DNA from: Apostichopus japonicus
Taxonomy: Eukaryota; Echinodermata; Holothuroidea; Aspidochirotida; Stichopodidae
DNA length: 64,000 bases
Reading direction: 5' to 3'
Assembly: GCF_037975245.1 (NCBI RefSeq)
Contig: NC_092576.1
Coordinates: 13,806,611 to 13,870,610, forward strand
In this document: positions 1-64,000 of the stretch, piece by piece
Layout of the letters: every line of letters starts with the position of its first letter
Numbering within the stretch: the first letter of the stretch is position 1
The notes under the pieces: generated by a model
What the model was told of the DNA's origin: nothing
Database searches by the model: none
The model's input: only the letters and a program-made list of their open reading frames with translations
Position numbers and translations under genes: made by a program

Positions 1-566
1 ATTTTGTTTTCATTAAGACTCCCGTCTATATGTATCCATTAAATACAGTTTCGTTGAAATTTAAATGAATTAAATGATAGATTCGATTTAATCCTCAGCT
101 TATTGTTGCCAAGACACTTTCAGGTTACCATTAGTAAATAAAAAAACGAACACAAAACGTGCGGAAAAATGGAAACATATTGATTGATAATCATTACAAT
201 TTTTTATTAATGACTTAATTCGATTGCTTTCAAATTTTGGTTATGGAATATTTGTTATCCAAGCACACCTAAAGTAAATCAAGAATTTGTTTTAATACGT
301 TAAATTTAATTTTTCTATGACGTGAGGAAAGAAGTAAACGGGAATTTGGGAATAGGTATGGCCTTAAACGGTATCAAGCGTATACAAAACTTTGTAGTAA
401 CCTGTCCTGTAATTTACAAGAAAGGCTTAATTTAACCTCTTGGATAATGAACGCCAATTTCGAAGTACTAACCAACCACTAAAACAGTGTATACAATTAA
501 CACTTGGTTGCTTTTGGCGATTGGATAAGTTGCGATAGATTAAAAGATTGGTGAGGTAACTCTTAC
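1..566. other. Presumed intron or 3' flank of the peptidase gene
   Basis: AT-rich sequence downstream of the last exon found (567-659), whose donor GTAAGA shows that at least one more exon lies to the left. I see no coding similarity here to the expected C-terminal helical domain. Confidence 0.4.
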
Positions 567-3500
567 CTTATAGCTGGTCTTCCAGGAAGTCCTTGCGGAC
601 TGAGAAACGAACGTTCGAAGCTCATTAACATGTCATTAATTGAGCGAACAGCGAGAACACTGAAGAAATTGAAACGTCAAATAAAACTGTTAAACAACTG
701 ATAATGTGGAATGCCTTGATGTTGTGCCCCCTCCCTAGATAAAAAAATAGATAAAGACACAGGGAGTAGACAGGGAATATGCACAATGCAGTATCTATAT
801 CACGCATACTCACGCGTTTAAAAGTTATATACTAGACCCGGGTGCAAAGGGGATCCGCGTCACAAAACTGCGACTTCCCCATTCCCACTTTCAACCCGCT
901 AGCATCTCGTTGCGCGTTACGGCCGCTCTAATCCCGTGTGGCGCGTAGGCATTTTTGAGGGAAATTCCAAAGCCCGTCAACTAAGCCAAGTTTTCACAAA
1001 AACTGAACCAGGCCAGGCACAATATTGTACTTTGTAGCCTAGTTATATTAATCATTTCCCCAGGCTTAACATAACAGTTAGGTTAGGGCTAGTGTGGCTT
1101 AATGTAGAGCTAGGTCTAATATAGGCTGAAGGTTTGTGCTTTTCTTTTACACTAGGCATGTAACTAAGGGCTGGGTACTGGTATAAAATAAACATGTGAC
1201 ATTCAACCACATGAACTATGAAATCGGTTGCCATGGCAACCACATATTTGGATAGTATTTGGCATCGCCATGATACATGTGACTGTTCCATATTAACTAA
1301 ATGTTTCCTTGGAGTTATAACCAAATAGAAAGACTTTAATAAAATTAGACCCTGGATACTTAAATCACCCCATCACCTCATCACCTCCGTCAATTCATCA
1401 ATTCGTCAATTCGTCAATTCGTCAATTCGTCAATTCATCAATTCATCAATCTATCAATTCATCTATTCATCAATTCATCAATTCATCAATTCACCAATTC
1501 ATCCATTCATCAATTCATCAAATAATCGGGATAGAGTTTATAAACACGATGTACTTTGCTAATTAATATTCACCTGATAAATGTGATTGAGGGGTGCTAT
1601 TACTTATGCAGTGACAAGTCTGTATCCATTGCTTGCAGCTGCCTATGCTAAACTTAAGTGATTTCTACTCGTTATGTTGTGATTTCCTAAACGTTCATAA
1701 CCCTGGTAGCTGACGGAAAGAACCATTTCTCTTGATTTAGTACCATCCCTGTAGTCGCCTTGTTTGTGGCTTTCATAACATTACAGCAGACTTTTGAGTT
1801 TCCTTTAATACATTGTCAGTGTTGCTTTCTAACCATAGAACACAGAAGGACCCCTGCAGTCAGGAATCTTGCTTTGAGCAACCTTTCAGTCAGGGAACCG
1901 GTGAACGCGTGGAATGATATTTTAACACTTTGAAAATTATGAATGGTGTCTGTGAACACCTGCGTATTATCAATGCTTTGTTTTTGTGTTATCATAAACT
2001 GCATATGTTTGTGAAAATATTACATATTTTAGACACGTATTATTAGAGACACGTATTAGAGACGCGTGTGTTAAAAACTTATAATGCCAATTGCATCAGC
2101 TTCATTTTTTCTGTCAATGTCCTAAACATTTGTAATACACAGTGTACCGCTGCCTCATGTAGACAGATTGTTACCAAGATGGCACATTAAGGTCACTATT
2201 TAAGTGTAGTTATACAGTGCCCATCAACAAATAATGTTGCTCTTAAGATAAATTTGGCAATATATTTAGACATATCAGCTAAATTTCTACAAATGACTAC
2301 GCATGTCCGACAGATTTGCGATCATTTTATGGATTTAACAGAACGTATCTATTGTCCTTGATGGAGAATGTTGTAATTCTTGTATTCATTATCAAATGCA
2401 TATGACATCATACTCACTCATAATAATTGAGTTTCTCTTCAATGTAGCAGTCCATTGATGTTGCTTGCAACAGAAGTTGTGTCACGGCGTTATGCATATA
2501 GTCTGTTAATTATAAGAACTTAAATGTTAGTCTTTACGGTCACATAGGAGTAGCATCTTTGATCAACGAATTCAATAAACCTGAAGCCAGTAATATATTA
2601 TTTGATCAAGGATGATTAAACGCAGTGCCTCAGCTATTTAAAATAAATCGTATCCATCTTTAAACACGACTCCGGTGACATGTAACGAAAAAACAAACAA
2701 TTAATAAATAAGCCTGATAGGATACCGATAAGTTGCTTTAAATTGGACATTTCGTAATTCCGCGTCCGTGTGGACAAGTTAAACTGATGCATCAGGCAGT
2801 CACTTAGCTGAAACTTGCAAGATCATAGTATAAAGTCGCTTAGCAGAATGACTCACCAAAAGTCAAACCGCCTTCGGCAATTATCTTCAGTCCCATATCC
2901 CCAAATCTGAGCTGTCTGTAATATTCATCAATTTTGTTTGCGTAATCGACGCACTTCAATGGAATCACCTCGGAGTCTGCTAAAACACGTGCAATCTCAG
3001 CAAATAACCTCGCAGAAGCTTGAAGATATGAGCACTGTGGATCATAGTAGCTATGAAATAGGTTGTACGTGTCATATATTGAGTGATACGTAGGAAACGG
3101 ATCGATTGGTTCAGATTCCTGTATAAAGAAAGAAACGCATGTGATGTCAATGCGTTACACAATGTGCTTAAAACACCTACCACCATGTAAATTATAAAGG
3201 CCTGTGGAACATTAGCCGTCTATAATATATAATACACTGTATATCGGAATTAATCTAACTGAGACTTGTATTTTCAGTAAATGACCATGATATAACTGTT
3301 AACGTTCGATTAGACTCCTGTGTCCAATTAAACATAGATGAGTGTGAAGCTATATTGTATCTTAGTTAGATTCAAGATAGCCATACCGAAACAAAATGTA
3401 GGCACAACATACTTCCTTGAATTTGAGTCTGTATTTAAGGTATTATAAAGAGATCAATCAAATCTATAATACCAAAGTAATATTTCCATATAAAGTTGGA

Positions 3501-6107
3501 GATAATTGCTTAGCCCATGCAGTTTGATATTCATAACGCACAACATCGCATAATTTATTAAGAAACCTCAAAGTCATCATTTCAAGTTGAATTTCTAATT
3601 AAGCACCTGGGATATTCCTACCAAGAATATGTTTTTTTTTTGTTATTGTTTACTTCGAATGCTCCAAACTGACAGCTTGGCTGGATGCGCAGTTTCCGTG
3701 AGTGGAAATCGTGTACAATGAATGTTTTTGAAAGTGTAATACAGTGTTACATACGTTCTTTTCACACTAACACTGTTGCAATTTAAAAACTTTGTTAACG
3801 TCACTATCATGTAAGTTTACACTGAAGGTTTCCATCGGCTCTGTGTAGTACTTTTTTCACATAAAACAGAGTGTATGTTTAGTTGCTTTATGCAATGTTA
3901 CGTTTTGTACACGATTTCCCCTGGTTCATAATTTCTCTGCAATAAAATGTCATGCTCCAAAAACAAAAACATTCAAACCCATAAAGGTATACTGGTATAA
4001 TAATGTCTAAACAAACAATAATTATGTACACAATGTCACCTTTCAATATCTTGTTATATACAGTCTGTTGGTCGATAAACATTACTTCAATACGCTTACA
4101 ATTGGTCACATTCAGATACATTTATTGCACATTTATTGCAAAGAATTGCGGATAAAAATTCTCAAATCGTAGTACAGTGGGATGACCAAGGTTTGGACGT
4201 TAATGGATAGATCTTGTTTTACCAACCTTGTCATGAACAAACGAGAAGTCTAAGACAGGTACACCACTGATTTGGAGAAAAGGCGACACGTCACTTCCAG
4301 AAGCAATATCTCCAATGCTATATTTATTAAAAATCAGAAGATAAGATGTATAGGATAGAAACAATATTTAAACTTATATATACAAGTGAGTATATTTCTT
4401 ATTTAGAATTAAATGCTATTGGTAAATAATATTTTCTTGTTACAAATAGATAAAATTAAAAAGGTTTTGTGAACAGCTGGAAAGAAATCACGAAGAAAAT
4501 ACTATTCAAATAATATGTTTCCATATATGGACGCTAATGAATATCATAGACGGAACTCAATATTGTACGGAAAAAATACTGATTGGACATATTGATTCTT
4601 ACGTAGGCTCGTCGTTACTAAGTTTGCCTCTAAGGCGCCATCTGTCATAAACTGTTTGGACATTTTCTTCAAATTCTTGTGGGTTTGGGTCAGGAACCTT
4701 GCAGAAAAGAGAGAAATTTGTACTGTTGTTGTAAATATTCTTTTACAAAGTATTATTTGAACAGCCCATAACTTGTATTTGTGTACTTAAGTTGCATCTC
4801 GAATCCCGTACATTATGAGGTTATTAGGTTCATACAACATATTTAGTAAAATAAAAATAGGAAATGAGCAAATTTATCGTCCGAACCTGTTTAGCCGCTT
4901 CCAATATGATATGATATAAATTTGGAGTCGATGAGAATTCTGGAACGAAATTTCCTGCAATTGAATATAAACGTACAGAACTAAACGCAATTAGAAAGTT
5001 TACATACATACAAACATACGCACACCCACGCACACCCACACGCCCACCCGCCCATACTTACATACATACAAGCACACATACACACATATATACATACCCA
5101 CATACAAGCATGATTCTTTATGTACCTGATACTGCAAAATCAATATTCAAGTAAGCTATCGCTGAGCTATGGAGGATCTTCGAATGTTCCTGAAGGAGAA
5201 AAGAATGTAATATCATAACACGTTTATTGAAGGATACTGCACGGATGTGGTAAAACACTGTGATGGGGTATAACTCTTGCAATCAACGAGGCCATTGGTT
5301 CATTCATACAAAAGACTAAATAGATATCAATTTGAATCTCAGAATTTTACAATAAATATAAACGAAGTAATTGTTTCGAAGCGTTACCCGGTACTTGTTA
5401 ACATTTATTATAGCTAAAAGTCTCAAGTCAATATAAATGAGCCAAAAAAGTAACAAGAATGACAGTAACACAATGAAGCCCGACGGTAAATGACGTGTAC
5501 TGCATACAAACTCATATGCATGTTGAGTCATTGACACATGTCAACAATTCTAACAAACAGTTTTCAAACCAACGGTTAAATTTTGTAGTGTAATTGCTTT
5601 ATCATGGAAATATGTCTGAACCAGGCCTTGAATAGTTACGCTTTCTTACATTAAGACGTTTACGCTTCCTTGTAACGAGTATTGCATGAATATATTTGCT
5701 GCTGCGTTACCGGTCATTGTGTGGATATCGTTGCTGTACCGGTAAGTATAGGCCTAGACGTTATGTAAATGTTAATACAGCCGGTATTTTAACATCAGCT
5801 AATCAGTGTTTTGTGTAAATGTCTTTCGTTGGTTCGAATGCTTGGATCACTGTTCTCGCTATAGCATACTCGATCCGAGTTTTCTTATTGGCAACTAATA
5901 ATCATCCACCGTGAACTTACCGTGCTTTACATAAAGTTTAGTACAAGGTTAGCTGACAACAACGATCGAATCAGATTCGAAATGTTTAACAAGTATGCAT
6001 GAACACTTCATAAAAGGGATGGGATTGCGTAGGTTACACAGAACTCAATTTCGGTAGTTCAAACATGCACATGGACAACAAAATATACATATTTCATTTT
6101 CATTTTC

Positions 6108-6152
<45 letters not shown>

Positions 6153-9100
6153 CAAATAGTGAAAATATTAATCAAGTTACAACTGCCTCTTTTCCTAAGG
6201 TCCTAGGGATCAAGTGACGAAAATTGTTACCTACTACAATACCCAAGACTTCTTCATATGAAATTATATTGAACTAGCTGATTGTTATGTACTTGGTTGA
6301 TTTCATTTTAAACGCATTTTCTGTTAAATTTATCCGAACGGCAATATTAGTTTATTATAACTAAACTAGTTAACTGACATTTTAAAATAATGAAGTGGAA
6401 GTGGCCAAGATTAGCGTTAGTATTATTTGTAATTGGCATGTCATCATAGAATACAATGAAATATGCTTGTGGCACGAAATACTGAAATTGTAATAAAATG
6501 CATCAAATAAATGAAACCAATAACTAGCACTCATTGACCATCATTTGGTAAGAACATCTTGGATTGAGACATTACAATCGTATTTTCAGAAAGATCCGGT
6601 AGGCTTGGGAATATTGCAGACCGAAAGATTATTTTTATATGACTTTATAGTAAAAGAAAGGAAAGTTGGGGTAATTCATAATCTTTCCAACGTTGCAGAT
6701 TATAATAATTAACAGGGGAATTTTTTATTGCGTGCCGACGTGCTGCAATTCAAATTTAACATTTACCAAGATCAAGGTCAGGAATTAGTTTTCAAACTGC
6801 GATTAGACAATGCTATGTTTACGTTATGTCTCAAATTAATATTTATGAAGAAAGTTAAAAAAAATAATAATGGTGATTTTGTTATGCAACGTATGCAGTA
6901 CTGTAGCTAAGGTTCTTATTAGAACCATGATTTATCCGGGAAGTAGATATATGTAAAATACTTTATCTCACCTCCACCCATTCATTTGAACCGATCTGAC
7001 CGAATTCACTTGCGCCCCAACTTGCAAACAATATTGAGCGTCTTGGTCGCCACCCTGAAGACAAACAACAAACATGTAACATCGCAAAATTCCATACCGA
7101 CATAACGTTGTAGATACGCTAAAATTGAGATTTCAGATATTTGATCTTTAAGTGTAATGCACATAAATCCTGATTAAAAACACATTTGATGCTCCATCGA
7201 GAAGGAAAAATATTACATTAAAAATATACGGTTGGAAGTGTCATGTACTGATAATGAAATATATAATGAGGAGTCACTATGCGTGAATGAGAGCATTTGG
7301 TTTTGTTTCTTTACCGTGTTGTACCTTTGTCAGTGAATATTTATACAGTATAGTTTACAACATGCATGATTTGCAACTAATTAAAATGTTATCATGCATT
7401 TGCCCAGATATTAACAAAATGGTTGCTACACACACACACACACACACACACACTATAACTGTCATTGAGGGCGTATTACCTAAGTGTTATGATTGTACAG
7501 AGAGCACCCCTGGTGCTTTGAATCTGACAATTTACACAGAATAACCACTCTTTATAGGCAAGCCAAGCCGTAAATAAGAATTGAATGTGTAGCAAGTGGT
7601 ATAACAGATATATAGTAATTCAATAAAGAATAACACACCAGAATAAAATCAACTTCACGACCGGTTTCGTCCTTTTAGGACTCATCAGGCGAAGGTAGGA
7701 ATCGAACCCCGGATCTTGTGTCACGAACCCGTCCGTACAGTTATGCAAAACCAATTTATACGCATTCACACACCAGTAGAATCACTGTGGTCGAGTGGAG
7801 CGGACTTTAGTTCGTGACACAAGATCCGGGGTTCGATTTCTACCTTCGCCTGATGAGTCCCAAAAGGACGAAAGCGGTCGTGAAGTGGAATTTTTCTGGT
7901 GTGTTATTCTTTATTCATTTACTATATATGAATGTAAGAACGTATGAACGTATGGACGCACGGACGCACGAACGCACGAACGCATGTACGTATGAATGTA
8001 TAAATGTTAAAATAATAAACACAAACACACCAGTACAGTGGCGGAGATTTCTTGTCAGGGGGGGGGGGGGTTGCAGGCCATTGATGAAATAAAAAGTCAT
8101 AACTGCTGGCTCACTATCTAAGTGGAGCGCCACCATAAGTTGGCGCGAAGTGCACAAGAAATTTTTGGCAAATATTGCCTCCCAGATTGCAGTAAATGGC
8201 ACTGCCCAGGCCTTGAAAAGCTGCATTTAACCATGGGCGTATGCAGGATTTTCTAACCCGGGGCGCGTATTACTATCTAAGCGGAGCGCCACCATTGGTT
8301 GGCGCAGCGTACAAGCAAATTTCTGGTTTTGGTACCCCCAGATCACCGGAAATGGCACTTCTCGGGCTTGAAACTGACCAACCATATGTACACTTTTGCC
8401 TGAGAACCAAGTTTTTTCCAAATACTTTTTTTTCTCATCTATAACCTTTTTGAAGATTGTCACCAGTCACACATCATGTTCGACTTCATCACATATCCTG
8501 TGGATCATTGCTTTTGTAGGTGATTCTTCATCGCGGCCCACAATATCCGTCAGCCCCACTGTTCAGAATTTGAAAATTCACAATTCTCGTGAACAAATTC
8601 ACTTCAAAACATACCCATAATGTTGCACAAAATATCATCTATGGACAACCGATATAGAAAAACCTCCTTCAAACCCTAACAGACGGGTCAAAATTGCACG
8701 AGTATGATGAAGTATGATGAAGAATGTTGGTTAGGGAATTTTCGAAAATTCAGACGGCTACTAAAAAATTTCGTTGAAGGAAATAAAAATATACCAGGTA
8801 TTTCCGAAACCGAACACTACACACATCGACAGTTTTGAGCATGGGCGCAGATCAGTCTGGTGGGGACGCGTGTCTGTTCTATGCCATCTAAGCGGAGCGC
8901 GACCATGGGTTCGCGCGTAGCGTACGATTTTATTGGGCAAATATACCTCCCAGATCGCCGGAAATAACACTTCCCAGACCTAATGATGCTCCTACACCTC
9001 CTTAAGTTTTAGATCTGATGGCGTCTGCAAAATCAGGGGACAAATAATCCAAGTAGACTTTTGTATATACGATGGGTCTGGGTCCCCTCCCAGAAAACAA

Positions 9101-12100
9101 ATATAGACTTCCGCAAATGCGATTTCCGTCCTATATTTAACAACTGTGGATAAAATACAATAAAATGAGAACTGCTGCATGTCATTTGCACAATGCTGGA
9201 TGAAACTGCGCCAAAGTTCAATACAGGGGAACTTGAAATGCAGCTATTGGTCAAGACAAATTGGTGGGGCCACGGTATATCATGTCCCCACTACTGAAAA
9301 AGTTGGTGGGGACGCGTCCCGCTGTCCTCACCAGGATCTACGCCCATGGTTTGGAGGCTGTTTTTCGTGGAACGCCATTTTCATGCTCACTGATATGATG
9401 TGATATCTGCTGTTTGCTTTACAAATTCGAACAATTTTGTCACTGTTCCTCTTTCTCTTCCCGTTTTCTTGCCGTATTTTCTACTCCATCCCTTTCTCTC
9501 TTTCTTCTTTTTCTTTTCCTTCCTTCACGTCGTTGAAGTTGGCAAGTGTATACAATTCCAAAGCTATTCAACAGCAACAAAACGTTATTTTGTGTATGTC
9601 TGTTGTGGGGTGAAGTTAGCGCTATGAGCTACAAGTTCCAATGCGCAAGGTGGGGGAAAGGGCTAGAAATAATGTGTGGGTCAATTGTAACTCGGTTTTC
9701 GGTCGTTAATTGTTGATGTAGCCTACCAGGTAAAAGGTTGAAATGACTTTAACAATTTCAAATTTAATAATTTGATTTATTATGCCATTTGGAGCACACA
9801 ACATAGGCTATAACAGAACATTACTGGCAAAAAGTAGGGGGGTTGATTGTGTGGGCCAACCCCCCCTCTTCAAAAAGTGGGGGGTTAAACCCCCCCCCCC
9901 CCAACCCCCCTGTTTCTCCGCCACTGCACCAGTAAAAAGTCCTCTCCAAGACTTGTGTATGAATAATAAATACGGCTTTAATTAGCTTGCCTATGAAAAG
10001 TGATAATTCTGTGTAAATTGTCAGATTAAAAGCACCTGCGGTTTTTTTTTCTGTGCAATCATACCACCTTCCTAATATGCTATCATTGATACTTACACAA
10101 AGCCTTAAAATTACGCATTCTAGCCATGAGAATAACTGTGGTCGAGTGGTACGGACTTAGCGATTCCTACCTTTGCCTGATGATTCCCAAAAGGACGAAA
10201 CCGGCCGTGTAGTGGAACTATCCTGGTGTGCTTGTCTTTATTCATTTAAATTATATATCATACCACTTGCTATACATTCGATTGTATTCACGTCAAACAA
10301 TGTTTTAACTTAGCCTAATTGAAAAGATATACATACTTTACGTATCACGCACGTATTTGACAATGTTACTTTTTTCTTGACATGTTTTACTTGTTTAATT
10401 ACATAATGAGGTGTCACATTAATAAATTTAGACCTTGAAAGTAGAATTACGATCGAACACCTCGAATCTTTAAACTAGTAGCATGTACTGAAGCATTATC
10501 ATATTTCCTTGAAATGTGAAGGACACGAACCATTTTTTTTCAGTTCACCAAAGGCTCTTGCAACTTCCAGCATAGTGCTGAGACCGGTAGAGGGATCGAT
10601 CGCACCAAATGCCCACGCATCGCTATGGCTTCCTATTACAATGAACCGATCTATTGGTGGATAGAACAGATAAGTTTAAACTTATATGTGTCCTATTTGA
10701 CAATGTAAACTAAGATGTGTCCATTTATGCTGCAACGAATCTTGAAAATATAAGAAATTAACAAATCAAAGGTTCAGTAATTGTTATAACTGATATTGCT
10801 GCCCTCTTGCTACTGTGATATTTAAAGTTAGTATGCTAATTTAGTAGATTAAATTTACTTATTTAGATGACTTAAACGTATGTTCTTGAACTATCGATCA
10901 GTATCTGTTGACCCATATACAAATTTACAATATATTTGGTTGTTTAGGTGTTGCGAATATATAGCATACAGTGCAGCACACATCAGTTGAGAACTTATAG
11001 CATACAAATACATAGCATCATGGTACTTTTTTATTGAAAAGAGATTTTTACCTGGTTCAACTGCTCCAAAAAGTTTTCCAATTACATCCCATGTATCCGT
11101 GCGACCGTTTTCGTTGTAAATTTTCAGTCTAACAGCACTGAAAAGAACAAATGAACGGGATATGATACAATTCAATTTAAAACTAAAATATATAGCTAGT
11201 GCACTGCTAAATGATGTTGTCAATGTGACTTATTTTTCATTTTAACTCGAATCTTACCCATCTTGTTCTGGATGAGCAAATCCAGGTCCGTACCTGTAGG
11301 TCAGTTTAGGTATGTTACCTGACCAATCGTTCTTAACAGGGTCACCGCCTAAAAATCTGGAAATTAAGTACATCAAATGATTATTCAAATAAGCTCAAAT
11401 ACATATTGCTTTTACAATATGTTACAGGATAAAAAAAGTCAATACAAAGTGAATAGAGCATAGAGATGCTAAATGTAAAGATAAGGGGGGGGGCGGTAAT
11501 ACCTTGCAGCTCAAATTACATGGTGTACGTGCCCACCTAATGATGTGTAAAAAGTAGGAAGAAGTCACAATAGTAAATCAGTCCAGTTCAATAGTAATTA
11601 CTAACTAACGATGCAGGACTTATCATACTTTATTAAAAGCATCGTCCGGCAGTATCTTGAGCTACAGAAGGTTCCATATTTTTTGACCAGAGAGGCTCAA
11701 TCTGATTATGTCATGTCAATTTACTTTCTATATATCATACACAATGTTTAAAGAACCTACGTTTTGTGTCGAGACGTTTGGAAACGCGTGAGGGTAAGGG
11801 AGAGGTTGGTCCGGATTAAGTATAGCATGGGTGGAACACTGTTACATTTGTTATTTATTCCGCAAAGAAAACTATGTTTATTGTTTACTAATTTTAGTGT
11901 ACGTTTTTTTCTTGGCAATGAATACGGCGTTGAGGAGTGCAATGATACGGCGTTGAGGAGTGAATTGAAACATCCCAATAATTGTATCTGTACAAGTAAC
12001 TGATTTTTTCCAAATATGTTACGTTACTATGAACAACATGGTTTTTGGAATGAATTACTGCATAGACGATAGGAACAGTCCAGCTAATAGGAAGTTCCTT

Positions 12101-15100
12101 GGGATAATACCAAGATCACTTCTGAAGACTTTGCAGGTTGCTGAAATATTTAAAAATCCAACCCTAACCTTCTCTTTTTACTCTCTCAACTTATTAAAGA
12201 TACTACAACGCGTGTTTTGATATCTGCGTATAACCCATAAACACCCCCCCCCCCTCAATTTACCATTGCTCTACCAATTTTATTGTATTTTATGCATAAT
12301 AGAAGGGATTTAATTTAAATTATGCAACTTATATACCACCCTTTCAACTATTTTCTTCGATCCTAAGATTAGTTCGTCCAATCCCCTCTGTCATTCTGAT
12401 ATTATAAGGAAACTTCACAGAGTACAACCTATGGTTACTATACAAACGGATGACAAACGCTAGTCTGTGAAAGAAGTGATGTCATAATCCAGTTTTAGTA
12501 ATGTGATGAATGCATCCAACAAAACTGATAAATGTGATGGCATTACGACAAGTATATTAAAAATCAAATTATTACTTTATAAGAAATTTGTCGATCAGTA
12601 GCAAAGTTGGATCTCAGATTTGCATTGCTTTCTTTCGTAAAGTTAAAATGAGTGGGTAAATAGGGGAACAGTGTATCTGTAGGTGCAACTTTGTGTAAGG
12701 ATGTTAGTGATTCTGTTCTTGAAGGAAAGGCTTAATTACCAATTGAACTTTGGTTGTAAGATGATTCATTCACACCCGTTTCATATTTGATAGTAGTAGT
12801 CAAGTATACAGAACTCAAACGCAAACGCAAAGCCAACAATAAACTAAACAATGTAAGGAGCACCGTTTATTTAGAAGATATAGTTTGTTATTCATTTTAA
12901 CTTCGTCAGTCAAAGCGTCATAAAACAAGAACAAAAACAAAAATGCTGCAATAAAATAGGAGAAATCTGCTCAAGAACACAATCATCAGTACATGGTTCA
13001 AAAGAACCAGTTCACTTAAAATAAAAGTTGCACGATCCAAATGACTACGCTTTTAGGGCGATCATCTGCTAGCAATAATTCGAGACATGTCAAACCTAGG
13101 TCAAGATCCTGATATTTTAGAAATAACGTTAATCACCTAGAAATACTCACTCAAGCAACCTTTCGGCATCGTCTGATGATATTGGATGAACGGGCAGTTT
13201 CGGCAGTCTATCTTGTCCCGCATATTCCTCGCTATGACGGAATGCACCCTCTGGTGTTAAACAAATTTATCAGTTGCTTATATGAAAATTGTTTCTTGGA
13301 CATAACATTAAAAGGTGCTAATGAATAAGGCATGCTGCTCTTCTGGAACATAGCTGTGTCTAAACGAAATCGTCTGATATAATTCATTACATAGCATCCA
13401 AGTGTCGGTTTTATGTATTTCTCCATATGACGTTGTTTGTTAAGTTTAAAGTTTAGAAACATAAATAATATCCCAGAAGCATTTTGAGAGCCAGAAAAGA
13501 AATATTTTCACGTGAGTCAGCGTTTATGGAATTATTATAGCACATCATTATCATAAACTATCCAAGAGTATCATATATCTAATGAAATGAATATTCGCTT
13601 TATATTTATGAAAAACTTCTGTATAGATATACTTACATCTTTCTCGCGAATTGAACAGCATAAAATGCGATAGGGAAGCTTAACCTAACAGTTATTACAT
13701 ACTTTTTATGGAACTTCTGGTGTACTTTATATTTGCATACATACCTCTTTCCAATGTTGAATACTACATTCTTTATTACAACGCAACTGTTAACTTAAAT
13801 GGATTTTTTCTGACTTTTGGCATATCTTAGCATTGGCTTACAATTGTTGGTGAACGGAAACATAAATGATATGAACAAACAATCATTATACATGGGTGGG
13901 ATTTATTTTGAAGGATGACGTTGTTTTTTTAGATATTCAAAAAAACTCCAACAAGATAGTAATATTTTTTAAGTAAAACTTACCAGTTGCTGGAAAGTGA
14001 GGCGTCAATGGATCACCTATCACCGGTAAGACGCTACCTCTTTGAATTCCCTGACTAGGTAGATAAAGTCCGTGTGGATAAATTTGTTCACCTGCTACAT
14101 TGAAATCAGCTGGATCCGAATATAGTATCAAGCCCTTTGCTCCGAACTGTGCTGCCAATTTCGCCTAGTGAGACACACGATTTAAATTAAAATACGATCG
14201 TCAAGATTGTTACAATTTGGGTTTAAAACTCATTACCAGTCAGCATATTACATTGGTAAAAGTAGATAAATCTAACCTTATCTCCGTTGTGAGTTTTTCC
14301 ATATCGAGCAATTACGATTTTGTCAGTAATGTTTATCTCCTTGTCGTTTAGTAGGTGCTGAAAATCTTCCATTGCAGCATAGTTGGCGTAGAGAAGATCG
14401 CCCTGACATGTAAAAGGAAATTAAGACTTCGGAAAGTATACTATGAAATTTTAGAACTCGTTGATAGTGCCTGACGATTTAATGAATCTGGAAGTTGAAA
14501 GGATCTTAGATAAAAATCAGTGGAACTAATAATAAGCATAATTGATAATCTCAGTATTCAAGCTATTTCATATATGTAATTAAATAATTTAGGCAAAGAA
14601 CAACTGTTTCATTGTGTAACAGAATGAGATCTCTTGCCTAGGGTAACACTGGCTTCACCAACACATATACCTTGAAGATAAGATGATATTGGCATCATGT
14701 TAATTGCATTGATAATTAAGCAGCATCGTGCAGGATAATACATATATGAATAACACATTTCAATTTAATTTACCACCACCGTTCCACTTGGAGAGTAAGC
14801 ATTGAAGGCGGGAGGGATGTATTTTCCTGCGCTATTATCGTCTAATATTGGCTCATTAACCGTTGATTGGAATGCTACCCTGTACCCTTCCGGTTGTGTA
14901 ACATCATACGATAGTCTTTGCACCTTAAAGACAAGAAATAAAACGTCTTTGAATAATAACAAACTGGTTCTAAATTATTACGAAAGGCTGGTGAAAATAA
15001 ACAACGATGAGTAATGACCTAAATTTTGTAATAGAAAAAATAAATTTACGTAAACGCATTTGCTTTTAGTCTATTTAACATATATATCACAATTAAAGGA

Positions 15101-18100
15101 ACACAATGACAATACAAATTACCACATTTGTTTCTTCCGATAAAGTTGAGGACGAAGATAGCAGAACATTGTAAGAACTTATCTCAGATGAGTCCAAACC
15201 ATACTCAATGAATTTATCTCTTATATGCTGTGCGATGACATATTCACTGTGACTTCCAGAAACATGTGGGTCCATAGTCAGGAATCTGTAAAATGGGAAT
15301 AAAACGAAACAACCATCAGTTTATGATTAAATGAAACAGGCCTTATTGTTCTAAGAATGCAAAAACTCCCTTAATCTGGAATTATTTGATATATTGCTCC
15401 TGATTAAAAGCTTTATGATTTTGCATTTGGTTGATATTGTGAGTCCTTACAAACTCTTGCCCCTATTCACATTCACCACAATTCCGTTCACTATAAAGAA
15501 AAACAAACTCTCTATGTGATTCTAACCATTTCGTCATCATTATTTTAGCCGACTTTTTAATCCAGCATTGTTATGTCCCACACATTTCACGAAAATTAGT
15601 GTATATGCAGCATTTGCTCTTTATTGTTAAAATACTCTTTATTGAATGAGTCGGTAGATAATGGCTTTATGTACGTACATTATATTCATTTATGGGCAGG
15701 GTGTACTGACATCAAAGTTTTCCCAACAAAATTCAGCATAAAAGGAGAAAAATCCCTTGGACTTTGAAGCAAAAAATTACTATAGAATACATTTCTAATA
15801 ACGTCTGTCAAGTTACTGATGATCAAGAAACGTTCCCTGATTCTCCAGGTTTTCTTCAATTACTTTTATTTAAGCGTCTTTGTTGTTACTTTTCAACAAC
15901 GCGGGTGATCCACAAAGCTCTAAAACAATTGCCAACAACTTTTGCCAGTTCGAAACACAGTTTGCCAAAACAATCTACAGACCGAACAGCAGAGATATGT
16001 GTCGCTACAATCAGTATAAAAATGCACGACACTAAAATACGTGGCTTTCCAGGTAGCGAAACCGAAACTGTCAGCAATGCATTCCATATACAGAGTAAGT
16101 ATAAGCACCGAACGATGCGTACCATCCGACGAATATTTCCTCTTGTACCCTTTATTCTGGCTCCAAAATATATGATTCTTATCCAAAAGCATCAATTCAT
16201 ACTTTCCCAAGCAATTCGGGTAACGCAAATACATTATGTATTCGATCAATGTTAATATGTAAGTCACTAGCTCAGTAGCACGGTAACACATAGTAACTTA
16301 TGCCAGGTATTAGCATGATGAAAAAATCTTCGTCGATACCATTTTAATTGCCATATGTTATAACTTTCCTCTCAGATCATTTTTGCAATTCTTTAAAGTA
16401 TTTTTTAAACATAAATTAGGTCTAAATAAACATTATTATTTTCTTTGATTAACATTGTTATTTTATATATTTTATGTTATGTCGGGCTGGCAACTTCTTT
16501 TCTTGAACACGATATTTTATTGAAAGTAACAGGAATGAAGCTTACGAAGTGTGCATAGAAAGAAAAAATCCCGATTATTTGGGGAAACGCATTTTCTGAA
16601 TTGTTTATTTACAGTTGTTATTATTATATTTTCCTGTAAATTGTGAACACAGCATGGCACAATGGTTTCATTCTCATTTAACGTTTCACGATGTCAAGTG
16701 GGAGCTTTTGGTAAATCCAGCCATGGCGGTTACCCAAAAAAGTTAAGTCATTTCTGTGTTTGGAACACTACAGATCGAAGCTGACGCACACAATTTGGCA
16801 TAAATCACAAACAGATTTAAGAGAGTTTTGTGGGAGTTGCTGGACATCAAATATAGCCAGAAAAAATTATCAGTGCTCCGTTAATTGTTATTCATATGAT
16901 TTTTTTTGTTTGTTTTATATTTAGAAACACCAGTGCAAATAAATGTAGTTTGATGATATTGAAGAAGGGGAGCGAAAACCAGCATAACACCACCCTGAAC
17001 GCGTTTTAGCTACATTTTGCTGAGTAGGAAATATAATAGCATTTATGCTTAAAAATGACGAAAAAAATCGTGCGTTGATGATCGAAAAGTCATCAATAGT
17101 AATAGTGTACCACCTCTGAAGGATATTATGCATCGCATTGAAATTAAAATGTTGGGAGTAAATTTGAATTACTGGAAATTAAGGGTGCTGACTAATGTCA
17201 TTGGTAGAAAACAATAAGTCTATTTCAACTGTTTGATGGTTTTGGTCATTGTCACCTAATACCTTTGGATATGAAGCCAAAATTAAACGTTCGCCGATAT
17301 CGGAAAAATTGTTTCTGACAAAATATTTATTCGGTTATGCTGCATATGTCGATGATGTTAGGACACACTCTGACACTGGGCAATCTCACATAGATCGAAC
17401 AACGACTTTCTTTGAAGGAATTGTAAAAAAATATATATATAATTTAGAGTGATATTTGAGAGGCTACTGTGTCTTACTTAGGAAAGTAAGTGTCATTAAT
17501 AAAAGTCCAACATCCTTCGAAGAAACTTTACTTAATTATTTGTAGGGATAGCAGTTTTTTTAGATGCAACTTCGTCTTTCGTTTGTTACCGCAGTGAAAG
17601 TAGTATTATTTGGTGAGAAGATGTCAGGAGAAGATCCACCGTAAATACTATATTTTATTGAAAGAAACTGAAGTTTGAATCGTTACCTGTTTGATTACGA
17701 TATTTGAAATGATAATAACACATTTCAAGGGGCTACAATGATTAACATTGACTAGAAACTTCTCGTATTTTCACACATTTCTTCTAGGTTTATGAGAACA
17801 AATTTAAATGATTCTTGTAATCTATTATGAATCATTGTATGATATAACTGTTGAATGTAGTCACTTTTAGTTATACTTTCCTGTGACATTGGTAAGAAGT
17901 GGAGATTTTAATATCAACTGGAGAACGTTACTTTTTTTTCTTACCTCAATGACTCGTCTATTACTTCATTGTCAATTATGTTACTCAGTTTTTGTTTAAT
18001 GTTCTCGGGAATTCCCACCGTGGGCTGTGCTGGATTCACACTAACTCTATCCGGGCCACTGTACCATCCAATAAGTACACCAATACCAAGACATGAAATT

Positions 18101-18150
18101 GCTACGCATGCAACGCCAATAAAAACATAGGATTGCTTTATTTCCCCCAT
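567..18150 (-). CDS. Glutamate carboxypeptidase II / NAALADase-like membrane peptidase (M28B), 3' end outside window
   Basis: Type II membrane metallopeptidase family that cleaves C-terminal glutamate from peptides or folates at the cell surface. Exons on the minus strand, all with GT-AG borders and matching phases: 18150-17945, 15285-15123, 14923-14774, 14402-14277, 14164-13984, 13250-13151, 11356-11258, 11137-11052, 10650-10531, 7054-6972, 5189-5126, 4954-4887, 4697-4603, 4317-4227, 3118-2857, a tentative exon about 1949-1899, and 659-567. The first exon starts at ATG 18150 and encodes a short cytosolic tail and a membrane segment (about residues 7-30). Zinc ligands align with human: H379 and D389 ([14 protein letters not shown]), E427, D455 (YLNIDF), H556 (PTYHSIYDT). 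The catalytic base (human E424) is serine (SWGASEFG), which resembles the loss in transferrin receptor. The 3' border of the tentative exon does not fit in phase, so a small exon may be missing. The last exon(s) lie left of the window. Confidence 0.92.
1388..1522. repeat. 8-bp minisatellite, unit about CAATTCRT
   Basis: About 16 head-to-tail copies of an 8-bp unit (CAATTCGT or CAATTCAT with point changes), lying in an intron of the peptidase gene. Confidence 0.85.
4979..5110. repeat. Degenerate ACAT/CACACC simple repeat
   Basis: Purine-pyrimidine alternating tract made of ACATACATACA and CACACCCACG-like units, in the intron between the peptidase exons 5189-5126 and 4954-4887. No coding potential. 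Confidence 0.7.
6109..6147. repeat. (TA)n microsatellite
   Basis: Uninterrupted TA dinucleotides in the intron between the exons ending at 6972 and beginning at 5189. Confidence 0.9.
7429..7453. repeat. (CA)n microsatellite
   Basis: About 12 CA dinucleotides at the edge of the repeat-rich intron. Confidence 0.9.
7455..7625 (-). repeat. Left arm of an inverted repeat shared with 9962-10100
   Basis: The reverse complement matches 9962-10100 over more than 100 bp, including the block ATTCTGTGTAAATTGTCAG. The portion 7570-7625 instead matches the tail after SINE copy C (10240-10290). Confidence 0.7.
7626..7740 (-). mobile_element. tRNA-derived SINE, family 1, copy A, with hammerhead-like core
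   Basis: On the minus strand this copy has a tRNA T-arm / B-box match (GGTTCGATTCC), then a conserved core: CTGATGA, a 4-bp stem GTCC/GGAC closed by TAAAA, and GAAA (core 7688-7665). The sequence is nearly the mirror image of copy B to its right. The core satisfies the invariant CUGAUGA and GAAA boxes of hammerhead ribozymes; helix III is only about 3 bp and helix I is poor. Confidence 0.75.
7777..7925 (+). mobile_element. tRNA-derived SINE, family 1, copy B, with hammerhead-like core
   Basis: Contains an A-box match TGGTCGAGTGG (7788-7798) and a B-box match GGTTCGATTTC (7830-7840) at tRNA-like spacing, giving a Leu/Ser-type tRNA head. The core CTGATGA-GTCC-CAAAA-GGAC-GAAA follows at 7850-7873, then a tail reading CTGGTGTGTTATTC. 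It lies head to head with copy A, so the two could form a long hairpin in a transcript. Confidence 0.8.
7926..8003. repeat. 8-bp minisatellite, unit about GAACGTAT
   Basis: About nine degenerate copies (GAACGTAT, GGACGCAC, GAACGCAC and similar) directly after the tail of SINE copy B. Confidence 0.8.
8112..8215 (+). repeat. Dispersed repeat copy (GGAGCGCCACCAT unit) 1
   Basis: Segment of about 100 bp running from CTATCTAAG through GGAGCGCCACCAT and TTGGCGC to GAAATGGCAC-like text. Related copies lie at 8272-8375, 8883-8985 and, inverted, 34630-34745. Confidence 0.75.
8272..8375 (+). repeat. Dispersed repeat copy (GGAGCGCCACCAT unit) 2
   Basis: Same order of blocks as the copy at 8112-8215 (CTATCTAAGCGGAGCGCC, TTGGCGC, CCAGATCACCGGAAATGG) inside the hAT-type element. 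Confidence 0.75.
8883..8985 (+). repeat. Dispersed repeat copy (GGAGCGCCACCAT unit) 3
   Basis: More diverged copy (CATCTAAGCGGAGCGCG, TTCGCGCG, CCAGATCGCCGGAAATA) in the same hAT-type element. Confidence 0.65.
9962..10100 (+). repeat. Right arm of an inverted repeat shared with 7455-7580
   Basis: Diverged by point changes and short indels from the reverse complement of the left arm; shared block ATTCTGTGTAAATTGTCAG. The order of blocks relative to the SINE differs on the two sides, as if cut from a tandem array of a larger unit. Confidence 0.7.
10127..10300 (+). mobile_element. tRNA-derived SINE, family 1, copy C, internally deleted
   Basis: A-box TGGTCGAGTGG is present, but the stretch carrying the GGTTCG part of the B-box is missing, so the head runs straight into CGATTCCTACC. 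The core CTGATGA-TTCC-CAAAA-GGAC-GAAA and the tail (CTGGTGTGCTTGTC, CATACCACTTGCTA) are retained. Confidence 0.75.
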
Positions 18151-21029
18151 ATTAACAATACTTCCAATACTTCCAGGAACAAAGAAGCTACCAAAATAAC
18201 GTCGACTGCAACATGCTATTCAGTCCTAATTAAATGTCAATGCGTTATATGATTCCTGTTGTTCTGTCCGAATAATTCAAAGCCGGCACACATAAGATCA
18301 TCCCACTATGAAGAGGTACGTGCAAAGATAGGAATGACGGTGACCAAACGTTCTCCTGATTGATTACACAGTCAACCTTTGGTCTTTCTCGAATAGTCAT
18401 ATCATCCAGTGAGTAAACCGCTTGACAGAGATATTGTTCACAACCAAACAAAGCTTCACATATCGTTACAAAATAACTGTAAACAAAAATGCTACTCTTA
18501 GGAATGACTGAATCTTAAAAAATAACAATTAAGCTGAAGACATTAAACTTAAACAATATATTGGTTTGGGCTGACGTTTTTTCCACTGAACTGATAGAAT
18601 TTGCTTTTAGATTCTCTGAAATTACGATTTAAGGATTACTTACATTGCTTAACAAATTCTGTCTGTCGAAATATACATGTTATTGCGTTTTAGAGCTAAC
18701 AATACCGCGAGCTCATTACCCATTTAATAAGAATACATTTAATAATAAATGAGCCGTAAAATAATAAAGATTTGCTTTATTGGCTCCAATTATAACACGC
18801 TATAGCTAGGAAAGTTTTGTGATTACGTTATCGACCTGACAAGGTCGTAAATCGACCGCAGGCTCTACAATTAGCATACATAGCTTCTTAACACCATTAA
18901 GCTCTTTGTGTAAACATTGTGTGCAAATATGTTCATTTATATTGTGTAGTTAATCATACAGCGCTCCGCATATACCCTCATGCAGTAACTACACATGTGG
19001 CAGGCGTTGCAGGCTAATTGGTAGAAAGAAGTCATTTTACGATAAAGGCAGGTCTATTAAGTAAACTTAAGAAACCAATCCTTGATAGGGTGCTATGGTT
19101 GGGGTCTATACAGCAGATCATTAAGCGCATGCATGTTAATCCAAAAACAAAAATGGTCAGGCAAAGCGCGGGAGCCACCTGTGCACGTATCTATGGAGGA
19201 TTGTAGGAAGTAATCCCCCACACCCCATACCCCATTTTTTTTAAACTTCTTTTCTTTTATTAGCAAAATCTTGAGTTTAGACCAAGTTATGTACCGATTG
19301 ATAGCATACGCCTCACGATGCACCAATTTGCGTTTATTTTTCTTGTTTGTTTAGAGATGACCCCTTGTTCACGGGAGTCCGCTTTAACGACCACATAGCT
19401 ACACCTTCATCCTTAAATTTCTGGGATCCTGCGTAAGGTCTTGTGTTATGACCCTAACCTACGATTTTAAACAATAAATATTTTGTTGTTGGTTGTGAGA
19501 AACCAGACATGGAAGTCCGCTTCTACGACCTACTCATTAAAATTCTGCATAGCCCCCTATCATTCGGCCTATGTATTTCTGAAACATGGCACATGCGGAG
19601 TACGTTTTTGTTGTTGTAATAACCTCAGCTGTGTCTTACCACTTTTGTTTTACACTAGTAGGTCTACTGGATGGGAAAGTATAACACGAAAGCTCAGTAA
19701 CATACGCAGTTAAGTAATTTACGGTCACAATCTCAGCCCAGCGGGAACACATGTTAGTAACCAAGTACTGACGCAAAGGGTGTAAAGGTGTGCCTCCCCA
19801 ACCCTCTCCCCTCTTCCGTTTTTCAACTTCGCTCAAAACCCCAAAATTGTGTGTTACCATAATCGTGCGTTGAGACCTAGCTGTACTCCTAATTTATTTT
19901 TTGAATTGTACCTCAGAATGCAACATCCAGATGCCGTCTAAACTGGGGCACCACCAGACCCTTAAGTACATGGGAGTGACTTCAACAGCATCTGCTTTAC
20001 AAAATCCTTCATTCTTTCAGAACTTGCCTTTCGAACACATTTAAACGTCGTTACCCGTTCACCTAAATGACGGATGCCCTGCAGTGTCTATGCCCACCCC
20101 TTCCCCCTGTTCTACACGTATCACAGCCGTTATTGCGATATTTCACTGTCAGTAGTAAACAACAGTCATGTTTATTTTGTGTTCGGACCTAGTCGTTAGA
20201 GCTATGGACTATAGGCTGCCTGTTTATTATTTTCAGGTAGTTAGAGTCTCTAGTGCAGTGAAATAAACTTGACTTAGATGAAGGACATTGTCAGAAGTAA
20301 TTACATTAGATGCAACAACAAACAGGTAAAACTGGTAGACCTAGTGTAGACTTTCATATCACAAGTTCGATGAAGCCTTTTTTATATGAAAGCATATGCT
20401 TGGTCTAAATGCATAACGTGTTAATATACAGGCAATACTCTAAGCATCATTACATGGCATACAGGTTACTGAGAAATAGTATACGTTATACTGTTAGATG
20501 GAGAATACAAAAGCTTGTTTTGAGTGGCGTTATCATAAGTATTATATACTCCAACTGACTCCAACTGACTGATATGATCACAAATGTATGGTGATCCTTA
20601 CATGTATTTACTGTGGAACTATTTGTATGCTAGTGTCATAAATAGAACGATAGGAAATGAGACTCCAATGGAGTTTTCTAACGACAGTCTGTTTATTGAT
20701 GTAATGAATGTTGTTTAATTGTTTTGAAACTGTAATCTGCATTGCTTGAGGAATACGCAGCTATATGTTAACTTGTCTACATTGTCTAAGAACCAGTGAT
20801 GTAGGACTTCATTTCAGTCCGGACTCGGAGTCATATTTTTCATTGTGAAGGACTCGAACTCGGATTGAAGACTATACTATATTGTACTGACTTTAGTGTA
20901 ACAATCATCAAATCAATTGCCTATATGTCAGGGTATTCTCTATCTCGTTATTTCGACATCTTCCCGAATAATTCGAAACAGAACTGCATGACATTGGTAA
21001 CATATGAAACGATCTTATTGTTATATCTG
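18151..21029. other. Gene-free stretch upstream of the peptidase gene
   Basis: Contains the presumed 5' untranslated and promoter region of the peptidase gene next to 18150, but I cannot assign promoter elements. The rest has only short unsupported frames. Small features are a doubled CCAACTGACT near 20550-20570 and a repeated GGACTCG motif near 20820-20860. Confidence 0.5.
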
Positions 21030-23968
21030 TGGCTTTTATGAATATTTTCTGCTAATTCACTGAAAATATTGTTCTTACGGGATTAAACTACAAAGGCAAG
21101 TAACACACACTACATCATGCTAAATCCATTATATGATTCAATTTCAAAGGAAATGGAGAGCCCCAAGGTCCAATCTTTATCTCGACCCTACATATTACAT
21201 CGTGTGGATGACATAGTGTACTATATTGTCAGGTTTGTAGATATTGCTTGATTATCCAAGTGTCCACCTACCTAACTGAGCAAAAACTAGGTGGGGCGAT
21301 GTGAATTATTGAGGGGATGGGGATACCAAAGGGTAACACAGTAATATGCATTAGATTTATTATTCGTGGGTGGTGCCAAACAGGTTATGTGGGTGAAAAC
21401 ATTGAAAAATTTCTCTTACTCTTAAACTGATGGACTTCCAACTTGGCAGGGATTTGATCACATGGGATGGAGTATCTTTGTGACTAATGACGCCATCAGG
21501 TTAAAGTTCAGATCAAGGTAAAATCAACAGAAACGTAAAAGGTGCATATAGATAAAATTCTAAATACAGAAAACATCGAGGGCTGTGAGCAAATATTCCT
21601 AATATATCAAGAATATATGAACAACATTATTAAAATAGAAAAATAAGTGTTTGAAGATCCCCGGAGTGATAACATCACAGGGATAATATCCTTTCAATCA
21701 ATTAATTGCGTTACTCTTGAAAAAATAGAAACACCAAATGAGTCTCATTATCAATGTCTCTCTATATATATATGTTTCGCACGTGATTACAATTATAACA
21801 GCAAGCATGGCGAAACAGGGGAATAGACTGGAGCGAAAAACTTTACTAGGGTGCCGGGGAAATATGGTGTACTGAATAAATGGGATGTGTTCTTATTTCC
21901 ATAATATCACTAAGAATAAATGAAGAATTAAAGAAACATGAGAGGGTGTGGGAGTCCGGTGACATTAATATCCCTGCGACCCCACCTGGATTTATTCACC
22001 AATGGGTAAGAGTAGATTTCTATATATTTTAGACGTTTCAGCATCTCTTATGCTCAAAGCGTTTTACCCTCAGCTACCACCTCCCCCCCCCCCTCACCAT
22101 CACCCCCCTTGTTTTCGAAACTTCCTGTGTGCTCAACTGACACTGTTAACTTTTCTGAATGGTTTGGGGACTGAAACAGCTACTTGGGTTGAATTGGACA
22201 GAAATATGGCCATTGTTGATACATATTGCGTGCGAATATAGAGGACCTTCCAGCGAGTACAAGGTTGATAATATAAGGGGTTCAACACTCGTACTTTTTG
22301 CTTTAAGATGGTGAGAGCGTGCAAAAAGATTTATTCCATACTAACGGTATTTTCAGATAAGCTTATATCCTTACAATACAAAACTAATTTATATAAATAT
22401 TTAATACCATGCGAGCGTTACTATGATTATATTATTGCATTTTCTAGTGCGTTATAATCTATTAATACCATGTACGGTATGTGATAATTATGACGTTTTC
22501 TGATCATTCACACCTAGATACTCATCTCATATGTCCAATTTAAAGGCGTGAATATTCATACACAAGCAAAAAGGCACATTGCAATATCCAAGTCATCACA
22601 ACCATATTAACCCAATGTGGGTTGTACAAGGAAACTCAGGGGAACCAACAGTGGAACCACGTAGAATAACAGTGGTTCCCATACAAACAAAAACACGTGG
22701 GATAGTCATGGATATTACATGGATCCCACACGAGCAATCGTAGTTAAATGATGGATCGTTGAGGGTCCTGTGTTCGATTCTCAAATTCAACCAAATAGGC
22801 AGCCTACGTGTGGCCGACAAGGTAACTCATATAGGGCCTCCCTGGGTCAGTGTGGCCAACAGTTGTTGTACCTACACGGTTGTGCCCTCCTGGCCCATTT
22901 CTGACTGATATGGACATACCCAGATATGGCAATGTTGTGTCTTACGTATGATCGTTATAAGCTAGACATACTGGAATATTGATGGATGATATGTAGCTCC
23001 CATGTAAAATATTAGCGGTTTCTTTGTAGGACCCCGTTTGGGCTTAATAAAATGTTGGGTTTATATTTGTCACAAGTGGGCAAATGTAGGTAGGATACTT
23101 TATGGTCCTACACAATCCATATAAAATATGATAACACTTTTGGAATAATGTTGGCTGGTGTAGAGTTTATAAAAGTTTGAACTAGGCAACCCACTTTAGG
23201 ACTCTATTGTGCAATATCAATGGAACCTACAACATTTTGTCTGACTCAAAATGGGACTAATATGGTGAAATGTCATAATGATATCTATGCTTGAAAATAT
23301 TTTATTCATTTATTAATAATTTATCTTTTACTGCAAAAATTGTGTCGTAGAAAATTAGTATACCTTGCCTTGGTCCGTTTCAAATAAAGAGTTTAAATGT
23401 CGTATGAAGTTGTCTTCGTCCCTTTTTTATTTTAGCATATAAATCAGAAATATTATACGTAGGCGATTTTCTTTAGGACTTAATGAATCATAAACATATG
23501 TGTTGTATAGATATGGACGGTTTACTACTTCTGTGGCATTCATTCTGTTCAAGTGGTTTTGTACTGGTACCCTCATTAACTTGGTCGGTCGGCACGGCTC
23601 GGATCTCCAAGTCTGAAAGTTGCCAGTATACCATTAGTTCCTGAGCCATATTATTTTGGCTTTAAAATTATGGCTTTGAATATAAAGTATTTTAGAAAAT
23701 TAAAGAGGAGGGGCTGCTTATTATCGTTCCCTGAACAGGCTATACCCAATATGTTAACTGTAATAGTTACATATCAAAACGTCTGGGGGACTTGCCGACG
23801 ATGTTCAAATTTTTCCATGGTTCCACCAGGGATGTAAGAGATGGACATACAACATTTGAGCTTTCTTTAAAGTTTGGTTCGTGCCGAATACCGTTTTTGT
23901 TCCAATACTAATACCTAAATAGCACTCAAAACGGATTATGGTACAACGCGGTGCCTGTACGTTGTCTG

Positions 23969-24320
23969 CTAGATGTATAAGATGTGTGTGAAAGTCAGTT
24001 GGCCTGACGTTTCGATCACGCAAAAGAAGGTCTCGTAGATATCGTGGTCGTCGGTAGGCGATGGTGGGTTTTTCAGGGACGGCTCGTTAGAGTCTATTTG
24101 AAGTGAGGAGAATGTTGTGGTTGTTAGAGGTGATTTGCTGAAAAGGAGGAAGACTTTGGTGGAAAGTAACAACCAGGGGGAGCTTGTTGTCGCAATCTCG
24201 TCCCTTTTGTCCTTCACTGCCAAAGTAGATGATCTGGAAAGGGAGCGGACTCTCTGAATGGCTTCACGCACCCTTCTGGCACTATGGCCCCTGACAGTAA
24301 GGTGTTTTTCCAATTTAATT
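23969..24320 (-). pseudogene. Penelope-like element fragment, internally deleted (unit 1)
   Basis: The minus strand reads HSARRVREAIQRV and SRSSTLAVK, the linker between reverse transcriptase and GIY-YIG endonuclease seen again at 40780-41060, then jumps to IETSGQLTFTH, encoded by the 3' tail motif also found at 42010-42045. The GIY-YIG domain is deleted between these points and the frame is broken. The tail contains CGAAACGTCAGG, typical of Penelope-like termini. Confidence 0.75.
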
Positions 24321-27275
24321 TCTTATCAGTACAAACTATTTTTTTTAATAAAAAAAATTGACAGTCTTCTGTTAATGTGATGCCCATATGGATCAATCTC
24401 AAATAATACTTAAAGTAAATTTCACAGGCTTTACTAGTCAGCTTATTTTTTCCATCAATTTATCATCATGATACATTGTAGTTATACATGATGCACATTG
24501 CAAACGTTGTACCATGGGTGATTCATTAAAATGTGTATGTCTGAATGTCAGTTCAATCTTCCTTCTTTCAGAGAATATATCCTTTTTACTCTAGCTTTTT
24601 CTTTTGTTGTTACGTGACTGTTCATTGCAATTTTTTCAAATTATTCATCAGAATTTACTTATTTTTCAACACACAATATTTACAAAACACATTTGTCTGC
24701 GAGTGTTTGGTTTATTTTCCCTTCTTCATAGTGGAATAAATACGCCACACTGGAATAAGAAAAGAGACTTTAAAAAGAAAGAAAAAGGGTTTAGAAAGTT
24801 GTTGAATAACAGTCAACACCAATTGACTGTTATTAGTCACAACATTCAACAAGATACTTACAAGTTTATACAATAGAAAAGCAGTAGAGATTCCTGTTGT
24901 TTTTATCATTAAAGTTACAACAGGTTGAAACAAATTTCATTCGAATTTGCTGAACTAACGGCGAAAAATCAAATATGTAATTTCGATAAAACCCAAAATA
25001 ATTAATACCCTATTGTAAGACATTTATTTTGGTTCTCGTTTGTTAATCATAAGTGTCTGCATGTGTTAATATGAGAGTCTGTCACTATAGCTAATAATCA
25101 CCAGTGTAGTTTTCTTCATTCTAAAATTTGAATTATTATATTGAATTTTATTGGATTATTGTAATAGAATGACCTAATGTTAATCTACATTTTTCATTGC
25201 AAAATTGTTATCTCTGGAGTTATTTTGCATTGTTCACTTCAGTTATTCAGCAAGGATTTCCTAAAAATATATGACATTTGCATTCAGTGTTGTAGCCATA
25301 GTTAACATCATTTTGCGTGAAAAAAATCACCTAATATTATGTCATACATTGATATTAGTTATCTCATGCATTCTGTGTTGTAGCCATCTTTGACCTCCTT
25401 TGCATAAATAACCAAGCATATGGTCAAACACTAGAATTCTTCATTTCATGCATTTTATGATGTAACCACCAGGTACTTCACTTAATGTTAAAGAAACAGC
25501 CTACTGGTACATATTGGAATTCTTCATTTCATGCATATGTGTTGTAGCTATCTTTGGTCACCTTCGCATGAAAAGAAATCACCAAACCTACTGTGAAAGT
25601 CAATATTGAGAGTGACTTAAAATATGATATAGTCACCATTTAAATGTAATTTGTTTATTTAAATGCATACTGAAAGTGCCTCTATGCTTGGTATGTTAAA
25701 GATAATGTATGCACATTTAACAGTACAGTTAATAATTGAAACGGATATAACTGTCTGAAAAAATTACCCTTTAAGCATTGTTGTCTTATCATTCCAAGTA
25801 GCTGGAGTACCACTCAGTCTAGCACACTTACACTAGGACTTTTATGGCCTGCACTGACAATCCCATGTTCAAAGACATTCACATATTTATGAAGGACAAA
25901 AGGCATTGTAGTCAAAGCCTAACTGGTCTTGTGAAGCCAGATTCACTGATAAAACATTTTACCATTAGGTTTGCAGGTTAAGGAAAGCAAACTGAAAGCT
26001 GAAAATTCAAGATAAAATAAAGAAAATTATATAAAAGACAGAAGGAAACAACTGAGGCTCATATTTCGCTATTTTGTGTTACTATAAGATTTCAAGGCCA
26101 GAATTCTGCCTAAATTAAAATATTATATTGATGCAATCCTCTGTTTCAGGTATTGTTTAAAGTGAATTGTCACAAATTGGTATTGTCCTATATGAATAAT
26201 AGACCCATTCATTAATGGTTCATCCACCTGTCCTACTTTTGGATATTTGTAAATTCGCAATTAAAAATATTATGTAGCATCTTGCCATTCCAAACGCTTT
26301 GCATTCAATCTTCTCGGAATACATCACACAAGTAAAACCCTTTGTGTACGTTAATAAAATGTGACAATTAAATAGCATGTAAAGTATGTCTTCATTTGTG
26401 TTTGTGCTTTTGTAATCGTATGTAGATTATGTAGGAAACCATACGAAACAAGATGGGCAATGTAGTAATCACTTTGCAGTACTATTCCCCATCCTTGACT
26501 TTTTTTTACATTTAGACCGGAGTGGAATGTGTTTTTTCAAAAGTTTTAAACACTTCTCCCCATTTGGAACAAGTACTTTCAGCTTCATTGTTTGTTTTCC
26601 ATGATTGAACCCTCTACTATAGGAGAAGGGCTGTAAAGTTGTCCAATTTACCTTGGCTTTGTACTTAAGGAGAGGTGTTATGTAACACCCTCCCTTTTAA
26701 GTGGCTGACCTGTCCATTGAGGTCAATTTAGAAGCAGTCCTGGATATTTCCCTTATACCATTTATAAACTAAATGAACCTACTGCAAAACATATTCCTCT
26801 CTCTCTTAATCGCTGCCCTTACATATCCGTCACCCCCGGTATGCAGTGAACCAATGTATCTGTTTTGCAAATAGGGGAAGGTACGAAGCCTGTCCACCCA
26901 TTAACAGTGTTTGATATTTAATTTACTAATGTTACCCAATCCCAAAACACCTTCCCCTATCTCTTCGATCTCTACTCTTACCCATTCTTCATCTCCTGGT
27001 ATGCAGACCAAATGCATAATCAAATTAAGAGCTACCTCCCGTATTATTTGCATAGTTTTGTTACTTAATATACAACTGAAATAGACTTTGAAAACATTGA
27101 TGCGATATCTGATGACGATAAATATATTGGTTAACATACACCCCACTTTTTGGACAGTGAAGCCTTTCCTGTTGTTTTTATGCAATCAGCCGGAGGGGGT
27201 TTTCGCCCTACTTTTTTCTGCGTGACCTTTGCCTTGTCGTAAAAGTTAGTATTCCTAAAGCATTAACTATAAGTT

Positions 27276-33994
<6,719 letters not shown>

Positions 33995-34508
33995 AATTTT
34001 TCTGCATAAGAAAATTTCTGGTTTGTTCAATTTCAAGGATGCTTATAAGTTAGATTATGCCAATAATGTTGTATATAGGATAAACTGCCCAGACTGTGAT
34101 TGCTTTCATGTCGGAGAAACCAATAGACGGCTTAAGGATAGATTCAAAGAACATCTGATGAGCTCTTTTGGTGGTCAGGAAGGCGCTATTAACCTTCATT
34201 GTACTGCGGACAAACATAATCTGCCTACTTTTGTTGACCATTGTGCCGCTATTGGTAACGAAACCCAGTGGTTCAGGAGGAAGATTAAAGAGAGTCTCCT
34301 AATAAAAGACTTAAATGCTGACTTAAATTTGCGGTTATATTGTGGATGGTCATTGAAAAAAAAACAGGAATGTAAGTTTAGTTTATGGAAAATACGTCTA
34401 CCCTACCTAACCCCATGCCTGGCAACCCCTCCCCTCTTCCATCTACTCCCCTTTCCCCTCGCACCATCACTAGGGAGCCAAAACTGGCCATGGCAAGGCA
34501 CTTACATA
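33995..34508 (+). pseudogene. Penelope-like element remnant: GIY-YIG endonuclease domain
   Basis: Penelope-like retroelements join a reverse transcriptase to a GIY-YIG nuclease. After the AT tract the plus strand encodes [12 protein letters not shown], then [18 protein letters not shown], the GIY-YIG core (here VVY and HVG) with the conserved arginine helix, then further domain sequence up to about 34360. The C-terminal end is low-complexity and probably frameshifted near 34370. No reverse transcriptase precedes it, so the copy is 5'-truncated at the AT tract. A hAT-type element is inserted at its 3' side. Confidence 0.8.
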
Positions 34509-35164
34509 CAAGGGCGGCGGAACCGGGGGGGCACAGGGGGCACGTGCCCCCCCCACTTTTCCTCAGGTTAAAAATGTGCCCTTTTTCTACATAAAAATTG
34601 AGGTGTCTCAAGTTAGCAAGAGGCCAGGGAACCAGAATGAACACTCGGGAAGGGCCGTTTCCAGCCATCTGAGGGGTTTGTAAAACCAAAAATTTTCTTG
34701 TATGCTCCGCGCCAACTGATGGTGGCGCTCCGCTCAGATAGTCGTGCATACAACTTTGCGAATCCTGGCTACGCCCCTGACTTTTAATGAATTTCTGTGG
34801 GTCAAACTCAAAGCTATTTCGAATGGAAACAAATTGTTAAGATATTGACAAGAAATAAACTCTAATTCGGAAGATTCCTACATTTTCAACTAGCATGATT
34901 TCACCTCATTTTGTCTCAAAAGAAAATTTGTTCCTTGTTTCCCAATTTGCACATTGGATATTGCAGTGCTAGTATGCATATTTTCCTTGAGGAGAGGGGG
35001 GGGGGGGGCGTTGATGGAGTAAATGTGTATACGCAAATAAGATAATACAATAAGAGTTATAAAGGGTACTAAATATAAGGCTGCATCAGTCCAATCGAAT
35101 TTCTGCAAAGTGCCCTTTGATGTCGGTGCCCCCCCCCCCATTAAAAGTGCTTCCGCCGCCCTTG
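34509..35164. mobile_element. Non-autonomous hAT-type DNA transposon, 656 bp, with 8-bp target duplication
   Basis: Termini CAAGGGCGGCGGAA (34509-34522) and its perfect inverse (35151-35164). The 8 bp CTTACATA flank both sides (34501-34508 and 35165-35172). G/C-runs lie just inside both ends. It carries an inverted copy of the GGAGCGCCACCAT repeat (34630-34745) shared with the 8036-9926 element. No transposase frame. Confidence 0.9.
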
Positions 35165-35172
35165 CTTACATA

Positions 35173-35953
35173 TAAAACGATTGTGTATTATCTAACTATG
35201 AACACGGAGAAGGTTAATACAGTGATAGATATCCATGCCTCCCACGTCATGAAGGTCAAGATAAAATGAGAGTGACAAATTATAAGAACGCCTCGTTTTA
35301 TTTCCATTTTCATAAGTAATTTCGCTTTTTTAATTACTTTTTACTTTTATCGTTAATGCTTTCCAACGAAATCAAGCAATGAAACATATAATGACGCCAT
35401 CCGACTCTGTATAGCTTAAGGCTGATCACTTATTTACAGACGATTTGTCGACAATTTGTGGTCATTTATCAGGCTCATTACAGCTTCAGATAATATCGTC
35501 AAAGCCACTCTGTCCTTTTAAAGCAACTGATCTTTTATTTTAAAGCAGAGTCATCATAAATATCCCGTTATATGGTCTTTAGCTCGAATATTTTACTCCA
35601 AATGTCTTGACAGGCCCAAACATGTAAAATTTTTAAAATCCGTCTTGACATATGATTAACAGGGGAAGGATAAATGGGGGAGGGGGTAAGGAGGGGTGTT
35701 ACCCAGGGTTTGTTGAAGCCGCCCCGTGTACGAGAGCCTTGAAACCAAGACAAATATTATCATTAAGGTTGTTACTAAGTACTTTTCAATTCTTTGTCAG
35801 GTTAAAATGGATTGGGTACACCCCAACCATATTTAATTGGTCATGTACAATTGCCTGACGATGGAGTGGTGACCACTCCAAAATATAGCAGTATGTCGTT
35901 GTTAAAAATATTCGATTATTTATCTTTTATATTATCAGTATGGTCCACTACTA

Positions 35954-36037
<84 letters not shown>

Positions 36038-37400
36038 AGAGGTGGAGGTGGGTGGCTGGGTGGAGAGAGAGAGGGGGGGGGGGGCGAGAGCATGTCGAGC
36101 CCAGAAGAGCTTGTCGTGGCATAGATACCCTAGCTGTGAAGATCAAGATAAAACAAATATAAACCTATTAAGCTTGCATATTTTTGAAGGTGCAACTGAT
36201 ATTGCCAAACACTAAAGTATCACGTATGCCTAGTTCAAAGTTTTAAGAAAAAATCTAGTAACGTTTTGCAGGTTTTCGGTAACCTCGTTGGAAATTGGTA
36301 GATCGAAGATGACGCGAAAAATAGCACTAGCATGCACAAAGTTCGTCTTGACAACGACACTGCAAGCATTGGTGCGAATTTGCGAGAAAACCAGGGCAAT
36401 ATAAAATAAAGCGTTGTGTCGGTCCGGTTCTTTGACAAATTTATGTAAACCGATTGTAAACCGGATATTTGGGCAACAAACGCTTCGTCCTTACTAAGAC
36501 TGGACAATACTGGATAGTCTAAATGCCTGTACTTTTGCAACTGGAAGAGCACTTCTGTCACGAACTTATACCGTGTAGAGTCAACAGAACCTGACATTAT
36601 GGAAATTTTATCCAATCGGATTTATAACTCCTTCAAACTTAACCATGGGCTTCGAGGAATAAGATCTCTGCAAAATGAACATACTTGCGAAGTTTGCACA
36701 AATAAGCTTTAAAGTTTTGACAGTTCCTGAGATCTTTTTTTGGTTCCCCAAGATGCATCATTCTCACCAATTCATGCAATACTGGTCTATTTAACATATC
36801 ATTGGATTTTTGTCACTCTATCAGTTCAAATGTTACATCAATTTGGCTGTTTGATATCATCCCGCTGATAGCAAAATTTAACCAGGTGCAGAAGGTTTTG
36901 TCGCATAAATGAGTATTTCGAACCTTTCACTGTTTTGCTTAATTTTCAATGTTTTATCAATAATAACAGTTTTTCTATTAACATTTAACTGTTTTCTATT
37001 AACGTGAATGGTATGTATATTGTGGTTGTGGTTTTCTAAGTTTAGCTCAGCTAAATGTGCAAAAGGTTTAGCTAAAATTGTTATTGCTCTTTATCCGTTT
37101 TATATAACTAATTGATATAACTATGTACAGCTTTTCTAGGATAACAGTTGCCGGATTACTATTTGAGCAATCGAGTGGAATAGAATACAATGCATCAATC
37201 ACTGTCGATTCCGAGCCATGTTTGAGTCCATTACACTCGACCCTGAGCCAAAATAAAAGTGTCTCGACTGTATGTGTAGCAACGAGGTTTCAGATGGCAT
37301 TCTGAAATAATAGACACAATAAGTTATTTCATACCGAACCAACGACAACTTCTATGTTTCAAGATTTGCATCGATTCTTGCCTTGTTTTGGCAGTTTCAG
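35173..37400. other. Stretch without a recognised gene
   Basis: Holds G-rich tracts (35670-35700, 36060-36085), an (AT)n tract (35956-36033) and an open minus-strand frame of about 112 codons from an internal ATG (36235-36597). I do not recognise this frame and treat it as doubtful. The end of the Penelope-like remnant may extend into the first 200 bp. Confidence 0.4.
35956..36033. repeat. (AT)n microsatellite
   Basis: About 78 bp of AT dinucleotides followed by a GA/G-rich tract. Confidence 0.95.
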
Positions 37401-37705
37401 AGACGATTGGCTGTAATTCTCTTCAGTGTCATGAATTAGGGGAGCCAGGAAGAATAGACTGTACGTTTGAAAATGATCTTTTTGGAATCTTTTGGTACAT
37501 TGGCACCAATACTCGAAATGAGTAACCAATTATTAACTACAAAAATTATGATAATGATTATGATAAAATTATGACGTAACTCAAGACGGCTGTCTTATTA
37601 TAAACGAAGTATCCGTGGTCCACGACTGCAACTTCACGGTTATAACGATGATGACGTCTGTTGATACAGACCCTACCTATAATTTTGTACGAATCATAGT
37701 TACTG
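37401..37705 (+). pseudogene. Ig-like domain exon 1 (broken)
   Basis: Starts after TTTCAG and ends at G|GTAAGT. Shows GRIDCTFENDLFGIFWYIG, the B-strand cysteine and C-strand tryptophan of an Ig fold, then a TAA stop near 37522. The second half reads QDGCLIINEVSVVHDCNFTV in another frame, so there is both a stop and a frameshift. Confidence 0.7.
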
Positions 37706-38119
37706 GTAAGTTTGTGTCACCGTTTCTTCATATCCTACTTATAGGGAAATGATTCCATCAAGCTCTCATATGCAAAATCAATTTGTTTTTGTATCAAACA
37801 AGGCAACCCATATTATTGAAAAATAGCATTACATTAAAGTAACTGAGACAACTTCAAAATAGTTTGTTTTCAGGACGTTTATATTTGAAAGCAACCATCT
37901 ATAACCAAATTTTCCATAGAAACAATTTTGCTTTCTTGCTAAAATGTTGCTTTCTCTGCACTATTCTTAATCATAACGTTGGTGTCATTCCTATAGTGAT
38001 ACCTATTTCGTACTAACGAAACAAAGCATATCAATGACGTTTTCATATAGTTTACTATGTTTCAATTGGTTATTATCATTAGCGTCTAATAATGTTTTAA
38101 ATATATTGTTTTTCTATAC

Positions 38120-38430
38120 ATTAGTGCTACCACGACAAAATAGACCGTTATCTCGCAATGTGGGAGGACTGGTGACTGCAATGTTAAGGGCAATCAAAAT
38201 GAAGAAATCAATAGCTATGTGTTTGAATGTCGTCCAGCTGTTTCACTCGAGTGGCTTGTCCGAACTATTGAGGGTGATACTACCCTCCAATTTGATATAA
38301 AAAAAAGTGATCGTTTAAAACGATTCCTTTACATCGCAAGGCTCGACAGTTGGCATAAAAACTGTTTCCCTTGAGATCTGTGTTGTTAGTTTGCAAGGCT
38401 GTGAATCCGCCACCCATACTGTAAGATACT
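38120..38430 (+). pseudogene. Ig-like domain exon 2 (broken)
   Basis: One frame reads YVFECRPAVSLEWLVRTIEG with the Ig cysteine and tryptophan spacing. A TAG lies just upstream near 38143 and the downstream half (SLEICVVSLQGC) is in another frame, so the exon is not functional as read. Confidence 0.55.
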
Positions 38431-38451
38431 GAATCTGCCATCTTGCTACAG

Positions 38452-38779
38452 AAGCTAGACAGTGATTCTTCTGCATTACGTAGCAAGCGCATTGTTAAAA
38501 GAGGAGCAGAGTTTAGTTTGGAATGCGCTTTAAAAAGATCGATATTCTTCACTTGGCAAGTGAAGCCATATGTTAGTAAAATGAAATATTTCGTTAAGGG
38601 TTTCTTAAAAGGAAACAACTTGACGACTTCTCATGCATATTATTACGATTACATCATTTCTCCAGATGGCACCCTCACATTTCTAATAGCGAAACATGAA
38701 TACGGGGGAGTGTACCGATGTCTTTCGGATGATGGACTTGGTACTGAAAATGTTTTCGAATATAATGTCACCATAATCG
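38452..38779 (+). pseudogene. Ig-like domain exon 3 (frame open)
   Basis: Best preserved Ig exon: acceptor TTGCTACAG, donor G|GTGAGT, frame open throughout. It shows AEFSLECALKRSIFFTW, then DGTLTFLIAKHEYGGVYRC, that is the two Ig cysteines, core tryptophan and the YxC motif. Confidence 0.8.
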
Positions 38780-39706
38780 GTGAGTATGTAGGTATAACAC
38801 TCTTCGAGCGTGCTGTAGGATTATCATATAAAGACTGCGTGTGACATTAACGGGATATAATCCAAATTACTAAAGCGGCGTCCAAATTTACCGCGAGAAG
38901 CCTATTCCTCACACCTACTGTGCCATGGGTCTTAATGTATTTATTATGACGTGATTACTATAATACTTTCGTTTCACATACAATACCACATTAATCTGAT
39001 TACGAGGAGTCTGGTTCATTTGCACTCTTAAAGGTTAAAAGGCTCATATCTCTAAGGCTGCAAATAAACCAGAGTCTTCAAGATACGGTAAATTGTCATA
39101 AGGCTCAAACTCCACGTTCATATCAGTACCAAAGCCAGGTACCAAAAGTGAAAGAGAAACTACGATTTATACAAATGCTTTATAGATAGATACTTGCTTG
39201 GCTTAAACCGAGATAAGTTAATGTAAACATGCAAGCAAATACTAGAAGGACAAACAATGCTACGTGATGATTAAGTGTGAACGACTTATGATTGCGATTT
39301 TACAAACTGTTTACAAGATATAGTATCGTTCAAAAAAGAATTGAAAATAATTTGTTCCATATCAATGTTGTCTATTGCCACTCTGTTATAAGCCGAACAG
39401 CTGTGAATAAAACTGTGATTACAAAAAGTCGTAAGGGTACGAACCTCAAATTAGCATAATGAACCAGCCCCTAAACATTTGATTAACTATTTTGGTTTAT
39501 ATTTAACGTCATGATTCGCCAGTGCACCACGTAAACAAGAAGAAATATATGACAAATGGTACATTTGAAATACAGTTTTCTAAACGTGAAGAAAAGGGTA
39601 GAAACTGTTTACACTAGCAGTTTTATTCGACTCATCGTGACTCGTTACAGCACTTCAGCAAATAGAGGTCTTCAGAAGTCAATAAAACTCACATAATTTT
39701 AAAGGA

Positions 39707-39938
39707 GTGTTAGCCCAGTGGTTTACACCGGTGCCTTTCAATCATAAGGTCCCCGGTTTGAGTCACTCCCAGATTAATCTATGTAGTCCAGTTGCAGAGT
39801 TGTTGACAATTAACAATTCATAATCATGGACGTTAAATATAATGTAAGAGACTGACTTCGGTCAGCTTGCGGCTTTGTTAAGACAATGGGGCTGCTTCGC
39901 GAGTTCCTGTTTGCAGGAGGATCTAATATACATACAAA
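39707..39938 (+). mobile_element. tRNA-derived SINE, family 2, copy 1
   Basis: A-box-like TAGCCCAGTGG (39711-39721) and a degenerate B-box GGTTTGAGTCA, then a body with GGACGTTAAAT and CTTCGGTCAGCTTGCGG, ending in GATCTAATATACATACA. Copies 2 and 3 share this body. It lies between Ig exons 3 and 4. Confidence 0.75.
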
Positions 39939-39984
39939 ACATCAATGCGTGATCACTAAAATTTAACATATTGCACATTTTCTA

Positions 39985-40325
39985 CTTTGCCACTCCATTG
40001 CCAAACTACCCAATTATCGAACGTTGCAATGGTGCAAGAAATTGTACTGTTCCAATACATGGTGGAGAAGTTCTAAAGTGTTCGGTGCATATGGCCAGAG
40101 GTACGACTGGAATAGCAGAAGTATCAGCAAACCTCGCCAATATTGTTTTCAGACCAAGGGATGACTGTCAAATGGTCCGGTGATTCTTATGATATTAATC
40201 AAGCTACTAAGATAAACTTATTCCATGCGAGTGAACAGTTTATTACGATTGGATGTTCTGTTACAGGACCAAACTCATCGTTTTTCGATATGCATTCAAC
40301 GACAAGTATTTTCATTTCGGATTGT
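39985..40325 (+). pseudogene. Ig-like domain exon 4 (frameshifted)
   Basis: First half reads GGEVLKCSVHMARG in one frame; second half reads MTVKWSGDSYDINQ and ITIGCSVTGPNSSFFD in another, giving cysteine, tryptophan and cysteine in Ig order but with a frameshift near 40150. The TTGTTTTCAG at 40143-40152 might instead be an acceptor starting the second half. Confidence 0.6.
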
Positions 40326-41477
40326 AAGCTATATATATTCATTTAAACCATTATCAAATATATATATGTTTAACATGCGGCTGGCTTGATGATAATGTCA
40401 CTGCGAGACATCAGTAAGGAGAGTGCTGTGCGCTCATCTCTTGGAAAGTTGTCGTGTATTCTGCAGAGAGGAGAGTTTGACTGGTTAGTCTCAGAGCCGA
40501 CGACTTGTGTGTAGGGTTTTAAAACAGGGACTCTGTTCTTTGGAGGCCTCCAAGAACTTTTCTTGTAGAAGGGTTCCCGTTCAGTTGGAGGATCATCTAG
40601 GAAAAACACACCAGTATCTCAATTCTTCACTAGTTGCCATCCACGCCAATGCAAGTCTGGAATTGCCTACAGTCAACCACTTCGTCTTCGTCGCATTTGC
40701 TCTAGCAATTCCTCTTTCATTCGCCATACAGATGCTTTGAAAAATACACCTTACTGTCAAGGGCCATAGTGCCAGAAGGGTGCGTGAAGCCATTCAGAGA
40801 GTCCGCTTCCTTTCCAGATCATCTACTTTGGCAGTGAAGAACAAAAAGGGACGAGATTGCGACAACAAGGTCCCCCTGGTTGTTACTTTCCACCCAAATC
40901 TTTCTCCTCTTCAGCAAATCACCTCTAACAACCACAACATTCTCCTCACTTCAAATAGACTCCAACGAGTTGTCCCTGAAAAACCCATCATCGCCTACAG
41001 ACGACCCAGCAACCTACGAGACCTTTGTTGTGCTGGCTGCTGTTCCACCTCTAACCTGTAAACTTACACCCATTCAGCATGGTACTTTCAAATGTGATCG
41101 TACTTCGAGATGCATCATCTGCAGCCACCACATCATACATCTGATCTCTTGTAGAGTTTGCAGCATCCAGTATTTTGGCGAGCCAAAACCAACCTCAAGA
41201 AGTGCATCTATGGTCACAGATCCACGTTTAACATCATGAAGACTGAGACCCTAGTTGGAAAACACTTTAACCTTTGCAACCATACTATTAACGACATGTC
41301 CTTACAGGAGATTGAATCCTTAGGTAGCCGTCCTGACCTAGTACGAATCAGCAGAGAGTGGCTGTGGATTCAACGCCTTCGAACCATTCAACCTCATGGG
41401 CTCAACATTCAGGAAGGACATGACTAACTTTTCTTTTGTCCCCTCCTTCTCCCCTTGTTCCCCCTCCCCATCACTAC

Positions 41478-41518
41478 TCTTCTCATCTTCTCTTCTCTTC
41501 TCTTCTCTTCTCTTCTCA
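41478..41518. repeat. (TCTTC)n simple repeat
   Basis: Pentameric pyrimidine repeat between the Penelope-like coding end and the nested SINE. Confidence 0.85.
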
Positions 41519-41520
41519 TA

Positions 41521-41720
41521 CAGGCGGAGTGTATAGCCTAGTGGTTAACGCCGGCGTCTCCCAGTCATGAGATCCCCGGTTCGATTCCCCGCCGACAGCA
41601 ATGTGTGTCGTCTGGCAAGGGTGTTGTTCAATAACAACTTCCTGACATGGACGTTAAATGGATGTGTGCCGAGATATTGGCTTCGGTCAGCTTGCGAGTC
41701 TATAAGCCTTCATGGCTTCT
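41521..41720 (+). mobile_element. tRNA-derived SINE, family 2, copy 2
   Basis: Well-preserved tRNA-like head: A-box TAGCCTAGTGG (41534-41544) and B-box GGTTCGATTCC (41579-41589), followed by GGACGTTAAAT and CTTCGGTCAGCTTGCG as in copies 1 and 3. Nested in the 3' part of a Penelope-like element. Confidence 0.85.
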
Positions 41721-43007
41721 TTCGCTTCCACCCTTTTTCTCCACACCTTTCTGTATTTGTCCTTCTCCAGTTTCTTCCCTAACCCATTTCCTTAATCCTC
41801 CCGTTGTCCCTCCTCTGTTTATCTCCTACCTCTCCTCTTCCCCTGTTGGTTTCTTTCTTTCTTCTCTCCATCCCTTGTCTACTAATCCCCTTACATCCAT
41901 CTGTATTGTGTTCACCATGATCATTAATCTGTCTGTATTCTGTGCGTGTTTTGGTACTTTCTGTTACTGTTACTTGTCATTTAGCCTTTGAGGAAGATCC
42001 TGCTAGGATCGAAACGTCAGGCCAACTTACTTTTACACATTCTCCTACACAGGCTCTCTAGTGGATAAGCAGTTTGCTTACAGTTTTATTTTATTTTGAT
42101 TACGCTCAGCATTAGTAAGTACTAGTTTAAGATCACGGAAATGTTGTGTTGATTCCAGTTTGTTGTTGTAATTAATGTATCACATCTTTAAATTGTTATT
42201 TTTCTTTAGGTTTATTCGATGACTGTTGACGAGAACTATTCAGCGGATCAGCAAAGAGGTAAATAAAACATGCAGCAACAACCGAACAAGTAGCATTTCA
42301 AACCAAATGATAAATGAATTTCCAAGCTAGGTGTAGCTTATTCTGTATATAAGAAACAGGTAAACGTGACAGATATGGTCATTAGAAGTTAAGGCGTAAC
42401 AAAGGTCAGTTACACATCCTTGAATTGTCCATTCATGCTAAATACTTACTTTAGATTCTTGAGGATATTAAACAGGAACTGAAACACACTTAATGTAGTT
42501 TCGGTAACAACATTGTTGAATATATGTCACTATCAATAGTCTTATTTCTTACCAGTATCCTCTCTTCCGCTGACAGAGAACAGGGAATGGTCAGCATAAT
42601 CATAGTTCTTAAGGGTAACTTCTTGAGAGTATTTGTAAATAATGATCACATGCTAGACATACATACCAGTAACAGTGTTGCCTTTGTCGTTCAAATAACT
42701 CTTCAGATGTCTTAAGATATCTTTTTTGACATGCGGCAAGCATGCACCAAGCCATGGCTTAAATTACTAAATTTACCCAATAAACGTTTGACATTTGTTG
42801 TTAAGTTTAACGATTGAAGACACGCAAACTTCCGTGGCATGTAACTGTAACGTTTAAGGGTAGTAGATGTAGTAACCAACTTTGCGTAAACAGGTGGGCA
42901 TTTTTTACCATTGTATTTAACAACTTTCCAAATTCCCAATAGAGTAGTAATTTAATGAGAAAGATAGGAAATTCACCTTGCCGTTTTGTGAAACTGTTTT
43001 ATTTCAG

Positions 43008-44424
43008 ACTTGGCTACTCTCTTTGTATCTGAATTTCAACGAAGATACGACTCCCTCTGTAAGGAGATACGACCAATTCCTAACATAAGAGATAACATGT
43101 TTTGCGTGAACGAACTACTCACTCATGGACAAATTGAAGCTTTGGATGTCGGCTCAGTTTCCAAAAGGGAAATAACTGGAAACCTATAGGTTCCTATCAG
43201 GACATTTTTGTGGAACAATCAAACCAAACTAAACTCCATGCTGTCCCTCCAGCTTGCCTATGAATGGTCCTTAAACACTGACTCGCCAATCTCTAAAAAA
43301 AAAATCGATATTCTTATTCTGCTAACGCTAAGACTAAGGCAACTAGGAAATATAAAATCATTGTTCCACGCGATTCGACGATTCATTTCCAAAAGACTCC
43401 GGTCTCCGAGAAAACGGGATTCAAGAAATTATGAAAAGTTCTAAATCTATCTTATTTATATTCGATGGCTATGATGAGTATCCTGGTGCAGGTAGAGTTG
43501 AGACTGATATTTTGCAAATAGTTAACAAAGAAATTTTCCAACAAGCATGCGTTATTGTAACCACGAGAAGATCAAAGCTTCGCGCTGTTTTGAATATCCA
43601 GGTTGGACGTTTCAGGTTGAAGGGTTTTGATACGATGGCTAGACAGTCGTACATACGCCAAGCAATTGCCGGAGATGACCTCGAACTTTGTAAGAAAATT
43701 AATGCAAAGCTCACAGAGAATCCTGTGTTTGAGGATCTCTGTGAGACTCCCCTTATATTTGCGATGTTTTCTCACATGATTGGCGAGTAAAAGAACTTTT
43801 CAACAATTACATCAGCAATATTTTTTTTAGATATATGGATTCTTGTTTTCACAACCATATGCGAAATAAATTAAATGACGAAAATGTTCCTATTTATAAA
43901 AAAAAAAGGGAGATCATGCCAAGGTAGATAAACTAGCCATTTAAGGAATTACACAAATGCCAATGCAAATTAGTTGGACAAAAAATGTTCCACCTTACAA
44001 CCAAAACATTGACACTGGTATCTTGTTAAAATGGAAAGTTATTCTTTACTGGAGTACCAAACTGAATTTATTCTGCGAGTGGTATGCTGCACATCATGTT
44101 GTGAGCAAATCATCAAAACGGTGCACAGCTTTTTTTTCAAAACAACTTCAGAATAGTGATGCAGATTACATTTACCGGTTTGCCTGTGGCTTGAATCGTT
44201 CTGCAGCTAAAAGTATTATACGAATCTCAAAAGACTTTGCTGATGGTCAGCAGCATTCAATATTATGTATTATGGAACAGCTTTACGCTGGAATATATGA
44301 TAATGTGCGTAAAGAAATAAAAGGACATAACATCTAATGCAGTTTACTTCCGGCAAGATGATAGTCGAATATTTCAAAGTTCAACTATTCAGCTTTTACA
44401 AAATGCATCATCGTTAAAGGTAAA
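43008..44424 (+). pseudogene. NACHT domain exon (STAND NTPase, NLR type), broken
   Basis: Acceptor TTTATTTCAG; last frame ends at AAG|GTAAAT. In order: a pre-NACHT segment (EFQRRYDSLCKEI) ended by TAG near 43190; LSLQLAYEWSLN, which normally follows the phosphate-binding loop; Walker B ILFIFDGYDEYPGAG (about 43446-43490); sensor 1 VIVTTRRSKL; the NACHT winged-helix region CETPLIFAMFSHM, followed by a stop at 43788; then EWYAAHHVV, YRFACGLN and SILCIMEQ. The Walker A GxxGxGKS/T is absent and at least three frameshifts or stops occur. It cannot make an active NTPase as read. Confidence 0.85.
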
Positions 44425-47400
44425 TTATGTGTGGGTTTATGTAACAAATTATTTGCGTATCTGGAAGTTTAAATATAGTAAAATATTGTTTTGAACAAGA
44501 AATACTAGGTACAATTGTATTTCCTTAAAGTATCAACAATATTTCAAGTGAGTACATTAATCCATTTAAAAGAGGAATCTTTGTTAACATTTGAATTCCC
44601 ATCACAGCAAGTTAGGTTTACTGGATGTATACCCTTCCAGTGTAACTCTTTACATCATTAAAAAATCTCTTCATTGGTTTGTTATTTTTTGTTTCATCTT
44701 GAAATCTCCACAGCATTAGAATTTAAACATTTGATGATCAATTTCTTCAAACGATTTACACTTTCATTTTGGTCCTAGGACACTTATGTGCTATATAATT
44801 ATTTTTCACTTGTATTGTCATCGGAGCTGCGAATATGTCTTCATTTTGCGTTTTTCATATACATGAGGTTTTCATTTCGGATCATTTAGTCTTATCTGCA
44901 ACACCCTAAGTTTCAAATTAGACACCGTAAGGTAAAGTGTTATAGGCCCTGCGTTGAAGCTACGGCTCGTTTAACACATGAAAAGGCACACAGCATAAAT
45001 CATTAATATTCAACTTTGCTTACTACTACTACCGTTGTGTCCAACTACGCGCGTAACAGTGAAGTAAAATGTCAAAATTGCTCCCGACTCATCCTCGAAC
45101 TGCATTAAGCCTTTACTGAATTAACTCCGAACCCGGGGTATGACCCTTCCGAGACTATGGCTATGATCGGGTTCGAAACGTGTGGTCTAAAATCCGCTTG
45201 TACACAAAATACCCCGAGCACAAGGTACAACACCGCGATCCTTTTCAAGTGTAAAAGGGTCTCATGGACTTTGTTTAAGCCTTATTTGCCTAGCTTACAT
45301 CTTATAGTTAAGAGAAAAATAATTACAAGCATTTTATATTCGTAAACGTGTTTTAACATGTTATATAAGCCTGACTGTGTGGCAAAGCCATAAACCAATC
45401 AGTGACAATCACGTCATTTCAGAGGTTTGTGGTTAAATGCAGATACCTCCGCGACTGAGTTAGATAAAGTATGAACTATTATAGAAGATAAGCTAGGGAC
45501 ATTCATGTATAAAGTCTGAGGGTCCCTCCTCCCACAAAATCAACTTTAGAAGTAAAACAGTGCATAGTGAGTCATAATTCAAGTATTACTAACTAGCTTT
45601 AAAGGAAAGGTTGTGCAAAAATAGTTTTTTTTTTCTGGGATTTAAAAGAAGGTGTACATTCGTAATAGTGGTTTCATTCCTCCCCGACTGAGTGTAAAAC
45701 ATCGTCGACTGAACCATAACCCCTCGACCGAACCATTTCCCCCGACTAACGATACAAGGTCTGGACATGACGCCCCTCCCACATCCGCCCACACTTGGGC
45801 GAATGCCACTGGATCATATGAAACAATTAAATAACATAATGAAGTGCCGTTGTAAAGACTATGTTAAACGATTATTGATCCAAAATTGTGCAAAAGTTAA
45901 TGCCTAGAAAATCTATAAAGACAATCATTGCATTTATTAAAATATAGGACGCCCGGTGTGCAACTGGTCGGTCCGACTTTTTAACTACAAGCTTTCAAGT
46001 TGTGGTCATGGTAACTGATCATATCTTAATGCGCAGATGTTAAACTGAGAAGAGAGTGCCAGTGTGTACACATGTCTTATCTTACAATATGACATGGAAT
46101 TTATTGCAATGCAAAGCTACAATTAGTGAGATATTATCGGAATTATTTGCTTTAAATTGTATTTAGGAACCAACAAATCATGGACACGATCTTATATCAA
46201 CAGAAAAGATGCTGGTCTAGCAAGTATTTTACAACATGTACTGATTTGCTAGGTTGATTCCCACTATTGACGTACTAATCACACGAACAAAACTTTTCCA
46301 AAGTTCATATTACACGAACTTCAGAGGAGAATGTATTTGTTATTGTGACGAGGTTGCAAGATAATTATGGCATCAACTTCCACCTTCAAGGCGGATAGCA
46401 AACAGAAAAAAAATCAGATATATTGCATTATTATTGTGGTTTAAAGAGTAAAGTAAAATTTAAAATCAAAGCAAAACTTTCAGTCAAAGACATCTACCGT
46501 TGGATACTATAGGGCAGAACACTTTCAATACAGGATGCCAAATCTAAATGACAGAAGTGAAGTGGATGGGCCGTTTTTATTATTGTTTTAGTAACAAAGT
46601 ATATAATAACTCTCATTCCGACATTGTTTAGTCTATTTCAGGGAAGTAGACATTGCTACACCACCCGTGATTGTCAAGACAGTCAGCATGAATGATATCA
46701 AGGAAGTACATGCGTAGCTGGAATATATTAATTGCAGTCTTTCTGGAATTGTGCCTTTTCTGTCAAACTTGTAATACCTGATAATACTGATCCGTTATAT
46801 TTGCACCAAAACAATTAGAATTTTAAAACTGACAACTCAACCTAATACATATAAGAACAATTAATAACAAAATCGGTGTTCGTGTGAGGCAATTCAATAT
46901 ATAGTTATCAAGTAACAATCCCAGTTTCTAATCACTTTCTTTAAATAAACATAGCAAGTTACGATTGCTTGCGTGGAAAGGAAGCTATGTAAGAATTCTT
47001 CTGAGTTTCTTTCAAAACCTGATACATCTACTTAACTTTTGATTCAAAAATTCCGTCTTGGTGTGAAAAACATTTAATAATATACCACACTGCTTTCCTG
47101 CACTTGTTTGTTATTCTTTCATTTTTGGGGAGTCCTTTATTTATTTATTTTTTTTGGGGGGGGGGGAGGGGCTAATCCATGTTACAGATATAAAACAATT
47201 TCCTTATTTAATAGTATAGCTGTTTAAATTTTTCATATGTGTTAGCAAGATGAACTTGAATTTTTGACGTCATACTATCTCGTTCTTTTGCTTTGACATT
47301 GCATTTGGTACTGTTCAAGTTTTGCGAAGCTTTCACAATTATATATTGCAAATACTCTAAAGTTAGTAAATTTAAAATTACTTTACTGTATGTGAAAACT

Positions 47401-47780
47401 CCATGTAGGAGTTTAATGAACACATTCAATCAATTAACTTCTTTTAAAGCTCATATCTCTGTCTGAAGTTTGCCTTTGAAATATTGCAGATATAACAAAC
47501 GATTTTCACTATTAACAACCCATTCTACCAATCCAAAGACACTGCTCATCAATTATTACCTTAAGTTTAAACATATCATTTAACAGTTAGTAGCTATCAC
47601 CCTTAACTTAACATTTTATAGTTGATGAAAGCAAATTAATCGCGTTCATCACAAGATGGCAAGAATTCCATTCACCATTTAACTAACCATAGAGTTCATT
47701 TTCGTCTGATACATGCAAACAGTATTGGTTATCGTAGAACGTACAATTTCTATGGAAAAACAAGAATTAATAGTAAGTTA
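44425..47780. other. Gene-free stretch
   Basis: AT-rich sequence after the NACHT exon. No leucine-rich repeat exon or other coding similarity seen. A C-rich repeat-like patch lies at 45675-45800 and a G-run near 47155-47170. Confidence 0.45.
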
Positions 47781-49020
47781 ATTCAATTCAATTCTTTATA
47801 TCCAGTATAAATCATTAAACATTTATAAATAGGAAAATAAATAAATAAAATTATGATAAAGATATAAAATAGTAAATACTAGACATAACACATCACAACA
47901 ATGGTTCTAAAGCACCATGCTGTATGAACATGGACGCCCTATAAACTAAAGAATTCCTATAAAGTTTAATCCTGAATCTGGGAGTTATGGCAGCATTCCT
48001 CAAATTGTAGTTTGTCTTATTGCACAGAGAGTTTATTGCACAATGGAGTGGGTGTCCTTCATTTCTATGGATGTTATTTAGTAACCTCTCAAATTCTTTC
48101 CTAGCAGCCGTATTAACTTTATCTTTAAGCAGGTTATGATTTAATCCAAAGATTCTCTCACAGTATCTCAGGAAACTTAATAATCTTTCCTTATCTTTCA
48201 TTTGGACAAAGTGATACCAGACCGGGACAGCACATATGATATTTGGCAAGATAGAGGCCTCAAACACCCTTTCCCGTATATGGACAGGAAAGTGAGGAGC
48301 AATATACATGAGTGTGGCGACAATGCTTGACGTCAGCTTGTTGTCGATGCAGACTCCTAGATACATTGTACTGGAAGTACGTTCAACGGATGTATTGTGA
48401 ATAATTGTCTTCTCATCTCTCTTCTCGATGAATCCCCTGTGCTTAATATTGATGTTTTCGAATACCATTTCCTTACACTTCTTTTTGTTGAGAAGTAGGT
48501 TCTTCTGGTCGCAGGTGCTAACTACGCTAGTGATAAAATCCTGATACTCATGCTGATTTTGCTGGTGGGAGCCTTTGATGATATTGCACGATAAAGCAGT
48601 GTCATCAGCATATTTAATTACTGAGCAATTAGAATTAGAGCGAATGCAATCTGTATAAATAGTAAACAATAGGGCTGATAGAGGGCCTCCTTGTGGAACT
48701 CCTACTCTGATTTCAGAAGTTGTTGTATAGCCTTTGTCTAGTTTAACTTGTCTTGACCATCCCTGCATGAAATCCCTAAGCCAATGAATGAGCCATGGCT
48801 CATCGATGAAGTTACACAGATCATTTAGTAGACGATTGGGCAGGACTGTATTAAATGCACTTGAAAAGTCCAGAAATAGGACTTTGGATATTGTCGTCTG
48901 TTTACAGTTTAGCCCAGACACTATGCCATGGACAAGGGTGAGGATTGCATCAGTGCACGAGATACCTTTTCTGTACGCAAACTGATTTGGATCATCATGC
49001 TCATGATCGTGATCATGATC
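47780..49020 (-). mobile_element. 5'-truncated non-LTR retrotransposon, CR1/Rex1-like reverse transcriptase
   Basis: An uninterrupted minus-strand frame runs from about 49015 to the stop at 47893. It shows DPNQFAYRKGISCTDAI, FLDFSSAFNTVLPNRLL, GVPQGGPLSALLFTIYTD, the catalytic KYADDTAL, and MYLGVCIDNKLT, in the order of CR1/Rex1-clade reverse transcriptases, with the usual C-terminal region after them. The endonuclease and the start of the reverse transcriptase are missing. The 3' untranslated end contains GAATTGAATTGAATT near 47790, a short repeated tail. The frame being open suggests a fairly young insertion. Clade assignment is from motif memory. Confidence 0.85.
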
Positions 49021-49026
49021 GTGAAA
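48990..49026. repeat. CATGATCGTGAT simple repeat
   Basis: Short near-palindromic repeat at the 5' truncation point of the CR1-like element; it reads HDHDHDHEH in frame with the reverse transcriptase, probably by chance. Confidence 0.6.
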
Positions 49027-49028
49027 CC

Positions 49029-49340
49029 ATGTCGTTTTTCGAAGATATTAAAGATCTGTTAATTAGTCTTCATGATTTTTCTCTACAAGGAAAAGAAACT
49101 AAAACAGAATTAGATAAGACAAAATATATTGTAATAGCTAAAGGACGTTCAGTAGAACTGTTATTTTTATGTGACAGCCTTCCAAATTCACTTTCCAAGA
49201 TGAGTAATGCAACTCCGATACTTTCAAACCAAGAAGAAAAGAAAATATTGAATAGGCTTGATATAATGATTGCCAAGTCATCGGAAGGCACGGGCAGTGA
49301 AAATGCAAAGGAAGTCACACGTCATTTGTTTGCAATGTAA
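49029..49340 (+). CDS. Unrecognised short open frame, possible exon
   Basis: From ATG 49029 a frame of 103 codons has ordinary amino acid composition and likely helices (MSFFEDIKDLLISLHDF, EEKKILNRLDIMIAKSSEG), ending in TAA. I recognise no domain. A second coding-like piece (RLSLKTAKKELECSSVD, DELLPRVNEQLIEIATNNV) lies at about 49805-50027. They might be exons of one gene, but I found no splice pair that joins them in phase. Confidence 0.3.
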   Translation: MSFFEDIKDLLISLHDFSLQGKETKTELDKTKYIVIAKGRSVELLFLCDSLPNSLSKMSNATPILSNQEEKKILNRLDIMIAKSSEGTGSENAKEVTRHLFAM

Positions 49341-49804
49341 CGTTAGCACTTTGTGAGTTTATGGCTCTGTGCAAACAGGATATGACCAACTAAGTGTCAC
49401 GTATCCAGATTATCACTGGCAGTGTTTATTGTATGTTGTTGGTTAATTGTTTATCCCAGCAAAAGTAACATAGACATGTTTCCATTGATTCATAAATTGT
49501 AGAGCCGTCGGTGTATGGATGTGTTTAATATCCATCCATTTTTTCTCAAAAAAAAAAAATAATTAAACTGTTCAATTATCATATTAAGCCGTCATGGGAA
49601 AATTTGTATTCTTATCAATTTTGATTATAAAATGTATATATTAAAATGCCTATTCTTAACTCACTGTTATACTATTATATATTTACACACCCAAGTAGCT
49701 AGTATTGGGTCCACAAATAATTCATTTATTATAGTATTTTTTTAATTATTTGTCAGATTCATTATGGCACAATAACATGTTACATAATATCTATAAATCC
49801 AAGT

Positions 49805-50027
49805 TGCGAGTAAAGAGTCCAAGAAATCCATCGATGATTTTAGATTGTCTCTCAAAACCGCCAAGAAAGAATTGGAATGTTCTTCGGTCGACATTTCTTG
49901 TCGGGGAGAAGATGAATTATTGCCACGTGTAAATGAACAATTGATCGAAATAGCAACAAATAATGTTGACAAGTTTGTTGGAACGGTTTCCAACGGTTTC
50001 AGTTATACATTTCATTACCCATCATAG
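49805..50027 (+). CDS. Unrecognised short open frame, possible terminal exon
   Basis: Helical, lysine-rich text (KKSIDDFRLSLKTAKKELEC) followed by NNVDKFVGTVSNGFSYTFHY and a TAG stop. It is in the same strand as the frame at 49029-49340, 465 bp downstream. No family recognised. Confidence 0.25.
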
Positions 50028-53000
50028 GGTAAGTAGAGTTGGCGGATTCAAGCAAATATGCATGTATTATTTGGTAGAAGTAAGACTTTATGAACCCGAC
50101 GATAGCCAAAGTAAGCAACTTATTTTAAAATACAATATCTTTTATACATTGTATATCATCTAAAAATACAAAATGGTAAAGTTTACTCCGTAGACGACAT
50201 TTGAAATTCCGAGCCTTGGATCGTTTAATGATGTAATGAAACATATGACATGTAAAATCTAACATAACTGAGGTTTTGTGATCCTTACACAAACTTGCCA
50301 GTTGCTGTTTCCATATTTCATGTGACGTTTTCAGAGAAAAAAGAATTTTGTCGTAATGTCAAGGCAACTACTGTCCAGCCTGTACAAATATGATTTGAAT
50401 TATAGTTGTTCATGTATGATGTTTTCATTCGATGTTTTCTTTTGCTTTGATTTTTTGGTTGTATGAAGACGAAATGTTCTGAAGCTGATAGTTTGCATTA
50501 TTTTATAACAAAAAAGACAACACGACTTGAATTCCTTTACGGGAAACTAACATGAAAACTTTGAAATATTAAATACTACTTTTGATCAATATTTCATAAT
50601 CGGGTCTGCTTCGTCAGTTTTGAAGTTTGCATTTAAGTTGATTGTCTATTCCTAAATAAATCACAAGCTAGCAATTCAAGGTGTCTCAAATGGCGTTCCA
50701 AAGATTGGCCATGTTGTTCATGTAATATGATTTTGCAAGAGGCATTCCGTCATACACACACTACTCACGTTTGAGTGACTTTATAGCTGAGGTTGAGTTT
50801 GCTGCACCCATTTGCCAATGTTTCTGCCATTTCACTGATTTGCCATATGCCAAATGATGTTTTAGCTATAACATGTATTACCCTTACAATGCGTTAAATG
50901 GTCTTCATAGTGGATCCACATTCCACGCCCAAGCAAGCAAACACCAAATTCAAAGCCCATCAAGCTGAAAATTTAAGATTTACTTCTTTAACATTGTCTC
51001 GCAAAGCACGTTGAAAAGAGAAGCATCCAACACATGCTTCAATAACGATCTTTACTCTTTGAATTGGCGACGTTACCAAAATAATAGTTTAAATAAATAT
51101 ATAATAAATATGTAAAAAAAATGCCCGGATCCATAGTGAGAAGAACAAATGACACTTTCATTTACCATTTACATGTCTTTCACACTATCATCGATTTTAT
51201 CTCAGATTAAAAACTCACTACAAGTTGACTTAATCTAGGTGACCTGTCGCAAAGAAAAGATGCAATCACCAATGTACATCAACAACATTCTCACATCTTT
51301 AGCTTCGTAGCTACATAAAATTGCGTAGCGAAATAAGAAAAATAAAGTGAAATGGGGCTTTCATCAGCTTTTTATCGACATTCCCTTGTCAGGATTTTAC
51401 TTTGGGCGACTACTTCCTAATTCAGTGGACACCGTATGGTCATGATTTGAGCTAGTAATGAATAATTTTATTTATGAAAGTATATATTTTGTCCCCGTGA
51501 GGCTTTATCAAATGCGTTATTTTACAGTGTAATTGTGCAGACTGCTCAATGACAATATCGTTCGGAGACTTTTAATTTTTGACCACAGATCACATTACGT
51601 CACGTGCTGACAAAGATCAAAGACGGAATGTGTTAACAGATGTCTTTGATGTACTCAATTCTGTTCCTGGCATGAATTGTTATTTAAGGGTAATATCCGT
51701 AGTTTACTATAAATGGTGATAATTCATACTTCACATAAACAATTGACGTAGTATTATGGTCGTTCTATGATAGTATAGAAAACGTCTAAATATATGTGGA
51801 CACTGTTTACAGCACGACGACGTTTCAAATCAGAGTGTACAATTCACCACTCAGGAACCTAAATAATGCAAGAGGTTGTGTAAAATTATGCTTGATTGAG
51901 TAGTCAAGTTTGTCAAAACCGAACATTGAGTTTATTAAAACTTGTCACTTCACCATAACATTGAGGGTTATGCCACGAGAACGTACTCCCTGCCGATACA
52001 GTAGGTTTTATATGTGTTTATACATATGTTATCCAAATCGAGAGTATTTTTACCATTTTTCATGGAAGTGTCAAGCGATCTCGAGCCAGCCTAAGTTAGA
52101 CAGACTCAAATGACTGACGGAGGCAACGATTCGAAAACTCAATCCCACAATTAGCGATTTCTTTTTAAAAGTATGATTCAACACTGGTTTTGGTAAAGTG
52201 TGAGTACACGAAGTTGGGCGAAGTCCCCGAAAGCTGCGGTGTTTGTAGATGGAAAAAAATACATGTATTTCAAACATCTGACTGTGGTACTAGGGGATTT
52301 ACCTTTTCGTTTTGTTCCTGACTTTAAAGCACAAAAGCAAAATAAAAGACAAAATAAATCGCAGGAGGATTGCACTCAAACCCCTGTTGGGGGTTTCTTG
52401 GGACTTGGGCGATAGAGACATTTGCAGTGTTGCTAATGCTCTGCTCTTAAAAGGATTATACATCAGAGAAGTGCATTTCTCTGAGGAAATGTTAGCGGAA
52501 TGGTCAAAGCAAAGGCAGACACCTGTTCAAGCAGTCAGGTGTTATATATGAGTTGTCATAGTTTGACTTGTGTAACTAGTAAATTAATTGATTCGACTTA
52601 TGATTTGACCTTACTTCAGATTCTGGCTAAGAGTTACTCGTGGCAACTCTCCTAAAATGATGTGGAGTAGGAATCCATAAGCAACACCATTTTCTATTAC
52701 GAATGTTCTGTAAACATTCAGAGTATGGTGTGTTGACTTAAGCTTACAAGTGTTACCTCACAGCCGGCGATGGATTCGATCAGAATATACCACGTACAGG
52801 GGATCAACTGGCGCGCGCAGAATAAACACTAGCGAAAAAAATAGGCAGAGTATTTGGCGTTTTCTCTACTATAATTACTCAACTATCTGGGATTAGACTT
52901 AATCCAATGAACATGTCAAACTAGAATCAACACAACATATACAAGGCATATATATAAATATAATAACTAATGATAACTCCGTAGTCATTTGGTCATCAAG

Positions 53001-53074
53001 GCTCCCGAACGGTAAGTACAACTGAGGCCTACAGCAGAACCCAAAACGTCAATTGGTACATCTCCTGTCCTCCT
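50028..53074. other. Gene-free stretch
   Basis: No recognisable coding similarity. A plus-strand frame at about 52370-52551 (GDRDICSVANALLLKG) has coding-like composition but no identifiable family. Confidence 0.4.
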
Positions 53075-53430
53075 TATACACAGCGTATGCGATAACGCAA
53101 ATGCGGCACAGCTTCATTATGAAAATCCAATAGATAAACTATGCGTCAACAACAAACCAATGGCGGTCCAGTCTTCCGTATTAACAGGGTGTGTGTTAAC
53201 GCCAAACAAATGGGGCACAGACAACTTACAAAAATCCAATAGAAATACTGTATGCGCCAACGATAACTTAATGGCTTTCTGTTCCTCCGTATACAGTGTG
53301 CGCGCTAACGGTCAACAAATGAGGCACATCTTTTTTACAAAAATCAATTAGAAAGACTGTTTGCGCCAACGACAAACCAATAGCCGTTTGGTCTTCCGTA
53401 TACATTGCGTTTGCGCCAATACCAAACAAA
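53075..53430 (+). repeat. Tandem minisatellite, period about 110 bp
   Basis: Three full units and a partial one begin near 53075, 53181, 53291 and 53401. Shared blocks include TACAAAAATCCAATAG, TGCGCCAACGA, and GTCTTCCGTATAC. It ends about 200 bp before the PIF/Harbinger element. Confidence 0.8.
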
Positions 53431-53843
53431 CGGGTCACGAACTTAATAATATTTATCGTTCAGACCGCCGTTCCCTGCCAAGTGCCAAGATAGCTGTCAC
53501 TAGACCCCAAAATCTATTTTCCTTTATTCTTTCGCAAGTCTCCTCTCCTTCGATTACTTTCTGTTTCCTCTCGTTCGGAGCGCTTCCGTTGCTTTTATAC
53601 GACGCGGTTCCCGGGTCGTTCCCGTCTCTTGACAATAAGGAGCTTTAGATTGCACGACGCGGAGTAGTGCAACGGGGAAGTTAACCGACAGTGTACGTCT
53701 TCGTACTGACTCCCCGTCCTGTTGATTTTGTGCTTTAGATCTGTACGACGGGGGAAATGGCAGTCATGTGACCAATAAGAATCACGTAACCAAGAAGAAT
53801 CATGTGACCAATCATATCACAGAGACGAATAGCAACCGTTGCT

Positions 53844-56455
53844 ATGGTGTATGCACAAAAGTTTACAGCAGACGACATACACTTATACTTTACAGCAGAC
53901 GACCGTAGTGCAAGATTTGAAACGATGGCAAACCTTCATAGAGTTCGTGAAGCAATTACTCTTGGGTATTTAACAGATTTATTAGACGACGACGAATTCA
54001 TGTTGCTATACGATAACAACAAACCGTCAAACCCTGAATTCCAATATTATGATTACGACCCCTTCGATTTGGAAGATTATAACGATGATGAATGCAACGC
54101 ATACTTCAGGTTAGTGACGCAACTTAGGCTATGCATTAACGTTTAGTATTATATAGACTTAGGAATAGACCTAATTTCCGATGATTAAGTTGCACATAGG
54201 CATAGACTAACTCCATATATACTGTTATGGAGGTTTATAAAACATACCGTAATATTAATAAACCCAGTCTTGTTTAAAGACAGGCTGGATTACCTCCTAA
54301 TCGACACACAGATGTACCCTAGGCCTACAAATAAAAATATAGGCTAATGGGCATACATTAGACTTCGAACGTGACATCAGATTCACTGACTGTGACTGCA
54401 GTTGCTGGGGGCTTCTCAGCAGTCAGTCCTACACCAGGCCAGTAATACGACAGTTGTTTTAAGCCTTGTGCCGCCGGAATCACTGCGCACTGCAGGGTTA
54501 GGAACCATTTTGTAATGACGCAGTGTGCTTTACACTGTGGGTATGGATGCGTGCAATGTTTTCCTATTGGTTACTGGAACACAAAGCGTAAATTGTAATA
54601 TCAAAATTGAGATTCTGACAGGTCCCACCTGTGCAACCTTCAGGGGTTTTTCTTGTAATAAAAATCTCAATTCGAACTTTTATCTGATGTGGTAACCACT
54701 TCTGCGAAAAACACTAAATCATTTTATTTCCATGATTCTAATTAAGTGCAAAGCCTGCCATGTTTTTAAATAATACACCCCTTACGTCATGAAAAAAAGG
54801 GTTGATATTGAAATATTGCTTAACTTTATTCATCTTCGCTTTTTAGGTTCAAGAAAGATGATCTCTATAGATTGAAAGATGCACTTCAAATCCCGGAGAG
54901 AATCAAATGTACAAATGGATACCGTGTCCAAGGATTGGAGGCCATATGCATTTTGCTATCACGATTTGCATATCCATGTAGGTAAATATTTTCAACTTAT
55001 GCCTTACCAAAGACTTTAAAATAGAACTTGCTGCCGTCTCGTTTTTTGCCAAGCATATGAGACAGGAATAGGATGCCATGGGACGGCATCTTAAACCGTC
55101 AACACTATACAAACATTCAACTTATGTGTAGGCCTATGCTGAAGTTTCGTCATCACTGTTGTACTTTACCCATTGATGTATGCATGGTTTTCCTTTAATA
55201 TATAAATTTAAATGTAGGACCACCATTAGGCATTAAAAAACTAGAGCACCAATGGTGCAGTAGCTCATACCTTTTAGGGCACCCCAAAAATTATGGACAA
55301 AAATATATTAGGGCCCAAACATTTTTAGGGCACCAATTTTTTATGGGCCACAAAAAATGTTTAGGACCCACAATTTTTTTTAGCCCACTTGACCTTTTTT
55401 ATCAAAAAAACTTTTCTGCAATTGTTGATGGGATTGTAGGGTTTGCTTGTGACCACTTTTGATATGGATAGTGACAGATGACACATCACTACAAAAGCTC
55501 ATACTAGAATGCTGGTGTGAGCTATAAATTAGTTGCCAGGTCTGTCATATGAAGAAATTGTGAGTTGTGAAAAAAAATTGTATGGAATCACAAGGGACAT
55601 GTGTGTTTTTTTCTTTGCTGTATTGGTGTCCTAAGATTCCACCTTTCTCATTTGTAGTGACCCGCAATTTCTTTAGTATTTTATCTCTTCTCTGGCAGGT
55701 ATGGGGATATGGTGAAGACTTTTGCCAGAGATGTACCACAGCTCTGCACAATTTCCACACACATGATTAACTTTGTGTACAGCGAACATTCATATCTTGT
55801 GGAAACTTTGAACAGGTTCTGGCTCTCCTCAGAACATCTTATGAGATATGCATCAGCCATTCATGCCAAAGGAGCCGCACTGAAAAACTGTTGGGGGTTT
55901 GTAGATGGTACAGTCCGTCCAATTTGCAGACCGAAAGAGTACCAGAGGTTATGTTACAATGGTCACAAGAGGGTACATGCATTGAAGTACCAATCTGTTA
56001 CAGCTGCCAATGGTCTAGTTGCCAATCTTTTTGGGCCTATAGAGGGAAGGCGACATGATTGTTTCCTCTTGCGAGAGTCTGGCCTCTTGACTGAATTGGA
56101 ACATAGGTCATATGATACACTGGGGAATACTTTATGTATTTATGGTGACCCTGCATATCCATTGAGGGCCCACTTACAAGGCCCCTTCAAAGGTAACCTA
56201 ACAAATGACCAAAAGCTGTACAACCATTCAATGAGTAGTGTGAGAGTTTCAGTCGAGTGGGTATTTGGGGACATGATTAATTTCTTCAAATCAACAGATT
56301 TCAAAAAGAATCAAAAAATGGGACTTTCAGCCTGTGGTAAAATGTACATAGTTTCAGGCATACTTACCAATGCACATACTTGCTTATATGGTAACTCAAC
56401 ATCAAAATTTTTTGAATTGGAGCCACCCACATTAGAGCAATATTTTCAAAGGTAA
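53844..56455 (+). CDS. PIF/Harbinger DDE transposase (HARBI1-like nuclease)
   Basis: Three exons, 53844-54109, 54847-54981 and 55699-56455, join in phase at GT-AG introns to 385 codons. Exon 1 is acidic (LLDDDEF, FDLEDYNDDEC). Exon 2 (FKKDDLYRLKDALQIP, LEAICILLSRFAYPCR) matches the N-terminal helical, DNA-binding part of HARBI1-like proteins. Exon 3 holds the nuclease: GFVDGTVRPICRP with the first aspartate, EGRRHDCFLL, YGDPAYPLRAHLQGPF with the second aspartate, and SSVRVSVEWVFGD with the glutamate. No stops or frameshifts. In this superfamily the nuclease works with the element's Myb-like protein, which brings it to the ends and the nucleus. The first ATG could instead be MANLHRV at 53925. 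Confidence 0.93.
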
Positions 56456-57490
56456 TTTGGGGTCTGCTTAGACCAGCAAAATATAATTGTTAATTATGGT
56501 CTAATATGTCTGTTACATTTTAAATGCAGGGTTACCCAGTCTTATTTGTTTGTAAAAATACAAAGTATATCAAATTTTGTTTCACTCAAATATAATTTTT
56601 CCAGTTAAATATAATGTACAATATATATATATATATTTATGTGTTTAATATAATAACAAATTATAAAGAAATTCATAAGATAAGGGCCATAAACCAAGTG
56701 ATTCTGAAATAATCTTGAGATTACATTGGACAGTTGGTATGGTCTTTGGTGACTCCATATTGGACTGTCTTTATGTCCTCTGGTACCCTCTTAAAACTAG
56801 AGCCCAACTTAGAGGAATATTGGTTTCTTGCTTAGAGGAATTTAAATTTAAATGATGCATTTGGGCTTGGATCAAATGACCATGACATGTTTTGTTTGAA
56901 AACATTTCCCTACCCAATTCACAACTTGTCTCAAAATATGACCCGTTTCCAACCTTTGGTGAATATAATGATTCAAAATACTAGTTTTTAACCACTAATT
57001 GATCTTTGGTGACATTGGATCACATGACCGTTTTGCTCGAAAACATTTCCCTACCCCATTCACAAATAACAGTCAAACATATAGTAGGATATCCATATTG
57101 ATTGAGAGAAGTGTATCATAGCACTGAAACACAGACAATCACTTTAAAATGTATTTTTGAATAATCAAACATTAATAAATCTCAGAAAAATGGGAAAATG
57201 CTGCATTTTGTATATTTCTTGATTGTCTTTCATTTTATTTTTAATTTACATGCATGTTTATGGTGCTTTAATTACAGATATATGACATGAGCTCAATTTG
57301 CTTCAAAAATTGACATTTTGTGAAATTTAGGTATTTTCTGTTGAAAACACAATAAGTCAACCATGCAAAGTTCATACTTGGTATAATGAGTATATGATCC
57401 CTATTGTTTTGGGAGAGGTCATCTGAGTTAAACCATTTATGAGCAATTTTGTACAAACTTGTTTTGGGGACATTGGTAGGAGGTGGGAAC
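56456..57490. other. Convergent spacer between the two Harbinger genes
   Basis: AT-rich 3' flanks of the transposase and Myb-like genes. A repeated phrase (GAAAACATTTCCCTACCC, near 56898 and 57039) is visible. Presumably holds both polyadenylation regions. Confidence 0.5.
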
Positions 57491-60400
57491 TTATTGTTTA
57501 TTATTACCCTTCATCGATTGCATGAACATCATTAGCATGTTTTGCATCTGCTGCTGTTGTTGTGCGAGGTGTTGCTGCATTGGTTGTTGTTGCTGCATAA
57601 ATTGTTGCTGTGTCTGCTGTTGCTGTTGTTGAAAGAGTTCAAATCGTCGATCTCTTTCAGCTTCGTCCCTCTTCACCTCTGCTCTTCTCATGGCGAGCTC
57701 TTCCTTCCTCATCTCTCTTTCCAACTCCATCTTTTGATGCAAAAACTGAAGAGCATCACTCCCACTGTTTCTTTTTCTTGGCATATTTTCTTTATCTGCA
57801 AAATGCCTATGACAAAACAAGATAAAGGTACATCATGAATTTCTTCAATATGACAGACCTGGCAACCAATTTTTGAGACAGAATGAATCCATGCAATCAT
57901 GCTTGTGTGTGTGCACATGTGTTTATCTGTATGTATGTGACACTGCTTGTAAACAAAAGATGCAGGGTTCAACCCCTGTAATACTTTGCAAATTCAGCTG
58001 AGGTCAAATATTGAAAACTTTTTTTCTGAATACCGGTATACCAACCAACCAACCCCATTTGAGGTAATATGAGTCTCTCACCTCTTCCTTGTCTCCACAA
58101 ACGATTCACAGGCCCTCTTCTGGACCTCTTGTCCATCGAGGCGCCTCTGCTCCTCTTCACTAGCATTGGTCTTGGGGAGAAGCTCTGCATCATCTTCTTG
58201 GTTGGCCAAGTCTTCCAGAAGCACCCTCAACTCCCTTTGGCTTTCCGTTTCCTCAGGGCTAATGCCTGAAGCCCTCTTATCTTGAGAGTTGTTCTTCTGC
58301 ACCTTATTCTTGAGGCTGTTGTACCTATGATTAGAATGAAAAACCAAATTAGGAATGTATTGAATCGAAAGAATAAGTGAATCGCCAAGAGGAACCCATC
58401 CCATAAAAAAAGTCCCTGGTCAAAAGGTAAACAAACCCTCTGATTGGCTCAAAAGATAACAATCTCTTTCTGGCCACGCCCCCTATATATCTTGTACACT
58501 TTTAACAATGAATATTCATGACCTACGGGAAAAAAAAACCAATGATGCAATCAAAGAATCCAGACGGGTCTACCCTTGCGATACGTGCTAAACATCACCT
58601 ACGTCTCGTCTCGCACTTGTCTGTACATGAAACGGAACCACTGAAATTACTGGGGTTAAACCAAATTATAGTCTTAAGTTAAGAAATTGTCGTGAAAATG
58701 GAAGGCAACTATGTTCGTCTTGGTACAAACACAAACTTATGAGGGCTCTGAGGGCTATATGAGGGTTGTGAGCTACATGACAGTACAGTATATAGGAAAG
58801 AATGCAATAGAAGGTAAAAAGTGAAACATAAATTACATAGGAACCACCAGCACCACCAATTGAAATCCCAATTTTTTGGGAAAATGTAATTATTTAGTAT
58901 GCTGGGAGGATTTTTCTTTTTCCTCTACGGTATTGTAGAGCATGAATTTAGCTTCTAACCTCCTTAACATACCTGTCTCTGACAGCCCTTTGGTCCACCT
59001 TAAAGGACTGTTTTCTCAATTCGGTGGCCACTCCAGACCACACCTTGCCTCTTTCTAGACTGCCCCTTCGGAACTGAAATGGGTTTTGCAAGGCAACTTC
59101 CTTGCAAAGAATTATATCTTTTGCCTCTGTCCATTTCATGAAAGTCCTGAAATAGATTTAGAAGTGTATTTTGAGATTTATTTAATATTATATTACAGCC
59201 CAATAGAGATCAATTTTAACTTGATTTCTCGAAAACAAAATGTCTGATATGCATCAAACCTATAAGTATTCTTTATCTTTGTCAAAAATTAGAATGGTTC
59301 TTTCCTTGTTTTTCATTACAAAATCCTCAAAGCTGGTCCAATTTTCTGACAATCATAGATGAACCATCTTACTGTAGATTTTGCTGGAAATCATTTCTAG
59401 CATACCTCTATCAGTGCATAGCACACACACAACATTTGAGCTCTAAACTTATTTATTTTTAAAATATGGTACTCTGATTTTGTTTCTCAAACAGGAATAT
59501 GTCATATTTATGATGGTAAATGGGGTTGTATTTCCAATGGTAGAAAACATTGGAAAAATGTAAGAAATAAACACAGTCTGCTTGTTTACAAAAAAGCATA
59601 AAAAATCCATACAAGACTATTAGACAATCCATACAAAACAGTACTGCATGTAGCAGTTACATTTACCTGATTCTGTTTACTTTATCGTTGATATCGCATG
59701 TCAACATTGATTAGGTGCTATAAAATTGAATTTTGGGACCAGTCATGTGCGGTTGAGTGGCCAGTACAGCCTTTCAACAATTAATAAAAATCCACACACT
59801 TGTTTTTCATAACCATTACAACCCTGGAGCGTAAACACAAATACTTTTTTTAATTGAAAATCTATCATAATTGGTAATTATGTATGTATATTAGATCCAC
59901 CTGCAAGCAGGAACTCACGAAAAAGCCTCATTGGCTTATCAAAGCCGCAAGCTGACCGAAGTCAGTGTCTTACATTCATATTAAAGTCCATGATTATGAA
60001 TTGTTAATTGTCAACAACTCTGTAACTGGACGACATACACTAATCTTGGAGTGACTTGAACCGGGGACCTTATGATTGAAAGGCACCGGCGTTAACCACT
60101 GAGCTAACACTCCACTTATACCTGCTGCTACTACTAGGTTTCTTTATTGAGGAACTTGAACCCACTGAAGCTTCATTACTATCTGAGTTGACAGCAGGCT
60201 GTTGAAATATGATGGAAAAAATCAATCAAAATATAGTAACTCAAAGCAAAATATCCTCTGATATACAGTATGTCACAGTGGATTTGTACGCAATGTATAT
60301 AAAAGATTGTGATGTTTCACTAATTTCGAGCAATCAAACACTCTAAATTATGCACAATCTTTTCTGCAGCAGAATTCTTCTATTTTAAGAGAAGCTAATC

Positions 60401-60873
60401 ATATAATACGAAAGAACAGGCATCAATCGTAAGTTGTGTTTTAAGCCAGGCTGATTCCATAATGGTGTTTAACAACCCAAATACAGTATGCATTATTGGC
60501 AAAAATAAGTTGGTTTTTGAGGTGGTATAGCCTTTGCCCCATATTTTGCGGGATGATTTTATAGCTGACCTAGTACATGATTGCTTGTAAACGGTAGTGT
60601 GAGGGCTGACCCACTACACTCAGCCAGCTATGCCTAGGTCCTAGTTTAGGCCAGATGTTAAATTGTATGTTAGGCTGCCGCTACTTCAACTTGTCGATGT
60701 GAAAGTCTGTAGTGTAACCACCCAACAACAGTCAGAATTGAGGAGTATAATTAGTATACACACTGGCAGTACGTAAATTCCGAGCCATTTTATACTTAAA
60801 CGTCAAATTTGGAATAGAAATACCAAGAACTTACTGAATTTGTAAGCTCGACTAGCCCAAATTGTTCGTCCAT
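57491..60873 (-). CDS. Harbinger Myb/SANT-like accessory protein
   Basis: Five minus-strand exons, 60873-60835, 60198-60122, 59146-58973, 58324-58082 and 57806-57491, join in phase to 282 codons. Start ATG 60873 gives MDEQFGLVELTNS. Exon 2 is serine-rich. Exon 3 holds the Myb/SANT-like domain (TFMKWTEAKDIILCKEVA, RGKVWSGVATELRK, VDQRAVRDR) completed by YNSLKNK in exon 4. Exon 4 is acidic, and exon 5 has a basic/acidic coiled coil (MELEREMRKEELAMRRAEVK) and a glutamine-rich C-terminus. This is the usual second protein of PIF/Harbinger elements, thought to bind the element's ends and carry the transposase. No stop or frameshift is seen. It is convergent with the transposase gene, 1.0 kb apart. 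Confidence 0.9.
59882..60114 (-). mobile_element. tRNA-derived SINE, family 2, copy 3
   Basis: The minus strand reads the A-box-like TTAGCTCAGTGG, a B-box region GGTTCAAGTCA, then GGACTTTAAT, CTTCGGTCAGCTTGCGG and GATCTAATATACATACA, matching copies 1 and 2. It begins about 7 nt inside intron 2 of the Myb-like gene, next to the GTATAAG donor. Confidence 0.85.
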
Positions 60874-61067
60874 CTTGACAATAACAACAAAATTGTGACG
60901 TCACATGTAATCGAAGTTGCCGTTTTCACGACAACGGGAAATACCCTGGACACCCGGTGTAAAATTTCATGGACAACGGGAAGTCGACGTAGACGCATGC
61001 GCATAACACATACGTGTCGTCATTTCGTTGTAGAGAGCTCCGCGTCGTGAAATCTAAAGCTGCCTAA

Positions 61068-62600
61068 TATTCCCACGACAGAGTCCTGAGAAGACCCGGC
61101 AGAACCAGCAATGTTCACAAACCCTAACGACGGTTGCTAGCCTTTATCGGCTCGGTCCTCTCATCTCAGGTCCTGCGCAGCCACGAGCTGCTTCCAAAAC
61201 CTTTGAACAAGCCGTTTCCGCTAACTGAAACGCGCTATGAGAGCGGACTAAGTCGCTGGTTCCCACCATAGAGATATATAAAAATTAATGCCTGTATTAC
61301 ACAAGGAAATAAAAGAATTCACCTTCAATTAAATGGTTTAGCTGATGGAGGAGTGTAATGTTTCAGTCATCAGGTTACACGAGTAGACCGGTATGCCTTA
61401 GCAAGGACAAACAATTTAAGAGTTTGCAAGGCAAATAATGACAACGTTCAACTTGTCGTCCTTTAAACGTTCTCAGAGTCTGAATTTATGCACGGGTTTG
61501 AGAGTCCCCGCCATTTTTATTTAAGTATCCCCGTAATAGCCGAGATGCTTCTATTCTATTTTATTTACTTTTGACCCTGTGACATCGTAAATCACGGAGG
61601 CACAGCGTCCAAGCTAAGACACAAACCCAACAAATATGACGTCGATGGGTCTTACGGTTTAGGAGGAGATCGCTAAGTTTGATACTTGACCATCATTGAC
61701 TATGTACCTTTAACATTTTACATTACCCAATGTTGACATTTTGGTGTAAATTTGTGTGTAAATTGCCAAATTACAATAGTTTCCAGTCGTTGGTCTATCG
61801 TTACCTGACAACATCACTATACGTGAATCTGTATAGACTCAGACATACATGTTCGTTATTTTGCTAAAGTGACCATCAGCACCCTACTGTATGTTATTTT
61901 AAGCTTGTCAACGAAATTATTGATGATATTGATTTAAAACAATACATGGTTTCTAACTCACGAAGCTCACAAAGATTTTTCAACTTGTATTGCTTACATA
62001 CTAATTGCAGCAAGCATTTTATATGGCCTAAATGCTATGGCCAATCATGATTTCTGTTTTAAGGTTTTACAACTTTCATTATTTGTGAAGTATCAGCTTG
62101 ACAATTGGGTTTATTTGGTACATTGAAATTTATATTATATTCTTTACATGGTACTGAATACTCCTTGTACTGAATACTTGGAAAACAGGAACAATGAGTA
62201 ATATGAAATGTATAACATAGGAATAATGTAATCGAAAGTGAGCATCTTAAAGTAAACGAATGAGGCGATGCTAGATAAAAGGTTCTATGAAATGCACTTT
62301 TGAGGAAAGAATCAAATCGATAGTGAAAAATAGTTCAAAGAAAGCATTGACAGATGTTACTTGAAAGAAAAAAGTTAAGAATATCATAAATATGTATAAC
62401 AAATGTTAAACTAAATGTCCTAATGGCATGCATGTCACCTTATTTCTATTCGAAAGATTGTTACCAATGACAACTATAAGCCTTCCAGTGCTTACTACCA
62501 TTGAATGTTATCTTTGTGGAGTTTTATACGTGGGTTATTATGTGGTAACCCGCATTAATGCATCGTTTGTCAGTAGCTCCCATAAATTGTATTTATTAAC
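61068..62600. other. Gene-free stretch
   Basis: Sequence flanking the Harbinger insertion on the right. I see no coding similarity or repeat of note. Confidence 0.45.
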
Positions 62601-62628
62601 TTTTGTATGCGTATACTCAATTAAGAAA

Positions 62629-62928
62629 ATGTACACGATTTACATCTCATTGCTACTATTCCTATTATTAAGTATTTTTCCCAGATTTACCGTGTGCTTC
62701 GATACATATATTCATAAAAGGTTTGTTTCAAGTTCAGTGACTATGGATTGCCTTACTTCGATGAGTTGTGACCAGAACTGGAAATTCGAAGACATCGTAC
62801 TTTTCCTCAACAGAATAGTTGTTGATGACCGATTTCGTCAACGGAACATGAAGGAAAATATACATGTGCAAATTCAGTAGGAGACTCTTCTGTCCATTTC
62901 TTAATTATACAAGGTTTGTATTTATAAT
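62629..62928 (+). pseudogene. Signal peptide plus Ig-like domain, frameshifted
   Basis: From ATG 62629 the frame begins with a hydrophobic leader (MYTIYISLLLFLLLSIFPRF), then VTMDCLTSMSCDQNWKF with the Ig cysteine and tryptophan, and RIVVDDRF. The closing Ig strand appears one frame over as HEGKYTCANSVGDSSVHFLI, then a possible donor Q|GTTTGT at 62933. So the domain is complete but broken by a single-base shift near 62830. It may be the first exon of another Ig receptor like the one at 37-44 kb, or a gene carrying a sequencing error. What follows is outside or not recognised. Confidence 0.6.
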
Positions 62929-63048
62929 AAAACTAACTTTTCACAAAGAAGCTTTCCATATGACTACCGATTTTGAAACGGCTAGAAAATGTTGTATTAG
63001 TTATTATAATTTGTTGAAGCAGTATCAGTCTTTCGAGAAAGCTTAGAG

Positions 63049-63436
63049 CAGGGGTGTCCAACCTTTTGCAGAGGAGGGCCACGTGGAATGATTATGATGA
63101 AGGAGGGGGCCGCATGAACCCTACGCTCGATTTTTCGATTATTTTCCCCGAAGCCCAAGGCAACAAAATGTGAGCACTGCGCGCGGAGCGCACTGATTTA
63201 TTTTCCTTCCTGATAAAACAGATGAATAAAGTTCAGCCGCCCCCCTCCTCCACTGAGAGAGTGTCACACAAACTGACCTGTATGCACTTTTTGGACCCAG
63301 AAGGTTCGAATGATTGATTATATAGCTTGAAATTGTTATCAATAAATCTGCTCACTAAAATTTCGTACCGTAGAGCATCTCTCAACCCTGCGGCGGGCCG
63401 GACTGTGGCCCTCGGGCCGTAGGTTGGACAACCCTG
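63049..63436. mobile_element. hAT-like MITE, 388 bp
   Basis: Begins CAGGGGTGTCCAACCT and ends with the inverse of CAGGGTTGTCCAACCT (15 of 16 matches), with subterminal GGGCC-rich text typical of hAT MITEs. I did not find a convincing 8-bp duplication (left GCTTAGAG, right AAATAAGG). No coding capacity. Confidence 0.75.
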
Positions 63437-63488
63437 AAATAAGGCATCTGTTTTTTGTAACTTGTTTATCGGTTTTCATTCCTCATCA

Positions 63489-63490
<2 letters not shown>

Positions 63491-63524
<34 letters not shown>

Positions 63525-63575
63525 CCTATATATATATAGCCTATATATATATATATATAAATAAATATATATAGG

Positions 63576-63646
<71 letters not shown>

Positions 63647-63680
63647 GGCCTAATATAGATATATATCTAGATATATTTTG
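63491..63680. repeat. AT microsatellite with TATAGCC/GGCTATA palindromes
   Basis: AT dinucleotides interrupted by TATAGCCTATA and its inverse TATAGGCTATA, giving long self-complementary arms. Confidence 0.85.
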
Positions 63681-64000
63681 GTTAACTTATTTTTCATTTT
63701 CGTTCTCAAATAAGCGTTATGGAAAGTTTTGTGACTATTTCAGAGAAGGCGAAATTTAGGGATCGAATTTCCGTCCGTTTGGTGAGAATGACATAGTCAT
63801 AGCACTGTAGCACAATGGGATGCCAAATCCTGTTTGTAAAAGAGAGACTTTACCAATGTTAGATATAAAACAAAGTTCACCAGATTACCGTGTTTGTTCA
63901 GTTCAGTGTTCCTAGCTTATCTTGAAAGCATGTAAACAAAACAGTGATATCATTGCCTGCGAATGGATAATAACTGATCATAAACAATCATAAATTTTGC
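63681..64000. other. Gene-free right edge
   Basis: No recognised coding or repeat feature in the last 320 bp. Confidence 0.4.

Follow-up and report, generated by a model that had tools for sequence, protein, structure and literature searches.

A dead gene on the plus strand of this Apostichopus japonicus DNA is probably a pseudogene of a membrane receptor with Ig domains, a transmembrane segment and a NACHT domain, a receptor of the AjNLRC4 kind. The window analyzed is the whole stretch of 64 kb, and positions are counted from its first letter. Within 37401–44419, Ig-like blocks, a short exon and a NACHT exon remnant follow one another on the plus strand, the one-strand layout that the first-pass annotation had described. 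We favor the Ig–transmembrane–NACHT reading because the NACHT domain is recognized by Pfam, one Ig-like piece carries a characteristic residue pattern, splice donors stand at the block ends and the short exon joins the NACHT exon in frame. It is further favored because, of the 1886 bases between the last Ig-like block and the short exon, 1303 form a stretch with repeat matches at its limits, and because the order of domains is that published for AjNLRC4. The reading is weakened because no Ig-like piece reaches a Pfam Ig cut-off, no transmembrane exon is established and the phases of the last Ig-like block and the short exon do not agree.

The NACHT Exon

The NACHT exon remnant extends from 43008 to 44419 (+), is about 1.4 kb long and is entered in phase 1. 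Pfam PF05729 matches the plus strand at 43356–43787 (E = 1.8e-11). The score is 44.6 bits where the cut-off stands at 26.7, and the match spans profile positions 65–164 of 167. When the same piece was compared with PDB sequences by phmmer, 22 were returned up to E = 1, the best at E = 0.0025, and 21 of the 22 are named as NLRs (NLRP3, NLRC4, NLRP2 or a cut-off NLRP name). As a domain prediction, the NACHT identity of 43356–43787 is certain, and the long NACHT exon proposed earlier is borne out by both the Pfam match and the NLR names.

The exon is heavily damaged. Each frame across it contains 22–24 stops, so that an intact reading frame is absent. A motif scan for the P-loop (Walker A) found neither GxxxxGK[ST] nor GK[ST] in the three frames of 42259–44419. 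The upstream blocks, described in the next section as A, BC and D, also carry lesions, as follows: frame changes are needed to read through all three, block A has an in-frame stop, and no acceptor is seen at block D. The copy is dead, and no such protein is made from it; the earlier call of a dead copy is confirmed by these lesions together.

Relatives of the NACHT piece were sought in three collections. None was found by tblastn in phage records, and neither the 3 pattern matches in viral contigs nor the 42 in genome_contigs were confirmed, these being collections that may omit the window's own genome. Inside the window, a possible second NACHT copy at 60669–60818 (E = 0.018, 54 residues, the frame being interrupted by a stop) was taken as a chance match, so the window shows no second member of the birth-and-death family suggested earlier. 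For the other pieces, blastn and tblastn searches of the 64-kb window gave E = 0.31 or worse outside the pieces themselves.

The Ig-like Blocks

Upstream of the NACHT exon, the plus strand contains four Ig-like pieces spread over three exon-like blocks. Block A (37401–37705, +) is an Ig-like piece that starts and ends in phase 1 in the frames read; it has a frame change in addition to its stop. Block BC (38125–38779, +) consists of two pieces. Its first half, piece B (38125–38448, +), is Ig-like by eye alone and includes frame changes. Its second half, piece C (about 38449–38781, +), is an open frame with the arrangement C...W...G.Y.C and a GTGAGT donor in phase 1. Block D (about 39986–40323, +, start uncertain) is Ig-like by eye, has a frame change and ends at a GTAAGC donor, again in phase 1.

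Piece C carries most of the weight. Once piece C had been seen, a pattern was devised for it, C-x(8-16)-W-x(30-75)-G.Y.C within an open frame. Across all six frames of the 64-kb window this pattern matches a single time, at piece C itself, and it is found in none of 60 dinucleotide shuffles. A version of the pattern with looser residues matches once in the window and five times over the 60 shuffles.

Profile and sequence comparisons are less definite. For piece C, Pfam returns Ig_3 alone, at E = 0.27 and below the cut-off, and the longer frame around it (38425–38841) gives no Pfam row at E ≤ 1. No Ig family is found by Pfam in A, B or D, whether they are searched as five separate pieces (A1, A2, B2, D1 and D2) or read through; B2 and D2 give sub-threshold rows for non-Ig families. 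The phmmer comparison of piece C with the PDB, taken up to E = 10, gave 12 sequences, of which 10 are contactins, KIT, MuSK or LRRC4, the best of these at E = 0.086. Contactins, KIT, MuSK and LRRC4 are Ig-domain proteins. An enzyme heads the list (E = 0.034), and a fluorescent protein ranks third (E = 0.16). By the same method, block A returned zero rows, and block D returned seven, namely three antibody heavy chains and four unrelated proteins. An AlphaFold model of piece C from its single sequence has a mean pLDDT of 32.6 and is unusable.

To summarize, an Ig-type cysteine/tryptophan pattern beyond chance is present in one piece of the four, piece C, and none of the four reaches a Pfam Ig cut-off. 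The first-pass annotation spoke of at least four Ig-like exons. By eye that description is fair, and statistics back one of the four pieces: the four pieces are there and C has its pattern, but they occupy three blocks rather than four exons, and no Pfam cut-off is reached.

Exon Borders and Phases

Donors of the form GTRAGY occur 36 times on the plus strand of the window, and blocks A, BC and D each end at one of the 36. Between 36901 and 46500 there are seven, the same three among them. All three are in phase 1 in the frames read. For three 15-base windows each to hold such a donor, the rough chance is 6e-7, a figure to be read with the fact that the windows were picked after the sites had been seen. 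The donor rule, the short-exon rule given below and the motif rule for piece C were all set post hoc, once the sites were known.

A phase of 1-1 is usual for Ig exons. Blocks A and BC both begin at an AG acceptor in phase 1. At block D there is no AG at the expected place, the last one before 40010 being at 39918. Hence, the splice-like borders claimed for the Ig-like exons hold for the strong donors of all three blocks and for the AG acceptors of A and BC, but not for the acceptor side of D.

Between block D and the NACHT exon lies a short exon of 49 bp (42210–42258, +). It is open in one frame only, is entered in phase 0 and left in phase 1, and splices to the NACHT exon in frame (phase 1 to phase 1). 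Under the rule of a pyrimidine-rich acceptor and an AG|GTRA donor 30–80 bp apart, it is the sole acceptor/donor pair on the plus strand of the window.

Block D exits in phase 1 and the short exon is entered in phase 0, so the chain as it stands is incomplete. It follows that, if the locus is a single gene, at least one exon of phase 1-0 is missing between them. Such an exon would be the natural place for a transmembrane segment. We infer that the Ig-like blocks, the short exon and the NACHT exon are all parts of one gene. The link between the two halves had been drawn from order alone in the first-pass annotation; the exon phases and the in-frame short exon now add support to it, whereas the phase gap leaves the chain broken at one point.

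The Gap between Block D and the Short Exon

The gap measures 1886 bases. As judged by blastn and tblastn within the window, 1303 of them make up a repeat-bounded stretch, and 521 have direct matches. The stretch, 40737–42039 (+), has interspersed-repeat matches at both edges and one inside, and for the rest of it no match was found in the window. At the left edge, 40737–41025 is 92.7% identical to 24027–24313 and 30409–30695 on the opposite strand. At the right edge, 42007–42039 matches the same elements, which extend over 23985–24313 and 30367–30695 and are presumably Penelope-like. Inside the stretch, 41526–41724 is 73% identical to a short repeat at 59918–60113.

That short interspersed repeat is also represented by 39704–39939 and 59878–60113, which are 90% identical to each other; the segment at 41526–41724, between the Ig array and the NACHT exon, is its weaker third copy (73%).

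Hydrophobic segments were sought as runs of 21 residues with a mean hydropathy of 1.9 or more in the regions 36000–37399 and 40324–43008. Between block D and the NACHT exon there are three, at 41428, 41831 and 41887, all inside 40737–42039 and outside the directly matched bases. The plus strand of the 64 kb has 37 such segments in all, a background rate that three in 2.7 kb exceeds somewhat. In view of the repeat-bounded location and of this background, the three were not accepted as a transmembrane helix, and no transmembrane exon between the Ig array and NACHT is established by the scan. One of the three could be the remnant of such a helix. A hydrophobic stretch at 36909, upstream of block A, was not taken as a signal peptide.

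One Receptor Gene or Two Genes

A reading in which two unrelated dead genes stand one behind the other on the same strand, the first for an Ig-domain receptor and the second for an ordinary cytosolic NLR, has to be weighed against the single receptor pseudogene, and we regard it as unlikely. The disagreement in phase where block D should meet the short exon speaks for two genes, and so do the lack of an established transmembrane exon and the gap of 1886 bases, of which just 521 are directly repeat-matched. Yet everything lies on one strand within about 7 kb, and most of the distance (1303 of the 1886 bases) is bounded by repeat matches. Moreover, the short exon calls for a 5′ neighbor ending in phase 0, a role that an exon between the Ig array and NACHT could fill, and the joined Ig–NACHT design is known in sea cucumbers, as the available part of the AjNLRC4 report describes (PMC8699970).

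It is quite improbable that the NACHT pseudogene alone is real and that the upstream blocks are other exons or chance open frames rather than Ig: Pfam shows no Ig family in A, B and D and, for C, Ig_3 alone and below the cut-off, a non-Ig protein ranks first among the PDB rows for C and its structure prediction is of no use (pLDDT 32.6), but the donors at three block ends share the phase 1 usual for Ig exons in the frames read, the pattern of C is absent from 60 shuffles, and 10 of the 12 PDB rows for C, all weak, are Ig-domain proteins by name.

We therefore return to the pseudogene of an Ig–transmembrane–NACHT receptor. On this model, an intact relative would work as follows, its function being borrowed from the AjNLRC4 paper (PMC8699970). 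The Ig domains would lie outside the cell and bind microbes. A helix, its exon lying between those for Ig and NACHT, would cross the membrane. The NACHT domain, inside the cell, would oligomerize and recruit the cytoskeleton for uptake.

Tentatively, the locus may point to Ig–NACHT membrane receptors that form a sub-family of their own, with an ectodomain longer than that of AjNLRC4 (four Ig-like domains rather than two). Phase-1 Ig exons might be gained and lost in such a sub-family under birth-and-death evolution, which would make the ectodomains diverse and leave the NACHT exon in place. This extension of the model is a possibility that we rate well below the receptor pseudogene itself.

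By itself, a dead copy adds little. If the receptor reading is true, the Ig–NACHT kind of gene has lost members, and the locus offers a map of exons and phases: Ig blocks of 1-1, an expected exon of 1-0, the 49-bp exon of 0-1 and the 1.4-kb NACHT exon. That map could help to find intact relatives, and it could serve to ask if the Ig part is exchanged among copies.

Other Features of the Window

The window contains a head-to-tail duplication of about 6.4 kb (21022–27408 and 27400–33790) at 99.86% identity; either the segment was duplicated in tandem very recently or the second copy is an artefact of the assembly. Two type I hammerhead ribozymes (Rfam RF00163), barely over the gathering score, are found on opposite strands at 7653–7694 (−) and 7844–7885 (+). 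An exon-like open frame at 2843–3154 (−) resembles glutamate carboxypeptidase II (PDB phmmer E = 1.8e-8). At 17944–18219 (−), there is an open frame with a stretch like a membrane anchor, which may be the first exon of the same carboxypeptidase-like gene; this assignment was made by eye, with no Pfam match above cut-off.

Mobile-element domains are found 3′ of the NACHT exon. A 384-aa open frame at 47896–49047 (−) has a reverse transcriptase domain (Pfam RVT_1, E = 1.7e-21), and a 264-aa open frame at 55661–56452 (+) has a DDE_Tnp_4 transposase domain (E = 3.9e-21).

Comparison with Known Ig–NACHT and Membrane NLR Systems

One comparison is with sponge NLRs that have transmembrane domains. These NACHT proteins are suggested to be membrane-bound, and the available part of the report states no combination of Ig and NACHT (PMC12909245). 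The portion of PMC11797021 at hand likewise holds nothing on such a combination. Another is with the holothurian Chiridota heheva, in which 6 of 53 NLRs are described, in the accessible text, as having "other domains, including" V-set (PMC8913654). The likeness is that of NACHT with an Ig V-set domain in a holothurian (PMC8913654).

In A. japonicus itself, AjNLR-new (PIK48001.1) is described as combining Ig, transmembrane and NACHT parts in reverse topology, with NACHT outside and Ig inside, and the available part of the paper speaks of "genes" so built (PMC13133943). Compared by description, AjNLR-new and the locus would have the Ig/NACHT combination in common if the Ig reading of the blocks is right; AjNLR-new differs in being intact and in its topology, which is opposite (PMC13133943).

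The main comparison is with AjNLRC4 of A. japonicus. According to the part of the 2021 paper that was available, it has an Ig-like domain at residues 31–132, an Ig domain at 251–353, a transmembrane helix at 483–503, NACHT at 600–757 and a second transmembrane helix at 776–795 (PMC8699970). Its Ig domains are extracellular and its NACHT domain is intracellular. The Ig part of AjNLRC4 binds microbes, and the protein acts by way of beta-actin and the Arp2/3 complex to promote phagocytosis (PMC8699970). The authors stated that, to their knowledge, both domains in one protein had previously been unreported (PMC8699970).

The locus differs from AjNLRC4 in having four Ig-like pieces rather than two Ig domains and in being dead, whereas AjNLRC4 is intact and expressed; the two transmembrane helices of AjNLRC4 are without an established counterpart here (PMC8699970). 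The two are alike, on domain layout alone, in that the N-terminal Ig-like domains of AjNLRC4 are followed by NACHT, as the putative Ig-like pieces are at the locus (PMC8699970). The first-pass annotation had considered Ig outside and NACHT inside to be an unusual receptor design. The design exists and has been tested in Apostichopus japonicus, but it is already in print, as far as the available parts of both papers go (PMC8699970, PMC13133943). That is, the Ig–transmembrane–NACHT design is plausible and real, and it is not new.
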